Positions 1 through 64,000 of a stretch of DNA of 64,000 nt are shown piece by piece. The DNA comes from an uncultured Roseicyclus sp. (GTDB taxonomy: Bacteria; Pseudomonadota; Alphaproteobacteria; Rhodobacterales; Rhodobacteraceae): the NCBI GenBank assembly GCA_947491935.1, contig CANLLF010000002.1:868001-932000 (forward strand). Direction: 5' to 3'. The position numbers were made by a program, and so were the translations under genes. The notes under the pieces were generated by a model. That model ran no database searches and was not told where the DNA came from. It saw nothing but the letters and a program-made list of their open reading frames with translations. Positions within the stretch are counted from its first letter, which is position 1. Each line of letters starts with the position of its first letter.

Positions 1-446
1 TATAGTTGGTGGCGTCAGACCCGTCATTCGCAGGTTCATGCTTCGCCCAAATCGAACCTGTACTTTCACGGCAGCCTCGTACGGCAAACAAGACGTAGAC
101 GAAGTAGCCGTTCCATCGTCCGTAATGAACAGCTGTTCTTTGCCCAACGCAGCAGATGTGCATAGTCCATGCTTCTCGCATAACCATGCCATAAGCCGCG
201 CAGTCGCGTCAGCCATTGCAGCATTTTTTGTGCGAAGAGCCTTGGCTGCTGCATTTCAAGTATGGCCGCGGGAGGAACGTCCTCTGCGGTCGATACGACC
301 CGACAGCTTGCGGTGTCCAGTCTGTCCCGCTCGAGTTTGGCCATGAGCGTGGCGGCTCCGGAATCGGCGGTCAGGAGAGGTAGGTCCTTGCCGCGGTCCG
401 ATGGGCGAAGCGACCAGACCGCAATCTGTTCGGTTTTCTTCTCCAT
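1..446 (-). pseudogene. Frameshifted hypothetical gene, cut by the window edge
   Basis: A good start is visible on the minus strand: AAGGAG lies about 8 bases before the ATG at 446. The frame reads like coding sequence (MEKKTEQIAVWSLRPSDRG) for about 65 residues, to about 250. It then degenerates to an arginine/leucine-rich tail, while another frame becomes protein-like (AAKALRTKNAAMADATARL and onward) and stays open to base 1. A one- or two-base indel near 245-255 would join the two. I do not recognise the family. It could also be two separate small ORFs. The position beside an insertion-sequence remnant fits a decaying region. Confidence 0.35.
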
Positions 447-538
447 CGCTGTTCTCCTTTCAGTAGTGATAGTAGGCGCCGCAGCTAGCACGGGGTCCGC
501 CACATCAAATCAAGCCACGCAGCAAAAAAACAGTTTTG

Positions 539-803
539 TCAGTCATTTACTTGGATCACCAAGATGCGCTGACGATAAAGAATTTTGTCGCTGTCGGCCC
601 GCATATGCGAAGACAACCTCGGCCATTCGCTGAATACCGGATTGGCGGTGACGATGAGCATAGTTCATTTGTAGAGTTCGCTGATCAGGTGGGAGAGGAT
701 CTCCCCTTCGGTTCGGGCAACAGGCAAATAGCCCGGTTCATCGAGGATCAGGAGGCCAAGACCGGAGATCAAGTCGGCATATCTCCCCTTACACTCGGCG
801 CCG
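539..803 (-). pseudogene. Remnant of IS21-family istB (ATPase helper of transposition)
   Basis: The minus-strand frame reads KGRYADLISGLGLLILDEPG, then YLPVARTEGEILSHLISELY, an in-frame TGA, and TMLIVTANPVFSEWP. This follows the IstB pattern around Walker B (DLLILDEFGYLP, then HLISxLYERTSxIVTTNxxFxEWP). After EWP the similarity is lost. A second stop lies upstream at about 807. Both ends of the gene are missing and no istA or terminal repeats are visible. It is therefore dead IS21 debris. The in-frame TGA stands where the family has an Arg codon, consistent with a CGA to TGA change. Confidence 0.75.
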
Positions 804-905
804 GACTATACGTGCCTATAGGGTCGGGCGATGTACCCGCGCAGAGGCGCTACTGTAGCTGGACGGTCCCTCGAAACGGGCGGACATCCCACATGCAATG
901 TAGCG

Positions 906-1934
906 ATGAGAAATCTAATGAATCGACGCGTTTTTTCCCTGATCGGGCTGGCTTCACTGACAGCAGCCATCGCGCCGGCGTCCTTAGCTGAGCAAGGAGA
1001 TCCGCCTAGTTGGCAGATTGCCGATCTATCGAGCGATGGGCTTCGGCTGGCACATGGCGGCATGGCCGCACCCGGCATTCCCGTCAATGATCTGACCCTG
1101 TTTCAGGTGGCTTCATGTTCCAAAACGGTGACCGCCCTGGCGATCTTCACGCTGGCTCGTGACGGGTATTTCGACCTCCACGACCCTGTCAACGCGTATC
1201 TTCAGCGGTGGCAATTGACGGGTCCCCGAAGCGACAGGACGACGATCTCAGACCTCCTTTCGCATACCGCTGGAACAAACATTCATGGGTTCATGGGGTA
1301 CGGCGTCGATGATGAAATTCCAGGACTTCTCGATATCCTGAACGGGCAATACCCGGCCACATCACCGGCCATTCGCACAGAGCGGCGCTTGTTTAAGCGA
1401 TATGACTACAGTGGGGGAGGAACAACGGTCTTGCAGTGCCTGATTGAGGACGTAACGGATGAAAGCTTTTCAAGCTATACCTCCACGAACGTTCTGAACC
1501 CCATCGGGGCGACGGCCGCGACCTTCGAGCTTGAACCGCGCACCCCGTATGCGCGGGGTTTTTTGGAGAACGGGCAGCCGATTTCCGGAGGTTTTGTCCG
1601 CCACCCCGAAAGTGCCGCCGCCGGGCTGTGGGCCAGTGCAACCGATCTGGTCAGGATCATGCGCTCGATCCTTGTCTCTCTCAATGGCGATAGTGCTGCT
1701 CTTTTGCCTGCAGACTTAGCGAGGCAGATGATTACCCCCGTCACCCCGGGTGTCGCCCATGGCGTTTTTGTGGAGCCGGGCGAAACAATTGGGCATGACG
1801 GTCGAAATGACGGCTTTGAATCTGCGATGCTTGCCGATCTCGTGTCCGGGAGGGTCCGTGCGGGCGTCACCGGCCAAAACGGCCAGATGCAAAATGTTTT
1901 GGATGCGGATCACGCGCTCCACGGGGGAAGCTGA
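906..1934 (+). CDS. Exported serine hydrolase (beta-lactamase/class C-like fold)
   Basis: The 342-residue protein begins with a basic n-region, a hydrophobic stretch and a likely signal-peptidase site after residues 26-28 (ASLA), so it should be periplasmic. The serine beta-lactamase-like motifs are in order: S-C-S-K at 70-73 (nucleophile and lysine), LLSHTAG at 117-123, Y-S-G at 168-170 (YxN-type position) and H-D-G at 297-299 (KTG-type position). Such proteins are often esterases or D-aminopeptidases rather than true beta-lactamases, and the substrate cannot be told. Start codons at 906 and 918 are both possible, and neither has a strong Shine-Dalgarno sequence. Confidence 0.8.
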   Translation: MRNLMNRRVFSLIGLASLTAAIAPASLAEQGDPPSWQIADLSSDGLRLAHGGMAAPGIPVNDLTLFQVASCSKTVTALAIFTLARDGYFDLHDPVNAYLQRWQLTGPRSDRTTISDLLSHTAGTNIHGFMGYGVDDEIPGLLDILNGQYPATSPAIRTERRLFKRYDYSGGGTTVLQCLIEDVTDESFSSYTSTNVLNPIGATAATFELEPRTPYARGFLENGQPISGGFVRHPESAAAGLWASATDLVRIMRSILVSLNGDSAALLPADLARQMITPVTPGVAHGVFVEPGETIGHDGRNDGFESAMLADLVSGRVRAGVTGQNGQMQNVLDADHALHGGS

Positions 1935-2057
1935 ACAGGAGATCAGACGCTGTGACTGGTCCGACGCCTGAGCTAAATCAGCCTTTGCAGCATTTTGTGC
2001 ATAGGCATGGGCAGAGATTAGCCCCAATTCACTTAGAGTGATTTGCCGTTAGAGTTC

Positions 2058-3185
2058 TCAATCATCGCAGCTTGTCTGCAGGTCGATGACGGACAAATGA
2101 TTTGCATTGAGATCGGCAATGTAGACGCGTCCGTCATCTCCAACCGCTAAGTCGTGCGGTAATTGAAACGTGGGCTGGCCGTCGTCCGCCACCTCATGGC
2201 GCTCAATCAACGCACCGTCTGGTGACAATATCGAAACCCCGACACCGGGACGGTAGAGGGGATCGTCACGGTGCAGATCAAGCACGTCGCCACCGTCTGC
2301 AACGAAAATGCAGCCGTATGGGCCGACAGCGACGCCGAACGGCCGCCCGACATACGATCCGCTGATGACGCGCTGCAATTGGCCGTGCTGGGAGAAGACC
2401 TGAACCCGCGCATTGCGGCGGTCTGCGACGTAAATGTTGCCCTGAACATCCGCAGCGATACCGTGCGGGAGGTGAAATTCCCCGAAATCAGAACCGCGCC
2501 TGTTCACCTGCCAGACAAGCCTCCCTTGCGTGTCGAAAACGGCCAGTCTGGAGTTGCGGTATCCATCAACAACCGCAAAGCGCCCCCCTGTCAGTGGAAC
2601 CACGTCCGTAGGTCGCGCAAAAGTGGTGTCGCTCATCTGGACGGGCAATCGCGGCAAAACATTTCGCACACGTAAGAGGGCCTCTAAGTAGAAAGGATAG
2701 GGATCGCCGTAAGCGCGGATGGGTTGGCCCTGCGGATCAAGGTGCATCACGATATTTAGGGACGTATCTGCAACCCAGATCGAGCCGTCATCGGCAACAG
2801 AAATTCCATGTGGGCCCGCAAACAATCCTGCGCCGAAACGTGCGATTTCTTCACCGGTTTCCGAAGCCAGGCGCAGGATGACCGGTTCAGATATCAACGT
2901 CGTACCGGCGCCAAAGGGACGTCCTGCGCGGTGCAGGATGTAGATGCTTCCATCTGGCCCCATAGCGACACCTGTTACCGCCTGTCCCGTGTCCGATGCG
3001 TTGGGTGGTGGCCAGAAGACGCTCACGTTCGACGCTGTAGTGTCGATGGCCATTGCCGCGTGGGGATGCAAACCATCCACCGACTGGATCTGAGCCGGAT
3101 CATCGGCGCCCCACCATGCCCCGAGGCCAATAAAGACTGCCGCGCCAAGTGCTACCGTTTTGCCGCCTCGAACTTTTGAGACCAT
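2058..3185 (-). CDS. Membrane-anchored NHL-repeat beta-propeller protein
   Basis: The 375-residue protein has an N-terminal hydrophobic segment (residues about 9-27) acting as signal anchor. NHL-type repeats follow with the usual pattern P-x-G-(I/V)-A-(V/A)-x-x-x-G-x-(I/V)-(Y/W)-V-A-D, for example GISVADDGSIWVADT and GIAADVQGNIYVADRRNARV. NHL propellers mediate binding. Some relatives are annotated as peptidyl-alpha-hydroxyglycine alpha-amidating lyase-like, but I cannot assign an enzymatic role. The ATG at 3185 is preferred over a GTG three bases earlier because AGGA lies about 7 bases upstream. It is convergent with the serine hydrolase gene. Confidence 0.75.
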   Translation of the reverse strand: MVSKVRGGKTVALGAAVFIGLGAWWGADDPAQIQSVDGLHPHAAMAIDTTASNVSVFWPPPNASDTGQAVTGVAMGPDGSIYILHRAGRPFGAGTTLISEPVILRLASETGEEIARFGAGLFAGPHGISVADDGSIWVADTSLNIVMHLDPQGQPIRAYGDPYPFYLEALLRVRNVLPRLPVQMSDTTFARPTDVVPLTGGRFAVVDGYRNSRLAVFDTQGRLVWQVNRRGSDFGEFHLPHGIAADVQGNIYVADRRNARVQVFSQHGQLQRVISGSYVGRPFGVAVGPYGCIFVADGGDVLDLHRDDPLYRPGVGVSILSPDGALIERHEVADDGQPTFQLPHDLAVGDDGRVYIADLNANHLSVIDLQTSCDD

Positions 3186-3305
3186 CACCGTTTCCTACTG
3201 AATTTCGAAACTCTTCATCCCCGTGACGTGCAGGACATCATCTTGACCGTGTGTCGCCGCACCGACTGTGCATCGATGGCTCCGCGCTAACGACCTACGC
3301 GTCGT

Positions 3306-4679
3306 TCAATGGGAATTCTCTGCCCCCAAAAGCCGCAAAATTGCTGCTTGGTGACTGGCGATCGGATCCGCGTTCAACAGCACCGGCATCTCGACATCTG
3401 GCGCAATACCCATGCCTTCCCAGTATTGACCTTCGCTGTCGAGATAGACCTCGTTTGACAGGTTCAGGTGCCATCCGTTCGGCAAGGTTCGCGACACCGC
3501 GTCCGACAAGGCACCGCGCGTGGTCTCGCCGACGTGAGTGACGTGAGGTTGGGTCCGCAGGGAGAGCGTCAAGACTTCTGCGGCGCTGACCGTTATGTGG
3601 CTGGTCAGCAGAACAACGTCGCCGTCGAACCGAACGCGCGGGCTTGGCTCAATGCGCACGTCCGTCACGATTGGCAGCGCAGCATCGGCGGCGAACTTGC
3701 TGTAGGCATGCACGCCCTCGCGCAAGAACCGGCTTGCAACCTCTCGTGCAATGTAGTCGCTGCCGCCAAAGTTCAGGCTAAGGTCAAGGACAATGGACTT
3801 CGCCCCGAGCGAGGTTAGGTCGCTTAGTATCACATCCAAAACGACTTGCGTCGCTGCCAGGTTTTCCTCAGGCGTAGCGTTTTCCGGTCCGAACCCATCG
3901 AGGGCGCTGAAAGCAAGGTACCCGACCTCAGCTGTCAGCATGCCATATTGAATACGATCGTTACCGCGCATCTGACCTTCATCGCGCAGGATGACCGTCG
4001 CGAGACTCTCATACCATATGGACAAGCGGAACTCCCCGACGGCCGATGCCGGATCGAGACCTTCGGCGCGTGCGGTGTCACGCAGATAGCAAAGAATGCG
4101 CGCGCGGCCCGGTGCAGAAATCTGGCGTGACCCGTCCACGTCAGCAATCAGTGCGACATGTGCGTCCTGAATGGGTGCGATCAGCCATGCCAAAGCATCG
4201 AACAGGGCTTGATCATCTGCAGCTTCGTTCACGATGCTTCTCGCTGCAGCGACCCGGTTGATCCAGTCGACATCATAGAGGGTCAAAAAGGGATAGTGGG
4301 CATCGAAGAACCTGACGAAGGCCTCAAACACGGCGTTGGCATTTGTGGGCATCCCGGCTGAACACTGCGTCGGGAGAGAGACTAGGCGGTTTGCACTTAT
4401 CCGGTGGGGTTCCATTGGAAACCCAATGCTGAGCCTCTGGCCGTTGCCTGACAGTGCGAAGTTCGAACCTGGCAAAAGCTCGTTCAAGGGAACGAGAGTG
4501 CTGATCTCCGGAAGGCAAAGATCGCCCGCGGCGCTGAACAGGCGCGCCGTGCGGTCTTGGATCTCCAGAACAAAGCCGTAGCCGTCCGAGTGCCAGACCC
4601 CATCAAGCGATGGCGTTCGATTGTCAGATCCGGCAAGTGTTACAAGACACAAGCAGGTTGTCAGCATGAGAAGCCTCAT
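3306..4679 (-). CDS. S41-family (C-terminal-processing/TSP-type) peptidase
   Basis: The 457-residue protein has a short N-terminal hydrophobic signal. The S41 core is recognisable: QDAHVAL (171-177), the strand VLDLSLNFGGSD (297-308, family pattern DLRxNxGG), and the nucleophile region SHITVSAAEV with Ser365 (family pattern TSxxTxSAAE). No PDZ domain is evident. The start is set by GGAGGA four bases before the ATG. The ATG overlaps the stop of the small upstream ORF as TGATG, which indicates translational coupling. It probably degrades or trims periplasmic peptides. The Asn/Gly pocket motif is slightly divergent. Confidence 0.8.
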   Translation of the reverse strand: MRLLMLTTCLCLVTLAGSDNRTPSLDGVWHSDGYGFVLEIQDRTARLFSAAGDLCLPEISTLVPLNELLPGSNFALSGNGQRLSIGFPMEPHRISANRLVSLPTQCSAGMPTNANAVFEAFVRFFDAHYPFLTLYDVDWINRVAAARSIVNEAADDQALFDALAWLIAPIQDAHVALIADVDGSRQISAPGRARILCYLRDTARAEGLDPASAVGEFRLSIWYESLATVILRDEGQMRGNDRIQYGMLTAEVGYLAFSALDGFGPENATPEENLAATQVVLDVILSDLTSLGAKSIVLDLSLNFGGSDYIAREVASRFLREGVHAYSKFAADAALPIVTDVRIEPSPRVRFDGDVVLLTSHITVSAAEVLTLSLRTQPHVTHVGETTRGALSDAVSRTLPNGWHLNLSNEVYLDSEGQYWEGMGIAPDVEMPVLLNADPIASHQAAILRLLGAENSH

Positions 4680-4993
4680 CACGTCCTCCGATTTTGAAGG
4701 CGGTCGAGGGAAGAAATGGTGTGAGCGTTCTGTGTCGTCGTCGCGTCGCAAAGGCTGCGACAGATGTCCAAGCCGGGCGCAAACGCGCAAAGGCATGACG
4801 AAAACGACGTCCTTTCAGGTCGCGCATCCATTTCAGGCGCCTGTAGCGCCATGCAATAGGCGGCGTGGGCAAGCAAAACCAGACCGGCGTCTGCGATCAA
4901 CAGCATGTAAGCCCGCATGGGAACAATGCGATGTCGCCCGTAGCTCATATTGGGGCGGTCCCTGAACCGGGTATGAGACTCATTGTGAGACAT
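4679..4993 (-). CDS. Small hypothetical membrane protein, coupled to S41 peptidase
   Basis: This 104-residue ORF is supported by context rather than homology. Its ATG overlaps the last 14 bases of the hydrolase gene upstream, has GGAG eight bases before it, and its TGA shares a base with the ATG of the S41 peptidase (TGATG). Residues 26-50 form one hydrophobic segment (around MRAYMLLIADAGLVLLAHAA). The C-terminal half has four cysteines. I do not recognise a family. The tight packing argues for translation, although the C-terminal half has low-complexity features that could be spurious. Confidence 0.5.
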   Translation of the reverse strand: MSHNESHTRFRDRPNMSYGRHRIVPMRAYMLLIADAGLVLLAHAAYCMALQAPEMDARPERTSFSSCLCAFAPGLDICRSLCDATTTQNAHTISSLDRLQNRRT

Positions 4994-5876
4994 CAGCGAC
5001 ACTCCAGCCGGGGTTTGACATGATTTCCGACCGGCCGATGAAGCCCTGTGCGGCATGCGGATCGTTGAGGAGTTGAAACAACAGCCAGGCCGTCAGGTAT
5101 CCCCGAAACCGGCCCGCGTCATTTGCCAATTCGATGTGGTCCGCGCCATGTGCGACTGCGAGAGCTCGCAAACCTGGGCCGCGCATCCCCTCAAAAAGCG
5201 CTCTGTTGAGCCACAATGGAGAGATAAACTCATCTTCGGTGCCGGTCAGGATCAGCGTTGGAGCCGTGACCGCGCCGGCATCATAGTCCATGTCGAGCCG
5301 AAAAAACGCGATGGCTTCGTCGGTCGGCGTGCCGTGGATCGCCAAAGCTGTCGCGCCGCGTCCGATCTCATATTGTGTGTGGGCATTGATCGTGCTCACC
5401 GCGCCTTGGGACGATCCCACAAGCGCAAAAGTGTCGGCGTCGATGCGCGCAAAAAGCGGGTGGTCGCGGGTCATCGACCAAAGCCTGGCATTGGCAAGCA
5501 TGGCCACGGCGCGTTCACCGGTCGCCATCTGACGATCCTCACTCCCGATCACCGCCATTCCCCAGGAGGCCAGGTGCCTTGCAATGGCATCGTAGGTTCC
5601 GATGGGCTCACCGGTTCCGTTCTGCCAGACCACTAGGGGAGCAGGCCCGTCGTGACCCTCGGGAAGGTACAAACGGCCCCCGGGCTGGCCAAAGGTTGCC
5701 GGGATCTCGGATGTCATGACGGAATGAGGCCCGCTACGGCTATAGAGAAATTCAACTTCTTGTTCAGCGTCATAGATATGCGGGGTAGAGGTCGCGCATC
5801 CGCCGAGCACCAGGAGGGCAACTAACATTGCCATCCCCGTGTTGGGTCGCATGTAGAACTGATACGGAACGGTCAT
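4980..5876 (-). CDS. Alpha/beta-hydrolase lipoprotein
   Basis: The 298-residue protein starts at an ATG with AAGG six bases upstream and has a lipobox ending in Cys27 (VLGGC), so it should be a lipoprotein. The hydrolase elements are the nucleophile elbow G-S-S-Q-G, an acidic residue in LTGTEDEFISP and a histidine in VAHGADHIEL. It resembles poly(ethylene terephthalate) hydrolase/dienelactone hydrolase-like proteins that act on ester or amide bonds, but the substrate is unknown. It is the first gene of a probable three-gene operon with the small membrane protein and the S41 peptidase. Confidence 0.75.
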   Translation of the reverse strand: MTVPYQFYMRPNTGMAMLVALLVLGGCATSTPHIYDAEQEVEFLYSRSGPHSVMTSEIPATFGQPGGRLYLPEGHDGPAPLVVWQNGTGEPIGTYDAIARHLASWGMAVIGSEDRQMATGERAVAMLANARLWSMTRDHPLFARIDADTFALVGSSQGAVSTINAHTQYEIGRGATALAIHGTPTDEAIAFFRLDMDYDAGAVTAPTLILTGTEDEFISPLWLNRALFEGMRGPGLRALAVAHGADHIELANDAGRFRGYLTAWLLFQLLNDPHAAQGFIGRSEIMSNPGWSVADVSQ

Positions 5877-6154
5877 TTTGAGCCTTAGTATTTGTTTGGA
5901 CTGTACTGCAGTTGGCGCAATATGTTTGGTCTGTCGTCTCGTCCTATTGGCGAGGAACACGCGGTCTTGAGGTGGAGCGCCGTTTGATCCAGATGGGCGC
6001 GGTTGAGGCGCGCAAACACCGCGACCGTCCCAAAAGCAGGTCTGTGTAGTTCGGCGCGGTCCGACCGGGCGGGTGGCTGCTGATTATGCGCTTTCGCGCC
6101 CCATCGTGCAGGCCCGCGATCTGTCTGCGCACGCGACGGCTGGCTGGTTAGCGT

Positions 6155-6910
6155 TCAGTCGTCGCCGACACCAGAACGGCGCAAAAATGTGCCGATGCTT
6201 CGTCGGAGTTGGATGGGATTGTCGGTATGCAACATGTGCCCGCCCGGCAGCTTCACGTATTCAGCGCCGCGGATACGTTGCGCCATAAGGTCCGCACCGT
6301 GGTGCGTCGCCGAGTTTCGTTTTCCGACGATGATGAGGGTTGGCACAGCTATCTCCGCGAGGCGTGGGCGTCCGTCATAAAGGGATGCGGCCTCCAGCGC
6401 CGCCGAAATCCGCGGCCGATCCATCCAAGCCAACTGCCGCTGAAGCTCAACCTTGGTATCGTGGCTTTCGCCCAACCCAGAGAGGTTCGCGAGCCAGGAC
6501 GTCGGGACCGAGCGGTACAGGGATGCTGCAACCGTCGCAGACAATCGCCCGACAAGACGGTCACGCACCGTCGCAACAGCTTCGATCAAGACTAACGCCT
6601 TTATGCGATCCTGCAATCGGGCCGCTAGTTCAAGCGCAACCATCCCGCCGAGTGAATGCCCGATGAGCACGGACCCGGGTGGCACGCTATCTGACAAGCG
6701 TTCCGCATATGCTTCCACCCTATATGGCTCCGACAGCGGGTTGGTCCCGTGGCCGGGAAGGTCCGGTGTCAGGGCCTTGGCGTAAGCCATGGTGATCGGG
6801 TGCCAGGTGTCACCGGACAAACCCGCGCCGTGGAGCCAGATTGTATCGACAGACGCCAATGGATCGGGCTGTGCAACGGTATTGGTGAGTGGATCCGGGT
6901 CTAGTGACAT
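6155..6910 (-). CDS. Alpha/beta-fold hydrolase
   Basis: The 251-residue cytosolic protein has the oxyanion strand IWLHGAGLSG, the nucleophile motif GHSLGG, and the catalytic-histidine segment LPGGHMLHTDNP near the C-terminus. It belongs to the MhpC/pimeloyl-ACP esterase-like branch, and the substrate cannot be deduced. The start chosen has AGGA about 11 bases upstream. Longer in-frame extensions upstream lack coding character. It is divergent from the membrane AraC regulator at 7124, which makes it a likely target of that regulator. Confidence 0.8.
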   Translation of the reverse strand: MSLDPDPLTNTVAQPDPLASVDTIWLHGAGLSGDTWHPITMAYAKALTPDLPGHGTNPLSEPYRVEAYAERLSDSVPPGSVLIGHSLGGMVALELAARLQDRIKALVLIEAVATVRDRLVGRLSATVAASLYRSVPTSWLANLSGLGESHDTKVELQRQLAWMDRPRISAALEAASLYDGRPRLAEIAVPTLIIVGKRNSATHHGADLMAQRIRGAEYVKLPGGHMLHTDNPIQLRRSIGTFLRRSGVGDD

Positions 6911-7123
6911 TATGGGAGGGTCCTTTCGCGTGGGAGAGGCCGAAAAGCGCGGCCTGCCATCCCCAGATGGCATTTCTGCTTGGCCCATTCGTCCGCGTGG
7001 CCCCTCAGCCCTGTCCGACCCGGTCGGCGCGGACAGGAAACACCCGCACGCGCGTTGAGCAAAGGTGCTGTGCGAGGTAGGATTGAAGCTATTCCTTCTC
7101 CGCGCAACTTGCCTCAACACCCT

Positions 7124-8347
7124 ATGACATTTGACCCAGACATCCTTTTGATCGCCACCGTCACCGCCACCTTTGCGGTGGCTGTTCTGGCGGCAATGGT
7201 CAGCTGGTCCCAGAGGTGGAGCGCCTCGTCGCGGGCAATCCTCGCCGTGTTCTTCGCAGTGTTCGCTGTTAGCGAGCTTGATACCGTTCTCGTAATACTT
7301 ACCAGCGATATCGCGCAAACGCTTCGCGATGGGACCGCATTCTTGAGTGTCGTTGCCAATCTCTGCCTGATGCCGGTCTTTCTGCTGTATGTGCGCGAGC
7401 TGACGTTGAACCAAAACGATCCTGACGAAAATCGATCGGCTGCGCTCCATTTCATGTTGCCTTTTGCGGCAACTGTATTCGCTGCCATTGCGATGGTGGT
7501 ACCGAATGCATCACGTGACGTGTGGTATGCGGGAGCACTGGCTGAGGAACCGCTTCCAGGTCTGCACTTCCTGATATATGGCTTCACATTCCTGACCATC
7601 GCGCTTGTCGTGCAATGGGCACTCTACGTGTTTTGGGTCATTCGAACCCAAACAAAACACATTGCGGTGCTCAAGCAGCATTTCTCGAGCACTGAGGGGC
7701 TTGAATTGCGTTGGGTCGCGGTCCTTGCCGGTGCCATGGGGACTTATGTGTTGCAAAGCCTCATAGGGGAGTTGCTTGCCGTCTTCGGCTCACAAGATCC
7801 GATTGGCCCGTTGCTTGATGGCCTTTGGGTTTTGGTGGTCATTCTGTCCCTTGCGCTTTGGGGGCTGAGGCCGTCGAAGGAGTTGGCTTTCGTTGCGGCG
7901 GAACTGGAAAGCGTCGGCGCGCACCGGGGCAAGAAATACGAGAAAAGCGCCCTTGGTTCGGACCAGTCCGAACGCATTGCGCGCAAGCTCCTTTATGCGA
8001 TGGAGAAAGACCATCTGTACCGCGATCCCAATCTGACACTCAGCAGCCTGTCGGCGCATATTGGCGTGTCGCTAAACTACGTGTCCCAGACACTGAACCA
8101 GCACATTCGCCAATCCTTCTTTGAGTTCGTGAACGGCTGGCGGGTCAAAGAGGCCATCCCTTTGGTTGAAGAAAGCGCATCGACGGTTCTGGCGATTGCC
8201 TATGAGGTCGGCTTTAATTCCCGCTCTTCGTTCTATACCGCGTTCAAGCGCGAAACGGGCATGACCCCCACAAGTTACAAAGACGCCGTTGCCAAGGCCA
8301 GGACCGCCAAAGACACCGCGTCCAATTTGAGGGCGAGCAAGTCATGA
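7124..8347 (+). CDS. Membrane-anchored AraC-family transcriptional regulator
   Basis: The 407-residue protein has an N-terminal block of about seven hydrophobic segments (residues 5-250) followed by a C-terminal AraC/XylS DNA-binding domain (about 285-385). The first helix-turn-helix is near LTLSSLSAHIGVSLNYVSQT. The second carries the family signature IAYEVGFNSRSSFYTAFKRE and the GMTPTSYK end. It probably senses a membrane or periplasmic signal and binds DNA while anchored. Its stop overlaps the next gene by four bases (ATGA), so the acetyltransferase is co-translated. The divergent hydrolase gene is a likely target. Confidence 0.85.
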   Translation: MTFDPDILLIATVTATFAVAVLAAMVSWSQRWSASSRAILAVFFAVFAVSELDTVLVILTSDIAQTLRDGTAFLSVVANLCLMPVFLLYVRELTLNQNDPDENRSAALHFMLPFAATVFAAIAMVVPNASRDVWYAGALAEEPLPGLHFLIYGFTFLTIALVVQWALYVFWVIRTQTKHIAVLKQHFSSTEGLELRWVAVLAGAMGTYVLQSLIGELLAVFGSQDPIGPLLDGLWVLVVILSLALWGLRPSKELAFVAAELESVGAHRGKKYEKSALGSDQSERIARKLLYAMEKDHLYRDPNLTLSSLSAHIGVSLNYVSQTLNQHIRQSFFEFVNGWRVKEAIPLVEESASTVLAIAYEVGFNSRSSFYTAFKRETGMTPTSYKDAVAKARTAKDTASNLRASKS

Positions 8348-8811
8348 CATCAAACAACAGAATTCAGATCCGGGACTACGACCCAGGTGATTGGGCCCGT
8401 CTGTGCGTAATCCACGATGCAGCGCGCAAGGACGAGCTTGCCTTTACGGTCGGCGTCGCCGCCTTTCGCTCCCTTGAAGAAACCTTCGAAGATAAAGGGC
8501 TGTTCGATGCTGATTTGGTTGTGGCCGATCGGGACGGCATCGTGGCGGGTTTTGCGGCCTTCGACGAAACTGAGCTCACCTGGCTTTATGTTGATCCAGC
8601 GCTGTCACGTCGTGGTGTTGGACGCGCGCTTCTTCGCCATGCCATGAGCCGAAGCAACGGGACCATGCAGATTGATCTGCTTGAAGGCAACATTCCCGCT
8701 CAGGCGCTCTATGCATCAGAAGGGTTCGTGATCACTGACCGTCGAAAGGGAAACCTCATTGGAAACGAGAGCTTCCCCGCCACAGGCCTTGTGCTTCGCC
8801 ACGGCGGTTGA
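8344..8811 (+). CDS. GNAT-family N-acetyltransferase
   Basis: The 155-residue protein shows the GNAT core: beta4 AGFAAFDETELTWLYVDPAL, followed by the acetyl-CoA pyrophosphate loop SRRGVGRALLRHAM (R-x-x-G-x-G/A), and a C-terminal ALYASEGFVITDRR element typical of the family. The substrate is unknown. It overlaps the membrane AraC gene by ATGA and is likely expressed with it. Confidence 0.85.
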   Translation: MTSNNRIQIRDYDPGDWARLCVIHDAARKDELAFTVGVAAFRSLEETFEDKGLFDADLVVADRDGIVAGFAAFDETELTWLYVDPALSRRGVGRALLRHAMSRSNGTMQIDLLEGNIPAQALYASEGFVITDRRKGNLIGNESFPATGLVLRHGG

Positions 8812-8980
8812 GCAGCCCACAATCATGATCAGTCATCCGAAGCCTGTCTAAAACGCGATTTCTTCTACTGCCTTGCCTCGCCGCGCAAACAAGTATGGGA
8901 CGTGTTCTTGCCCCTGTCACAACCTGAAAAAACAGCGACCCGCAGCCCTTTGCCCCAGACTCTTGAGGCACGAAAGAGCA

Positions 8981-9625
8981 ATGGCGATGCTTGATGCCGA
9001 CCTCCGCACTCCGCGCCATCTCATCGCAGCGGCAGTCTTTCTCATTCTGCTCATGTTTGCTCTGGTTCCATTCCTGACACATGCATTGGGGCCGCTACAT
9101 GGCTTTTTGGTTTGTTTCCTTATTTACTGGCTTGGGTTTTGCATTCCCGTCGGCGTGCATTTTGTGACGCGGCAGAAGCGCAAAAAACAGTTCTCATTGG
9201 ATGTGGTAGGCAACACATGGGTGCCAAGCGCAGTCGCCCTACAAGTCACGCTCGTTGCTTTCCCAAGCTTCTTAATGATCAGCGGACAGGTTTCGGCATC
9301 GGTTGTGCTCGCGGCAGCGGCCTTTGGCGTTGTAAACGGTTTTTTGGAGGAGTTTTCCTGGCGAGGAGCGTTTCTTGAACTCGGCCGCAGGGACCTGCGG
9401 TTTCACGGGCTTGGTGTTGGACTCTTCACGCTATGGCACGTTCCCTTGGCGCTCGCGCATGGGATCGTCTACCCCGGCGGCGTGTTCGCCTTGGTTGCAG
9501 GTGCATTGGCCATGGGGGCGTTTTGGGCTTATCTCGCTTTTGGAACTGGTCGCATCGGGTGGGCAACGATCGGACACATATCGTCCAACACAGTTGCTTT
9601 TATTGGCTTTTTTGAATCGAATTAG
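8981..9625 (+). CDS. CPBP-family intramembrane metalloprotease
   Basis: The 214-residue integral membrane protein has about six hydrophobic segments. The family motifs are present: EEFSWRG (EExxxR), FTLWHVPLALAHG (motif 2 histidine) and IGHISSNT (HxxxN). CPBP proteases (Rce1/Abi type) cleave membrane substrates, and bacterial members are linked to bacteriocin self-immunity or regulated proteolysis. No bacteriocin gene is visible next to it. The selected ATG has a weak purine-rich sequence (GAAAGAG) upstream. Confidence 0.8.
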   Translation: MAMLDADLRTPRHLIAAAVFLILLMFALVPFLTHALGPLHGFLVCFLIYWLGFCIPVGVHFVTRQKRKKQFSLDVVGNTWVPSAVALQVTLVAFPSFLMISGQVSASVVLAAAAFGVVNGFLEEFSWRGAFLELGRRDLRFHGLGVGLFTLWHVPLALAHGIVYPGGVFALVAGALAMGAFWAYLAFGTGRIGWATIGHISSNTVAFIGFFESN

Positions 9626-10040
9626 CCCTGGTTGGTTCCCTCTTCCCGCCAGAGGGACAAGCGTAGATTGCACCATTGCAAGTCCGTAGCTTGTGCACGC
9701 ATCTAGACCCTTGTTATTTGGAAAAGGGGCTTGCTATTCCAGCGTTGAGGGATTGAGCCGAAGGTTCTCGTTCCACCAATACCGTCCCTTTATCGCCGAC
9801 AACACAAGGCGCGCACGATCCCAATATCGCCGCCTTAGCAATGCTGTGAGCCGCACTAGGCCGACTTTCTTTACCCGCTGCAGCCTGGGCGTTTTCGCTG
9901 CGTGCGCATGCAACACAAAACCACAATGGCTGGATCGGGCTCTGAACCACCATCGGAGGAAGCGCCATAGTGTATGTTATGCTGCCTCCGTCAACGTCTG
10001 GTTGGCGATTTGGGAGGGCATGCGGATCGGAGGGTCGTTC
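9626..10040. other. Intergenic stretch, no gene supported
   Basis: This is 415 bases between the CPBP protease and the short recombinase. Open frames exist on both strands, but none has a ribosome-binding site, recognisable domain or coding-like composition. The last 60 bases must contain the recombinase promoter, and GGAGG lies six bases before its ATG. I see no clear repeats or transposon ends. Confidence 0.5.
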
Positions 10041-10673
10041 ATGGAAACACCAAACATACCAGCCATTCGAGCAATTCGCCCTTCTTGGAAAAAAGGCCGT
10101 AGTGTTGGTCAGAAGCGACCACTGAAACCAAAGCATGTCTGGGCGATCCGCGTACGACTAGATTTGGCCGAAAACGTTCGCGACTTGGCACTTTTCAGCA
10201 TGGCGATCGACAGTAGGCTTCGAAAATGTGATCCGTTTAAAATGAAAGTGGTCGATGTCATGGCTTTGGGCCAAATCAAAGAGTGCGCTTCCGTTCTGCA
10301 AAGCAAAACCCAGAAACCGGTTCGCTTCGAGATTTCGGATGGCACCAGGGTTTCGGTCGAGAAATGGATGGAAGATGAACTGGTTGCCGGAGCCGAGTAT
10401 CTTTGGCCGGACCAATCTCATGTGCGTCTGCACATCTCAACCCGCCAGTATTCCCGCATTGTCAGGAACTGGTTCAATTCTATCGGATTAGAGGCGAGCG
10501 CATACGGGACGCATTCGATGAGGGGCACGAAGGTAACACAGATCTACAAGAAAACGGGCAACTTGCTCGCGGTTCAGCCGTTGCAGGGACATACAAAGAT
10601 GGACAGCACTATGAGATACTTGGGCGTTGAACTTGAAGATGCCGTCGCGATTGCAGTGGCCATTGAATTCTAG
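10041..10673 (+). CDS. Short tyrosine recombinase/integrase (catalytic domain only)
   Basis: This 210-residue protein is a minimal tyrosine recombinase. Catalytic elements appear in order: Arg in the MAIDSRLRKCD segment, H-S-M-R (HxxR box) at about 172-175, G-H in QGHTKMDST, and Tyr in MRYLGVELED. There is no N-terminal core-binding (SAM-like) domain. I recall near-identical short recombinases on many alphaproteobacterial plasmids and islands. Relative to that remembered pattern there are a few substitutions near the active site (HSMRGT, VQPLQGH), which may indicate early decay. It sits directly upstream of the NTPase gene and may have helped to bring it here. Confidence 0.8.
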   Translation: METPNIPAIRAIRPSWKKGRSVGQKRPLKPKHVWAIRVRLDLAENVRDLALFSMAIDSRLRKCDPFKMKVVDVMALGQIKECASVLQSKTQKPVRFEISDGTRVSVEKWMEDELVAGAEYLWPDQSHVRLHISTRQYSRIVRNWFNSIGLEASAYGTHSMRGTKVTQIYKKTGNLLAVQPLQGHTKMDSTMRYLGVELEDAVAIAVAIEF

Positions 10674-10676
10674 TGT

Positions 10677-10704
10677 TTTGGGCCTTCTTCACGCACGGCC
10701 CAAA
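10677..10704. terminator. Hairpin after short recombinase gene
   Basis: The 8-bp perfect stem TTTGGGCC/GGCCCAAA with a 12-base loop starts three bases after the recombinase stop codon. No long T-run follows, so termination would be weak or factor-assisted. Transcript insulation is the likely role. Confidence 0.45.
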
Positions 10705-10871
10705 CCTGCCGTTCAACCTTAGGCTCCTAAATGGCAGCTTCTTAAGCCAGCGGAACACCAAATCCACTTAGCTCGGGGTGGCTAAGACAATGTGAGCAAG
10801 CCAAGCAGTTTGCTCTGCCGGAGGTTTGGGTCACTGTTTTCGCCCCGCATCGGTTGTGCTAGTTTGAATGC

Positions 10872-13800
10872 ATGAATAGACAATTTATTGGTCTAGCAAG
10901 CTGGATTGCTAGGAAACTTTACGCATTTTCCGCCTTCTTTGAAAAACTGGCTCGTTGCAGTGAGACGCAGTCGAAGTTCGTGAACCTCGCGCCTACAGCA
11001 GGGGCCGACAAAGCTGGTGTATACGCTCAAGCAATAAATTTTGCCATCAATGAAGATAGGGTGAAAAACATTGCGCTCACTGGTCCATACGGCTCAGGTA
11101 AGAGTAGCATCATACAATCTTTCCTGAACAAGCATCGACCTAGCGCTTTGCATATTTCGCTCGCTGCCTTCATTCCAGACGAAGAAGTGAATGGCAGAGA
11201 TGTGACCCGCCAAGAGATTGAAAGAAGCATCTTACAGCAAATGCTCTATGGTGCTGACGCGAACCGACTACCTTTGTCTCGGTTCAAGCGCATCCAGTCC
11301 CCTGGGATCTGGTCTGTCTTTACCTCCTTGTACTTAGTGCTTGGCATCGCGTCGCTGTGGTATGTTTTTCATCACCGTGAAGACGTTCTTAGTGGCACTT
11401 TCTTTGAACCGTTCGCGCTCACCAATGCAGTCAACTTGGGCATTTTTGCTGGTGCCTCAGTCTTTCTTTGGTCGGCCTTTCATCATTTCTATGTCGCCAG
11501 CTTTGGCATATCGCTTAAGAGCGTCTCCTTGAGGGATATTGAGATAAGGCCTGCGGCTGATGATCAAGAGTCGATCCTAAACCGTCATTTGGACGAGATA
11601 ATATACTTTTTTCAGTCTACGGACTACGATCTGGTGATTATTGAGGACTTGGACCGCTTTAACGACGCGGAAATATTCACTACGTTGCGCGAAATTAACG
11701 GTTTGGTGAACGAAAACGCAGGCGTTAGACGGACTGTAAGGTTTCTCTATGCGTTGCGTGATGACATGTTTGCAAACACCGATCGGACGAAATTCTTTGA
11801 GTTTATCATTCCCGTCATCCCGATAATTAACTCTTCAAACTCTATCGATATGGTCTTGGAACAAGGGAAACGGCTTGAACTAGATCGACGCCTAGAACGT
11901 CAATTCCTAAGGGAGGTGTCTAGGTATCTTAACGACCTTCGGCTGATTCAAAATATCTTCAATGAGTATGCTATATATGTCTCAAACCTGGAAACAGACG
12001 AAGAAAATCTGCTTAACGCGAACAAACTTCTAGCTGTTTTGATCTATAAGAATGTTCACCCGAGGGACTTTGAGAAGTTGCATCGTGATGACGGCAACTT
12101 CGCACAAATCCTCAATCATAGAGAAGCACTCATAAGATCCGGGGAGTCGGCTTACAGAGGTGAGATTGCTAAGCTAGAAGAAGACGTTAGGGTAGCAGAT
12201 CTTCAAATACCGTCCGATCTCAAAGAGCTTGGCCAGATTTATACAATGGCTCTGATCGAACAGCTTCCCGAAGGCATCACTGGCATCAGAGTCGACGGAC
12301 AAACTTTGGTCCCGCTTGCAGGACTTCCCGCGCACGATGCGCTCGATCAGTTGGTCGAGGCAACGCAAGTAAGCTTTCGCAATCAACGCAATCAAAACAT
12401 GCAGGTCAACATTTCCAAAACTCAAGACCGCGTTGATCCTGAGAAGTCCTTTCAGCAACGCAAAGCGGAGATTGCGAACAAGGCAACAGAAGCAAGGAAC
12501 GAAAAACTTCACGAAATCACTGAGCTCAAGTCAAAAATCGCAAAACTTCGCACAGCCAAACTCAACCAACTTTTGCGATTGAATTCCGAAGGAGCAGGGC
12601 AGCTCTTTGATGGGTTTAAAGAAAACGTCGAATTGGTAAGGTTTCTAGTTCTAGAAGGCCATCTTGATGACACTTACTATCAGTACACGTCGCTTTTTCA
12701 CTCGGGCCGCCTTTCGCCTAACGACAATAGGTACCTGATACAGATACGCGCATTTGTAACTCCAGAGCCGGATTTTCCAATCGACAACCCAGGAGAAGTG
12801 ATCGCAGCGATGCGAGACGAAGATTTCGGGCAGAGCTATGTGCTAAACGCCAAACTGGTCGATAAACTGATTAGTGATCCAGATCGCTATGCAGAACAAA
12901 TACACAAGCTTGTTGGATTGATTTCAGCTGAATTTGAAGACTGTGAGAACTTCTTTGATGTCTATTACTCTGGCGGCAGCCATGTACCAGAGTTGCTCAA
13001 CACGCTCGCGACCACTTGGAAAGGATTCGTGCCATCTGTTTTGGACAGCACCAAAAACACCATTCATGTTGCGCAACTAGTCGCCCAACTACCTCAAGGA
13101 GCTCTTGGGAGCCTCGCTACGGAGTTTCCGATACTATCTGAATTCGTTGCGGAGAATCTCCCAGCGGTTTTGACATATTTCCCAGAATTAGAAACACAGC
13201 GCCTTGAGGTTATCAAGATTGAAGTCAAGGAGCTTGTTGCCATCGAGGAGCACTCGGGAGTACTACGCGAAATGTGGGAGAAAGGACTATTCGAACTCAC
13301 CATTGCGAACATCGAATATGCATTCGCCTCTATCTTGAAGGAAGCCGACCTTCGGCCCCTGCTCACCCGAAACTTTACTACTATACGCTCTTTGACGGAT
13401 AAGATTCTACTAAATCGGGTCGAAAGAGACTTCGGGCAATACTTAAATGATATTCTTCTTGAGTTGCCGGAAAACTCTATGGAAGACGAACCTACCATTC
13501 TCGACGTCGTGCGAAGGGATAGCGTACCCCAAAGTACTCTTCGCAAATTTCTAGCAATGCAAGAAACCCGTCTGACGAGCTTAGAGCACGTGCCTCAGCA
13601 GTTGTATACAACTCTATTCCAAGAGAACGTTATCGAGCCTTCGTGGGAAAGCTGCCTCAGATTCATCGACTCTGATGGGTTTGAGCCGAACGTTCTGCTC
13701 GAATATCTCGACTTGGATACCGTTCGTCCGACTATCTTGGGGCATCCAATACCGGACGATGGGGAAGCAAAAAAACTGCGTCTTCTTCTCGTCAGGGCAA

Positions 13801-14483
13801 ACTCTTTGTCCGATGTTTCGTATTCGGAATATGTTCTTGCGCTTCCAAGGCCGTTTGAATTTGTCCCAGAAGAACTCGATCATTCCAAACTTAAAATCTT
13901 GATTGAGGCGCAAAAACTCGTTTTCACTCCAGAGCTCTTGGGGAACCTTTCGGATTACTACGATCTCCAAGTGCTATTCGTCGCAACAAACATCGAAAAA
14001 TACCTAGCTGCCTCAGACGACTTCTCCCTTGATGACGACTTTCGAGAGCAGCTTCTTGATGCTGCGATCGAGCAAGATGCCAAGTACGAGGTTCTCAAGC
14101 TTATGGACCTTAACGCGCTCGTTGGGCTGCCCGAGCGTTCAGCGCTCGTGGGTTCAATCATTGAGGGTGCAGACACTGATAGTTTCAATCTAAATGGTGT
14201 CGTCGTGCAGACCTTGATTGAGCATTCGAAACCGATATCCACGCGCATCTCGTTGCTCAATAAGTGTCACTCTCACCTTACGGCGGAAGAATTGCGTGCT
14301 GTCTTGGCCAAGCTGCCCAGGCCATATTCTGAAATTAAGACTGGCTACGGGATCCCACGGTTGGAGAACACTGCTGAGAACCGTGAGTTAGTTGAAATGC
14401 TTGATTCACGAGACATCATATCTTCGTGGAGCGAAGGTGGCTTTTTTACTAGCGACCTTAGAGTGAACCTATACCGCAAGTAG
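10872..14483 (+). CDS. YobI/KAP-type membrane P-loop NTPase, candidate defence protein
   Basis: The 1203-residue protein has Walker A GPYGSGKSS at 71-79 and Walker B DLVIIEDLDRF at 253-263. Two hydrophobic helices (about 146-167 and 183-206) are inserted between the two motifs. That topology is the hallmark of KAP P-loop NTPases, whose members include the phage-exclusion protein PifA of plasmid F. The overall N-terminal sequence resembles the YobI-like family. A coiled coil is likely near 520-580, followed by about 600 residues of helical, repeat-like C-terminus without a domain I know. Codon use appears more AT-rich than in neighbours, which supports recent acquisition. Defence function is an inference from family and island context. 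Confidence 0.7.
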   Translation: MNRQFIGLASWIARKLYAFSAFFEKLARCSETQSKFVNLAPTAGADKAGVYAQAINFAINEDRVKNIALTGPYGSGKSSIIQSFLNKHRPSALHISLAAFIPDEEVNGRDVTRQEIERSILQQMLYGADANRLPLSRFKRIQSPGIWSVFTSLYLVLGIASLWYVFHHREDVLSGTFFEPFALTNAVNLGIFAGASVFLWSAFHHFYVASFGISLKSVSLRDIEIRPAADDQESILNRHLDEIIYFFQSTDYDLVIIEDLDRFNDAEIFTTLREINGLVNENAGVRRTVRFLYALRDDMFANTDRTKFFEFIIPVIPIINSSNSIDMVLEQGKRLELDRRLERQFLREVSRYLNDLRLIQNIFNEYAIYVSNLETDEENLLNANKLLAVLIYKNVHPRDFEKLHRDDGNFAQILNHREALIRSGESAYRGEIAKLEEDVRVADLQIPSDLKELGQIYTMALIEQLPEGITGIRVDGQTLVPLAGLPAHDALDQLVEATQVSFRNQRNQNMQVNISKTQDRVDPEKSFQQRKAEIANKATEARNEKLHEITELKSKIAKLRTAKLNQLLRLNSEGAGQLFDGFKENVELVRFLVLEGHLDDTYYQYTSLFHSGRLSPNDNRYLIQIRAFVTPEPDFPIDNPGEVIAAMRDEDFGQSYVLNAKLVDKLISDPDRYAEQIHKLVGLISAEFEDCENFFDVYYSGGSHVPELLNTLATTWKGFVPSVLDSTKNTIHVAQLVAQLPQGALGSLATEFPILSEFVAENLPAVLTYFPELETQRLEVIKIEVKELVAIEEHSGVLREMWEKGLFELTIANIEYAFASILKEADLRPLLTRNFTTIRSLTDKILLNRVERDFGQYLNDILLELPENSMEDEPTILDVVRRDSVPQSTLRKFLAMQETRLTSLEHVPQQLYTTLFQENVIEPSWESCLRFIDSDGFEPNVLLEYLDLDTVRPTILGHPIPDDGEAKKLRLLLVRANSLSDVSYSEYVLALPRPFEFVPEELDHSKLKILIEAQKLVFTPELLGNLSDYYDLQVLFVATNIEKYLAASDDFSLDDDFREQLLDAAIEQDAKYEVLKLMDLNALVGLPERSALVGSIIEGADTDSFNLNGVVVQTLIEHSKPISTRISLLNKCHSHLTAEELRAVLAKLPRPYSEIKTGYGIPRLENTAENRELVEMLDSRDIISSWSEGGFFTSDLRVNLYRK

Positions 14484-14607
14484 CGCGGTCCCACAAAGAA
14501 CGCGATACCGAGAATTGTAGTCTAGAAACTCTGACAACGAACAGTAAGCGGTCGTTCGTGTCACCCGCAGCGAATGTCAGCTTTCCGCCCTCGATTGTCG
14601 CTTATCC

Positions 14608-15042
14608 TCAGAGACCGCCCCCTGTATCAGTCTTAGTCCCTTTCAGGTCGCGGCTCAGTTCCTTTGCCAACGTTGACCCCTTCGCCAACCTCCGTGCCAG
14701 GGTCTCGACAAATCCGGCGTAACGTTCCTTTCCTTGGGCCATTGCAGCCTCTCGGAGGTCGTCCCGGACGGGAGGTATGGCGGACAGCCAAAACCGGATG
14801 AAGAGCGCTAGCGCTTCGCCTGCGATTTCCTGATCGCGCTCGAACCGCTCGATTGCCCTGGTCATTCGGTCAAGACGTCGAACGAGGGCTGCCTCGCGTT
14901 GATCGGCTTCATCGGGCGTCAGGAACGAAGCCAACGCCGCCTCTACAATATGGGTCTTTGGGACGCGCCTGCTGGCTGCTGTGGCCTCAAGCTGGTCGAA
15001 GAGGTCGGGTTCGAAGTAAACGTTGATGCGGATCTTTGCCAT
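14608..15042 (-). CDS. CopG-type ribbon-helix-helix protein of the ICE transfer operon
   Basis: The 144-residue protein starts with a ribbon-helix-helix N-terminus (MAKIRINVYFEPDLFDQLEA). Its C-terminal half is helical (RRLDRMTRAIERFERDQEIA). In this ICE class the gene lies between traG and trbB and probably regulates the transfer operon. Its ATG is only five bases after the TraG stop, so the two are co-transcribed. The gene expected next, trbB, is missing: the following feature is the convergent NTPase gene after a 124-base gap. Confidence 0.8.
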   Translation of the reverse strand: MAKIRINVYFEPDLFDQLEATAASRRVPKTHIVEAALASFLTPDEADQREAALVRRLDRMTRAIERFERDQEIAGEALALFIRFWLSAIPPVRDDLREAAMAQGKERYAGFVETLARRLAKGSTLAKELSRDLKGTKTDTGGGL

Positions 15043-15047
15043 CGGTT

Positions 15048-17045
15048 CTAGTCCGGCATGCCCGCGTCGTCGCTCGGGTCCATCGCGGCCATCCGTGCCA
15101 CGGAGCGTCCACGTTCGAGAACTGTCTGGGCGGAAGCTGTTTTGTCTTGATTGTCATCATCCAAGCCTTTGAATTCCGCCTCGCGCGCACAGCGAACCGG
15201 CGAGTTCTCCTCCTTTTCAGGCAACTCATGTGCCCGATCGATGCCGCCTTCTTCGTCTTCGGCACTTGCTGCATCGGGATCATTCGCAGGGGAGGCTATC
15301 GGTGTTATTCCGCTCCAGTCGTCCATCGGTGATTTGAGTGGGGACTGCACAATGCCGTTCGGCGCTCCAATCACGCGCATTTTGAGTTGGGAATCGGCAT
15401 AGTACTTCACTTTTTGGGCGCGGATCGGCGGGGCGCCGGAGACCAACACAATCTCATCGTCGGATGGGAGTTGCATGATCTCGCCTTGGGTCAACAAAGC
15501 CCGCGCCGTCTCCTGCCGTGACACCATCAGATGCCCGAGCCACGGCGAAAGCCGATGGCCGGCATAGTTCTTCATGGCGCGTAACTCAGTCGTGGTTCCG
15601 AGGGCATCGGATAGACGCTTCGCGGTTCGCTCGTCATTTGTCGCAAAGGCGACGCGGACGTGGCAATTGTCGAGGATGGCGTTGTTTTGTCCGTAAGCCT
15701 TCTCGATCTGATTCAAGGATTGCGCGATCAGAAACGCCTTGAGACCGTAGCCCGCCATGAACGCCAGTTGCGTCTCAAAAAAGTCGAGGCGGCCCAAGGC
15801 CGGGAATTCGTCGAGCATGAACAAGAGCCGGTGTTGTTGCCTGGTTGTTTCGAGTTCTTCTGTCAGTCGGCGGCCGATCTGATTGAGGATCAGTCGAACC
15901 AATGGTTTGGTGCGCGAAATATCGGAGGGTGGCACCACAATGTATAGCGTCACAGGGCGCCCACCGGTGACAAGATCAGCAATCCGCCAATCGCAACGGG
16001 ATGTCACGGTTGCAACCACAGGGTCGCGGTAGAGACCGAGGAAGGACATCGCAGTCGAGAGAACGCCCGAACACTCGTTTGGGGACTTGTTCAAAAGCTC
16101 GCGGGCGGCCTGGGCTACAACTGGATGCGGCTGGTCTCCTAGATGCGGTGTGTAGAGCATTGCGTTGAGCGTCGCTGTAATGCTGCGCTTTGGATCAGAA
16201 AGAAACGTCGCGACGCCGGCCAATGTCTTGTCTTCGCCAGCATAGAGGACATGCAGGATTGCGCCGACCAGTAGGGAATGGCTGGTCTTCTCCCAGTGAC
16301 TGCGCCGCTCCAAGTTCCCATCGGGATCGACGAGAATGTCAGCAATGTTCTGCACATCCCGCACCTCCCGGGCGCCGCGCCGGACCTCGAGTAGGGGATT
16401 GTAGGCGGCGCTCGCCTCTTTTGTCGGATCGAAACGTAGCACGGGTCCGACCCGCGCGCGCCAGCCAGCGGTCAGCTGCCAGTTCTCACCCTTGATGTCA
16501 TGGACGATGGCAGACCCGGGCCACGTTAGCAGGCTTGGGATGACAAGCCCCACGCCCTTGCCGGAACGGGTCGGGGCGAAGCAGAGCACATGCTCGGGAC
16601 CGTCATGGCGGAGATAGCGCCGGTCCAGCCTACCGAGGACGACACCGTACTCGCCGAGCAATCCGGCTGCAGCCGCATCCGAGGCCGTCGCCCATCGAGC
16701 TGAGCCATAGGTGTTGACGTCGCTGGCCTCGCGGGCGCGCAGGACCGACAGGAGGATAGCGACCAGGATCGCAGCGATCCCACCGGCGCCCGCGATCGCC
16801 GCACCCTCGACGAAGATACGTGGCGCGTAGGCATCGTACCAATACCACCAGAGGAAGAAATCCCAAGGTCGGTAGACGGGCCAGCCGAAGAGATTGGTCA
16901 GCGGCGGACCGAGTTCTGCTTGATGTCCGAGACGGAAGGCGACCCATTGCGTCGAAGCCCAGACGAACGCGAGGACAACGAGGCTGACGATCACGAGTTG
17001 GCCCCAAAGGATTGCGGTGGTTGACGAGGTGTCGGTGCGGCGCAT
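15048..17045 (-). CDS. traG: TraG/VirD4-type conjugal coupling protein
   Basis: The 665-residue inner-membrane ATPase has N-terminal transmembrane helices at about 14-37 and 78-103. Walker A is APTRSGKG at 158-165, followed by the VirD4/TraG hallmark GSAIVHDIKGENW. Walker B is LLFMLDEFPALGRL. It should recruit the relaxase-DNA complex to a type IV secretion channel. AAGGAAC precedes the ATG. It lies 17 bases downstream of the relaxase gene and directly upstream of copG. No channel (trb) genes are in the window, so transfer would need a helper system. Confidence 0.93.
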   Translation of the reverse strand: MRRTDTSSTTAILWGQLVIVSLVVLAFVWASTQWVAFRLGHQAELGPPLTNLFGWPVYRPWDFFLWWYWYDAYAPRIFVEGAAIAGAGGIAAILVAILLSVLRAREASDVNTYGSARWATASDAAAAGLLGEYGVVLGRLDRRYLRHDGPEHVLCFAPTRSGKGVGLVIPSLLTWPGSAIVHDIKGENWQLTAGWRARVGPVLRFDPTKEASAAYNPLLEVRRGAREVRDVQNIADILVDPDGNLERRSHWEKTSHSLLVGAILHVLYAGEDKTLAGVATFLSDPKRSITATLNAMLYTPHLGDQPHPVVAQAARELLNKSPNECSGVLSTAMSFLGLYRDPVVATVTSRCDWRIADLVTGGRPVTLYIVVPPSDISRTKPLVRLILNQIGRRLTEELETTRQQHRLLFMLDEFPALGRLDFFETQLAFMAGYGLKAFLIAQSLNQIEKAYGQNNAILDNCHVRVAFATNDERTAKRLSDALGTTTELRAMKNYAGHRLSPWLGHLMVSRQETARALLTQGEIMQLPSDDEIVLVSGAPPIRAQKVKYYADSQLKMRVIGAPNGIVQSPLKSPMDDWSGITPIASPANDPDAASAEDEEGGIDRAHELPEKEENSPVRCAREAEFKGLDDDNQDKTASAQTVLERGRSVARMAAMDPSDDAGMPD

Positions 17046-17062
17046 AGGGGTGTTCCTTTCAA

Positions 17063-18811
17063 TCAGCGGCTGAGGCCGCGACGGCGACCGACGGTCCAGT
17101 CGATGCCGCCACCCGAGCGGACCATCCCGGAGACAGAGCGTCCGAGTTGTCGGTCCAATTGCGGTGTCCAGGGAACAAGCGAGAACCCCAGCCCGTCATC
17201 GATTATGGCGAAGCGGCCTGAAGCGAGACTAAGGCGTTGGCGGTAGGTCCCTTCGACAGCGTCGCCCTCGTGGTGGCGGTAGCGCATCAGGCCCGTCTGT
17301 GTTGCGAGCTTTGCTGCGTGCGCGTCCAGTTCGCGAACCCGCAGCGTGGAGAGGAGATCGCGGGAGAAGACCACCCGTTGGCCCTGCTTTTGCGCCAGCC
17401 CAATATCGACGAGGTGGTCTGCGCGCCGATCAAGAGCCGCCCGCACCTCGGCCCCGAAACCTGATCCACCGAGCGGCACGCGGTCACGAGCCAGCTGCAA
17501 TCGGTCGAGCCAGGTCGCGCCCTCGGCCCCGATCTGAGCGGACAAGTCCAGATCGGACCTGCCAACCAGTGCCAGCCGCGCTCGACCGCCCGCTTTTGGG
17601 GTCCACAGCCGCGTCTCGACGATGCCACCGGGGGCAGTATCGCTGGTCGCCGCGATTTCTGGAAACCGTAGGTGATGAACACGCCCGTCAACCCCGTCGA
17701 TGATTGCATAGGCCGTGCCGCGATGTTCGTCTTGCAGGCCCCGCTCGACGAGCCGCCCGAGAATTGGGCTCGTGGGCGTGCCTTCGATAGCGAATTCGAA
17801 ATCCGCGCGGTCGGGACCATTGGCCAGTGCCCGATGCATCGTCTTGATTATGTCGCCGCGCAGGCCAAGATCGCGAAGTGTATTCTCCACATCCGGTTTC
17901 AACTCCCAGACTGCGGGGAGAACGGGGGTCGCTAATCCCAACCGCTCCAGCTTTTGCACGCGCCCGATCATCAGGCGACGCAGCTCCCGGTCGCGGGGCT
18001 CTGGGGTGCCCCGGCGCAGATCGACAATGCCTGCATGGTCGTCGGCCAAGGCGCGCAGCCCGCGGTCAAGGTCGGTCCAGCGTTCGGTCGTAACTTGGCG
18101 TTCCAGGTCACTGGTGATCTCGCGTACGCTTCGGGGACCGAGTTCGAGTTGCACTAGATCTTCGGCGCGGGCGCGCAGACCGTGAGCGATGTAGTCTCGC
18201 GAGATCACCAGATCTCTACCGTCGTCTGCCTTGCCGCGCACGAGGATGTGGACATGCGGGTTGTCGGTGTTCCAGTGGTCAACTGCCATCCAATCGAGTT
18301 TCGTGCCTAGGTCACGCTCGGCGCGCGCCATCAGGTCGCGGGTGAAGGCGCGCAGGTCTTCGAGATGATGGGCATCCTCGGGCGACACGATAAAGCGGAA
18401 GTGGTGGCGATCTTCCTCCCAAGTCGCCGAGAGTGTACGACCTTCAGGCGTGTCGCAGTCGTGGCCAAAGAGATCGGCGCGTTGCCCGTCTTGGCCGACC
18501 CCGTCGCGCTGCAAATACCCGATGTGTTGGGTGAGCGGAGCCGAGCGGCGGCGCGCCCCACCGTGCCGAACCACGCGGGCATTGACGACGACGCGGCGCG
18601 AGGCACTGGTGAAGTTTGCGGTGGTACGAGCAAAACGTCCTCGCCCTCCCGTGGCGCCGCTTCTATGTGACCGGTTGAAGGTTTGACCTGAGTGCCCTGC
18701 CTTGCGGGCGGCGCGCATGACTTCGCCGACGAAACGGGTCGCCCTGCGAGACGAGGGGTCGCTGTTACGGATGCGGCCAGGGCGCGGTCGGAAGTTGTCG
18801 TCCCGGCTCAT
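17063..18811 (-). CDS. rlxS: Relaxase/mobilisation nuclease (RlxS/VirD2-like, DUF3363)
   Basis: The 582-residue protein nicks the transfer origin and stays bound to the strand during conjugation. The candidate catalytic tyrosine is Tyr99 in QHIGYLQRDG. The metal-binding histidines lie in DHWNTDNPHVHILVRGK (HVH at 186-188), preceded by HHFRFIVSPEDA. The C-terminal half matches the DUF3363 extension of this ICE-type relaxase. The start with AAGGA about ten bases upstream is preferred over a longer in-frame extension. It is similar in arrangement to rlxS of ICEMlSymR7A. The oriT is expected in the gap just upstream. Confidence 0.9.
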   Translation of the reverse strand: MSRDDNFRPRPGRIRNSDPSSRRATRFVGEVMRAARKAGHSGQTFNRSHRSGATGGRGRFARTTANFTSASRRVVVNARVVRHGGARRRSAPLTQHIGYLQRDGVGQDGQRADLFGHDCDTPEGRTLSATWEEDRHHFRFIVSPEDAHHLEDLRAFTRDLMARAERDLGTKLDWMAVDHWNTDNPHVHILVRGKADDGRDLVISRDYIAHGLRARAEDLVQLELGPRSVREITSDLERQVTTERWTDLDRGLRALADDHAGIVDLRRGTPEPRDRELRRLMIGRVQKLERLGLATPVLPAVWELKPDVENTLRDLGLRGDIIKTMHRALANGPDRADFEFAIEGTPTSPILGRLVERGLQDEHRGTAYAIIDGVDGRVHHLRFPEIAATSDTAPGGIVETRLWTPKAGGRARLALVGRSDLDLSAQIGAEGATWLDRLQLARDRVPLGGSGFGAEVRAALDRRADHLVDIGLAQKQGQRVVFSRDLLSTLRVRELDAHAAKLATQTGLMRYRHHEGDAVEGTYRQRLSLASGRFAIIDDGLGFSLVPWTPQLDRQLGRSVSGMVRSGGGIDWTVGRRRGLSR

Positions 18812-19058
18812 GGTGCTGATCCTTGCGAAAAGGCGCAGGCACCACAAAAACGATTATTGATCAGTTGCTTGTTGAAAAAGCCGGCACGGTTGGTGCTGAG
18901 ACGGCACGGTAAATTGGTCCAAGAAACAACCGCATGCTTGGCCCGCGTGTCAGCCCTTTTATCTTGCGATACTTTTGTTGTGATCCCGTGCTTCGGTCCA
19001 TTCAGGCACAACTCCCCGACAGCGCAAGCGAGGCTACGCCACAATGCGAACTCTGTGC
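18812..19058. other. Gap upstream of relaxase; candidate oriT region
   Basis: These 247 bases separate the relaxase start from the transglycosylase stop. They contain two direct copies of CGGCACGGT (18882-18890 and 18902-18910, 20-bp period) and a small imperfect hairpin at 18821-18839. In related elements oriT lies by the relaxase gene. I cannot identify a nick site with certainty. Confidence 0.3.
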
Positions 19059-19763
19059 TCATGGCATTTCTGGCTCGGTAGGAGAAACAAATATGCCGTG
19101 CGGACCCCCTTGGTCACTAGATTGGAGGATGCTTTCACCTGCGTCCATTCTCCCAATCGGAGTTGCGGAAAATAGAGGTGCCTCTCGCCAGTCGTGCGAT
19201 CGCAGCGGCAGTTCGTCAGCAAGAAGACCATCTTCCTGCACACCGATGATCGGCTCTAGAACAGCAAGGTAATTGTGTGTTTCGGCGGGCAGCGGGCGTC
19301 CGGAAATGAGGTAACCTTCGTATCGTGCCGGTCCAGCATTGTAGGCTGCAAGGAAGCCCGGCGATCCGAACCGGTCGTACATGGCGCGCAGATGGGCCGT
19401 TCCGGCGAGGATGTTTTCGCGGGGATCAAAAGGGTCATCTCCGAAACTGTAGGTTCGGCGCAACTCGGCCCAGGTGCCGGGCATAATCTGCATCAGGCCC
19501 ATGGCGCCTGCGCTGCTGACGGCGCTCGGATTGCCCGAGCTTTCCACCTTGATCACGGCGCTGATCCAGGAGGCTGGAATGCCAAACCTTTGCGAGGCTT
19601 CTGCGATGTGGGCGTCAAACGACTGCTGCTCGCCTGCTTCAAGCACGCGATCTTGTGCCACTGCCATCGTTGGTGCCACCGCAAACGGAGCGCAAATGGT
19701 TAGCAAGAGCGCGACGGTACGAGCAGAGTTCGTGACGTCAGATGAGGACGGAAAACCGGTCAT
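19059..19763 (-). CDS. Lytic transglycosylase of the transfer operon
   Basis: The 234-residue exported protein has a signal peptide (about 1-36, ending AVAQ). The Slt/GEWL catalytic domain shows Glu74 in AVIKVESSGNPSAVSSAGAM, then GLMQIMPGTW and a FLAAYNAGPARYEGY segment. It would open the peptidoglycan locally for conjugative transfer. Its start lies five bases after the traF stop, and it is followed by the relaxase gene. The C-terminal tail is short, and family members I recall run a little longer. Confidence 0.88.
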   Translation of the reverse strand: MTGFPSSSDVTNSARTVALLLTICAPFAVAPTMAVAQDRVLEAGEQQSFDAHIAEASQRFGIPASWISAVIKVESSGNPSAVSSAGAMGLMQIMPGTWAELRRTYSFGDDPFDPRENILAGTAHLRAMYDRFGSPGFLAAYNAGPARYEGYLISGRPLPAETHNYLAVLEPIIGVQEDGLLADELPLRSHDWREAPLFSATPIGRMDAGESILQSSDQGGPHGIFVSPTEPEMP

Positions 19764-19767
19764 GGGC

Positions 19768-20277
19768 TTATCGTCCTCGCGTCCAGAGCGGGACCGCTTG
19801 GCCGACAACGTGGCGAGCGTTGAACGTGCCGAAGTACCGCCCGTCGAGGCTGTCATCGACGTCTGCATTGAGGAGGAAAAACTCGTCCGGGCCGAGCGTG
19901 ATGCACCCCGTCCAACTCGGAAGGGGGCGTCCGTTGCGGTCCGTCTCCGGAGCAATTGCAACAGTGGTGGTGTTCACGGAGACAGTAAGACCGTTGCGGC
20001 AGACCGACATGCCGGAGGTCGCAGCAACACGTTTGAGAAGTAGGGTGTCCGCGCCCAGGTAGTCGCGCTCGATCATCCAATCAGACCAGTCTAAAGGCAG
20101 TTGAATGGCTGCGAGATCGCCAAGCCTTGGCGCAATCGACGGACGTAGGATATAGAGACCGACTGGTACGCTTTCGGACTGGTTCCAAACAAGAAGTGGA
20201 GTTCGGTCCATCTCCGATGCCGCGATCAGACCGACAGAAAGACCGGCCGCGATGAGGTGAGCAGGTGCGACGGTCAT
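19768..20277 (-). CDS. traF: TraF-type S26 conjugal transfer peptidase
   Basis: The 169-residue membrane-anchored serine protease has an N-terminal transmembrane helix. The S26/TraF catalytic serine lies in NQSESVPVGLY (Ser36) and the lysine in LLLKRVAA (Lys82). TraF matures conjugative pilin by cyclisation in IncP-type systems. Its ATG overlaps the DUF2840 stop as ATGA. The pilin gene trbC is absent from the window, so its usual substrate is missing here. Confidence 0.9.
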   Translation of the reverse strand: MTVAPAHLIAAGLSVGLIAASEMDRTPLLVWNQSESVPVGLYILRPSIAPRLGDLAAIQLPLDWSDWMIERDYLGADTLLLKRVAATSGMSVCRNGLTVSVNTTTVAIAPETDRNGRPLPSWTGCITLGPDEFFLLNADVDDSLDGRYFGTFNARHVVGQAVPLWTRGR

Positions 20278-20732
20278 GGAGCCACCGCGCGTCGCTTGAG
20301 CCAGGCGGCATGCCGGGCCGGTGTGTAAGGCCGGGGCTCGTATCCCGCAATTAAACGGTTGTGGACGTGCCGCCAGTGGTCTGGGCACACATCCTCCGGC
20401 GCGATGCCGTAGCTCTCCACGATGTCGACCGCTTGCAGGGCCGCCTCGACCTTCGGCCAGCCGGACAGTCGCAACAGGACGTCTCCACCTGGCGAGACAT
20501 AGGGATTGGTTGAACAGCGTTGGCCTGCCTTGACGGCGCGCAGAATGTTGAACCGGCTTTCTGCCGTGCCGTACTCATTCGACGACCAGCGCACGAGCGC
20601 GAAGGTTGCGCCCGGCTCGAAGGCCACCCGCTTGTCTGTTCGCGTTAGAACGATTTCCTCGGCAATGCGCCCAAAGCGGATCCAGCGCTCAACGCGCCCT
20701 TCAATCCACGTCAGATCGACGGTTGTCCGCAT
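20274..20732 (-). CDS. DUF2840 domain-containing ICE protein
   Basis: The 152-residue protein (starting MRTTVDLTWIEGRVERWIRF) matches the DUF2840 family, which nearly always precedes traF in this class of ICE. Its function is unknown. It starts only four bases after the stop of the RdfS-like gene, without a clear Shine-Dalgarno sequence. In related elements a replication initiator gene (repA) and parA usually stand between the two, so their absence suggests a clean deletion. Confidence 0.8.
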   Translation of the reverse strand: MRTTVDLTWIEGRVERWIRFGRIAEEIVLTRTDKRVAFEPGATFALVRWSSNEYGTAESRFNILRAVKAGQRCSTNPYVSPGGDVLLRLSGWPKVEAALQAVDIVESYGIAPEDVCPDHWRHVHNRLIAGYEPRPYTPARHAAWLKRRAVAP

Positions 20733-20736
20733 CGGC

Positions 20737-21018
20737 TCAGCGATCCCGACGCATATAGGCGGGCGAAATCGCCGCGTGGCGTTTGGCTGGAAGCACGCAG
20801 TCTCCGGTCTCTTCAGAGGTCGAGGTTTTCTCCCCCCGGGTGACCCAGGCCTGCAGATCATCGACCGCATAGACAACGCGCCCGCCGATCTTGGAGTAGC
20901 GTGGTCCTGTCCCGTAGGTGCGGTGTTTTTCCAGAGTGCGCCCAGAGAGGCCGAGCAAGCGTGCGGCTTCTGGTGTTCTGAGGTAACGGGGCGGCAGGCC
21001 TGAATTAGGATTGGGCAT
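20737..21018 (-). CDS. AlpA/MerR-like excision factor (RdfS-like)
   Basis: The 93-residue protein has a winged helix-turn-helix of the excisionase/AlpA type: YLRTPEAARLLGLSGRTLEK, then a basic wing region GPRYSKIGGRVVYAVDDLQAWV. It corresponds by position to rdfS of ICEMlSymR7A, the recombination directionality factor that drives excision and starts the transfer operon. It is first in the operon rdfS-DUF2840-traF-transglycosylase-rlxS-traG-copG. A GGAGAC ribosome-binding leader precedes it. Regulation by the FseA-like protein is expected from the R7A model. Confidence 0.8.
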   Translation of the reverse strand: MPNPNSGLPPRYLRTPEAARLLGLSGRTLEKHRTYGTGPRYSKIGGRVVYAVDDLQAWVTRGEKTSTSEETGDCVLPAKRHAAISPAYMRRDR

Positions 21019-21060
21019 TTGGGCGTCTCCGGTTGGTGTGCGCCGCAGCGGCGCGCCGCG
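21019..21060 (-). promoter_or_regulatory. Leader of rdfS-like gene, GC stem-loop plus GGAGAC
   Basis: On the minus strand the leader ends AACCGGAGAC shortly before the ATG. Just upstream is a near-perfect inverted repeat GCGCC-GCTGC-GGCGC. The same AACC-GGAGAC end with an upstream GC stem occurs before the DUF2493 gene, and a looser form before DUF736. Confidence 0.45.
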
Positions 21061-21202
21061 AACTGTCGGAGGTCATCAAAGCGGAGAAGGGCCATTGAGG
21101 GGGATGACGAAGATGGCGCGAGAATTTCGTCACCCCGTCATTTGCCGTGAGGTAAGACTGTAAGGACGATCCTCATTGCTGTGATTTGGGATTTTGCAGG
21201 GC

Positions 21203-21739
21203 TCAAGACTGCCCGGCAGTCGGGCTTTGACCGAGAAGAAGGGAGCGGTATCCGCTGTCGATCAAATGCGTTCCATGGGCGGAAAGGCGGGCAATTCGCG
21301 CCTTGATCGAACTGGTTTTCCAAGGTTCTTGGTCGACCCGGGATGGCCCGAAGACATGTCGGGCAATGGTGCGGTAGCTGGCCTTTGACGCCCGCGCATC
21401 CAGCAATCGGCATGCCGACAGTATGCGCGCCCTTTGCTGCCGGGTCAGCGGATCTTTGGCAGGGCCGCATCCGACAAGGTGCTCCCGCACGCGCTGCGCA
21501 GTGGCGACACGTGTGCTCCATTGGTCATCTAGAGGAAGTAGAATGCCTACGACGCACTTCAGATTTTTCGCATCAAGAATGAGTGAGGGAACTGACTTGA
21601 GCTGGAGAACGACAGTATTCTCGTCGACATGCACAGCGTCCAAAGCAACGTGTTCGAGGTTGAAACTGGGGACAGTTTCGCCCGGAACTTTAGCAAGATA
21701 GCAGACTACCGCCGGCGCTACATTGGGCAGCCAAAACAC
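21203..21739 (-). CDS. DUF2285 ORF, downstream half of FseA-like activator (Msi171-like)
   Basis: This frame carries a C-terminal DUF2285 domain: RARILSACRLLDARASKASY followed by RTIARHVFGPSRVDQEPWKT and a GYRSLL end. Its only initiation codon is a GTG at 21739 without a convincing ribosome-binding site. The open frame, however, extends upstream to about 21775 (VDPDLEAPEAPVFWLPN) and continues the DUF6499 ORF perfectly after a +1 shift. The fused product would be 244 residues. In ICEMlSymR7A the equivalent ORFs msi172 and msi171 are fused by programmed +1 frameshifting into FseA, the activator of excision. Confidence 0.8.
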   Translation of the reverse strand: MFWLPNVAPAVVCYLAKVPGETVPSFNLEHVALDAVHVDENTVVLQLKSVPSLILDAKNLKCVVGILLPLDDQWSTRVATAQRVREHLVGCGPAKDPLTRQQRARILSACRLLDARASKASYRTIARHVFGPSRVDQEPWKTSSIKARIARLSAHGTHLIDSGYRSLLLGQSPTAGQS

Positions 21740-21767
21740 GGGTGCCTCAGGCGCCTCAAGGTCTGGA

Positions 21768-21938
21768 TCAACTGGGAAATCGCAACCCCCAGGATGCGGG
21801 AGACGAAAGGCCGTCTCGCATCAGAGGGTATTGCGCGCAGTATTTCGGATTTCGGCGCAGACATTCCCAAGCCAAGCCAGAGACATCGAGCGTTTCGATG
21901 TAGGCGTAGTCGGCTTCGTTCCGCCAGTCCCTGACCAT
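21768..21938 (-). CDS. DUF6499 ORF, upstream half of FseA-like activator (Msi172-like)
   Basis: The 56-residue ORF has the DUF6499 pattern (DWRNEADYAYIETLDVSGLAWECLRRNP) and ends WGLRFPS-stop. A purine-rich GGGGAAGG sits three bases before the ATG. The last codons are TTT CCC AGT TGA. Skipping the A after CCC restores WGLRFP-VDPDLEAPEAPV, the usual continuation of DUF6499-DUF2285 proteins. That position at a proline codon just before a stop is what a programmed +1 site looks like. A simple inactivating indel is the alternative. A LuxR-type box lies about 65 bases upstream. Confidence 0.8.
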   Translation of the reverse strand: MVRDWRNEADYAYIETLDVSGLAWECLRRNPKYCAQYPLMRDGLSSPASWGLRFPS

Positions 21939-22002
21939 CGACCTTCCCCCGCAAGAAATCACATCTGGCGTTGTTTCTGGGGTGTCCGACCGCCGCTGCC
22001 GA

Positions 22003-22018
22003 GTGTCAGATCTGACAC
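22003..22018. promoter_or_regulatory. LuxR/TraR-type box (perfect 16-bp palindrome)
   Basis: GTGTCAGATCTGACAC is a perfect dyad. Its CAGATCTG centre is the same as in the Agrobacterium tra box and in many LuxR-type sites. It sits 65 bases before the start of the FseA-like ORF and downstream of the qseM-like gene, the position where TraR-AHL activates in ICEMlSymR7A. It is a probable binding site for the LuxR protein at 24197 or for a host LuxR. Confidence 0.75.
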
Positions 22019-22037
22019 CTGACAAAGCGATTTGACG

Positions 22038-22340
22038 TCACGACGTCGTTGTGCGTGCGAGGTCAAGATAGCCATGATCGCGCAGCCAGAGCGCCTGTTT
22101 GAGGGACTTTTCGAACAATGCATGGGACCCTTCTGGGTCCTTTTCGACGTCGAGGTGTAGGATGATTGCCGCAGCCTCCCGCCAATCGGCCCGGTCCCGG
22201 TCCGCGTCCAGAAGTCGGAGGTAGGTCTTCATCAACTCGCGGTCTGGCGGACTCGAGCCTGTCAGATCGGTGATACATTGGCGATCGATCAACAAGGTGA
22301 AGCCCTTCAAGAAAACCACTGCGCGGTGCCAAAGCAGCAA
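22038..22340 (-). CDS. QseM-like small DUF2285 protein (putative anti-activator)
   Basis: This protein of up to 100 residues has a helical core MKTYLRLLDADRDRADWREA and GYLDLA end, resembling the DUF2285 fold in the FseA-like protein downstream. In ICEMlSymR7A, QseM is a small DUF2285 protein that blocks both TraR and FseA and is divergent from qseC, exactly as here. The start is uncertain: the open frame begins at a TTG (22340), and an internal ATG exists at about residue 37. Function is inferred from synteny and weak similarity. Confidence 0.65.
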   Translation of the reverse strand: MLLWHRAVVFLKGFTLLIDRQCITDLTGSSPPDRELMKTYLRLLDADRDRADWREAAAIILHLDVEKDPEGSHALFEKSLKQALWLRDHGYLDLARTTTS

Positions 22341-22346
22341 GCAATG

Positions 22347-22360
22347 CGGAGTATACTCCG
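22347..22360. promoter_or_regulatory. Operator palindrome between qseM- and qseC-like genes
   Basis: CGGAGTATACTCCG is a perfect 14-bp dyad in the 56-base divergent gap. A second imperfect copy is hinted at by ATACTC at 22368-22373. This matches the arrangement of paired operators bound by the XRE repressor QseC in ICEMlSymR7A. The site is 37 bases from the XRE ATG and overlaps the region where both promoters must lie. Confidence 0.75.
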
Positions 22361-22396
22361 TGGTTAAATACTCTGCAACGCGGATGAAGTTGCTGC

Positions 22397-22645
22397 ATGG
22401 AAAGCAGACGTATTCTTGCCCAAAACTTGAAGAAGTATCGGCTCGCGGGAGGGTTTTCTCAGGAGGATCTGGCGCATCGCGCCGAGCTTGACCGTACCTA
22501 TATCAGTGCGCTTGAGCGGTCATTGTATTCCGCCAGCCTAGATGTTCTCGACAAACTGGCGCTCGTGTTTGAGATCAAATCCAGCGATCTGTTGAGCGAA
22601 GAAGCACATGCGCCAGGGGCGGCGGCTGAAGATCAGGGCAACTAG
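22397..22645 (+). CDS. XRE-family regulator (QseC-like)
   Basis: The 82-residue protein is a single Cro/CI helix-turn-helix domain: LAQNLKKYRLAGGFSQEDLA followed by HRAELDRTYISALERSLYSA. It is the usual size for the QseC-type repressor of this ICE class. It is divergent from the qseM-like gene with a palindromic operator between them, suggesting a bistable switch that controls the anti-activator. Its stop overlaps the convergent stop of the 332-residue gene through a shared CTAG. Confidence 0.85.
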   Translation: MESRRILAQNLKKYRLAGGFSQEDLAHRAELDRTYISALERSLYSASLDVLDKLALVFEIKSSDLLSEEAHAPGAAAEDQGN

Positions 22646-23640
22646 AAATACCCGTAGTAATCTGGATCTACGTAAGTCTGCTCCGGTTCGGGTTTTGAGA
22701 ACTCCGGCTCAGTCGTAGGTGGTGGCGATTTTTGCTCCACGGGGGACGGTGGATCCCATTCCTCACTAGGGTCGGTCGTGGGGGCATAGGTGTCAAATGG
22801 CGCGAAATCAAAGTGGTCGTCCTTCATCGAATACTCGAACACATCGTCTTTTTCCTCCGTTTCAAGTGACGGACCTTGATGTGCTGTGGCTGTATCTGCT
22901 CCATCCGCCTTGGGGTCAGTGGGTTCCAGTGCCGAAGGAGTCGCTTCGATTTCAGCGTCCTTTAGCGGTGGTGCTATGTCGAGCATTCTCTCGTTGTCTG
23001 TATCCGGTTTGGGAATGCTGGTTCCTGAAATATCATCGCCGACCAATTCCTTCTCGGATTGAGGGTAGTCGTCGTTCCCCGGCAACAGACCGAAGTCAGA
23101 AAATTCAATTGTTGCAAGCTTGTCGACATACAAAAGTTCCGACGGCACATAGAACGGTTCGTCCATGGGCCAAAGCTCAGGCAACGAGGTGCTGGAAACG
23201 GGCACACGCACCCAAACGAGCGACCCAAAACGATCATCTTCCGCGAACAAGTCACCGAATTCTCCAGGATGGCCTGTTCTCTCATAAAATTCCGCGACGA
23301 GGTCTACGCAAGCTTCTGTCAGCAGGCTGTAATTATAAGTTTGGTTTTCAAGCTCGCGCGCCTCGCTCAGCAGACGATCATAGGTGACTTCTGGCAAAGG
23401 AACTGATGCCCAAGTCACGGTATCTGCGACTAACTCTGCCAGATGATACGCACTTTCATCTCGGTAGATTCCGTCGTCAGGAATGAAGGGCAGAGTCTGT
23501 GGAAAGGCGAGCTTGTTGGTCTCGAGGAGAATATTGGCGCCAATGGTGTATTGGTGTCCTCCGTCCTCATAAAAGGACACATTGGCATGGCCGGGCAAGC
23601 TGTTGTTGTAGACGTTGACGCGCATTTCCCACGTGGTCAT
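22642..23640 (-). CDS. Unknown protein, possible permuted papain/NlpC-P60 (LRAT-like) fold
   Basis: The 332-residue protein is not one I recognise by name. Its N-terminal 140 residues show VYNNSLPGHANVSFYEDGG with His18, a strand HQYTIGAN, and later YNYSLLTEACVDLVAEFYER with Cys111. A His in a GHA motif preceding a (N/E)xCVDxV helix is the arrangement of circularly permuted NlpC/P60-like peptidases and acyltransferases (LRAT-like). Residues 190-332 are acidic and rich in proline, probably disordered. No signal peptide is visible. Its ATG overlaps the upstream gene by ATGA, making it the last gene of an operon headed by luxR. The enzymatic call is tentative. Confidence 0.5.
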   Translation of the reverse strand: MTTWEMRVNVYNNSLPGHANVSFYEDGGHQYTIGANILLETNKLAFPQTLPFIPDDGIYRDESAYHLAELVADTVTWASVPLPEVTYDRLLSEARELENQTYNYSLLTEACVDLVAEFYERTGHPGEFGDLFAEDDRFGSLVWVRVPVSSTSLPELWPMDEPFYVPSELLYVDKLATIEFSDFGLLPGNDDYPQSEKELVGDDISGTSIPKPDTDNERMLDIAPPLKDAEIEATPSALEPTDPKADGADTATAHQGPSLETEEKDDVFEYSMKDDHFDFAPFDTYAPTTDPSEEWDPPSPVEQKSPPPTTEPEFSKPEPEQTYVDPDYYGYF

Positions 23641-24200
23641 GGCCGTTCTCCCGATATCGAGTAGAACGAAAAGCCATCACAGACCGTCGGCTCGACGGTG
23701 ACGGTGAGGCCTCCGAACAGGTCTTCCATGTCGCCCGCGATCGAAGCGTAACCATCGACTTCTTCGGCTAGCCAAGCAGGATAAGGGGGGGTCATCTGTG
23801 ACGATGTGAGAGCGGCGTCACCGGTGTAGAAGGCGAATGCCTCAAATCCGGACCCGTTCACCGCAATTCGGTCGCGCGGTACCAGCACAAGGCCCTGCAG
23901 ATTCCGCGCAGGATCTGACGGTTCCGCAGAGACCGCCAAGCCGCAGGATGGTGTCCATCCGTCATGCAAGTCAGGGGCCGAGAGAGAGATAGCGGGGCTT
24001 GCGAATTCGGGCCGGACGACTTCGCCCAGAAGTGCGTGGCTGTGAGCGCGATGTACAATCTCAGACAGAAGCCGGGTAAGATCACGGTGACGCTGGTCGG
24101 CGATCTGATCAGCCCGCAAGACCGATGACACATCCAAGGTGCCTACGGCGATGATGGCAGCCAAAACGACGGCCGTGGTTTTGGTGATTGCTCTGGTCAT
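23637..24200 (-). CDS. Hypothetical single-pass membrane or exported protein
   Basis: The 187-residue protein has an N-terminal hydrophobic helix (about 7-28) acting as signal or anchor, followed by a polar domain with two cysteines (in TPSCGLAV and EPTVCDGF) that could form a disulfide if exported. I recognise no family. It overlaps luxR upstream and the 332-residue gene downstream by four bases each (ATGA in both cases), which indicates strict co-translation. It is perhaps a pilin-like or partner protein, but that is a guess from size and topology. Confidence 0.6.
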   Translation of the reverse strand: MTRAITKTTAVVLAAIIAVGTLDVSSVLRADQIADQRHRDLTRLLSEIVHRAHSHALLGEVVRPEFASPAISLSAPDLHDGWTPSCGLAVSAEPSDPARNLQGLVLVPRDRIAVNGSGFEAFAFYTGDAALTSSQMTPPYPAWLAEEVDGYASIAGDMEDLFGGLTVTVEPTVCDGFSFYSISGERP

Positions 24201-24952
24201 CGGTAAATCTGCCCCTGCAATGTCGCGCGCATGACGGCCTGAAGGGTGTTCGTCACCCTCATACGCTCGCGGGCTTCTCTCATATGTTTTACGATAGTGC
24301 TGCGATGCAGCCCCATTATTTCCCCGATGTCGTCGATGGTCTTTCCATCACCGACCCAGGCCAGCACTTCGCGCTGCCGTGAGGTCAGTTCTTCACCCTC
24401 GGGAACTTGCGGCAGCAACCTGGTGGACAGATCAAAAGCGCTCAGAACGCAAAGCAGCAGCTTTCGGCGCTCCGCCCAGACTTTGTCGACGTCCTTTTGG
24501 CTCAGGATTTCATCTGCACTCAACCCGAAGCCGGTGATCAGGCCCGAGCCATGGTTCCTGAGGCTGATCGTGTATCCATTGATGAGACCCAGATCGAGGC
24601 AGCGTTCATGGATCGCGATCTGACGTGCCGAAAGCTGTCCATCGGCCTTCAAGCGCCTGGTCAGATCCCAGCTGACCGCACCTTGGCTGTCGATGGCCCA
24701 TTGCGTATTCACGTCTGCCGTGAACGCCGCGCCATCGACAAAGAAATTGTCGAACTCCGCGCCGTAGCTCGACTTTACAATGGTATCGCGTGGGGACCGT
24801 GCCTTGTTCGCTTGGCGGCGTTGCGACGCTGCGTAGAAGACGCGTGTAAATCCTGCTTTGCTTAGATCGCGATGAAGACGATCCCACGGCGCAGGAGAAT
24901 CCTGCGTAGTAAGATAGGGCTCAATATGATCAATCGGAGCAAAAAGCTGCAT
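24197..24952 (-). CDS. LuxR-family regulator with autoinducer-binding-type domain (TraR-like role)
   Basis: The 251-residue protein has an N-terminal half like the autoinducer-binding domain of LuxR proteins and a C-terminal LuxR helix-turn-helix (about 188-245: LTSRQREVLAWVGDGKTIDD, then IGEIMGLHRSTIVKHMREA). The conserved Asp-Pro of the classic ligand pocket is not obvious near SWDLTRR or TADVNTQW, so the ligand may differ from standard acyl-homoserine lactones. No luxI is in the window, so it is a solo receptor in this view. It heads an operon with two unknown genes. Its likely targets are the palindrome at 22003 and its own promoter. Confidence 0.85.
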   Translation of the reverse strand: MQLFAPIDHIEPYLTTQDSPAPWDRLHRDLSKAGFTRVFYAASQRRQANKARSPRDTIVKSSYGAEFDNFFVDGAAFTADVNTQWAIDSQGAVSWDLTRRLKADGQLSARQIAIHERCLDLGLINGYTISLRNHGSGLITGFGLSADEILSQKDVDKVWAERRKLLLCVLSAFDLSTRLLPQVPEGEELTSRQREVLAWVGDGKTIDDIGEIMGLHRSTIVKHMREARERMRVTNTLQAVMRATLQGQIYR

Positions 24953-24956
24953 TTAG

Positions 24957-24974
24957 TGACCTCACCAGGTCACC
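24957..24974 (-). promoter_or_regulatory. Inverted repeat over luxR ribosome-binding site
   Basis: GTGACC-TGGTGA-GGTCAC (minus strand) ends four bases before the luxR ATG. As RNA it is a six-base-pair hairpin holding the only purine-rich stretch (TGAGG) near the start. As DNA it resembles a short LuxR-type site. It could act in translational control or autoregulation. Confidence 0.45.
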
Positions 24975-25125
24975 CTTCCCGATCCCACGATGATTGACGC
25001 GCTCTCATTTTCAAGAACGCCGTCCGGAGCGGCACCTTGTCGGCAGAATTTCACCGGCGACTCCCGAGAGCGTTGCAGGTGAAAACGGCCCTGTCCGCGC
25101 GGATCGCGGGCAGGGCGTATCGGTT

Positions 25126-25464
25126 TCAGTCGCCGTTGCGGCGGCTGCTGGGGCGCGACCAGATGAGGCTGTAGGTCTCTTCCCCGCCTTCGATGATCGT
25201 GTCGTCGAAGAGGTTGGCGTAGATCGGCGCAGTGAAGCTCGGGTCGTCGAGCTTGAGGCTCAGGTAGTCGCGGCCCTCAGTGGACCGCTTGGACCAGGCG
25301 GCGCCGATCTCTGCCCGGCCCACAAAAACGCGGTGGGACGGGGCGTTACCGTTCGCCGTGCTGTCTTCGGGTACGACGCGGACGCCCTTCGCCTGCACGC
25401 TGAGGGTGACGATTTCTCCGACGAACTCCGCGCCGGTCTTCTTGAAGGTTCCGATGGTAGCCAT
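25126..25464 (-). CDS. DUF736 domain-containing ICE protein
   Basis: The 112-residue protein begins MATIGTFKKTGAEFVGEI and contains RAEIGAAWSKRSTEGRDYLS and KLDDPSFTAPIYANLF, the conserved DUF736 pattern. DUF736 proteins are widespread small accessory proteins of alphaproteobacterial ICEs and plasmids. Their function is unknown. It is a single-gene unit with its own structured leader. The 170 bases downstream, toward luxR, hold no gene I can support. Confidence 0.9.
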   Translation of the reverse strand: MATIGTFKKTGAEFVGEIVTLSVQAKGVRVVPEDSTANGNAPSHRVFVGRAEIGAAWSKRSTEGRDYLSLKLDDPSFTAPIYANLFDDTIIEGGEETYSLIWSRPSSRRNGD

Positions 25465-25512
25465 GTCAGGTCTCCTTTTGGGTTGTCCGAGCCCGCGCCA
25501 ATCGCGGCCTCG
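25465..25512 (-). promoter_or_regulatory. Structured leader of DUF736 gene
   Basis: Read on the minus strand, the leader has GGCCGC, then a stem-loop CCGC-GATTGGC-GCGG (fully paired four-base arms), then CTCGGACAACC and GGAGAC five bases before the ATG. The leader of the DUF2493 gene at 27531 has the same parts in the same order. Confidence 0.5.
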
Positions 25513-26022
25513 ATGGCGATCGTCGGGACCGGGGCGATCCGCCGACGCAGCCTCTTGGCCCGCAGCGCCAGCGGAGGACGGCGAAAGCGGTCTTCCTTGT
25601 CCCGCGAGGAATGGCGGGCATCCGCCAGGGGAAGAAAGTCCGCGTCAGCCGTTGCGTCCAAGGCGGTCGAGGCGTCAGCCGATCCCGGTCAGATCAGCCG
25701 TTGGAGAGGTCCGTGAGGGACGCGCGGCACAATCCATGGGAGAGATGCTGACAGGTCTCAGAGAAATCCGACAAGACTCCGGCAACGCACATCGTAGAAT
25801 GACAGGCCTTGGCGTGCAGTTGGGAAGAGGGCGCGTTTGGTACTGATAGAAATGGCGAACGATTGAGATCCCTTGAGATGTCCCCTTTCGGGCGCAGTCA
25901 TCGGTGTGCCAGTCCAAACCCATGTCCGTTCCAGCCAAGACACGCCTCAGACGCTGCATCTCGCTTGCGCTACCGCGATCACCGCAACCCGACCCACGCA
26001 TGATCGAAGGCGGTGAAGGCCC
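25513..26022. other. Gap between DUF736 and membrane-protein gene
   Basis: About 510 bases contain no gene I can support. Open frames on both strands have no ribosome-binding site or recognisable sequence. A short block near 25580-25600 (CAGCGGAGGACGGC) recurs in the 27.6-kb gap as GCAGCGGAGGACGGC. This suggests the two gaps are related, perhaps by duplication of an intergenic module. Confidence 0.4.
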
Positions 26023-26532
26023 TCAGTCGGACGGGTCATTGGCGGCATGCAACCAGGAAGGCGGATGGGGCTGAAACCTGCTTGTCTCGGCCCACCCGGA
26101 CACACGGGCCCAAGCCGCACCGCCGACGATCAGAGCGCCAATCCATGAGAAGAGCGTAATCGTGGTATCGCCATTAACGCCAAGGCTTGAAACGCCTTTC
26201 GCCGCGTTAAACCCGGCGATACCGGCTGGAGCCGCGTAGATGAGGCCAATCACAATGCGGAGGATTGGGATCCGGAGGCGCTCAAAAGCGAGTTCGCCGA
26301 GCACAACGGCGATACCACCTACGAGAAGCCCCACGAGCAAGGATAGGAACACGCCATCGCCAGTCTCGTAGAAGTAAAGGCCGGATGTCAGACCAATGGC
26401 GCACGGCAGGGCGTAGACTGCAAGATTGAAAGCAATCCAGCCGAGAACGCCAAGACCGAACAGGGCAAGAAAGGTGGAAGCAAGTATAAGGCACTCCTTT
26501 TCGAAGAAGGATTGCGCCGCCACCACCACCAT
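26023..26532 (-). CDS. Hypothetical multi-pass membrane protein
   Basis: The roughly 169-residue protein has five hydrophobic segments (near ILASTFLALFGLGVLGWIAF, LPCAIGLTSGLYF, FLSLLVGLLVGGIAVVLGEL, ILRIVIGLIYAAPAGIAGF and LFSWIGALIVGGAAW), ending in a short polar tail. I do not recognise a named family, but small membrane proteins at this location are common in this ICE type. A GTG at 26538 and the ATG at 26532 are both possible starts, and neither has a clear Shine-Dalgarno sequence. Confidence 0.6.
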   Translation of the reverse strand: MVVVAAQSFFEKECLILASTFLALFGLGVLGWIAFNLAVYALPCAIGLTSGLYFYETGDGVFLSLLVGLLVGGIAVVLGELAFERLRIPILRIVIGLIYAAPAGIAGFNAAKGVSSLGVNGDTTITLFSWIGALIVGGAAWARVSGWAETSRFQPHPPSWLHAANDPSD

Positions 26533-26604
26533 TAGCACGCAGGGATCATAGCAGATTGGTGCCCGCCGCGGGAGATCCCAAGACGAGCATCGGCGGGAAT
26601 CCGA

Positions 26605-27531
26605 TCACGCCGGTGGAGTGGCATTCGGGCGAAAGTCGAAGAGCGGGATACCCATGGCACGGGCCTTGTCCGCGAGGTTGTCGGTGATGCCGGAGCCCGG
26701 GAATACGATCAGGCCGATGGGCAGGATTTCGATCAGGCGATCGTTGCGCTTGAACGGGGCGGATTTGCCGTGTCGGGTCCAGTCGGGCTGGAAGATGATC
26801 TGCGTCACGTCCCGGTTGTCGGCCCAAGCGCTGGCGATCCGTTCCGCACCACGCGGCGCGCCGCCGTGCAGAAGCACCATGTCGGCATGTTTGGCATGGA
26901 CGCGATCGAGCGCTGCCCAGATCGCGGGGTGATCATTGCAGTCGAGCCCACCGGTGAAGGCGATTTTCGTGCCCGGGGGCAGAAGCGGCTCCAGATCGGC
27001 CCGGCGTTTCGCGGTGATGTGATCGCGGCTGTCGATCAGCGACGCGGTCAGAGCCCGGTGGGAGATATGGCTGCCCGTGCGCGGATGCCAAGTCGCGCCA
27101 AGATGGGTCTCGAACAGATCGGCGGCAAGATCGCGCATGGCCTCGTAGGCATTACGTTGCTCCAGAAAGGTGAGACCTTCGGCGATCAGCGCCTCCAGCT
27201 CCACAGAGCGGACTTCAGACCCGTCCTGTTCGCGCTGTGACCGCCTCTGCGCCTGTTCATTGGCGTCCAGATCGCGCTCGATCCGGGTCGCTTTGCGATG
27301 GAACAGGTTGGTGACGGACCAGAGGAGATCGTCGAGATCAGGCTCCAGCCGTGTGTCGGACAGCGTGGCGACGAAGGCGTCGAAGATGTCCGTGAGGGCG
27401 GTGCGCAATGCGTCGGACTCTGGCAGTGGTCCAGGGTCGGGGTCGTCGCGGAAGGGGCGCCAGCCGTAGAGTTGCAACTCGTCGAGAACCACGGCAGTCG
27501 AGGAACGGGTCTGTGGATGGGTATCGGGCAT
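26605..27531 (-). CDS. DUF2493 (SLOG-related) ICE protein
   Basis: The 308-residue protein has a C-terminal DUF2493 domain, a Rossmann-like fold related to DprA/SLOG nucleotide-binding proteins: KIAFTGGLDCNDHPAIWAAL, then MVLLHGGAPRGAERIASAW and IGLIVFPGSGITDNLADKA. The N-terminal half is helical and charged. It is a standard backbone gene of these elements. Its function is unknown; binding of a nucleotide or DNA is inferred from the fold. A GGAGAC leader with a stem-loop precedes it. Confidence 0.88.
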   Translation of the reverse strand: MPDTHPQTRSSTAVVLDELQLYGWRPFRDDPDPGPLPESDALRTALTDIFDAFVATLSDTRLEPDLDDLLWSVTNLFHRKATRIERDLDANEQAQRRSQREQDGSEVRSVELEALIAEGLTFLEQRNAYEAMRDLAADLFETHLGATWHPRTGSHISHRALTASLIDSRDHITAKRRADLEPLLPPGTKIAFTGGLDCNDHPAIWAALDRVHAKHADMVLLHGGAPRGAERIASAWADNRDVTQIIFQPDWTRHGKSAPFKRNDRLIEILPIGLIVFPGSGITDNLADKARAMGIPLFDFRPNATPPA

Positions 27532-27590
27532 GTGAGTGTCTCCGGTTATCGAGGTCCGCGCCTGTTGCGGCCTTCCCGGGCAACGGAAAA
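27532..27590 (-). promoter_or_regulatory. Structured leader of DUF2493 gene
   Basis: On the minus strand it has GGCCGC, stem-loop CCGC-AACAGGC-GCGG, then ACCTCGATAACC and GGAGAC six bases before the ATG. It matches the DUF736 leader part for part, and its AACCGGAGAC end matches the leader of the RdfS-like gene. The remaining bases to 27782 hold no gene. Confidence 0.5.
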
Positions 27591-27782
27591 GCGGGGGCCG
27601 GGCGGGCCTGCATTCTCAGGGGTCCTCGTCGCGCCCGCGCGATGGGGTGGAACCGGAGCGCAGCGGAGGACGGCTTGCCGTTGCGGGCCTGTCCAGCCTC
27701 TGCTCCGTCTCGCCCGCTCTCGGAAGGCCTGCAGGCGCGGCTCCTTCGCCGGGAACGGAGTTGGCCGAGGCGTCGGACCTGA

Positions 27783-28826
27783 TCAATCTGGGATCGGGTC
27801 GAGGAGGATGGCAGCATCTTCAGGCGCCAGTTGAGGGTGGAGATGGGCGCGTAGATCATCGAGCCCGAAGTCGCGCAGATCGTCGTTGAAATCGCTGAGG
27901 CGCGGGGAGAGCTGAATGACCTCGATTCCTTGGTCTGTGGACCGGTCTGCAAGAGACGTCGCCGCACTACGTCCTGCCGGGTCATTGTCGACGGCAACAT
28001 ACAGGCGGCGCAGGGTCTTCGGGAGTTTGAGTACCGAGAGGTGGTTTGCCGAGAGAGCGGCGACGACAGCCAGGTCAGGCAAAGCCAGACGTAGCGAAAG
28101 CATCGTCTCCAGCCCTTCGCCTGCTGCCATGATACCGACGGCATCACCCATATGGGCCCCATTGCCGAGGAGGTTACCCATAGCTTTCCGGGGCGGGACG
28201 ACAGGGGCTTTTAGAGCCGTAGCCGGATCGAGCCAAGTCCGGTGCAGACCGGTCAGACGACCCTCCAGATCGGTGACTTTCGCCAGAAGGGCGGGCCATG
28301 TCTCCAGGGGCTCCAGAGGCGGATGGCCCTCGCGCCAGTAGAAGCAGCTCGGATGGAACCGCAGGGCACGGGTTTGCGCCATACCCACCAGCCCACGCTT
28401 CTCCAGATATCGTTCGCCCAGAGTGCCCTCGACCGGTTGCCCCATCCTCCAGAGCCGATGGGCGGCCGTCGTCGATCCGCGCTTAGCGGGAGCACTTTCT
28501 TTTGTCTGAGTTGGGGGTCTTGGGAGCCCAAGGAACCGTCGCGCTTCTTCCATCGTATCCTTCAACGCAGTGATCTGCATGGCAGCGCCGATCAGATCGA
28601 GAAGGTCGCCATGCTCGCCCGTGGCGGCATCCGACCACTTGCCGGCTGCACCGGCACCGTATGTCGGACCCGTCAGCCGGACGTAGAGGCTGTGCCCGGG
28701 CGTGTTCTCGACATTGCCGACCATCCAGTATTGCCCATGCCTGCGGCCGTTCGACAGGTAGTGACGACAGACGGCCTCCGCATTTGCAGCCAAACTGCAG
28801 GCGATAACTCTTGCAGGGCTCTCCAT
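27783..28826 (-). CDS. Toprim-domain protein (plasmid/ICE primase-like)
   Basis: The 347-residue protein has an N-terminal domain of the kind found before Toprim in ICE proteins (GKWSDAATGEHGDLLDLIG) and a C-terminal Toprim fold: GIMAAGEGLETMLSLRLALP with the catalytic Glu, followed by LRRLYVAVDNDPAGRSAATS with the D-x-D. No zinc-binding N-terminus typical of DnaG is visible. It may prime the incoming strand after transfer. A strong ribosome-binding site (GAGGAGAGGAGG) precedes the ATG. Confidence 0.85.
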   Translation of the reverse strand: MESPARVIACSLAANAEAVCRHYLSNGRRHGQYWMVGNVENTPGHSLYVRLTGPTYGAGAAGKWSDAATGEHGDLLDLIGAAMQITALKDTMEEARRFLGLPRPPTQTKESAPAKRGSTTAAHRLWRMGQPVEGTLGERYLEKRGLVGMAQTRALRFHPSCFYWREGHPPLEPLETWPALLAKVTDLEGRLTGLHRTWLDPATALKAPVVPPRKAMGNLLGNGAHMGDAVGIMAAGEGLETMLSLRLALPDLAVVAALSANHLSVLKLPKTLRRLYVAVDNDPAGRSAATSLADRSTDQGIEVIQLSPRLSDFNDDLRDFGLDDLRAHLHPQLAPEDAAILLDPIPD

Positions 28827-28853
28827 CGATGCCTCCTCTCCTCATTAAGGATG

Positions 28854-28883
28854 GAAAAAGGGCCCATCGTTTCCGATGGGCCC
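28854..28883 (-). terminator. Rho-independent terminator of parB
   Basis: GGGCCCATCG-GAAA-CGATGGGCCC (minus strand) is a perfect ten-base-pair stem with a four-base loop followed by TTTTT. It lies 60 bases after the parB stop and before the Toprim gene, separating the two units. Confidence 0.9.
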
Positions 28884-28942
28884 AAGGTGTCCGGCGGATT
28901 GGGCGGCCTGGGGGATGGTTCAGGCCCGACCCACCGGATGTG

Positions 28943-31063
28943 TCACTCAGCAGCAGTCTTGGCGAAGGCGTCTTTGGTGACGAGATCATTCTCGCCCGAC
29001 ACATCGGAATCTCCGATAGCCGGTTCGCCGCCGTCTTCCGCCGATTGCGCTTCGCCGATGTCGGGATCAACTTCCGAAGCCGATTCATCGACGGTGTCGA
29101 CGAGTTCGAACTCTGGAACGTCGTCCTCCGGCAGCGGCGGCGTGCGCAGTGGTTCTGGCAACCAGCCGCTGCCCGCAAGCAGGTCCTCTGCGGCAGTGAC
29201 CATCTCCAGCTTTTTGAGGCCTGAGATGCGGTCGGCGGCGTCTTCGCCTTTCGCTTCATGGACAGCCTCAAGGATACGCGCCTTGGTCACGCGGCCCAGA
29301 TAGCTGTCGCCGGTTACGACCCAGCCCGTCTTGGCCATATCGAGGCCAACGGTCCCGGCAAGCACATCCGCATGCGCGATCGCCCGGGGGCGACGCTGGT
29401 AGGGATCGTGGACGGCATTGACGCTCATCGCAACGCAATGAGCAAACAGTGTCTCGCGACTGCAGCTGTCGAACTCGGTCAGCACTTCCCAGAGGTCCTC
29501 CGACACCTTGGGAAGGTTCCGCGCCCAGGTCTCGTGCCGATGGTCAATGGCCTGCGCATAAGCCGTGTCGCCGAGGCCCGGCACCTGCGACCCGAAGGCC
29601 GCGTTGCGCGGTTCGATCTCGACGCAGCTGTCGAGGCCGTAGCGGTAGAACAGCGGAAGCGTCATCGCATGGAGCGCTGCGAGGAAAGCGACCTGCGGGT
29701 CCTGCGCCAGCGCATTACGCAGCGCCAGTGTGCGATGCGCCGTCAGTTCCATGACAAGGCGGTCGGAGAGGGGCTTGAGGCCGTCTTCTTCTTCCTCGTC
29801 TTCGACGGCGGATGAGGCGTAGTCATCCGCATCTCCGCCAATCGACGCTTCAGCATCGACGTTATTGGTCTCTTCCAGTTCTTCATCTGGTTCGTCTTCT
29901 GGGCACACATGGCCGCGCTCAACGCGAAGCCGGCCAGAGCTGTCGATGCTGACGAAGGCGCCCGCTAGGGCCAGGTCTTCCGCCTCGAACCGGATTGGGC
30001 GGTCCTGCAGCGCTTCCATCGCCGTTTCGATCTTGCCAAGCCGCGCGTCGACCTCCTCGGGCAATTCATCCGCTTCGGCATGCTCGGCCTCGAGCGCATC
30101 GTATTCGGCCTTCAGCGCCTGATAGTCCGCGGCCTCAACGTCGCTCATCGGTTCCGCTTCGCCAAGGACGCGCCGCATGCCGAAGGTGTGCCCATAGGGA
30201 AAGTCGGTGTCGACCTCGACCCACTTCCAGCCCTCGGCCCGGATGATTTCAGCTTCCTCGGCCAGTTTCTCGCCTACCATGACGTCTAGCAAGCTGGCGT
30301 CCTGCAGCCAGCCGCCATCGTCCTGCTGGAACAGATCGCGCAGAATGTCGCCACCGGCCTCGACATAGTTGTCGAGCCCAACGAACTGCGCCCGCTTGTC
30401 TGAGGCGCGCACCGCGCCCTCGGTCAGCATGCGGCGGATCTCGTAGGGCTGCTTGGAATAGTGCCGCTGCAACGCCTCCCAGACCTGTTCCTGCCGCGCG
30501 TGGTCAGGGTTGACCGTGAAGGCCATGAGCTGATCGAGCGTCATTTCCTCCTCGGCGTAAGCATCATGCAGCGAGGGCGCGACCGCGGCGAGCTTCAGCC
30601 GCTGCTTGACCACGCTGGCCGAGACGAAGAACGCGGCGGCGATCTCTTCTTCCGTGCGGCCCTTGTCCCGCATCGCCTGAAACGCGCGGAATTGATCCAG
30701 CGGATGCAGCGGCGCGCGCTGGACGTTCTCGGCGAGGCTGTCCTCCTCGGCGAGCCCACCGGTGCGCACGATGCAGGGGACAAGTGCTGTCTTGTTCATG
30801 CGCTTCTGCTTGACGAGCAGCTCGAGCGCCCGGAACCGCCGCCCGCCGGCAGGGATCGTGTACATGCCGGTCTCGGCGCCGCTGTCGTCCAGCACGGGCC
30901 GCACGGTGATGGAGGCCAGCAGCGTCCGCCGCGCAATGTCCTCAGCCAGTTCCTCGATCGAAACGCCCGCCTTGACGTGGCGCACGTTGGATTGGCTGAG
31001 CATAAGCTTGTTGAAGGGGATGTCGCGCGAGGCACTGAGGGTGATTTTCTGTTGCTTGGTCAT
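28943..31063 (-). CDS. ParB/RepB/Spo0J-family nuclease-like ICE protein
   Basis: The 706-residue protein has a ParB N-terminal domain: FNKLMLSQSNVRHVKAGVSI, then AGGRRFRALELL (the GxRRxxA box) and SLAENVQRAPLHPLDQFRAF, followed by a helix-turn-helix (EEIAAAFFVSASVVKQRLKL). The long C-terminal part is acidic with no domain I can name. Proteins of this layout accompany DUF932 genes on alphaproteobacterial mobile elements. No parA is present, so classical partitioning is doubtful. The chosen ATG follows GGAG and a 17-codon leader ORF. Confidence 0.88.
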   Translation of the reverse strand: MTKQQKITLSASRDIPFNKLMLSQSNVRHVKAGVSIEELAEDIARRTLLASITVRPVLDDSGAETGMYTIPAGGRRFRALELLVKQKRMNKTALVPCIVRTGGLAEEDSLAENVQRAPLHPLDQFRAFQAMRDKGRTEEEIAAAFFVSASVVKQRLKLAAVAPSLHDAYAEEEMTLDQLMAFTVNPDHARQEQVWEALQRHYSKQPYEIRRMLTEGAVRASDKRAQFVGLDNYVEAGGDILRDLFQQDDGGWLQDASLLDVMVGEKLAEEAEIIRAEGWKWVEVDTDFPYGHTFGMRRVLGEAEPMSDVEAADYQALKAEYDALEAEHAEADELPEEVDARLGKIETAMEALQDRPIRFEAEDLALAGAFVSIDSSGRLRVERGHVCPEDEPDEELEETNNVDAEASIGGDADDYASSAVEDEEEEDGLKPLSDRLVMELTAHRTLALRNALAQDPQVAFLAALHAMTLPLFYRYGLDSCVEIEPRNAAFGSQVPGLGDTAYAQAIDHRHETWARNLPKVSEDLWEVLTEFDSCSRETLFAHCVAMSVNAVHDPYQRRPRAIAHADVLAGTVGLDMAKTGWVVTGDSYLGRVTKARILEAVHEAKGEDAADRISGLKKLEMVTAAEDLLAGSGWLPEPLRTPPLPEDDVPEFELVDTVDESASEVDPDIGEAQSAEDGGEPAIGDSDVSGENDLVTKDAFAKTAAE

Positions 31064-31068
31064 CGGGA

Positions 31069-31122
31069 TTACTCCGCGACGGGCCAGCCGGGAGCCACTC
31101 TCTCGACCTCCAAACCCGTCAT
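31069..31122 (-). promoter_or_regulatory. Leader of parB with 17-codon ORF and GACGGG/CCCGTC stem
   Basis: The minus strand encodes MTGLEVERVAPGWPVAE with a TAA six bases before the parB ATG. GACGGG (31115-31120) and CCCGTC (31078-31083) can pair around a 31-base loop just upstream of the GCGGAG ribosome-binding site. The same leader, about 50 bases and nearly identical, precedes the DUF932 gene. Confidence 0.65.
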
Positions 31123-31190
31123 GGGAAACCCGGCCCACCTCTCCCTCTAAGGAGCGATGTGCCGGAAAATCTCGCACCGGCAGTTGGCGG

Positions 31191-32384
31191 CTAGGACGCT
31201 TTCTCCAACAACACCTTCGCCTTGCCTTCCATCACCAGCCGCGCATCCTGCTGCGGCTTCGAGCGGGCGACGGCGGTGATCCCCTGCACGAAGTCGAAGA
31301 CGCTCTCAGGCGGGCGGCCTTCCTCGGCCAATACTGTCTCGACGATCCAACCGGTCTCCGCCTTCGAGAATCCGCGCTTGCGCAAGAATTCTTCCCTGTC
31401 CTCGTCTGTCCGAGCGACGATCTTCTCGCGGGAGGCCCGGATGCCGTCGATGAAGGGGGCAGGCGAGGAGTTGGCAAAGCGGGTGAGCGCCGGGGCCGCC
31501 TCATGTGCAAAGCGGGACGCGGCGTATTTCGAGTGGCGGATGTTGATCTCTTGGAAATCTTCGACGCCCCAAAGATTGCGATTCTGGCAAACTGCGCGTA
31601 GGTAGAAGCTGGCGATGCCGAGGGTTTTGGCCCCGACCTCCGAGTTCCAGCAGTAGAAGCCCCGGAAGTAGAGGTCTGGCGAGCCGTCGGGCAGCAGCCC
31701 TGCCTCAATGGGGTTCAGGTCGTCGACCAAGAACAGGAAGACGTCGCGGTCCGAGGCGTAAAGGGTGGTGGTGTCCTTGGTGATATCGACGCGCGGATTG
31801 TAGATGCCGGTCGACCAATCGAGCACACCGGGCACCTTCCAGCGTGTGTCGCCGGTGCCGTTGCCCGCGATGCGCTGGACGGCGGAGACAAGCTCGTGAT
31901 CGTAGATGCGCCCGTAGTCTGGGCCGGTGACGGCGCGGAGCTCCGTCCGCCCGTCGCCAGTTTCCAGTGTCTTGATCTGTTCGGCACGGTGGTTGGTCAG
32001 GCCATATTGCAGGTTGATGCCCGCCAATGGCGCGGGCAGTTGACGCAAATAGGCGGCAGGCGCGCCGACGAGGCTCGAAAGCTGGCCAAAGCTCCAATGT
32101 GTCGGCGCAATCGGCTCATCAGCTCCGGGCAAGATCAACCCCAACTTCTCGGGGTTGTCGCGATGGGCCTCGACGCGGATCGCAGCGCTTTCCACGATGC
32201 GCGTCTGGCTCCGCTCCGCGCGACCCTTGACCGAGGCAAACAGATCGTCGAGCGACAGATACCGCTCGTCATCAGGTCGCGAGAACCATTCGGACGACAC
32301 GCGATCCACATTCTCGCCGCGCGACACATCCACCTTGTAGCCGCCGCTGATGTCACGTCCGGCATCGATAATCTCGGTACTCAT
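31191..32384 (-). CDS. DUF932 domain-containing ICE protein
   Basis: The 397-residue protein carries the DUF932 domain (phage/plasmid-like protein family): HWSFGQLSSLVGAPAAYLRQ, YDHELVSAVQRIAGNGTGDT and LFLVDDLNPIEAGLLPDGSP, followed by RGFYCWNSEVGAKTLGIASF. The function is unknown, though a role in DNA metabolism after transfer has been suggested by its company. GGAGG precedes the ATG. It lies upstream of parB, but both have their own copies of the same leader, so the two are probably controlled by one common factor. Confidence 0.88.
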   Translation of the reverse strand: MSTEIIDAGRDISGGYKVDVSRGENVDRVSSEWFSRPDDERYLSLDDLFASVKGRAERSQTRIVESAAIRVEAHRDNPEKLGLILPGADEPIAPTHWSFGQLSSLVGAPAAYLRQLPAPLAGINLQYGLTNHRAEQIKTLETGDGRTELRAVTGPDYGRIYDHELVSAVQRIAGNGTGDTRWKVPGVLDWSTGIYNPRVDITKDTTTLYASDRDVFLFLVDDLNPIEAGLLPDGSPDLYFRGFYCWNSEVGAKTLGIASFYLRAVCQNRNLWGVEDFQEINIRHSKYAASRFAHEAAPALTRFANSSPAPFIDGIRASREKIVARTDEDREEFLRKRGFSKAETGWIVETVLAEEGRPPESVFDFVQGITAVARSKPQQDARLVMEGKAKVLLEKAS

Positions 32385-32390
32385 GAAGAA

Positions 32391-32442
32391 ACCTCCGCGA
32401 CGGGCGGCCGAAAGCCTCTCTCTCGACCTCCAAACCCGTCAC
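32391..32442 (-). promoter_or_regulatory. Leader of DUF932 gene, twin of the parB leader
   Basis: The minus strand reads GTGACGGGTTTGGAGGTCGA onward, ending CCCGTCGCGGAGG just before the start codon. The stem GACGGG (32435-32440) with CCCGTC (32399-32404) is conserved, and an inner GGC-TTTCG-GCC hairpin is possible. The leader reading frame (VTGLEVEREAFGRP) keeps the first eight residues of the parB leader peptide but runs past the DUF932 start. Confidence 0.65.
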
Positions 32443-32587
32443 GGAATCTCTGCCAAACTCTTCCTCTGGGTCCGAAACCCGCGCGACGACGCTGGTCTTT
32501 GCGCTTCGACGAATGGCAGGGTCTATACGCCAGCGAGTTGGGCATACAGTCTGAAGTAGTGATTGACGGAACACTGGACCAAGGAAC

Positions 32588-32833
32588 ATGGAGCAGAAAA
32601 CCGCTTATGGCCGCTATTGCCAGCCACCGGAACGGCGCGGCCTTTCCAGAGCGGAAGCGGCTGAGTACATTGGCGTAGGTGTATCGAAGTTCGATACCAT
32701 GGTCGCAGACGGGCGCATGCCAGAGCCCAAGCGTATTGATGGACGCCGCGTCTGGGACCGTCGTCATATTGATCGTGCTTTCGACCTTCTTGAAGGCGGT
32801 TGTAAGGTGGAGAACAACCCTTGGGAATTGTGA
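32588..32833 (+). CDS. AlpA-like helix-turn-helix protein (excisionase-type)
   Basis: The 81-residue protein has a MerR/AlpA-type helix-turn-helix: RGLSRAEAAEYIGVGVSKFD then MVADGRMPEPKRIDGRRVWD and RRHIDRAFDLL. AAGGAAC sits directly before the ATG. It is 13 bases upstream of the integrase gene and almost certainly co-transcribed with it. It could be a second directionality factor or a regulator of the integrase, beside the RdfS-like protein at 20737. Confidence 0.85.
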   Translation: MEQKTAYGRYCQPPERRGLSRAEAAEYIGVGVSKFDTMVADGRMPEPKRIDGRRVWDRRHIDRAFDLLEGGCKVENNPWEL

Positions 32834-32846
32834 AGGCCATGCCCGA

Positions 32847-34070
32847 ATGAAAATGCGCCGGATGAAATATGTGGTCGAAGACACCGACCGTCACGGTAAC
32901 GTTCGAATCTACTATCGGCGCAAGGGCAATCCCAAGATCCGGTTGCGCGGCCCGGTCGGTTCGCCTCAATTCCTGACCGACTACCAACAAGCGGCGACGG
33001 ATAAGGCAAGCAAACCGAGGACGAATAATGGATCAGGAGCAAAGGTGGGGCAGCCCGGTACGCTCCGATGGCTTTGTACGCAGTACTTCAAGTCGCCTAT
33101 GTATCGGCAACTCGACCCCTCAACACGTCGATCCCGACGTTCGATCCTCGAACGGTTCTGCCACAATCATTGCGATGGCGAAAAGCCTTATGCCAAGCTC
33201 TTGCCGAGGCATCTGCGTATGCGTCGCGACGAGATGCTAAACACGCCCTCTGCGGCCAATACGATGATCAAGACGATGCGTCAGCTTTTCCGGTTTGCAG
33301 TTCGCTACGATCTCCATGACAACAATCCAGCAGCACAGGTCGAGTACCTGAATACAAACCCGCAAGGGTATCATTCCTGGAGCCTTGAAGAGATTGAGGC
33401 CTTCGAGCGGATTCACCCTTTCGGTAGCATGGCGAGGCTTGCCCTGGCTTTGGCACTCTATACCGGGCAGCGCCGTTCTGACCTTGTCCGTTTCGGTTGG
33501 AACCATCTGCGCGAAGATGATGCCGGTGTTCTTTGGTTGGTCTTCATCCAGCAGAAAGGACGGAACAACCATCCAATCAGCCTTGAAATTCCAATCATCC
33601 CTGAGCTCCAACGGCATCTCAACACTGAACGGGTCGGAGAAACGACCTTCCTAGTGAACGGCTACGGCAAGTCGTTCACGGCGGCAGGTTTCGGCAACCG
33701 TTTCCGCAAGTGGTGTGACGAAGCAGGGCTCAAAAACTGTTCTGTCCACGGGTTGAGAAAAGCAGCTGCCGCGCGACTGGCTGAACTTGGATGCAGCGAA
33801 TTCGAAATTATGGCCATAACCGGCCACCAGACATCGAAAGAAGTAACGCGCTACACTAAGGGTGCGTCGCAAAAACTGCGGGCCGCTAGCGCGTTTCAAA
33901 AGCTCACACAGCCTGCTCAAAACGCAAAAAGTGTCCCACTTTTTGCCCCGCACCATGGCGGTGGGACACTTTCGCGTCGCAAGTCAATGAAATCGGGTAT
34001 TATTTTAGAGAAGTGGCAGCCCGTAGGGGAATCGAACCCCTCTTTCCAGGTTGAAAACCTGGCGTCCTAA
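32847..34070 (+). CDS. int: Tyrosine-type site-specific integrase of the element
   Basis: The 407-residue protein has a core-binding region (about 60-170) and a catalytic domain with Arg in LALYTGQRRSDL, HGLRK (HxxR), GHQTSKE, and the nucleophile Tyr in VTRYTKGA. I prefer the ATG at 32847 over an in-frame extension that overlaps the preceding gene. The frame continues through two palindromic arms and ends inside the tRNA-Glu gene: the last 18 residues (starting WQPVGESNP) are antisense tRNA. The C-terminus would therefore change when the element excises. Confidence 0.92.
   Translation: MKMRRMKYVVEDTDRHGNVRIYYRRKGNPKIRLRGPVGSPQFLTDYQQAATDKASKPRTNNGSGAKVGQPGTLRWLCTQYFKSPMYRQLDPSTRRSRRSILERFCHNHCDGEKPYAKLLPRHLRMRRDEMLNTPSAANTMIKTMRQLFRFAVRYDLHDNNPAAQVEYLNTNPQGYHSWSLEEIEAFERIHPFGSMARLALALALYTGQRRSDLVRFGWNHLREDDAGVLWLVFIQQKGRNNHPISLEIPIIPELQRHLNTERVGETTFLVNGYGKSFTAAGFGNRFRKWCDEAGLKNCSVHGLRKAAAARLAELGCSEFEIMAITGHQTSKEVTRYTKGASQKLRAASAFQKLTQPAQNAKSVPLFAPHHGGGTLSRRKSMKSGIILEKWQPVGESNPSFQVENLAS
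33925..33972. repeat. Palindromic arms near attR
   Basis: Two overlapping perfect dyads are present: CAAAAAGTG-N3-CACTTTTTG (33925-33945) and AAAGTGTCCCAC (33928-33939) paired with GTGGGACACTTT (33961-33972). They lie 42-90 bases inside the element end within the integrase 3' part. They may be arm-type integrase or excisionase sites, or a hairpin terminator of int. Confidence 0.6.
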
Positions 34071-34088
34071 CCGATAGACGAACGGGCC
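34014..34088 (-). tRNA. tRNA-Glu (anticodon TTC), integration site
   Basis: The minus strand folds as a complete tRNA with encoded CCA. The acceptor is GGCCCGT/ACGGGCT (one G-U pair at 1-72). The anticodon arm is CCAGG-TTTTCAA-CCTGG with anticodon TTC. The T arm is AGGGG-TTCGATT-CCCCT. The element joins directly at its 3' end, so integration keeps the tRNA intact. It is 70 bases downstream of recJ on the same strand. Confidence 0.95.
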
Positions 34089-34157
34089 GCGCTTGGCGGT
34101 GAGGGGTGTCTAAGAAAACCGGCGCGATGGTTCAAGCGGATTCTTTCGGAAAATGAG

Positions 34158-35897
34158 CTACTCGGCCCAGGCGGCATCGTCGAGGCGCAGCTGGACACGC
34201 GCGCGGCCTTGCCAGTGGTTCAGCTCGACCTTGCCGGCGACATGAACGGGGCGGCCATTGTGGGATTGCAGCGCATCGAGCCCGAGGCGCACGGCGTCAA
34301 AGCAGATCGCCTCCATGCTCACCGGTCCGCCATCGCTGAGCGTCAGTTTCAGGTGGCCTTCGCCGACCGGACGGGTGTGGCGTATCCGCATTGCGGGAAG
34401 GGCAAAGCGGGGTGCGGGCGCGCCAGTTCCGTAGGGTCCGGCGGCTTCTATCTTTTCGATCAGCTCCGCCGTCGCGGCCTCGGGCATCAGGGCGCCGTCG
34501 AGGCGCAGATCGGCCGGTCCGCCTTCGCCCGCGCCCTGTTTGGCCAGCAAATCCGACAGGCGGGCCATGGCGGGCTCCAGTTGCGCGCGCGACAGCGACA
34601 GACCGGCGGCCATCTTGTGTCCGCCGCCCTTCTGGATCAGACCCTCCGCGGCGAGTTTCTGGATCGATGCGCCAAGATCCACCCCGGCGACGGAGCGACC
34701 GGAGCCTTTGCCGTCATCCCCGTCAAAGCCGATCACGATGGCAGGGCGGCGGGCATGATCCTTGAGGCGGGAGGCCACGATGCCGACAACGCCGGGATGC
34801 CAGCCATCTTCGGCGGCCCAGATTAGGGGGGCATCAAGCCCGCGGGCATCAGCCTGGGCGAGGGCGGCCTCGCGCACCCGCTGTTCGATGTCGCGTCGGT
34901 CGGTGTTGAGGCTGTCGAGTTTTTCAGCCAGAGCCTGCGCCTCGGTGGGGTTGTCGGTGCTCAGGCAGCGCGCACCGAGATCTGCGGTCCCGATCCGCCC
35001 ACCCGCATTGACACGCGGACCCAAGACAAAGCCCAGATGATAGGAGGTTGGTGCCCGGTCGAGCCTACCGACGTCTGCCAACGCCACAAGGCCGGGCCGC
35101 TGGCGGCGCGCCATGACAGCAAGGCCCTGACGGACAAGGGCGCGGTTCACGCCGATAAGCGGCGCCACATCGGCGACCGTGGCCAGCGCCACCAGATCCA
35201 GCAGCGCCATCAGATCCGGGCCTTTTACCCCAGCCGCGCGCAGGCGGCGATTGGCATCCACCAGAACAAGGAACACAACGCCAGCGGCGCAGAGATGGCC
35301 GAGGTCCCGAGGCTCATCCTGTCGGTTCGGGTTCACGACGGCTACGCAATCGGGCAGGTCGGCAGCGGCCAAATGGTGATCGAGCACGATCACGTCAGCC
35401 GCTCCGGCGGCGGCAATGGGGCCGTGGGACAACGTTCCGCAATCCACGCAAATGATGAGATCGTGTTCGGCCGCCAGCGCCGCCATGGCCTCGTCATTCG
35501 GGCCGTAGCCTTCGTCGATCCGGTCGGGCACATAGAGCGTGGCCTGCCGGCCCAAGTCGCGCAGCCACCAAATCAGCAGTGCGGCGGACGAGCCGCCATC
35601 AACGTCATAATCCGCGAAGATCGCGACGCGTTCGCCGGTTCGGGCGGCGGCCACGATCCGTTCGGCGGCGGGCTCCATATCCTTCAGGCGCATCGGATCG
35701 GGCAGCAGATCGCGCAGGGCGGGGGCCAGGAACCCAGCGGCGTCTTCAGGGGCCACGCCGCGACGGGCCAGGATGGCGGCCACGGCAGGCTCCAGGCCCG
35801 CCCGCTGCATCAGCGCCTCCGCTTGCCGGGAGACGGCATCGGACGGTCCAACCCAGCGCCGCCCGGTCAGGGAGGTGTCGACCCCGAGAAAGCTCAT
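34158..35897 (-). CDS. recJ: Single-stranded-DNA-specific exonuclease RecJ
   Basis: The 579-residue protein digests ssDNA 5' to 3' in recombination and mismatch repair. DHH-family motifs are present: [16 protein letters not shown] (motif I), [23 protein letters not shown] (DHH), RVNAGGRIG, and a DHHA1 region with [11 protein letters not shown]. Length is normal for alphaproteobacteria. It is the first core gene after the tRNA. Its start overlaps the stop of the isochorismatase-like gene by four bases. Confidence 0.97.
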
Positions 35898-36454
35898 GGC
35901 CCCTCGTTCAGGATGGCGTCGGTGCTCATCGCGCGGGCAAATTCACCGTGGAGGTGGTTGATCGCCGTCTCGTGGATTGCCTGAGAGTCCATCGGGGCCA
36001 CGTTCTGAGCCCAGTCGGTTTGTGCGTTGGAGGCGAAGGCCGCGCAGGCGTCATGGGCAAGACGGACGTTGAACCCCAAATTCGCAGCCATGCGTGTGGT
36101 GGTGGAGACGCAATGGGGCGTGGTCAGCCCGCAGATCACCAGATCGCCGACGCTGGAATGGGCCAAGTGATGTTCCAGCTCGGTGCCGATGAAGGCGGAA
36201 TTGACCGATTTCTCGAAAATCGGTTCCCCGTCCCGTGGCGCAACCTCGGGTTTGAAACGCGTGCCCTCGCCGGGACCAAGTGGGCTGCCGGGCTCCACCG
36301 AAACATGCCGGATATGGCAAATCGGGGCGGCAAATCCGCGCCAGGCGGCCAAGAGGCGGGCGGCGTTGCCTTCTGCGCCCGGATTGTTGCGGGCGCCCCA
36401 AACCGGATCGTCGAAGCCTTGCTGGATATCGATCAGGATCAGCGCGGAGGTCAT
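35894..36454 (-). CDS. Isochorismatase-family cysteine hydrolase
   Basis: The 186-residue cytosolic hydrolase has the family triad pattern: Asp9 in [10 protein letters not shown], Lys in FEKSVNSAF, and Cys in [14 protein letters not shown], the nicotinamidase/isochorismatase nucleophile region. The substrate is unknown. Members of this branch cleave amides or act on N-carbamoyl compounds. It lies between glpX and recJ with almost no spacing, suggesting an operon running glpX to recJ. Confidence 0.9.
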
Positions 36455-36455
36455 A

Positions 36456-37418
36456 TCAACTGCGCGGGTTGCGGTAACTCATCCGCCGCACGGAGCCCGT
36501 CTTGGAGCGCATCAGGATCGTCTCCGTCGTCAGGTGCGTGGGCTCACGGCGGATGCCGGGCAGGATGGAGCCATCGGTGACGCCGGTGGCGGCGAAGATC
36601 ACATCGGCCGTCACCATATCGTCGCGGGAATAGATCCGATCCAGATCCTCGATACCTGCCTTCGCGGCCCGGCCTTTTTCATCATCGTTGCGGAAGGTCA
36701 GGCGGCCCCACATCTGCCCACCCATGCACTTCAGCGCGGCGGCGGCCAGAACCCCTTCGGGCGCGCCACCCAGCCCCATATACATGTCGATGCCGGTTTT
36801 TTCGGACTCCGCGCAATGGATGACGCCAGCGACGTCGCCATCGGTGATCAGGCGGATCGCAGCCCCGGTTTTGCGCAACTCCGCGATCATATCCTCATGG
36901 CGCGGGCGGTCGAGTACGCAGACGGTGATATCGGACGGCGTGCATTGCTTGGCTGCGGCCAAAAGGCGAACGCGTTCCCCCGGTGTCTGATCCAGCGAGA
37001 CGATGCCGTCGGGATATCCCGGCCCAATTGCGAGTTTTTCCATGTAAACGTCGGGCGCATGCAACATCGACCCGCGCGGGCCCATGGCAATCACGGTCAG
37101 GGCATTTGGCATGTCCTTGGCGGTCAGCGTGGTGCCTTCCAGCGGATCCAGCGCGATGTCGACGTCCGGGCCCGCGCCGCTGCCAACCTCTTCGCCGATA
37201 TAGAGCATCGGCGCTTCGTCCCGTTCGCCTTCACCGATCACAACAACGCCTTTGATATCAAGGCGGTTGAGCTGTTCGCGCATGGCGTTCACGGCAGCCT
37301 GGTCGGCGGCCTTCTCATCGCCACGCCCGATCCAGAGGGCAGACGCAATCGCTGCCGCCTCGGACACACGGGCCAGCCCCAGCGAAAGCAAGCGGTCGTT
37401 GAAATCGGTCTTGGCCAT
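36456..37418 (-). CDS. glpX: Class II fructose-1,6-bisphosphatase GlpX
   Basis: The 320-residue enzyme hydrolyses fructose-1,6-bisphosphate in gluconeogenesis. Diagnostic segments: [34 protein letters not shown] (metal and phosphate site), and [20 protein letters not shown]. It is full length. The start was chosen at [10 protein letters not shown] because AGGGA precedes it and upstream in-frame sequence is not conserved-looking. The following isochorismatase gene begins two bases after its stop. Confidence 0.96.
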
Positions 37419-37512
37419 GAAGTGTCCCTGCCTCTTCCGGTGTTTGTTGACCTTTGCCTTAGCGGCCACGGCAAGGGGCGGCAAGCCTGTGGGCGCTAAC
37501 ACCTGCGTCTGG

Positions 37513-38934
37513 TCAGATCGGGAGCGGCGCGGTGGGGCCGGTCTCCTCGAAGTTCCAGATCGCCTGCCATGTGTCGCCCTCGCGTCTCAGGATCAGCGCG
37601 TTGCGTTCCGCGACATAACGAAGGCGGTGGCCGGGAATCCGATGTATCCGGATCCGGTGACCGGGCAGGGGCGCCTCGCCCAGGGCGGCCAGATAATGCA
37701 GGGCGCGGGCCCAGACCTTGGGCGGCGCGCGGTGCGTGACGCCGGAGGCGACGAGTTGGTGCAGTGGCGTGCCCGATGTGGCCATCGTCGCGTGAGTGGC
37801 AAGATGGATCTCACCAGACAGAATCGTGACATCATGGGCTGGCCTGCTCTGCATCTGGTCCATCAGCCGCAAGGCCCGCTGCCACGACGCACGGTGGGCC
37901 CGGCTTTGCCATTGGTCGCGCAGGTCGTCCTCGTATTTCTGCATCCTGGGGGTCAGGACCATGATCGTTTCCAGAATGGACAGACGCGGCCCGAGGAGAG
38001 GCACGGACGACAGGATCAGCGTGCGGCCGTCAAATTCCGCACGAGCCTGCCCTTCAAGAGCCGACCATGCCTCATCGCTCATGACCTGCCGGCGAGTCCG
38101 CTCCGACCGCAGATCCGGCGCGATCAGGCGCAGGCCGGGGGCCTCAACCTCCCATCCCAGATGGTAGCCCTCGGGATCGGTGAACCGGGGCGGAAGATCA
38201 CCCGCCACGGTGCCGTGCTGGAAGACAAGCGCGGCCTCCTTCGCCACCTCAAAAAGGGTCTGTCCCACAGGTGAATAGGTGCGGGAGCGGCGCAGGGAGC
38301 CCCAGCCGTCGCAGATGTCGTGATCGTCCCACTGCGCCAGCGACGGCACGCGCGCAATCAACCACGCATAATCCTTGTGGGCCAGTTGTGACAGATATCG
38401 GTCCAGAAACCGCGCGCGCAGATGCTGGCGCAGGTCATCGAGGTCGTTGGGCAGGGGGTCCTTCGGGATGCGATCGGGCCAGTCCTCGCTAAGCGGATGG
38501 CCGAGTGTTGCCTCATCGGCGTAAATCTGGTCGCCGCCATGGAGAAGGAGTGCGAACGGGGCCTCCCGATGTTGCGCGGCCAGACGTGCCCACATCGCGT
38601 TGCGCTCGGTCTCATCCCGGTCCAGATCGCCATGCTCTTCGCCATTGCACGACGCATAGGCGATCCGCAGATCACCAGTGACATCACTGGCCACCTCGTG
38701 TCGCGTGTCGTTCCAGTCATAGTCGGACGGCGCGTCGGCAGGCAGGTGAAACCGTGCCCTGAAAATGAGGTGACTGCCGTAATCCGCCAACAGGGTCGGC
38801 ATGACTGTATCGTCCTGCGTCTGCACGGGGCCGGGGGTCTGTCCCGGTGGTGCCACGAAGATAGCCGCCAGATGCAACCGTCCATTGGCGATCTGATCCA
38901 GGATCAGGAGAGGGCCGAGGATAGGCTCAGCCAT
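37513..38934 (-). CDS. PhoD-like metallophosphatase
   Basis: The 473-residue protein has metallophosphoesterase motifs of the alkaline phosphatase D/PhoD-like group: RIAYASCNGEEH, LLLHGGDQIYAD, LAQWDDHDICDGWGS and VTILSGEIHLATH. No Tat or Sec signal peptide is seen at the N-terminus, unlike secreted PhoD, so it is probably cytosolic. The substrate may be a phosphodiester or phospholipid-derived compound. It lies 14 bases after the hom stop and may be co-transcribed with hom. Confidence 0.85.
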   Translation of the reverse strand: MAEPILGPLLILDQIANGRLHLAAIFVAPPGQTPGPVQTQDDTVMPTLLADYGSHLIFRARFHLPADAPSDYDWNDTRHEVASDVTGDLRIAYASCNGEEHGDLDRDETERNAMWARLAAQHREAPFALLLHGGDQIYADEATLGHPLSEDWPDRIPKDPLPNDLDDLRQHLRARFLDRYLSQLAHKDYAWLIARVPSLAQWDDHDICDGWGSLRRSRTYSPVGQTLFEVAKEAALVFQHGTVAGDLPPRFTDPEGYHLGWEVEAPGLRLIAPDLRSERTRRQVMSDEAWSALEGQARAEFDGRTLILSSVPLLGPRLSILETIMVLTPRMQKYEDDLRDQWQSRAHRASWQRALRLMDQMQSRPAHDVTILSGEIHLATHATMATSGTPLHQLVASGVTHRAPPKVWARALHYLAALGEAPLPGHRIRIHRIPGHRLRYVAERNALILRREGDTWQAIWNFEETGPTAPLPI

Positions 38935-38948
38935 GGGCGCGCCGTGCC

Positions 38949-40235
38949 TTAGACATCCTCGATGCGCAGGGCCACCGGTTCAGCCGAGACGACGCCGGTG
39001 GCGGGGAGTGCGGCCAAGGCGGCGTCAAGATCGGGTCGGGCGGATTTGTGCGTTATGATCAGGACGGGCGCTGTGCCCTCCGCATGATCATACTGGCGCA
39101 TCCGGTCAATGGAGATGCCGTTTTCCCCCAGCGCCGTGGCAACCTTGGCTAAGGCCCCGGGTTTGTCGACCAGTTCCATCCGAAGGTAGAAACAGGCCGG
39201 GCTTTCGGCGTTGGCGGGCGTCGCGGGCACCAGAGTTTCGGCGGGCTGGCCGAAGACGGGCAGGCGCAGGCCACGCGCAATATCGCAGATGTCGCCCATG
39301 ACCGCCGATGCTGTAGGGCCTTCGCCAGCGCCGGGGCCGCGCAGCACAACCTGATCGACGGCATCGCCCTCGATCACGACCATGTTCGTGCCACCCACCA
39401 ACTGACCGAGCGGGGACGTTGCGGGCACAAGGCAGGGCGTCATGCGCTGCTCCAGGCCGCGGCCCGTCATCTGCGCCACGCCAAGCAGTTTGATCTTGTA
39501 CCCCAGATCACCCGCGCGACGGATATCGTCGATGGAGACCTTGCCGATCCCATCAAGCCGCATGTCTCCGAAGGCCACTTGGGTGCCGAAGGCGATGGAG
39601 GCGAGGATCGCTAGCTTGTGGCCCGCATCTATGCCGCCCACATCCAAGTTCGGATCCGCCTCCAGAAAGCCCAACCCGTCCGCCTCATCAAAGGCCTCTT
39701 GATAGCTGAGGCCGTCTTCATCCATACGGGTCAGGATGTAATTGCAGGTGCCATTCATCACCCCCATCACGCGGGTGATCCGGTTGCCGGCCAACCCCTC
39801 CATGAGCGATTTGATCACCGGGATGCCCCCGGCCACAGCGGCCTCATAGCGCAGCGACACGCCCTTGGTTTCCGCCAGTTCCGCCAGCGCCTGGCCGTGA
39901 TGGGCCAGCATCGCCTTGTTGGCCGTGACCACATCCTTGCCCGCGTTCAGAGCCGCTTCGGTCGCGTCTTTGGCCGGGCCTTCATCGCCGCCCATCAATT
40001 CGACAAACACATCCACATCGGCGCGTTGGGCGAGATCGACGGGATCATCCTCCCACGCATAATCGCCCAGATCGATGCCGCGATCCTTGTCGCGCGAGCG
40101 GGCGGAGACGGCTGAAATCGTGATCGCTCGTCCGGTGCGCGCACCCAGAAGGGACGCATGGCGCTGGACGATCTTCACGACACCGACACCCACGGTGCCA
40201 AGCCCGGCAATGCCAAGGCGGATCGGGTCACTCAT
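38949..40235 (-). CDS. hom: Homoserine dehydrogenase
   Basis: The 428-residue enzyme makes homoserine from aspartate semialdehyde on the path to threonine and methionine. It has the NAD(P)-binding GIAGLGTVGVGVVKI, the catalytic core with MGVMNGTCNYILTRM and GGIDAGHKLAILASIAFG, and a C-terminal ACT domain (DKPGALAKVATALGENGISI) for feedback control. It is full length and monofunctional, with no aspartokinase domain. Confidence 0.97.
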   Translation of the reverse strand: MSDPIRLGIAGLGTVGVGVVKIVQRHASLLGARTGRAITISAVSARSRDKDRGIDLGDYAWEDDPVDLAQRADVDVFVELMGGDEGPAKDATEAALNAGKDVVTANKAMLAHHGQALAELAETKGVSLRYEAAVAGGIPVIKSLMEGLAGNRITRVMGVMNGTCNYILTRMDEDGLSYQEAFDEADGLGFLEADPNLDVGGIDAGHKLAILASIAFGTQVAFGDMRLDGIGKVSIDDIRRAGDLGYKIKLLGVAQMTGRGLEQRMTPCLVPATSPLGQLVGGTNMVVIEGDAVDQVVLRGPGAGEGPTASAVMGDICDIARGLRLPVFGQPAETLVPATPANAESPACFYLRMELVDKPGALAKVATALGENGISIDRMRQYDHAEGTAPVLIITHKSARPDLDAALAALPATGVVSAEPVALRIEDV

Positions 40236-40314
40236 TTGTGGGCTCTCCGGACGGCTGAATGTCTTGGCGCCCGTTTAGCGGCTTCGCAAAGGGGCTGCAA
40301 CGTGGGGCTCTGGT

Positions 40315-40566
40315 TCAGAGGGCCATATTGCGCAGCCACGCCGCGCGGCGGCGCAGATCGGCGGCGCGGGCCTCAAGGCTGGCCCCTTCGCCAGCCGCGC
40401 TCCGCGCCACTGGTGCCTCGGATTGCGCAAGAAGTGGGCCAAGTGGCACCAGCGCCGGGTAGTCAGCCGCGCGTGCCTCGGCGCTCAGGCGATCATGCAG
40501 GTCCGGCATTCCAGGCGCGCAGGCGGCGACGGATAGAATCGCGAGGAGGCAGGCAGCATGACGCAT
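40315..40566 (-). CDS. Small lipoprotein of unknown function
   Basis: The 83-residue protein has a lipoprotein signal ending at LSVAAC (lipobox, Cys about 17), then an alanine/arginine-rich helical tail (ARAADLRRRAAWLRNMAL). Small lipoproteins of this type are found in Rhodobacteraceae, but I know no function. The start ATG lacks a strong ribosome-binding site. It is located between hom and the divergent TetR gene. Confidence 0.6.
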   Translation of the reverse strand: MRHAACLLAILSVAACAPGMPDLHDRLSAEARAADYPALVPLGPLLAQSEAPVARSAAGEGASLEARAADLRRRAAWLRNMAL

Positions 40567-40629
40567 GCCACATGGGTAGCGCGGGCCATGGGGCCAAGTC
40601 CATATCTGCTGTACAGGGGAGCCTTGAAT

Positions 40630-40643
40630 TGAACGCTCGTTCA
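40630..40643. promoter_or_regulatory. TetR-type operator in front of the TetR gene
   Basis: TGAACG-CT-CGTTCA is a perfect dyad ending 15 bases before the TetR ATG. The AACG-N2-CGTT core is typical of operators of TetR proteins that sense fatty acyl compounds. Autorepression is likely. Confidence 0.75.
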
Positions 40644-40658
40644 GATACGCTGCGATGC

Positions 40659-41243
40659 ATGGCACGAACCCAGGGCAGTCACGCCGGAACCACCGGCCCG
40701 AAAGTGCGTGATGCGGCTTTGCGCCTGTTCGCCCGACACGGGTTTGCGGCGGTCTCCATGCGTCAGATCGCGGCGGAGGTAGGCGTGCAGGCCGGGGCAT
40801 TGTACCTCTACACAGCAGACAAACAGACGCTTTTGTTCGAGTTGATGCGGGATCACCTGCACGATCTCTTGCAGGATTGGACGCCGCCCGGCGGTGGTCC
40901 TCTGCGTGAGCTCGAAGATTTCGCGCGCCACCACATCCGCTATCATCTGGATCGCCCCGAACTCGTCTTCATCGCCTATATGGAATTACGCAACCTGAGC
41001 CCGGAGAATTTCGCGGTGATAGAAGGGCTGCGGCGGGACTACGAGAACCGGTTGGAAGCGGTCTTGCGGGACGGCGTGGCAGAGGGTGTGTTCGAGGTGC
41101 CAGACCCGAAACTGGCCACGATGGGCCTGATTTCCATGCTGACGGGCGTGACGACCTGGTTTCGCGATGGTGGACGGCTGTCACGTGGCGACGTTGAGAC
41201 GATCTATTGGGATATGGTCCGAAAGTCGGTGACGGCGGGGTAG
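40659..41243 (+). CDS. TetR/AcrR-family transcriptional regulator
   Basis: The 194-residue protein has the N-terminal TetR helix-turn-helix: VRDAALRLFARHGFAAVSMR, QIAAEVGVQAGALYLYTADK and QTLLFELM. A C-terminal ligand domain follows. The ATG is preceded by a perfect operator dyad. It is convergent with the fatty-acid desaturase gene. By operator type and neighbours it probably controls fatty-acid metabolism. Confidence 0.9.
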   Translation: MARTQGSHAGTTGPKVRDAALRLFARHGFAAVSMRQIAAEVGVQAGALYLYTADKQTLLFELMRDHLHDLLQDWTPPGGGPLRELEDFARHHIRYHLDRPELVFIAYMELRNLSPENFAVIEGLRRDYENRLEAVLRDGVAEGVFEVPDPKLATMGLISMLTGVTTWFRDGGRLSRGDVETIYWDMVRKSVTAG

Positions 41244-41329
41244 GCGAGACCACGACGTTTTGCGTGGCGCTCCATACGGAGCCGCCCGGCAAACCGCACT
41301 ACCGCTGATGAGTGCTCAGATCGAAGTGG

Positions 41330-42376
41330 TCATTCCGCCGGGATCGCCGGGACGAAACCACGATCTTCGGCGGGGAACGGCACAAGACGTTCCTGATCCT
41401 CATCCCATAATTTGAGCGTGAAGGACCGGAACGCTTCCCGCCAGCCGATCGTCTGCACCTCGTAATGTTTGCGCAGGGCGCGGTGGCAGACCCGCAGGCG
41501 GTAGCTTGGGATATTGGCGTTGAAGTGGTGGATGTCGTGGTAGGTGATGTTGGCCACCGCCAGATCAAACCACCAGCCCAGATCCAGCGCCGATGATCCT
41601 TGCAGCGCCGCGCGCGCGGCGTTCAGCTCCGGTTTGCGGTCCCACCAGGTGTCTTCGAAATTATGCTGCAGGTAGACGAGGAACACGCCGATACACCCGG
41701 CCGTGAAGACCGTGCCCGCATAGATGATCAGCCCCGGTGTTCCGGCCAGAAACCAGATCGCAACCACCCAGGCCACAATCCCGAGATTATGGGCGAGCAC
41801 CTTGAAAGGCGCGATGCGCAGCGAGTTCTTGGGCCACCGATAGGCCAACACGTATGTGAACAATCCCCCGACGGGGATCATAAGGAGTGGGTTGCGATAG
41901 AGACGATAGTAAAGCCGTTTCCAGAACCCGGCGGCGCGCCATTCGCGCAGGGTCATGGTGAAAATCTCGGTCGTGTCGCGCTCGTCGAGATTGCCGAGGT
42001 GGCTGTGATGTTCGTTGTGGTTGAACTGCATCACGTTGAAGGGCGTCAGGGTAAAGATGCTGAGCCCATGACCCGCCAAGGTATTCAGGCGGCTGGTGGA
42101 AAACAGCGAATTATGGCCGGTATCATGCTGCAATACGTAAAGCCGAACGCCGGCAAAGGCGTTGACGATGATCAGCGGTACGACAAGCCACCAGAGCGGC
42201 CAAGCCATTACGGCCAGCGTGAGCGTCAGAAAGTAGACTGCGAACGTGCCGAAATAGCTCAGCGCGGCCAAGCGATCATCACGCTTCGTCCAATCGCGGA
42301 CAAAACGACGAATCTCTCGCTCCGCATCTTGGCGGTAGTTTGGTGTGATCTCGGGAAGGGACGATGTGGCGTGCAT
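41330..42376 (-). CDS. Membrane fatty-acid desaturase
   Basis: The 348-residue membrane di-iron desaturase has the three histidine boxes: HDTGHNS, HNEHHSH and HDIHHFN, with four or more transmembrane helices between them. It inserts double bonds into acyl chains of membrane lipids or related substrates such as carotenoids. Two TetR genes flank it, one convergent at 40659 and one divergent at 42641, which suggests regulation by membrane lipid state. Confidence 0.9.
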   Translation of the reverse strand: MHATSSLPEITPNYRQDAEREIRRFVRDWTKRDDRLAALSYFGTFAVYFLTLTLAVMAWPLWWLVVPLIIVNAFAGVRLYVLQHDTGHNSLFSTSRLNTLAGHGLSIFTLTPFNVMQFNHNEHHSHLGNLDERDTTEIFTMTLREWRAAGFWKRLYYRLYRNPLLMIPVGGLFTYVLAYRWPKNSLRIAPFKVLAHNLGIVAWVVAIWFLAGTPGLIIYAGTVFTAGCIGVFLVYLQHNFEDTWWDRKPELNAARAALQGSSALDLGWWFDLAVANITYHDIHHFNANIPSYRLRVCHRALRKHYEVQTIGWREAFRSFTLKLWDEDQERLVPFPAEDRGFVPAIPAE

Positions 42377-42640
42377 GGGTCCGGTCCAGGTCTCGCAGGA
42401 TTTTGTTAAAATTGAATCTTTTCGGGTCAGGCGTGTCGGTTAACCATCGGCAGCTTGCCCTGCCAGTAGGGGTATTTAGGTACTCTCTTCGGAAGTGCAA
42501 ATTGCCATGTGCTGTGCTGCACTGCAACAATACGTCGTTGAGCGGGGGTGTTGCGCAGAAAGTGGCCAGCCGTACGGAGGGTTTTCCTTACCTCGACAGA
42601 TTTGATAGGGCCTTGAACGGCGTTCAGGGCGGGGAGTCCG

Positions 42641-43240
42641 ATGGCAGGTAAAGTTGAGGCGAGAAAGGCCGCATTGCGCGAAAAGCTGGTGGATCTGGCA
42701 GAAGCGCAGATCGCGGCCGACGGGTTGGCCTCGCTTCGGGCACGGGAGTTGGCGAAACAGGCCGGGTGCGCTGTCGGCGCGATTTATACGCATTTCGAGG
42801 ATATGCACGCCCTGACCCTGGAGGTGAACGGGCGGACCTTCACCCGTTTGGGCGCGGCTGTTGGGGCAGTTGTCACACAGGGGCAGGGCGACACGCCCAA
42901 TGATCGCCTGATCGCAATGTCCCATGCCTATCTGGCATTCGCGGGTGACCATCCGAAACTCTGGCGCGCGCTCTTTGATGTGGAGATGCGCAGCGACGGC
43001 CCGGTGCCGAACTGGTACGCGCAGGCGATGGCGCAGCTGTTTGCGTATATCACGGCGCCATTGGCCGAGATTTTCCCCGATTTCGATGATGTGCAGCTGG
43101 ACCTGATGACGCGGACGCTGTTTTCCAGCGTGCACGGGATTGTCCTTCTGGGCCTGGAAAACCGGATCTCCGGTGTGCCCGGCGCGCAGTTGAAGACCAT
43201 GATCCGCCTGCTTTTGGAACAGGTCGGTCAGAAAAGCTGA
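42641..43240 (+). CDS. TetR/AcrR-family regulator, divergent from the desaturase
   Basis: The 199-residue protein has a TetR DNA-binding domain: [40 protein letters not shown] and [12 protein letters not shown]. The C-terminal domain matches TetR proteins with the WHG-type fold ([11 protein letters not shown]). The 264-base gap to the divergent desaturase should contain both promoters. I saw no perfect dyad there, so direct control of the desaturase is an inference from arrangement. Confidence 0.88.
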
Positions 43241-43433
43241 GTGGTGTCTGCTTGATAGGTTGAGATGTCGGACCTTGGCGGACCTCGGGTGGCGACGCCG
43301 ATGCCGGATAGACGACCCGATCAGCGCCTATTGCTCAATTTATCTGAAGATTGGGGCGGGTTCTATGGGTGCGGCTAACGGAAAAGCGCCCAAGGCCGGG
43401 AAGCCTCGGACGCTGTTTCGGCGTGTGGATCGG

Positions 43434-44729
43434 CTAGAGCGACGGATAAATCGGGAACTTGTCGCACAGCGCCTGAACCTCGGCCCGCACTTTCGCTTCG
43501 ACCGCATCGTTGCCGTCTTCGCCGTTGGCGGCGAGGCCATCCACAACCTCCACGATCCAATCGGCGATCTGGCGGAATTCAGGCTCGCCGAACCCCCGGG
43601 TGGTGCCCGCCGGTGAGCCAAGGCGGATGCCCGACGTCACCATTGGCTTCTCCGTGTCGAACGGAATGCCGTTCTTGTTGCAGGTAATGTGGGCGCGGCC
43701 CAATGCCTTTTCGGTCGCGTTGCCCTTCACACCCTTGGGGCGCAGGTCCACCAGCATCAGGTGGGTATCGGTGCCGCCGGTGACGATATCAAGCCCGCCC
43801 TTCATCAATTGATCGGCCAGTGCCTGCGCGTTGGCGATCACCTGCGACTGGTAATCCTTGAAACCGGGGCGCAGAGCTTCACCAAACGCAACAGCCTTGG
43901 CGGCGATCACATGCATCAGGGGGCCACCCTGAATGCCCGGGAAGATGGCCGAGTTGACCTTCTTCGCGATGGCTTCGTCGTCGGTCAGGATCATGCCGCC
44001 GCGGGGGCCGCGCAGTGTCTTGTGGGTCGTGGTCGTGGCGACGTGGGCGTGCGGAAAGGGCGAGGGGTAATGGCCGCTCGCCACCAGCCCCGCGAAATGG
44101 GCCATGTCCACCAGAAGATACGCGCCAACGCTGTCTGCAATCTCGCGCATTTTTGCGAAATCGATGATCCGGGGAATGGCGGAGCCGCCGGCGATGAGCA
44201 TTTTCGGCCTGTGCTCGGCCGTCAATTCGGCGATCTGGTCATAGTCGATCTCCATGTCCTGCTGACGCACGCCATACTGAACAGCATTGAACCATTTGCC
44301 CGACTGATTGGGCTTGGCGCCGTGGGTCAGGTGACCGCCCGCATCGAGGCTCATCCCGAGGATCGTATCGCCGGGCTGCAAGAGTGCGGTGAACACGCCC
44401 TGGTTCGCCTGCGAGCCGGAATTCGCCTGCACATTGGCAAAGTCACACCCGAAAAGCTGTTTGGCGCGGTCAATCGCCAGCTGCTCGGCGATATCGACAT
44501 ATTGGCATCCACCGTAGTAGCGGCGGCCCGGATAGCCCTCGGCATATTTGTTCGTCATGACACCGCCCTGGGCTTCCATCACGGCCGCTGAGACGATGTT
44601 TTCGGAGGCGATCAGCTCGATCTCGTCGCGCTGGCGCCCCAGCTCCTGCCGGGTAGCCGCAAAGATCTCTGGGTCGCGTGTTTCCAGCGCTTCGGTGAAG
44701 AAGCCTTCATCACGATGGGGGGCGTTCAT
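43434..44729 (-). CDS. glyA: Serine hydroxymethyltransferase
   Basis: The 431-residue PLP enzyme converts serine and tetrahydrofolate to glycine and 5,10-methylene-THF. Diagnostic regions: [40 protein letters not shown], and the PLP lysine in [15 protein letters not shown]. It is full length. The start has AAGGAG six bases upstream. The 198 bases between glyA and the divergent nadK were checked for a riboswitch-like fold and none was obvious. Confidence 0.97.
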
Positions 44730-44927
44730 GGGCCTCTCCTTGCCATGGCGAACAACAATATGGCTTGCGATGTAGGCCAGATCAGCCTTTCGGGAAAGCC
44801 CGGATTGCGGCGCTGTCCCGGTGAAAAGCGGCAGGGGGACGGCCCCATGTTGCCCATGTGGGATTGTGTTTCCCACAGGCGCGGGCAATGGTCGGTCGGG
44901 TAACTGACTGATTGGAAGGGGCGTTTC

Positions 44928-45695
44928 ATGCCCGCCGCGCGTAACATCGCGTTCATGGCGTCCGATACGCCGCTGGCCCAGGAGGCCAAGGCCGCGCTTG
45001 AGGCGCGCTATGGCAGTTTCGCGCCCGGCGAGGCGGATGTGATAGTGGCCCTGGGCGGCGACGGCTTCATGTTGTCAACCCTGCATGGCACCCAAGGTCT
45101 GCCCGCGCCGGTCTATGGCATGAACCGGGGCACCGTTGGGTTCCTGATGAATGGCTACGGCGAAGACGATCTGATCGCACGGCTTGAAGCGGCGGAAGAG
45201 GCGGTGATCAACCCGCTGCACATGCGCGCGGTCTGCGTTGACGGTAGCGTCGTCGATGCGCTGGCGATCAACGAGGTAAGCCTGCTGCGCGCGGGGCCGC
45301 AGGCGGCAAAGCTGAAGATCTTTGTCGATGGCAAATTACGGATGGAAGAACTGGTCTGCGATGGCGCGTTGATCAGCACACCGGCAGGATCGACCGCCTA
45401 CAATTACTCGGCCCACGGGCCCATTCTGCCGATCGGGGCGGACGTTCTGGCGATGACGGCGGTAGCGGCTTTTCGGCCCCGTCGCTGGCGCGGGGCGCTG
45501 CTGCCGAAATCGGCTATTGTCAGGATCGAGGTGGTGGAGGCACCCAAACGCCCCGTCATGGCAGATGCCGATAGCCGGTCGGTGAAGGGGGTGGCATCTG
45601 TCGAGATCCGGTCGGAACCGTCGGTGGAGCATAGGATCCTGTTCGATCCGGGCCATGGGCTGGAAGAGCGTTTGCTGCGTGAGCAGTTCCAATAA
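44928..45695 (+). CDS. nadK: NAD kinase
   Basis: The 255-residue enzyme phosphorylates NAD to NADP. It has the GGDG motif ([15 protein letters not shown]), [10 protein letters not shown], the NE/D region [13 protein letters not shown] and [16 protein letters not shown]. It is full length for the short alphaproteobacterial form. It is followed by maeB, an NADP-using enzyme, on the same strand after 85 bases. Confidence 0.95.
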
Positions 45696-45779
45696 GGGCG
45701 ACGCGCGGTGTCGCAGGGGCACGGTCCCTGCCCCGTGATAGGGAATGTTCAGCGTTAAACAATTAGGGCGGGAGACAAG

Positions 45780-48056
45780 ATGAGCGACGACAAGCAGGAT
45801 GGGCTGCGCGAGGCGGCGCTGCATTATCATGAGTACCCGCGCCCCGGGAAGCTGGAGATCCGCGCAACCAAACCCTTGGCCAACGGCCGCGATTTGGCCC
45901 GCGCCTATTCACCCGGCGTGGCCGAGGCCTGTCTTGAAATCAAGGCCGATCCCACTGACGCTGCACGCTATACGGCTCGCGGCAATCTGGTCGCGGTGGT
46001 TACGAACGGATCGGCAGTTCTGGGTCTGGGCAATATCGGCGCGCTTGCCTCCAAACCGGTGATGGAGGGCAAGGCCGTCCTTTTCAAGAAATTCGCCAAT
46101 ATCGATTGCTTCGACATCGAGCTGGATGAACCGGACCCCGAAAAGCTTGCGGATATCGTGTGCGCGCTGGAGCCGACCTTTGGTGCGATCAACCTTGAAG
46201 ACATCAAGGCGCCTGATTGTTTTATCGTTGAACAATTGTGCCGGGAGCGGATGGGTATTCCGGTCTTCCATGATGACCAGCACGGCACTGCCATCGTCGT
46301 GGGGGCCGCTGCGACCAACGCGTTACGCGTGGCCAAGAAACGGTTCGAGGATATCAAGGTTGTCTCCACCGGCGGAGGCGCGGCCGGAATCGCCTGCCTC
46401 AACATGCTCCTGAAGCTTGGGGTGAAGCGCGACAACGTCTGGCTGTGCGATATCGACGGTCTTGTCCATGAGGGCCGGGGCAATTCGACCCCGCAGAAGG
46501 ACGCCTACGCGCAAGGCAGCGACGCCAAGACGCTGGATGATGTGATCGACGGCGCGGATCTGTTCCTTGGCTTGTCTGGGCCCGGCGTACTGACGCCGGA
46601 CATGGTGGCAAAGATGGCCAACCGGCCCATCATCTTTGCGCTGGCCAACCCGACGCCCGAAATTCTGCCCGACGCGGCCCGCGCTGTTGCCCCCGATGCG
46701 ATTATTGCCACCGGACGCAGCGATTTTCCCAACCAGGTCAACAACGTCCTGTGTTTTCCATTCATCTTCCGGGGCGCGCTGGACGTTGGCGCGACGGAGA
46801 TCAACGATGCGATGCAATTGGCCTGCATCGATGGCATCGCCGAATTGGCCCGCGCCACCACCTCAGCCGAAGCCGCGGCGGCCTATAAGGGCGAACAGCT
46901 GACGTTCGGAGCCGATTACCTGATCCCCAAGCCGTTCGATCCCCGCCTGATCGCCGTGGTTGCTGGCGCGGTTGCCGAGGCCGCGATGGCCACAGGCGTG
47001 GCAACACGGCCCTTGGAGGATGTCGCGGCCTATAAGGCCAAGCTGAACCAGTCCGTCTTCAAGTCGGCTTTCATCATGCGCCCTGTCTTCGATGCCGCAG
47101 CGACGGCGGAGCGGTCGATCGTTTTTGCCGAAGGAGAAGACGAACGCGTTCTGCGCGCCGCGCAGGCAATCTTGCAGGAAACCACCGACCGTCCGATCCT
47201 GATTGGTCGACCCGAAGTGATTGAGGCGCGGATTGAACGGGCCGGGTTGGTGATCCGCCCGGGTGAGGATTTTGCCTTGGTGAACCCGGAAAACGATCCC
47301 CGCTATCGGGATTATTGGGAGACGTATCATGGGCTGATGGCCCGGCGCGGCGTCTCCCCCGATCTGGCGCGCGCGATCATGCGGACGAATACAACTGCCA
47401 TTGGCGCCGTAATGGTGCATCGCGGTGAGGCCGACAGCCTGATTTGCGGCACGTTTGGCCAATATCTATGGCATCTGAATTACGTCAGCTGCGTGCTTGG
47501 CCGCCAGGATCTGCATCCCATCGGCGCGCTGAGCCTCATGATCCTTGAGGATGGCCCGCTGTTCATCGGCGACACGCAGGTGCACCCGACGCCAACGCCG
47601 GAACAGATCGCGGAAACGACGGTGGCCTGCGCCCGCCACATCCGCCGTTTCGGAGTAGAGCCCAAGATCGCACTTTGTTCCGGGAGCCAATTCGGGAACC
47701 TTGACAGTGACAGTGGGCGGCGGATGCGCGCGGCGCTGGAGATATTGGACAGCACGCCGCAGGACTTCATCTACGAAGGCGAAATGCATGTCGATAGCGC
47801 CTTGGATGCCGAGTTGCGCGCGAGGGTCTTTCCCGATTGTCGTCTGGACGGGGTGGCGAACGCACTTGTATTCGCGTCGACCGACGCGGCGGGTGCCACG
47901 CGCAACATCCTGAAAACGCGCGCGAATGGATTGGAAGTTGGCCCGATTCTCATGGGGATGGGAAACCGCGCCCATATCGTCACGCCGTCGATTACTGCGC
48001 GCGGCTTGCTCAACATCTCGGCCCTCGCCGGAACGCCGGTCAGCCACTACAGCTGA
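45780..48056 (+). CDS. maeB: NADP-dependent malic enzyme (with phosphotransacetylase-like domain)
   Basis: The 758-residue protein decarboxylates malate to pyruvate with production of NADPH. The N-terminal malic enzyme part (about 1-420) shows LAR(A)[24 protein letters not shown] and [15 protein letters not shown]. The C-terminal part (about 430-750) is a phosphotransacetylase-like domain, known in this class to be regulatory and to bind acetyl-CoA. Length is typical. GGGAGAC lies upstream of the ATG. Confidence 0.96.
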
Positions 48057-48218
48057 CCGCGCCACCTGTGCGGTGTCTTGTGGATAAGCGGTGGAGAGCT
48101 CAGCCCTCGTCGGTCTGACAGAAGCGTTGCAAGAACAAGACGTTTGCGAACGATCTGGCGTGCGGCATGGATCGGCACGGGCAAATCCTCTACGATAGAT
48201 CCACAAATCGTGAGTGAG

Positions 48219-49757
48219 ATGCCGCCTTTGGTCGCCGATCCAGATCCCGATGCCCTTTCCTCGTCCGCCGCTGAGCCCTCGGTTCAGATGCATGAGGTCT
48301 TGCAGCAACTATCCCATGATATCCGGTCTGCCATGTCGGATGTGATTGGCGGATTGCGGTTGGTCGAGATCGACCGGGTGGATCCCCAGACGCAAACACA
48401 GATCGTACGGGTGCGCGCCGCCGCGGACACCCTGGCCGCCTTGGTAGATGACGCCCTTCTGACAGCATCAGGCGAAACGCGGGTGAAGCATACGGACACC
48501 TATCTGGTGTTGTCCGACTGGCTGAGCGCCCTTGCCGGGCGGTGGAAGGGGCGCGCCGCGGAACGTGGCAGTCGGCTGGAGATCCAGCGGATCGGGCGGT
48601 TGCCGCAAAGCCTGATCATCTCTCCCTTGGTTCTGGATCGGATCGTTGGCAACCTCGTTGGCAACGCCCTGGTCCATGTCCCGGGGGGCGACGTCGAGGT
48701 TGAGGTCCTCGCTGATCCCACCGACGGGCTGACGATTTGCATCCGGGACGAAGGGCCAGGCTTTCCGCCTGCGGTGCTCAACAGCTTTCGGAGCAGTGGC
48801 CGCGCCGTGCCGATGGGATCCACCGGCGGCTCCGGGCTTGGCTTGCGGATTGCCAGCGGGTTGACGGCCGCGGCCGGTGCCGAACTGACCCTGTCCAATG
48901 ATGCCGCCACAGGGACGGGCATGGCAGTCTTGCGGATCCCGCCGGAACTGGTGACTTGGACCGGCGGCGTGTCTGCCCCATGCACCCCCCCGAACCTCTC
49001 GGGGCTGCGGATCCTGGTTGCGGAAGACAATCTGACCAATCAGATGATCCTGCGCCAGATGCTGGAGAAAATGCAGGCCGAAACGGTGTTTGTCGGCGAT
49101 GGCCTTGCGGCTCTGGACGCATTGCAGCAGGAGCGGTTCGATATCGGGCTGATCGACATCGAGATGCCGCGGAAGTCGGGCCTGGAAGTGATGGAGCAGG
49201 TGCGACGTGGGCAGGAACCTCTTGCGTCTATCCCGCTGGTCGCGATTACAGCCTATGTTCTGCGCGACAATCGAGAGGCGATCTATGCCGCCGGTGCCGA
49301 CGGGATCATCGGAAAACCAATCGCGTCGGGCGAGGAATTCGGGCGAGCTATCCTGCGTTATGTTGGGCGGCCGTCCGATGCGCAGCCTTTGCCGGGCGAA
49401 TTGGACGGCAGCAATCGCCACCAGAAGCTGGACCGCGCCCGCTTTGATCGCTTGTTGGACGAGGCGGGTCAGGAAAATCGCGCTGAATTGCTGGATCGTC
49501 TTGTCGAGGATCTGAACTCGGTGCGCGATGGATTGAAGGTCGGCGTCGCCACTACGTCGATCCCGGAAATCCGGGCGCAGACCCATATCCTGATCGCAAT
49601 CTCGGGTGCGGTCGGGGCAGACCGGCTGTGTCAGTTGTCTGAGATCCTCAACATCGCGGCCAAGCGCCGCCGGACGGAGCAACTTGTGCAAATATATGAG
49701 CCGGTGCGCGCGGATCTGGACGATCTGTTGGCCGTCATCGAAGCCGCGCGGCGCTAA
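48219..49757 (+). CDS. Soluble hybrid histidine kinase (HisKA-HATPase-REC-Hpt-like)
   Basis: The 512-residue protein has a dimerisation/phosphoacceptor region with His33 (LQQLSHDIRSAMSDVIGGL), an HATPase domain (N box IVGNLVGNALVHV, G1 DEGPGF, G2 GGSGLGL), a receiver domain with Asp313 (LIDIEMPRKSG), and a C-terminal Hpt-like segment with a His in AQTHILIAISGAVGADRL. There is no sensor domain or membrane segment before HisKA. It may be driven by a partner protein or regulate a phosphorelay. An ATG at 48219 or an upstream GTG could be the start. Confidence 0.85.
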   Translation: MPPLVADPDPDALSSSAAEPSVQMHEVLQQLSHDIRSAMSDVIGGLRLVEIDRVDPQTQTQIVRVRAAADTLAALVDDALLTASGETRVKHTDTYLVLSDWLSALAGRWKGRAAERGSRLEIQRIGRLPQSLIISPLVLDRIVGNLVGNALVHVPGGDVEVEVLADPTDGLTICIRDEGPGFPPAVLNSFRSSGRAVPMGSTGGSGLGLRIASGLTAAAGAELTLSNDAATGTGMAVLRIPPELVTWTGGVSAPCTPPNLSGLRILVAEDNLTNQMILRQMLEKMQAETVFVGDGLAALDALQQERFDIGLIDIEMPRKSGLEVMEQVRRGQEPLASIPLVAITAYVLRDNREAIYAAGADGIIGKPIASGEEFGRAILRYVGRPSDAQPLPGELDGSNRHQKLDRARFDRLLDEAGQENRAELLDRLVEDLNSVRDGLKVGVATTSIPEIRAQTHILIAISGAVGADRLCQLSEILNIAAKRRRTEQLVQIYEPVRADLDDLLAVIEAARR

Positions 49758-49829
49758 CACGTCTGCTTGCGCTTCCCGTCCGCCCGGATCAAACTGCCGC
49801 GCAAAGATCCACAGCGCGGGGTACGCACC

Positions 49830-50234
49830 ATGGCCGAGACCGACCTGATCAAGGATGCAGCCACCGTGCGCGAGAACGCCCACGCCCCCTATTCGGGGTT
49901 CAAGGTGGGCTGCGCACTCCGCTCCGTCGAGGGGCATGTGCACAGGGGATGCAACGTCGAGAATGTCGCCTATCCCGAAGGAACCTGCGCCGAGGCCGGT
50001 GCGATTGCGTCCATGATCGCGGCGGGTGACACGCGCATTGCCGAACTGGCCGTGATTGCCGACAGTCCCATGCCGGTCCCGCCCTGTGGTGGATGCCGCC
50101 AGAAGCTGGCGGAATTCGCCGATGGCGACGTGATCGTTACGATGGCCACGACGAGCGGGACCGTCGAACAAACCAGCGTCGCCGCCCTTCTGCCCGGTCA
50201 ATTCAAAGCGACCCACATGGCGAAAGTGCCCTGA
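49830..50234 (+). CDS. cdd: Cytidine deaminase
   Basis: The 134-residue zinc enzyme deaminates cytidine and deoxycytidine to uridine forms. The active-site pattern is complete: CNVENVAYPEGTCAEAGAI (catalytic Glu after the zinc Cys) and PPCGGCRQKL with the other zinc cysteines. It is first in a tight salvage operon cdd-deoA-deoB-add-upp. Confidence 0.95.
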   Translation: MAETDLIKDAATVRENAHAPYSGFKVGCALRSVEGHVHRGCNVENVAYPEGTCAEAGAIASMIAAGDTRIAELAVIADSPMPVPPCGGCRQKLAEFADGDVIVTMATTSGTVEQTSVAALLPGQFKATHMAKVP

Positions 50235-50240
50235 TCCGCC

Positions 50241-51551
50241 ATGGCCGATGCCCAATCCATTCTGATCAAGCTGCGCGATGGCGTGCGGCTGACCGAGCAT
50301 GAAGTGTTCTGGTTTGCCGAAGGTCTTGCCACGGGTGAGGTGACAGATGCGCAGGCTGGGGCCTTTGCCATGGCGGTGTGTCAGCGCCGCTTGGGCGAAG
50401 AAGGGCGCGTGTTCCTCACCAACGCGATGCGGAATTCTGGCCAGACCATGACATGGCATTTGGACGGGCCGGTGATCGACAAGCATTCGACCGGCGGCGT
50501 AGGCGATTGTGTATCGCTGATCCTGGCACCTGCCCTGGCTGCATGCGGGGCGTTTGTGCCGATGATTTCCGGCCGGGGCCTCGGACATACCGGAGGCACG
50601 TTGGACAAGCTGGAGGCCATTCCCGGCTATCGCACCCAGATCGCGACGGACGATTTGCAGGACATGGTGGCCGATATCGGCTGTGCCATCGTTGGGGCCA
50701 GCGCGGATATCGCGCCCGCCGATAAGCGCCTTTATGCCATACGCGACGTTACCGGCACCGTACCGTCGATTGATCTGATCACGGCTTCGATCCTGTCCAA
50801 GAAACTGGCTGCGGGACTTGAGGCCTTGATCCTCGACGTGAAGGTCGGATCGGGCGCGTTCATGACGACAGATGCGGAGGCGCTGGAATTGGCCCAAGCG
50901 CTCGTCGCAACCGCGCAAGGGGCGGGCTGCATGACATCAGCGCTTGTGACGGACATGAACCAGCCCCTTGCAGCCTCGGCAGGCAACGCGCTTGAAGTGA
51001 TCGAAGTGATGGAGGCGTTGACGGGTAATGGCTCAGACAGTCTCCTGGTGCGTCTGACCATTGCGCTGGGTGGAGAGGTTCTGGCCCTTGGCGGGCTCGC
51101 CGCCGATGCTGCCGATGGAGAAGGGCGCATCGCGCGCGCTATCGAAGGCGGTGACGCTGCCTCGATCTTCGGGGAGATGGTCGCCGAATTGGGTGGACCC
51201 GCCGATTTCGTCGAGCGCTGGCCGGACCGTCTTCCGGCGTCGCCAGTGGTGATAGATGTTCATCCGGGGGATGCGGGCTTAGTCACCTCGGTCGCAACCC
51301 GCGCCCTGGGGGAGGTTGTGGTGGCGCTCGGGGGTGGCCGACATCGCGAAGATGACCGGATCGACCCGAGTGTTGGTCTGTCTGACATCGCGCGCATCGG
51401 TGAGCGGGTGGGTGCAGACGCGCCGCTGGCCCGCATTCATGCCGCCAGTGCAGAGGGTGGCCGCGCCGTGGCCGCCCAGGTGCGCCAGGCGTTTCAATTG
51501 TCTGACCGGGCGGTGGATGCGCCGCCACTGATCCATGAGAGGATTGCCTGA
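50241..51551 (+). CDS. deoA: Thymidine phosphorylase
   Basis: The 436-residue enzyme splits thymidine and deoxyuridine to base plus deoxyribose-1-phosphate. Motifs: DKHSTGGVGDCVSLILAPAL (the KHSTGG phosphate loop), SGRGLGHTGGTLDKLEAIPG (family signature) and LDVKVGSGAFM. It starts six bases after cdd. Confidence 0.96.
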   Translation: MADAQSILIKLRDGVRLTEHEVFWFAEGLATGEVTDAQAGAFAMAVCQRRLGEEGRVFLTNAMRNSGQTMTWHLDGPVIDKHSTGGVGDCVSLILAPALAACGAFVPMISGRGLGHTGGTLDKLEAIPGYRTQIATDDLQDMVADIGCAIVGASADIAPADKRLYAIRDVTGTVPSIDLITASILSKKLAAGLEALILDVKVGSGAFMTTDAEALELAQALVATAQGAGCMTSALVTDMNQPLAASAGNALEVIEVMEALTGNGSDSLLVRLTIALGGEVLALGGLAADAADGEGRIARAIEGGDAASIFGEMVAELGGPADFVERWPDRLPASPVVIDVHPGDAGLVTSVATRALGEVVVALGGGRHREDDRIDPSVGLSDIARIGERVGADAPLARIHAASAEGGRAVAAQVRQAFQLSDRAVDAPPLIHERIA

Positions 51552-51552
51552 T

Positions 51553-52773
51553 ATGCCAAGCAAGAAGGCTCGGGCGTTTCTGGTGGTGATCGATTCCGTC
51601 GGGTGCGGCGGTGCGCCGGATGCGGATCAGTTCTTCAACGATGGCGTGCCTGATACCGGCGCGAACACCCTTGGCCACATTGCGGCGGCCTGTGCCCAGG
51701 GTCGGGCCGAGGATGGGCGGAGCGGCCTGCTTCACATGCCAAACCTTGATGCGTTGGGCCTTGGCGCGGCGATCCGTATGGCGTCCGGCGCCCGGGCGGA
51801 AGGTCTTGACGCGTTGCCCGAAGGGCTTTGGGGCGCTGCGCAGGAGGTTAGCCCCGGAAAAGACACTCCAACAGGACATTGGGAGCTTTCGGGCCTGCCG
51901 GTGCCATGGAACTGGAACTACTTCACCGACAAGACAAACAGTTTCCCACCGGAGATCATCGCCGAGGTCTGCCGACTTGCGGGCACCGACGGGATCCTCG
52001 GGAACGAACATGCCAGCGGGACGGAGATTATCCAACGTCTGGGGGAGGAGCATGAGAGGACTGGTTGGCCGATCTGCTACACCTCTGCTGACAGCGTGTT
52101 CCAGATCGCGGCCCATGAGGAGAGCTTTGGCCTCGACCGATTACTCGCGCTGTGCAAGGCGCTGGCCCCGATGCTGCACGAACGTAAGATCGGGCGCGTC
52201 ATAGCGCGGCCCTTTGTGGGCACGCCGGGCGCTTACACGCGCACAACCAACCGCCACGACTACGCCATCGAACCGCCGGGCCCCACGCTTCTGGACTGGG
52301 TCGTGGGCGCCGGTCGTCCGACCTACACGATCGGCAAGATCCGCGACATCTTTGCCGGGCGCGGTGCGACCCATGTTTTGAAAGGCCCGGATCGCGACCT
52401 GATGGGATATCTGTCGCAATGCGTGGAAACGGCGGAGGACGGCGCGCTCACCTTCGCGAATTTCGTGGAATTCGACAGCCTCTATGGCCATCGCCGCGAT
52501 ATCTCCGGTTACGCGCGCCATCTCGAATGGTTCGATGCCGCGGTGGCGCCCATCTTGGCGGCTTTGCGCCCGGATGATTTGATGATCTTCACCGCCGACC
52601 ATGGCAATGACCCCAGTTGGACCGGCACCGATCACACGCGCGAGCGTGTTCCGATACTTGCCAAAGGTCCGTATTCCGGGCAGGTGGGCCTGCGCGCCTT
52701 CGCCGATGTGGGTGCGTCGGTCGCGGCACATCTGGGCCTGTCCGAGAGAGGGGCAGGGGAGAGTTTCCTGTGA
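51553..52773 (+). CDS. deoB: Phosphopentomutase
   Basis: The 406-residue alkaline-phosphatase-fold enzyme interconverts (deoxy)ribose-1- and -5-phosphate. It shows VVIDSVGCGGAPDADQF, SPGKDTPTGHWELSG (nucleophile Thr region) and FTADHGNDPSWTGTDHTRER (metal ligands). Its ATG is one base after the deoA stop, and its stop overlaps the add GTG. Confidence 0.96.
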   Translation: MPSKKARAFLVVIDSVGCGGAPDADQFFNDGVPDTGANTLGHIAAACAQGRAEDGRSGLLHMPNLDALGLGAAIRMASGARAEGLDALPEGLWGAAQEVSPGKDTPTGHWELSGLPVPWNWNYFTDKTNSFPPEIIAEVCRLAGTDGILGNEHASGTEIIQRLGEEHERTGWPICYTSADSVFQIAAHEESFGLDRLLALCKALAPMLHERKIGRVIARPFVGTPGAYTRTTNRHDYAIEPPGPTLLDWVVGAGRPTYTIGKIRDIFAGRGATHVLKGPDRDLMGYLSQCVETAEDGALTFANFVEFDSLYGHRRDISGYARHLEWFDAAVAPILAALRPDDLMIFTADHGNDPSWTGTDHTRERVPILAKGPYSGQVGLRAFADVGASVAAHLGLSERGAGESFL

Positions 52774-53747
52774 AAGACATCAAGAAGATCGAGCTGCACC
52801 TGCACCACGAGGGTGCGGCCCCACCCGCCTTCATCCGTGGCTTGGCGGCCGAGAAGAAGATCGACTTGAGCGGCATTTTCCGCGAGGACGGCACGTATTC
52901 CTACCGCGATTTCGATCACTTCCTGTCAGTCTACGAGGCGGCCACATCAGTCCTGACCGGCCCGGAGGACTTTGCGCGCCTCACCCGCGCGGTGTTGGAA
53001 GAAAGCGCCTCACATGGCGTGGTCTATTCCGAAAGCTTCCTGAGCCCCGATTTCTGCGGCGGCGGCGATGTGGGTGCGTGGAAAGACTACCTCGCCGCGA
53101 TCCGGCAAACCGCCGATGAGGCCGAGCGCGATCTGGGCATTACCTTGCGTGGGATCGTGACGTGCATCCGCCATTTTGGACCAGATCAGGCGAAGACAGC
53201 GGCCCGATGCGCTGCCGAAACGGCGGGTGATTGGATTGTGGGCTTTGGAATGGGTGGGGATGAGAAGGTCGGCCATCAGGCCGATTTCAAATGGTCCTTC
53301 GATTGCGCGCGAGAGGCGGGGCTGAAGATCACAACCCATGCGGGCGAATGGGGCGGCGCGGCCTCCGTCCGCGAGGCGGTGGAGGATCTGAACCCCGCCC
53401 GCATTGGACACGGAGTGCAGGCCATCGATGACCGGGCGCTGTGTGACGTATTGGCCGAACGCGGTATCGTGCTGGAGGTGTGCCCGGGCTCCAACGTGTT
53501 TCTTGGAGTCTACTCCAGCCTGAAGGATCACCCGATCCAGCGGCTGCGCGCGCGCGGCGTGAAAGTGACGGTCTCCACCGACGACCCGCCGTTCTTTCAC
53601 ACGACGATGACCCGCGAATTTGAGGGTTTGGCCCGGACCTTTGGCTGGGACGAGCCCGACTTCGACGAAATCACGACCAATGCGTTGGAGGCCGCGTTTT
53701 GCGACCAGGCCACACGCGACACGATACGGGAGCGCCTGAAGACATGA
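52770..53747 (+). CDS. add: Adenosine deaminase
   Basis: The 325-residue metal-dependent enzyme converts adenosine to inosine. Metal ligands and active-site motifs: ELHLHHEGA (HxH), [18 protein letters not shown] and [11 protein letters not shown]. The GTG start overlaps the deoB stop (GTGA) with GGGGA upstream; in-frame sequence further upstream lies within deoB. A small oddity is HLHHEG where the family usually has HLHLEG. Confidence 0.94.
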
Positions 53748-54376
53748 ACGATCACCTGACAATCGTCGATCACCCGCTGGTGCAACACAAACTGACCCTG
53801 ATGCGGGACAAGGAGTGCTCGACCAAGAGCTTCCGCCAATTGCTGCGCGAGATCAGCCACTTGTTGGCCTATGAGGTCACCCGCAACCTGCCCATGACGA
53901 CCACGCGCGTTGAGACGCCGATCGAGCCGATGGATGCGCCGACAATCCAGGGCAAGAAGCTGGCGCTGGTGTCGATCTTGCGGGCAGGTAATGGCCTTCT
54001 GGATGGAATTCTGGAACTGATCCCCAATGCCCGTGTGGGCTTCGTGGGCCTCTATCGAGACCCCGAGACGCTTCAGCCGGTCCAGTATTACTACAAGGCG
54101 CCTGATGCGTTGGCGGACCGTCTGACCATCGTCGTCGATCCGATGCTGGCCACGGGCAATTCGTCTGCCGCAGCAATTGATCTGCTGAAGGAAGGTGGGG
54201 CCACAAACATCAGGTTCCTTTGCCTTCTGGCGGCGCCGGAGGGGGTCGAACGAATGCGTCAGGCCCATTCCGATGTGCCCATCGTGACGGCAGCGCTCGA
54301 CTCGCACCTGAACGACCACGGCTACATCGTGCCCGGTTTGGGCGATGCTGGCGACCGGATGTTCGGCACCAAATAA
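53744..54376 (+). CDS. upp: Uracil phosphoribosyltransferase
   Basis: The 210-residue enzyme makes UMP from uracil and PRPP. Key parts: [31 protein letters not shown], the PRPP loop [18 protein letters not shown], and the C-terminal uracil-binding [17 protein letters not shown]. The start overlaps the add stop by ATGA, so it ends the salvage operon. Confidence 0.97.
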
Positions 54377-54449
54377 TCCTTTCGCTGCCTTTACTTGCAA
54401 GGGCGACTCGCCCAGACTTCCCCTAAGCGATGACTTTGGGGAGTTTCGC

Positions 54450-55538
54450 ATGGCGAAGATGCTATGGCTTCGCGTTGGTGTCTTGGGCCTTGCTGCAACC
54501 CTCGGCACATCCAGCGCAACACTTGCACAGGCGGTTCCGGCCGAGACGCCGCCGTCCAGTTTTTCTGGTGATCAATACGTGGATAGTCAGGGCTGTGTGT
54601 TCGTTCGCGTCGGCTTTGGCGCGGCGACGGAATGGGTGCCGCGCGTCGGCCAGGACCGGCAGCAGATCTGTGGTTTTGTCCCCTCCGGCGGCGGCGGTCA
54701 GGCGGCCCCCGATCTGGTTGCCGATAGCGGCGTCACCGTGATCGGTGGTCCGGCGCCCGCACCGGTGGCAGCTGCAGCACCAGCCCCGGCAGTCGCACCG
54801 GCGGCGGCTGTGTCATCTGTGACTGGGTGCCCGAACCTGCCAGTGGAGCACCAGCCCTATTTTGTGGGGGAAGATGTGCGCTGCGGCCCGCAACCGAACC
54901 ACCCCGGGGACGGCCTGCCCATTGGGTCGCAATCGAGTGTTAGAGGTGCAGGCGTCGCCACCACCGGCACGCCGCGCAGCTTTGCTTTGAGCGCGCCGCC
55001 TGCCGGATATCAGCTTGCCTGGGATGATGGCCGCCTGAACCCCTATCGCGGCCTCGGGACGCCCGCGGGTGAGGCGCAGATGCAGCAGGTTTGGACCAAC
55101 ACGGTGCCCCGTCGCCTGGTGTTGGTTCCCGTGACCGGCAGCGCGACCGGGCAATTGACCTATGCGCTGAATGGCGGCCAGGGCGATCTGGCAGTTGCGC
55201 CTTCCACTCGGGCCCCGTTGACCAATGGCGGTGAAGTCCGCGCGCCCCGTGCGCGGATCCCGACCGCCGAAGAAGCCACAGCCCCCGCAAATGAAGTGCG
55301 GGTCGGCGCGGGGCATCGCCATGTGCTTGCAGGCACCTACGCGTCGCAGGGGGAGGCGGTAGCGACCTATCAGCAACTGTCGTCTCTGGGCCTTCCGGCC
55401 CGGATCGGACAGGTCCGGCGGCAGGGCGCCACCCTCTTCGTGGTGATGGCCGGTCCCTATGGCGACCCGCAATCACTTGGTCGGGCTCTGCTTCAGGCGC
55501 GGAATGCCGGGTTCTCGGGTGCGATCACGCGCAACTGA
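54450..55538 (+). CDS. Exported SPOR-domain protein
   Basis: The 362-residue protein has a signal peptide (about 1-26, ending TLAQA). An alanine/proline linker follows (near APAPVAAAAPAPAVAPAAAV), and the C-terminal SPOR domain (about 285-360) has the pattern HRHVLAGTYASQGEAVATYQ then LPARIGQVRRQGATLFVVMA. SPOR domains bind denuded peptidoglycan at the division site. GGGGAG precedes the ATG. It is widely conserved in Rhodobacteraceae, to my knowledge without a gene name. Confidence 0.85.
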   Translation: MAKMLWLRVGVLGLAATLGTSSATLAQAVPAETPPSSFSGDQYVDSQGCVFVRVGFGAATEWVPRVGQDRQQICGFVPSGGGGQAAPDLVADSGVTVIGGPAPAPVAAAAPAPAVAPAAAVSSVTGCPNLPVEHQPYFVGEDVRCGPQPNHPGDGLPIGSQSSVRGAGVATTGTPRSFALSAPPAGYQLAWDDGRLNPYRGLGTPAGEAQMQQVWTNTVPRRLVLVPVTGSATGQLTYALNGGQGDLAVAPSTRAPLTNGGEVRAPRARIPTAEEATAPANEVRVGAGHRHVLAGTYASQGEAVATYQQLSSLGLPARIGQVRRQGATLFVVMAGPYGDPQSLGRALLQARNAGFSGAITRN

Positions 55539-55552
55539 TGTTGAAGCATTGC

Positions 55553-55576
55553 CCGGGCGCGGGACGCCGCGCCTGG
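55553..55576. terminator. Bidirectional hairpin between convergent genes
   Basis: CCGGGCGCGG-GACG-CCGCGCCTGG forms a ten-base-pair stem (one G-U when read from the plus strand) in the 40-base gap between two convergent stops. There is no T-run. Confidence 0.55.
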
Positions 55577-55578
55577 CG

Positions 55579-56601
55579 CTAGCCTGAACAGATCTCCTGC
55601 AGGCTAACCCAATCGCCATCTTCAAGCACAGGTTCGGCCGCCTGCCCGCGCATGGGGTTGGCTTCGATCAGCCCCAAAACACTTTCGCCCGATACATCAA
55701 GCGCGAAGGCGTAGGGTTCCGATGAGATCCGTGCGGTCGCAAATCTCTCGATCAGAGCATCGTCCGGGGCCATCTCTGTGTCCCGCGATAAAAGGCGCGC
55801 GGCGTGGGTGTGGATCGCGTCTGATGAAATTTCACCGGTCGTCAGGAGGCGGAAGGTAACGTTCAGACCGGCCTCAGCCAGAAACATCTCAACAGGATCC
55901 CGGAGATCGCCGCGAAGGTTTTCGGCAAGCAGATAACCCGCAAACACCTCGGGCGTTTCGAAGTCCTCCACCAAGGCGGCAGACGCGACGATGAAGTTAC
56001 CGGGCAGGCTGGTCGTGTCCGGGATCAGTTCGGGGAAGAGGACGACACGGGGGGCTGGCCCGTCTCCTCCGAAAGTCCGCGTGACCAGCCGCAGCAGCGC
56101 GGTGCGGCCGCCTTGGCCGCCGCAGGGGCGGCCGGCGATGGTGATCATCTCGCCCAGAAGCTGCTCTCCGATCTCGATGCGTTTCGCTTCGGGCAGCAAA
56201 GACACCGTCTGCCGCGTCAACGCATCGGGCAGCCAGAAGATCGCGATTACGCCGCCGGCCGCGATCAAACCCGCCGTCAGCGCCACACGCAGGCGACCAG
56301 GACGCGGCCGTGACCGGGCAATGGCGGACCGCACTCGTTCGATCGCCTCGATCATCTCGGGCTCGGCGATCTCAAGCTCTTCCTCGCTATCGGGGGCCGG
56401 GGCGAAGAGCGCGGGTATCTTACCGGGGTTCAGGCGTTCGACGGCGGGAAGGGACCAATGGCCAATCGCCTCGCCAGAGGCTGCGGACATCATCAGCGTC
56501 GCATCGCCAAGCGACACGACCACTTCGCGCCGCTGATCATCAGCGCGTTCGCGCCAGAGGCCCAGAGCCTCCAGCCGACGGTATTCCTGCAGAACTGTCA
56601 T
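55579..56601 (-). CDS. Hypothetical membrane protein with degenerate peptidase-like region
   Basis: The 340-residue protein has one transmembrane helix (about 104-126). The following domain contains NFIVASAALVEDFETPEVFAGYLLAENL, which looks like the region of M48 peptidases around the zinc motif, but the HExxH residues are absent (here AGYLLAENL). It may be a non-catalytic relative, and I do not recognise a named family. It is convergent with the SPOR gene. Confidence 0.6.
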   Translation of the reverse strand: MTVLQEYRRLEALGLWRERADDQRREVVVSLGDATLMMSAASGEAIGHWSLPAVERLNPGKIPALFAPAPDSEEELEIAEPEMIEAIERVRSAIARSRPRPGRLRVALTAGLIAAGGVIAIFWLPDALTRQTVSLLPEAKRIEIGEQLLGEMITIAGRPCGGQGGRTALLRLVTRTFGGDGPAPRVVLFPELIPDTTSLPGNFIVASAALVEDFETPEVFAGYLLAENLRGDLRDPVEMFLAEAGLNVTFRLLTTGEISSDAIHTHAARLLSRDTEMAPDDALIERFATARISSEPYAFALDVSGESVLGLIEANPMRGQAAEPVLEDGDWVSLQEICSG

Positions 56602-56698
56602 CCGCCCGTATCACCCGCCAATGGATTTGGCACCTTCTTGTTATGGCCCAAGAATAGAGGAGCGGCGCGAAACCCTCAACGGGCGCGGCAAGGTTGCT

Positions 56699-58330
56699 CT
56701 ACACGTCCTTTGCCCGCGTCCGCAGCTCGAACTTCTGGATCTTGCCGGTGGACGTCTTCGGCAATTCGATGAAGACGACGCGTTTGGGCGTCTTGAACCC
56801 GGCAAGCCGCTCGCGGGCAAAGGCGATGATTTCAGCCTCGTCTGCCTTGGCACCCTCCTTCAGTTCGACGAAGGCGCAGGGGATTTCGCCCCATTTGTCA
56901 TCCGGCTTGGCGACCACCGCGCAGAGAGACACGGCAGGGTGGCTCATCAAGACGCCCTCCACTTCTACGGAGCTTACGTTTTCGCCGCCGGAAATGATGA
57001 TGTCTTTCGCCCGGTCCGCGATCTGGATGTATGTGTCGGGGTGCTGAACGGCGATATCGCCGGTGTGGAAATAGCCACCTGCAAAAGCTTCCGCGGTGGC
57101 GTCGGGGTTCTTGTAGTAGCCCTTCATCGTGGAGTTGCCACGCATCATGATTTCGCCTTGCACGGTGCCGTCCATGGGCACCTGATCCATAGTGGCCGGG
57201 TCCATCACCGTGATGTTGTCCATGTTCGGGAATGCCACGCCTTGCCGCGCCTTGATGGCGGCGCGATCGTCGCCTGTCAGATCGCCCCAGCGATGCTCTT
57301 GCCACGTGCATTCGGTGGCGGGGCCATAGACCTCTGTGAGGCCGTAAACCTGCGTGACGTTGAAGCCCATCGTCTCGATCGCGGCCAGCGTGGCGGCGGC
57401 GGGGGGCGCGCCTGCGGTGAAGACTTCGACCACGTGATCGAAGGGGCGGCGGTCGGCCAGTTTCGCGTTCACCAACATGTTGAGCACGATGGGGGCGCCG
57501 CCGAAATGGGTCACCCCTTCATCGGCAATAGCGTTGTAGATCGCGGGCGCGGTGATGTCGCGGCAGCAGATGGTGGTGCCACCCACGGCGGGCATCGTCC
57601 AGACATGGCACCAATTGTTGCAATGAAAGAGCGGCACGATGGTCAGGTACTTCGGATACAGCACCATCCGCCACGAAATCGGCGTACCCATGGTGATCAG
57701 GTAGGCGCCGCGGTGGTGGTAGACGACGCCCTTGGGTCGCCCGGTGGTGCCGGAGGTATAGTTGAGCGCTATGCTCTCCCACTCATCTTGCGGCATGACC
57801 CACGGCGCGCCGGGGTCGCCTTCGGCGAGAAGATCTTCGTAGGTGGTGTAGCGTCCTGTCGCGGGATGGCCTGCCGCCGCGTCGGGCACTTCGATCAGGA
57901 TCGGGGCAGGGCCGTCCATCGCGGCGATGGCCTGTTCGGCAAGCGACAGGAATTGCGTATCGGCCAGGAGAAGCACCGCTTCGCCGTGATCGATGATGTA
58001 GGCGACGGTGCTGACATCCAGCCGGATGTTGATGGAGTTCAGCACGGCCCCCGCGGCGGGTACGCCGAAATGAGCCTCCACATGGGGGTAGGTGTTGGGA
58101 AGAAGTGCGGCAACAACATCCCCGGATGCAACACCCCGCCCCGCAAGAGCGGAGGCCAGGCGGCTGACGCGGGCATGGTATTCGGCATAGCTGGCTCGGT
58201 GCGGGCCATCGATCACGGCGTCCCGTTCGGAAAAGACCTTTGCGGCGCGCGCCAGATGGCTGAGTGGTGTGAGCGGCACGTAATTGGCAGCGTTTTTCTC
58301 CAGCCCCGCCTCGTCCTTCATCCAACCCAT
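56699..58330 (-). CDS. AMP-forming acyl-CoA synthetase
   Basis: The 543-residue enzyme activates a carboxylic acid to its CoA thioester. It has the AMP-binding signature YTSGTTGRPKGVVYHHRG, VYGLTEVYGPAT, GYFHTGDIAVQHPD and the C-terminal lysine in KTSTGKIQKFELR. It resembles medium-chain and 3-methylmercaptopropionate (DmdB-like) CoA ligases common in roseobacters. Which acid it uses cannot be told from sequence by eye. GGGAGGG precedes the ATG. Confidence 0.92.
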   Translation of the reverse strand: MGWMKDEAGLEKNAANYVPLTPLSHLARAAKVFSERDAVIDGPHRASYAEYHARVSRLASALAGRGVASGDVVAALLPNTYPHVEAHFGVPAAGAVLNSINIRLDVSTVAYIIDHGEAVLLLADTQFLSLAEQAIAAMDGPAPILIEVPDAAAGHPATGRYTTYEDLLAEGDPGAPWVMPQDEWESIALNYTSGTTGRPKGVVYHHRGAYLITMGTPISWRMVLYPKYLTIVPLFHCNNWCHVWTMPAVGGTTICCRDITAPAIYNAIADEGVTHFGGAPIVLNMLVNAKLADRRPFDHVVEVFTAGAPPAAATLAAIETMGFNVTQVYGLTEVYGPATECTWQEHRWGDLTGDDRAAIKARQGVAFPNMDNITVMDPATMDQVPMDGTVQGEIMMRGNSTMKGYYKNPDATAEAFAGGYFHTGDIAVQHPDTYIQIADRAKDIIISGGENVSSVEVEGVLMSHPAVSLCAVVAKPDDKWGEIPCAFVELKEGAKADEAEIIAFARERLAGFKTPKRVVFIELPKTSTGKIQKFELRTRAKDV

Positions 58331-58420
58331 GGCTGACCCTCCCCCGATACCGCATTGGATCAAGTGATGGCGGATGCCGAGCCAAAAAGATAGATCGACG
58401 CGGGGTTCTTGGACCATGGA

Positions 58421-58448
58421 GGGGGCGCTGCCCCCGCGGCTTCGCCGC
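58421..58448. repeat. REP-like double hairpin with CCCCGGAGT tail
   Basis: Two adjacent perfect hairpins, GGGGGC-GCT-GCCCCC and GCGGC-TTC-GCCGC, are followed by CCCCCGGAGTTTCTTGCCAA. I recall this hairpin-plus-tail arrangement as a repeated intergenic element in Rhodobacteraceae genomes. Nothing else is visible in the roughly 300-base gap. Confidence 0.6.
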
Positions 58449-58644
58449 CCCCCGGAGTTTCTTGCCAAGATGAAAGCTCGGGCCGCGTCGGGTGGCCAAG
58501 TGTGCAAGGGGTTCACCGTATCGCTTGCACCCGAATTCCGGGGGATGACGCATTTCGGCGATCTTGCGGCAGGTTTCCTTTGCCTTGAAGGGGTGTGATG
58601 GCTTATCCACAGGACAAAACAAACAACAACTTATGAGGCAAGTT

Positions 58645-59205
58645 ATGCAGTCTATGCGCGTTTTCGCGGTTTTTCTTCTTATGGGCTCCGCCGCTCAGGC
58701 CCAGGGCACGGATTGGTCCGGGCTTTACGGCGGTGTCGTTCTGGATTTCGCATCGATCGAGATCGAGAACGCAGCTGGGACCGTCACCAACGACGGCAAC
58801 GGCCTCATGGCCGGGCTGGAGGGCGGATATCGATACGATCTGGGCGATGTTGTTCTGGGTGCGAACACGTCCGTCATCTTCGGGAGCGTCGACATCCCGC
58901 CAGTGACAGGCGCCGTGCCGCAAAACCCGTCGCTGGATTTCCTGGCCAGTGTCGGGATCGAGGCGGGCTATGATCTGGGGCAGGTTCTTGTCTATGGCGG
59001 GATCGGCTATTCTTGGGCGACGGCCACGAATACCGCCAATAACCGCGTCTACGATTCCGGGGCGCAATTCGGGATTGGTGCCGACTACATGCTGAGCGAT
59101 ACCGTGATCGTCGGCGGTGGGATCACACGCACGAATCTCAATGATTTCAACGGGTCCGACATGCGGGTGACGTCATTTGGGTTGCGGGCCGCCTACCGGT
59201 TCTGA
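58645..59205 (+). CDS. Outer-membrane beta-barrel protein
   Basis: The roughly 186-residue protein has a signal peptide ending AAQA and then an eight-strand OmpA/OmpW-type porin-like barrel: DWSGLYGGVVLDFAS, LMAGLEGGYRYDLGDVVLGA, VLVYGGIGYSWA, VIVGGGITRTNL, and the typical aromatic C-terminus (LRAAYRF). An ATG at 58633 is an alternative start. AGGCAAG precedes the chosen ATG. Confidence 0.88.
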   Translation: MQSMRVFAVFLLMGSAAQAQGTDWSGLYGGVVLDFASIEIENAAGTVTNDGNGLMAGLEGGYRYDLGDVVLGANTSVIFGSVDIPPVTGAVPQNPSLDFLASVGIEAGYDLGQVLVYGGIGYSWATATNTANNRVYDSGAQFGIGADYMLSDTVIVGGGITRTNLNDFNGSDMRVTSFGLRAAYRF

Positions 59206-59218
59206 CGGAGGCAGGATC

Positions 59219-59261
59219 GCGGTGCAAAGCGGGAGCGGGGACCGCATTGCTTTGCATCCGC
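59219..59261 (+). terminator. Hairpin after barrel protein gene
   Basis: GCGG-TGCAAAGC pairs with GCTTTGCA-TCCGC across an 18-base loop, 13 bases past the stop codon. It is a long imperfect stem without a T-run, so it may be a weak terminator or an RNA stabiliser. Confidence 0.4.
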
Positions 59262-59401
59262 GTATCCTTGCCGCCACTTGCTGACCAAATAGCGCCCTTT
59301 CGCCGATTTCAGTAGCTGTCCGCGCGTTGCGCGATCATTCGTCAAATTCATACCATAGTTCCGCGGCTCAAAGCCTTCTTGACACGGGCGGGACTGTACC
59401 A

Positions 59402-60496
59402 ATGGCGATCCAACCAATCCTGATCTTCAACGCGTCGAGTTTTCTGAACGCCGTGGGGCAACAGGGCTTTGACGACGATACAACCAATTCGGTTGTGAAC
59501 GGCACCGGTCCATTCAGCCTGGTGCAGGGTAGTCCGACCTCGGTTCTGATCGACGATCGGGAAACCGGCGCGAATGAGGCGATCCTTAATGATGGCACCT
59601 CGCGTCCGCAGTTCCTCGACGCTGCGGTGCAACTGGAATACGTGCAGGACGGCGCGACCCAGACCACCACATTCCCCGCCGGGACCACGCAGGTTCAGGG
59701 TGAATTCACCATCGAATTCGACAGCGGCTACACCTTGGTCGCGATCCGCATGACCGACCCCAACAGCGCGACGGCCGGGGACACACTGGTCAACGCCGGA
59801 TACGCTCTGATCCCGCCGCCGGGCGGCTCGGTGCCACCGCCCTATGATCCCGTGACCGGGGAATTCATCCTTGGCAACGTCATCGGCGGCCGCAACAACG
59901 GCGCGACGCCCTATTCCGACATTCCGTGTTTCGTGGCCGGCACCATGATCGACACGCCAAAAGGCCCACGCCCGGTTGAGGATTTGCGGCCCGGCGACAT
60001 GGTGACCTCGCTCGACCATGGGCCGGTGCGGATCGTCTGGACCGGCCGAGTTGAACTCAGCGTGACCGATCTGAAACGCGCACCTCATCTTGCACCGATC
60101 CGATTTGACCCTGGCAGCGTGGAGAACACCGGGCCCCTGCATGTGTCGCCGCAGCACCGGTTGATCCTGAATGCGGCGGAGGCGGAGATGTGGTTCGGCG
60201 AGCCAAACGTCCTTGCCCCTGCCATCGCTTGGCTGGGTCAGCCGGGTGTCCGGCAAGACATGCCCGAAACCGCCATCACCTATTGCCACCTTGCCTGCGA
60301 ACGCCACGAGATCATCCGGGCGGAGGGCGCACACGTCGAGACGCTCTTGCCCGCTGCCGCAAGTGCCGGTCACCTTCAGTCTATACTGGACGACCTGAGC
60401 GGGGTTGCGATTGGCTGCGATGATGATCCGGCACGTCCCATCGTTCGCGTCTACGAAGCGCAGGCGTTCTTGTTCGGTCTTTCGGACGCCGCTTGA
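59402..60496 (+). CDS. Hint-domain protein
   Basis: The 364-residue protein has an N-terminal beta-rich region (about 1-175) and a C-terminal Hint (Hedgehog/intein) domain (about 178-330): IPCFVAGTMIDTPKGPRPVE with the start Cys, DLRPGDMVTSLDHGPVRIVW and LHVSPQHRLIL. Rhodobacteraceae carry many such Hint proteins, often secreted by type I systems, and self-cleavage at the Cys is plausible. There is no signal peptide. No RTX repeats are visible in this one. Confidence 0.88.
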   Translation: MAIQPILIFNASSFLNAVGQQGFDDDTTNSVVNGTGPFSLVQGSPTSVLIDDRETGANEAILNDGTSRPQFLDAAVQLEYVQDGATQTTTFPAGTTQVQGEFTIEFDSGYTLVAIRMTDPNSATAGDTLVNAGYALIPPPGGSVPPPYDPVTGEFILGNVIGGRNNGATPYSDIPCFVAGTMIDTPKGPRPVEDLRPGDMVTSLDHGPVRIVWTGRVELSVTDLKRAPHLAPIRFDPGSVENTGPLHVSPQHRLILNAAEAEMWFGEPNVLAPAIAWLGQPGVRQDMPETAITYCHLACERHEIIRAEGAHVETLLPAAASAGHLQSILDDLSGVAIGCDDDPARPIVRVYEAQAFLFGLSDAA

Positions 60497-60497
60497 C

Positions 60498-60531
60498 GAA
60501 AAACGGCGCCGCAGGATGGGCGACGCCGTTT
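60498..60531. terminator. Bidirectional terminator between Hint gene and fadJ
   Basis: An A-run, then AAACGGCG and CGCCGTTT around a 15-base loop, lies in the 54-base gap between convergent genes. The flanking A and T residues fit termination in both directions. Confidence 0.7.
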
Positions 60532-60550
60532 GTATGTGTCGCGCCGATGG

Positions 60551-62752
60551 TCAGGCCGCTTTTGCGTCCTCGCCGGTGCCGAAGCGACCATAGAAGCTCT
60601 GCCCCTTCTCGGCCATCTCGCGCAGCAGCGGCGGGCAGGCGAAACGCTCGCCGTAGGTGGCCGACAGCTCATCGCACCGCTCGGCGGCGTAGGCGGTGCC
60701 AAGGATATCGAGCCAGCTGAACGGGCCACCGGACCAGGGCGCAAAGCCCCAACCAAGGATTGCGCCCACGTCACCTTCGCGAATGTCCATCAGAACGCCC
60801 GCCTCCAACGCACGCACGGCTTCCAGAACCTGAGCGAAGAGCAGACGATGCTGCACCTCCGTCACGTTCGGTTGGTCATCTGCGGTGGCGTAGCGCGCCT
60901 CCAGCCCGTCCCATAGGCCCTGGCGCTTGCCCTTGTCGTCATAGCTGTAGAAGCCTGCATTGGCCTTGCGCCCGAGGCGGCCTTCTTCTTCCATCCAGAA
61001 GATCAGCTCATCCGTGGTGTCGTCGTAATTCGGATCGCCGGCCTTGGTGGCCCGTGCAATCTTGGCACCGAGGTCGATGGACGTCTCATCGGTCAGTTGC
61101 AGCGGGCCAAGCGGCATACCCACCAGCTTCGCAGCATTCTCGATGAGCGCCGGTTCCACGCCTTCCTGCACCATCCGCACCCCTTCGTTGACGTAGGGAA
61201 GGATGCAGCGGTTGGCGTAGAAGAAGCGTTCGTCGTTGACGACGATAGGCGTCTTGCGGATCTGGCGCACGAAATCGAGCGCCTTGGCGACGGCCACGTC
61301 ACCGGTTTGCTTGCCCTTGATGATCTCGACCAGCAGCATCTTGTCCACCGGGGAGAAGAAGTGGATGCCGATGAATTGCTCAGGGCGGGAGGACGCCTTC
61401 GCAAGCATCGTGATCGGCAAGGTGGAGGTGTTGGTCGCGAAGATGCCATCGGCGTTCATCACGGCTTCGGCCTTTGCGGTGACATCGGCCTTTACCTTGG
61501 GGTCCTCGAACACGGCCTCGACGATCAGGTCGCAGCCCTTAAGCGCGTCGTAATCGGTGGTGGCGGTGATCTGGCCGAGGACCTGCGCCTTCTTTTCTTC
61601 AGTCACCTTTTTACGCTGAATGCCCTTGTCCAGCAGACCCTCGGAATAGGCCTTGCCGCGATCCGCGCTTTCCTGCGCTGCATCGATTAGGACGACTTCG
61701 ATCCCCGCCATGGCAGAGACATAGGCGATGCCCGCGCCCATCATGCCAGCCCCGAGAATGCCGACCTTCTTCACCGTCTGGTCGGCCACGTCGGGACGGT
61801 TCGCGCCCTTCTCCAGCGCCTCCTTGTTCAGGAACAGCGAGCGGATCATCGCTGTGGAGGACGGATCCATCAGGACTTGCGTGAAATAGCGGGCTTCGAT
61901 CCGCAAGGCAGTATCGAAATCCACCAGCGCGCCTTCGTAGATCGCACTCAGCAGGGCCTTGGCCGCCGGGTAGACGCCTTTGGTCTTGCCGTGGATCATC
62001 GCCGACGCACCCACGAAGGTCATGAAACCCGCGGGATGGTATGGCGCGCCGCCAGGCATTTTGAAGCCCTTGGCGTCCCAGGGTTTGACGATATCGGCGG
62101 GAGTGGCGTTCAGAACCCAATCTCTGGCAGCCTGCAATAGCTCGTCCGCCGGGACAACTTCATCGACCAGCTGTGCCGATTTGGCTTTTTTTGGGTCCAG
62201 CATCTTGCCTTCGAGCAGGACCGGCGCCGCGGCCATGGCACCGACCATGCGCGAATAGCGCGTTGTGCCGCCAGCGCCGGGGAACAAACCGACGAGGATT
62301 TCCGGCAGGCCCATCTTGGCCTTGGGATTGTCGGCCATGAACCTGCGGTGGCAGGACAGGGCAATTTCCGTGCCGATGCCTGCGCAGGTGCCGGGAATGG
62401 CGCACGCAATGGGCTTGCCACCCTTGTTTGTCTTCGGCTCCATGCCTGCGCGTTCGATCTTCCGCAGGATGCGGTGGCCGTTCATGATGAAATCGAAGAG
62501 GCCCTGAGCGGGATTGTCGCCACTTTCTTCGCGTATCGTGGCCAGCGTGTTGAGGTCCATGCCGCCCGCGAAATCTTTCTTGCCCGACGTGATCACGATA
62601 CCTTTCACGTCGTCCCGCCCCAGCGCCTCGTCAATCAGATCCTCGCAGGTCTGAAAGGCTTCACGGCTGAGCACGTTCATCGATTTTCCAGGTACATCCC
62701 AGGTCACGACGGCAACGCCATCGGCGTCTACGTTCATCGTAAAATCGGTCAT
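60551..62752 (-). CDS. fadJ: Enoyl-CoA hydratase/3-hydroxyacyl-CoA dehydrogenase
   Basis: The 733-residue bifunctional enzyme does the second and third steps of beta-oxidation. The crotonase half (about 1-290) has IVITSGKKDFAGGMDLNTLA and EILVGLFPGAGGTTRYSRM. The dehydrogenase half has NAD-binding VGILGAGMMGAGIAYVSAMA and IGIHFFSPVDKMLLVEIIKG. AAGGA precedes the ATG, which overlaps the preceding stop by ATGA. Together with the thiolase upstream it forms a fadA/fadJ cluster. FadB versus FadJ naming is not certain. Confidence 0.95.
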   Translation of the reverse strand: MTDFTMNVDADGVAVVTWDVPGKSMNVLSREAFQTCEDLIDEALGRDDVKGIVITSGKKDFAGGMDLNTLATIREESGDNPAQGLFDFIMNGHRILRKIERAGMEPKTNKGGKPIACAIPGTCAGIGTEIALSCHRRFMADNPKAKMGLPEILVGLFPGAGGTTRYSRMVGAMAAAPVLLEGKMLDPKKAKSAQLVDEVVPADELLQAARDWVLNATPADIVKPWDAKGFKMPGGAPYHPAGFMTFVGASAMIHGKTKGVYPAAKALLSAIYEGALVDFDTALRIEARYFTQVLMDPSSTAMIRSLFLNKEALEKGANRPDVADQTVKKVGILGAGMMGAGIAYVSAMAGIEVVLIDAAQESADRGKAYSEGLLDKGIQRKKVTEEKKAQVLGQITATTDYDALKGCDLIVEAVFEDPKVKADVTAKAEAVMNADGIFATNTSTLPITMLAKASSRPEQFIGIHFFSPVDKMLLVEIIKGKQTGDVAVAKALDFVRQIRKTPIVVNDERFFYANRCILPYVNEGVRMVQEGVEPALIENAAKLVGMPLGPLQLTDETSIDLGAKIARATKAGDPNYDDTTDELIFWMEEEGRLGRKANAGFYSYDDKGKRQGLWDGLEARYATADDQPNVTEVQHRLLFAQVLEAVRALEAGVLMDIREGDVGAILGWGFAPWSGGPFSWLDILGTAYAAERCDELSATYGERFACPPLLREMAEKGQSFYGRFGTGEDAKAA

Positions 62753-63714
62753 TTCTGCATCCTTTTCTGTATCTCGCGCATCGTGGGTAATTGTCCGGAG
62801 ACCTGGAATTCCGGGTCGCGCAGATCCTTGTCCAACAGCGCATTCGTGACGGAGCTGCATTTCCACCGGCCGTCCATCTGGCTCAGCATCATGCGGCTTT
62901 TTACCGGGCCAAAAACGCACGTGTCGCCTTGGGCAATGATCGTGTCGTGGTAGCCAAACACCCGGTCATCCGACAGGAATTCGGCGAATTTGGCTTGGCG
63001 TATCATGCGCGCGCCGGGAAAGCTTGCGACCTGTTCGACCATCATCTCGAAGAAGGCCCGCACATCATCGGGCCCATTGGCGACGTGGTCGGTGGCGTCG
63101 TAGTGGATGTCATGCGGCATCGTGAAATGGTTACACCATCCCTCGAAATCGTTGGTGTTCACCGTTTGGGACAATGAATCCAGGAACACCTGGTAAATCG
63201 GTTCGGCGCGCGCGTGGGTGGCGCTGATATCGGCCATTGCACCCTTCCACGTCTCCTCGAAACTGCCGGGATGGGACCGCAAGAGCGTGACGGGAAAACG
63301 ATCGTTTGACAGCTCATGATCGGCCTCCGACACCTTCCACGCACCATCGATCCGACGCATGATCATCCGATTGCCGTAAGGCATCGTGACCGACATGGAA
63401 TGGCGCAGCACATAGGTGGTGTGCCATCCCTCGATCACGTCTTCTTCAAGATAGCGCGCCTTTTTCACCAACCTGACATAGTGGGTGACCATCTGCGCCC
63501 TGAGCGCGGCAACCACGTTGCGCACGTCATTGCGCAGGTCCTCCAGGCTCTCCAAAACAGTTTCCGCACCGCTGGTGCGCAGGATGAACGGCAATTGGAT
63601 CGCCTCCATGAAACCGTCTTCGTCCCCATCCATGAGGGCGGCAGACGTCCGGTCGAGCCACTCCTGATAGATGGTGTGGGGGTCCGGCATTATGGACGGC
63701 GTCTCAATCGGCAT
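62749..63714 (-). CDS. Tandem NTF2/SnoaL-like domain protein
   Basis: The 321-residue protein appears to be two NTF2-like domains in tandem (about 10-145 and 165-300). Each begins with a helix ending in MDGDEDGFMEAIQLPFIL or TNDFEGWCNHFTMPHDI and ends in a strand with MRRIDGAWKVS or LSQMDGRWKCSS. The parallel layout suggests duplication. The function is unknown. Overlap with fadJ by ATGA shows co-translation with beta-oxidation enzymes. A second possible start is the ATG at 63690. Confidence 0.75.
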   Translation of the reverse strand: MPIETPSIMPDPHTIYQEWLDRTSAALMDGDEDGFMEAIQLPFILRTSGAETVLESLEDLRNDVRNVVAALRAQMVTHYVRLVKKARYLEEDVIEGWHTTYVLRHSMSVTMPYGNRMIMRRIDGAWKVSEADHELSNDRFPVTLLRSHPGSFEETWKGAMADISATHARAEPIYQVFLDSLSQTVNTNDFEGWCNHFTMPHDIHYDATDHVANGPDDVRAFFEMMVEQVASFPGARMIRQAKFAEFLSDDRVFGYHDTIIAQGDTCVFGPVKSRMMLSQMDGRWKCSSVTNALLDKDLRDPEFQVSGQLPTMREIQKRMQK

Positions 63715-63844
63715 GACACGCGCTCTGCGTTCGGGAAAGGTCGACGGGCCATTCGATATTCTGCGTCGCAGTCACGATCATGGTGGATGTCCCCACGCCG
63801 CCTTCTTGCCGCAGACCTATTGAGCTGACGCCGACCATCCTTGA

Positions 63845-64000
63845 TCAGACCCGTTCGAGGATCGTGGCCGATCCCATGCCCGCTGCAACACACAGCGTCG
63901 CAAGACCGATTTTTTTGTCGGTGCGTTCCATCTCATCCAGAAGCGTGCCAAGGATCATGGCGCCGGTGGCCCCCAACGGGTGGCCCATCGCTATGGCGCC
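63845..64000 (-). CDS. fadA: Acetyl-CoA acyltransferase (thiolase), C-terminal 51 residues
   Basis: The fragment reads [20 protein letters not shown] at the window edge and ends [20 protein letters not shown], the C-terminal thiolase signature with GHP histidine and CVAAGMG cysteine. It carries out the last step of beta-oxidation. The 5' part lies outside the window. A 130-base gap separates it from the NTF2-like gene. Confidence 0.95.

Follow-up and report, generated by a model that had tools for sequence, protein, structure and literature searches.

The two halves of the fseA-like gene in the window, which is the whole 64-kb stretch of DNA analyzed here, are very probably joined by a programmed +1 frameshift on a UUU codon. 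The resulting FseA-type activator would act through a candidate DNA box and an rdfS-like switch gene to bring about excision of the surrounding element (Table 1). The sequence-based observations are the frame offset and its conservation, a codon signal, an inverted repeat, selection acting on each of the two halves and the predicted fold of the product. Together they extend to an element of the Rhodobacteraceae a translational brake already published for conjugative elements, give evolutionary grounds for taking both halves to be in use and point to UUU, not CCC, as the slip codon.

Table 1. Features of the fseA locus and its surroundings (window coordinates)
Feature	Position	Strand	Remarks
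fseA 5' part, msi172-like, DUF6499/PF20109	21768-21938	-	ATG 21938; 0-frame stop TGA 21770-21768; AWECLRRN and WGL motifs
Frameshift signal TGGGGGTTGCGATTTCCC	21774-21791	-	slip codon TTT 21779-21777, then C 21776
fseA 3' part, msi171-like, DUF2285/PF10074, +1 frame	21203-21775	-	entry after UUUC; stop included
Candidate FseA box TGACGA-N16-TCGTCA	21105-21132		86 bases ahead of the rdfS-like ATG 21018
rdfS-like HTH_17 gene, probable FseA target	20737-21018	-	PF12728 1.2e-8; ahead of the transfer genes
qseM-like lone DUF2285 gene, antiactivator candidate	22038-22340	-	PF10074 E 2.1e-4; custom profile E 3.8e-5
qseC-like XRE-type HTH gene	22397-22645	+	PF01381 5.7e-12; divergent from the qseM-like gene
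Transfer genes: S26 peptidase (TraF-like), SLT, DUF3363 (RlxS-like), TraG	15048-20388	-	downstream of fseA
Tyrosine integrase gene overlapping tRNA-Glu gene	32679-34088		probable right end of element
LuxR-type gene with autoinducer domain	24197-24952		

The DUF6499 frame extends from 22025 to 21768 on the minus strand, with ATG 21938 as its best start and a match to PF20109 (3e-17, Pfam). The DUF2285 ORF occupies 21739-21203 of the same strand, lies in +1 relative to DUF6499 and matches PF10074 (9.3e-26, Pfam). The end of the DUF6499 frame reads CGA followed by TTT (21779-21777), CCC (21776-21774), AGT (21773-21771) and TGA (21770-21768). The last four codons are those that the initial annotation had given, and the +1 step leads seamlessly into DUF2285. 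When TTTC is taken as a single step, an unbroken frame opens from ATG 21938, beginning WGLRFPVDPDLEAPEAP and crossing the junction as LRFPVDPDLEAPEAPVFW; its 244 residues are the length the annotation had given. The 0-frame TGA is then part of GTT GAT (Val-Asp) in the other frame. The window thus carries the hallmarks of the FseA family: an N-terminal DUF6499 domain with an AWEFLRRN-like motif (here AWECLRRN), a C-terminal DUF2285 domain and a +1 junction, and by these sequence features its copy belongs to the published, widespread FseA class (PMC10359603).

Searches for PF20109 gave matches in 17 of 289 genomes at the level of the class, in 22 of 295 at that of the family and in 43 of 398 at that of the phylum; for the DUF2285 half the figures were 5 of 13 genomes in the genus and 29 of 394 in the family (counts that include the window's own genome, with only the best candidates per genome scored). 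A single-protein search of genome contigs returned one locus, and a scan of viral contigs gave no match. The survey set comprised 166 loci, including 14 plasmid regions, in which a profile search gave 163 DUF6499 matches, or 127 distinct places once repeats were removed. The DUF2285 partner lay in +1 at 88 of these 127 places, nominally in the same frame at 24 and in the third frame at two (L046 and L053), and no partner was found at 13. The fused set used below has 22 rows, leaving out L032 (same frame, with an intervening stop) and L016 (no WG). Among irregular rows, L076 is a mixed locus with a wrong fused anchor, and the anchors of L125 and L127 are also not the usual WG. Because 88 of the 127 places are in +1 and five congeners, the window included, share one 733-nt layout, the offset goes beyond chance; the earlier proposal of a conserved, FseA-like programmed +1 frameshift is strongly supported by this comparison together with the selection data below. 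Not every split copy need work, as suggested by the stop in the joined frame of L050 and by the shortened DUF2285 match of L044, which ends at profile position 141 of 191. Split fseA genes are easily missed: Agrobacterium plasmid pAtK224b carries an intact split copy (L153:2808-3519) for which no gene is listed, the gene table used being incomplete.

The codon shared by the split rows is TTT, present in 87 of 88 and followed by C in 84 and by T in four, after manual correction of the slip position in L011 and L020, which was shifted one codon on, from TTC to TTT. The remaining row, L061, has TGT; L013 has one additional codon and L164 reads TTT TTT. When each 50%-identity cluster is represented by a single row, TTT stands in 32 of 32 and the following C in 30 of 32. 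The initial annotation had placed the slip at the proline codon CCC, with the A skipped, and in the window a slip on CCC or on UUU would give an identical peptide. CCC does follow TTT in 48 of the 88 rows, but the next 0-frame codon is CGC in 30 and one of seven others in the remaining 10 (L011 and L020 being counted one codon early), among them CCT, CGT, TCC, TGT, TGC and CAC. A tRNA on CGC would presumably not re-pair after a forward slip. Given the near-invariance of UUU (87 of 88 rows) against the mere 48 rows with CCC, the likely event, judged from conservation, is the movement of tRNA-Phe from UUU to UUC, one codon ahead of CCC, and we consider a slip on CCC itself very unlikely. The 2015 PNAS paper on FseA reportedly explained the shift by a move of tRNA-Phe off UUU and onto UUC, with which the present codon data agree. 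The base after CCC in the window and its four congeners is A, T, G, G and G, and because these changes are silent as CCN but give Ser, Cys or Gly in the 0 frame, the +1 frame is the constrained one. The nearby stop, named with the site in the initial annotation, is incidental: TGA is the third codon past the slip codon in 18 of the 88 rows, no row has a stop directly after the slip codon (CCC stands there in the window), and because 0-frame reading continues for 2 to 236 codons, the TGA is no part of the signal.

Both fseA halves are under purifying selection, to judge from substitution patterns. The window and its four congeners have the same offset and no indels within the shared layout, with 54 and 190 codons in the two parts of each, and dN/dS among them ranges from 0.100 to 0.193 in the first part and from 0.165 to 0.359 in the second. 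Before the site, variable positions by 0-frame phase number 7/54, 6/54 and 18/54 (13, 11 and 33%), and after it 113/191, 50/190 and 39/190 (59, 26 and 21%), so that the phase switches at the site. Over the second part the 0 frame contains five to seven stops in the five congeners, two in L037 and five in L038, and the +1 frame contains none in any of these seven rows. The comparison across relatives that the annotation had proposed as a check came out in its favor as regards purifying selection and a conserved +1 site, with TTT and not CCC as the conserved codon. A random indel that killed the activator, the alternative raised at the time, would be in keeping with the 22 analyzed relatives that are single-frame and with the stop in L050, which show that decay occurs in the family. 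It is contradicted by the offset shared by 5/5 congeners and 16/16 rows of the window's clade, by the selection on both halves and by the family survey, and we regard it as scarcely credible. Uninterrupted close homologs were looked for and all 16 rows of the clade proved split; stops in the DUF2285 frame, also looked for, occurred in 1 of 88 split rows (L050).

The two halves might instead be separate proteins that pair with each other, with DUF2285 started on its own, for example at GTG 21739. This codon lies at position 13 past the junction and, by eye, has a GAGG just before it; moreover, 47 of the 88 split rows, including three congeners (L079, L080 and L081), have a possible +1-frame start codon upstream of the slip, and in these rows separate starting may occur as far as the sequence goes. 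In the window, however, the +1 frame has no ATG, GTG or TTG between a stop 15 codons upstream and codon 13 past the junction, and the VDP of this stretch without a start codon is kept. The stretch is under constraint, with a pN/pS of 0.21 over the first 30 codons past the junction. The fourth residue after UUUN is P in 80 of 88 rows, and in 37 of 88 that P precedes any in-frame ATG, GTG or TTG. The GTG is lost in L079, L080 and L081, whose first starts lie 29, 44 and 37 codons past the junction, and an invariant TTT would be needless if the halves were made separately. We therefore find independent starting very unlikely.

Upstream of the slip codon, the split rows use codons that are uncommon in the rest of the same genes: GGG for Gly in 60 of 85 (15% elsewhere), TTG or TTA for Leu in 58 of 79 (13%), CGA for Arg in 51 of 57 (10%) and, at the slip position, TTT for Phe in 86 of 86 (28.5%). 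The corresponding background in the window's own genome, taken from 125 long ORFs in 12 stretches of 20 kb, is 22% for GGG, 12.5% for TTG plus TTA, 7.3% for CGA and 24.9% for TTT. Fused relatives have GGG at the same site in 4 of 19, TTG or TTA in 6 of 17 and CGA in 0 of 10, and the pattern is kept in the clustered split set (GGG in 20 of 31, CGA in 14 of 16 Arg codons). As these rows are related by descent, the Fisher values for the enrichment should not be read as probabilities for independent events. The codon-level case for a UGGGG(G)-UUR-CGA-UUU-C signal is an addition of the present analysis, as are the split/fused changes and the suggestive QseM link described below. The run of five G in the site could also suggest that the frames are joined by slippage of RNA polymerase rather than of the ribosome. 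The runs are short, however, with only four G in rows that have GGC or GGT, and polymerase slippage leaves the near-invariant UUU-C unexplained at the level of sequence, making it most improbable.

RNA structure downstream of the site is unremarkable across the 88 loci, with a mean z of -0.15 compared with -0.09 to -0.32 in control stretches, and the motif showed no excess of pairing with the sequence upstream of it (mean z 0.04). In the window itself, a strong hairpin is predicted directly 5' of the slip site (21774-21850, minus strand; z -3.49). Upstream structure with z under -2 is present in 27% of the 88 loci versus 2-5% in other stretches, but as a family-wide feature it was not upheld when set against a synonymous recoding control (mean z -0.41 versus -0.09 to -0.29).

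A model of the fused window protein, built from 44 rows, has a pLDDT of 89 and a pTM of 0.87. In a Foldseek search its sole PDB match at E<=0.001 was RovC (6xz5; E 1.3e-6, 237 columns, 20% identity), the next best match having an E of 0.75, and the joined protein is thus predicted to have a RovC-like fold. Because the congeners keep the offset without indels, both halves are under selection, the phase switches at the site and the fold is confident, the gene is not dead.

A quick tree of 109 rows (87 split and 22 fused, leaving out L050 with its one stop; some rows are long) requires 10 changes between the split and fused states, at least five of them on supported (starred) branches. This indicates that split and fused activators have been interchanged several times, so that a comparison between alleles naturally in the two states offers a way to gauge what the frameshift is worth. 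One possible case is in the same family, where L102 (1441-1500) has its fseA halves in one frame while sitting among split relatives, with one base fewer directly before the slip codon. L102 is either a fusion that arose naturally or an artifact of sequencing.

A lone DUF2285 gene lies within 1.2 kb upstream of fseA in 56 of 76 split rows versus 0 of 20 fused rows (56 of 77 split with L050 included). Counted on either side, the figures are 55 of 75 and 0 of 20, and within the class, upstream, 56 of 76 and 0 of 11. Of five independent pairs on the tree, only about two carry information and none points the other way (p 0.5), and the QseM-like profile was trained mostly on split rows. The tie between the split form and a neighboring QseM-like gene is thus no more than suggestive. 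In the window, the qseM-like gene scores 22.3 bits against PF10074, below the Pfam curated cut-off of 26.4.

The order downstream of the window's fseA is HTH_17 (rdfS-like), DUF2840, S26 peptidase, SLT, DUF3363 and TraG. The candidate box between fseA and the rdfS-like gene is the only match to its pattern in 64 kb, with 0.00 expected. The published FseA box is a pair of inverted hexamers with a spacing of 15 or 16 bp, located before rdfS (PMC10359603). The window's inverted repeat fits that arrangement, compared by layout rather than by the R7A hexamer sequence. By alignment, the box is exact or nearly so in 12 of 16 clade rows, which are those with the same upstream stretch after fseA; the remaining four (L085, L153, L086 and L035) have other sequence there. 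The core of the box stands at 4459-4486 in L153, where an HTH gene begins at 4574 after a gap of 87 bases. Of the 87 split loci scanned, only 7 carry the core TGACG-N16..18-CGTCA in the 600 nt that follow fseA, versus 14 of 4,350 block-shuffled stretches. All seven belong to the window's clade, and no scanned locus outside the clade has an exact core there.

For the tRNA-Glu site at the probable right end, a search for an att direct repeat gave no exact repeat of at least 13 bases across the window and the adjoining 100 kb on its left, and none of at least 14 within the window. TraG has one match in the genome, inside the window. The genome's only TrbI match lies about 61 kb left of the window (G000:C2:806401-815657; L181 and L182), about 67 kb from TraG, adjoined by TrbE- and TrbB-like genes and flanked by efflux, hydrolase and other genes. 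Elsewhere in the window (9693-14480), a second tyrosine integrase stands beside a large gene for a YobI-like P-loop ATPase, possibly a separate island or defence gene.

From these observations we infer that the frameshift occurs and at what kind of rate, that UUU is the slip codon, that the product binds DNA and that it affects excision. Most ribosomes would stay in the 0 frame and end with a product that has DUF6499 alone. In a minority, the peptidyl-tRNA-Phe would move +1 from UUU to UUC, and these ribosomes would enter the DUF2285 frame and complete the 244-residue FseA. The slip is likely promoted by a linear, SD-like UGGGGG followed by UUG CGA, there being no A-site stop and no conserved RNA structure. 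FseA would then bind the repeat at 21105-21132 and turn on the rdfS, traF and relaxase genes, leading to excision and transfer. The frameshift would be one brake on this switch and the adjoining QseM-like protein probably another. A more far-reaching reading seems doubtful to us. In it the family would have a bacterial +1 signal of its own, UGGGG(G)-UUR-CGA-UUU-C, that works with no stop in the A site and no RNA structure, and in which weak I-A pairing of the E-site CGA and the SD-like pull let tRNA-Phe pass from UUU to UUC. Together with the QseM antiactivator, the frameshift would form a co-inherited two-brake module, and the abundant 0-frame DUF6499 product may be a QseM decoy that sets the threshold for excision.

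The closest known system is FseA of ICEMlSymR7A (msi172-msi171), which like the window has DUF6499 followed by DUF2285, a +1 frameshift, a WGL motif with UGGGGG and, compared by description, RdfS-like and QseM/QseC-like genes near fseA. The window differs in its 0-frame stop at the third codon past the slip and in its own candidate box; a LuxR-type gene lies near its fseA. Its downstream gene order resembles the rdfS-traF-msi107-rlxS order of Mesorhizobium, for which qseM and qseC are also described. PMC10359603 reports FseA-like genes and the +1 site throughout three classes, with 4,709 homologs of which about 61% are split, and describes UGGGGG as ribosome-binding-site-like. The split pairs described there have the same domain order and +1 site, and nothing found here sets the window's copy apart from the class. 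The other literature covered is PMC5009743, PMC5882170, PMC9601964, PMC11963761 and PMC8627217, and the accessible parts of the surveyed work on FseA-type frameshifting hold no mention of the window's locus. The discussion of PMC9601964 calls the frameshift absent in Azorhizobium, each half having its own start and stop; by the split-row data here, own starts and stops are no argument against a frameshift.

The predicted fold of the whole fused protein is like that of Yersinia RovC, which is reported to activate a type VI secretion system. Among other +1 sites, plant amalgavirus UUU_CGN and influenza A UCC_UUU_CGU also have UUU followed by C, and the UUU CGC of 30 of the 88 split rows compares with the amalgavirus sites, although these viral signals act on eukaryotic ribosomes and in unrelated genes. 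In bacteria, the prfB gene of E. coli (RF2) uses a +1 frameshift with an upstream SD-like sequence and a stop in the A site. The window shares with prfB the +1 shift and the upstream SD-like sequence, but it lacks the A-site stop, and six bases, instead of about three, separate the end of its SD-like G run from the slip codon.
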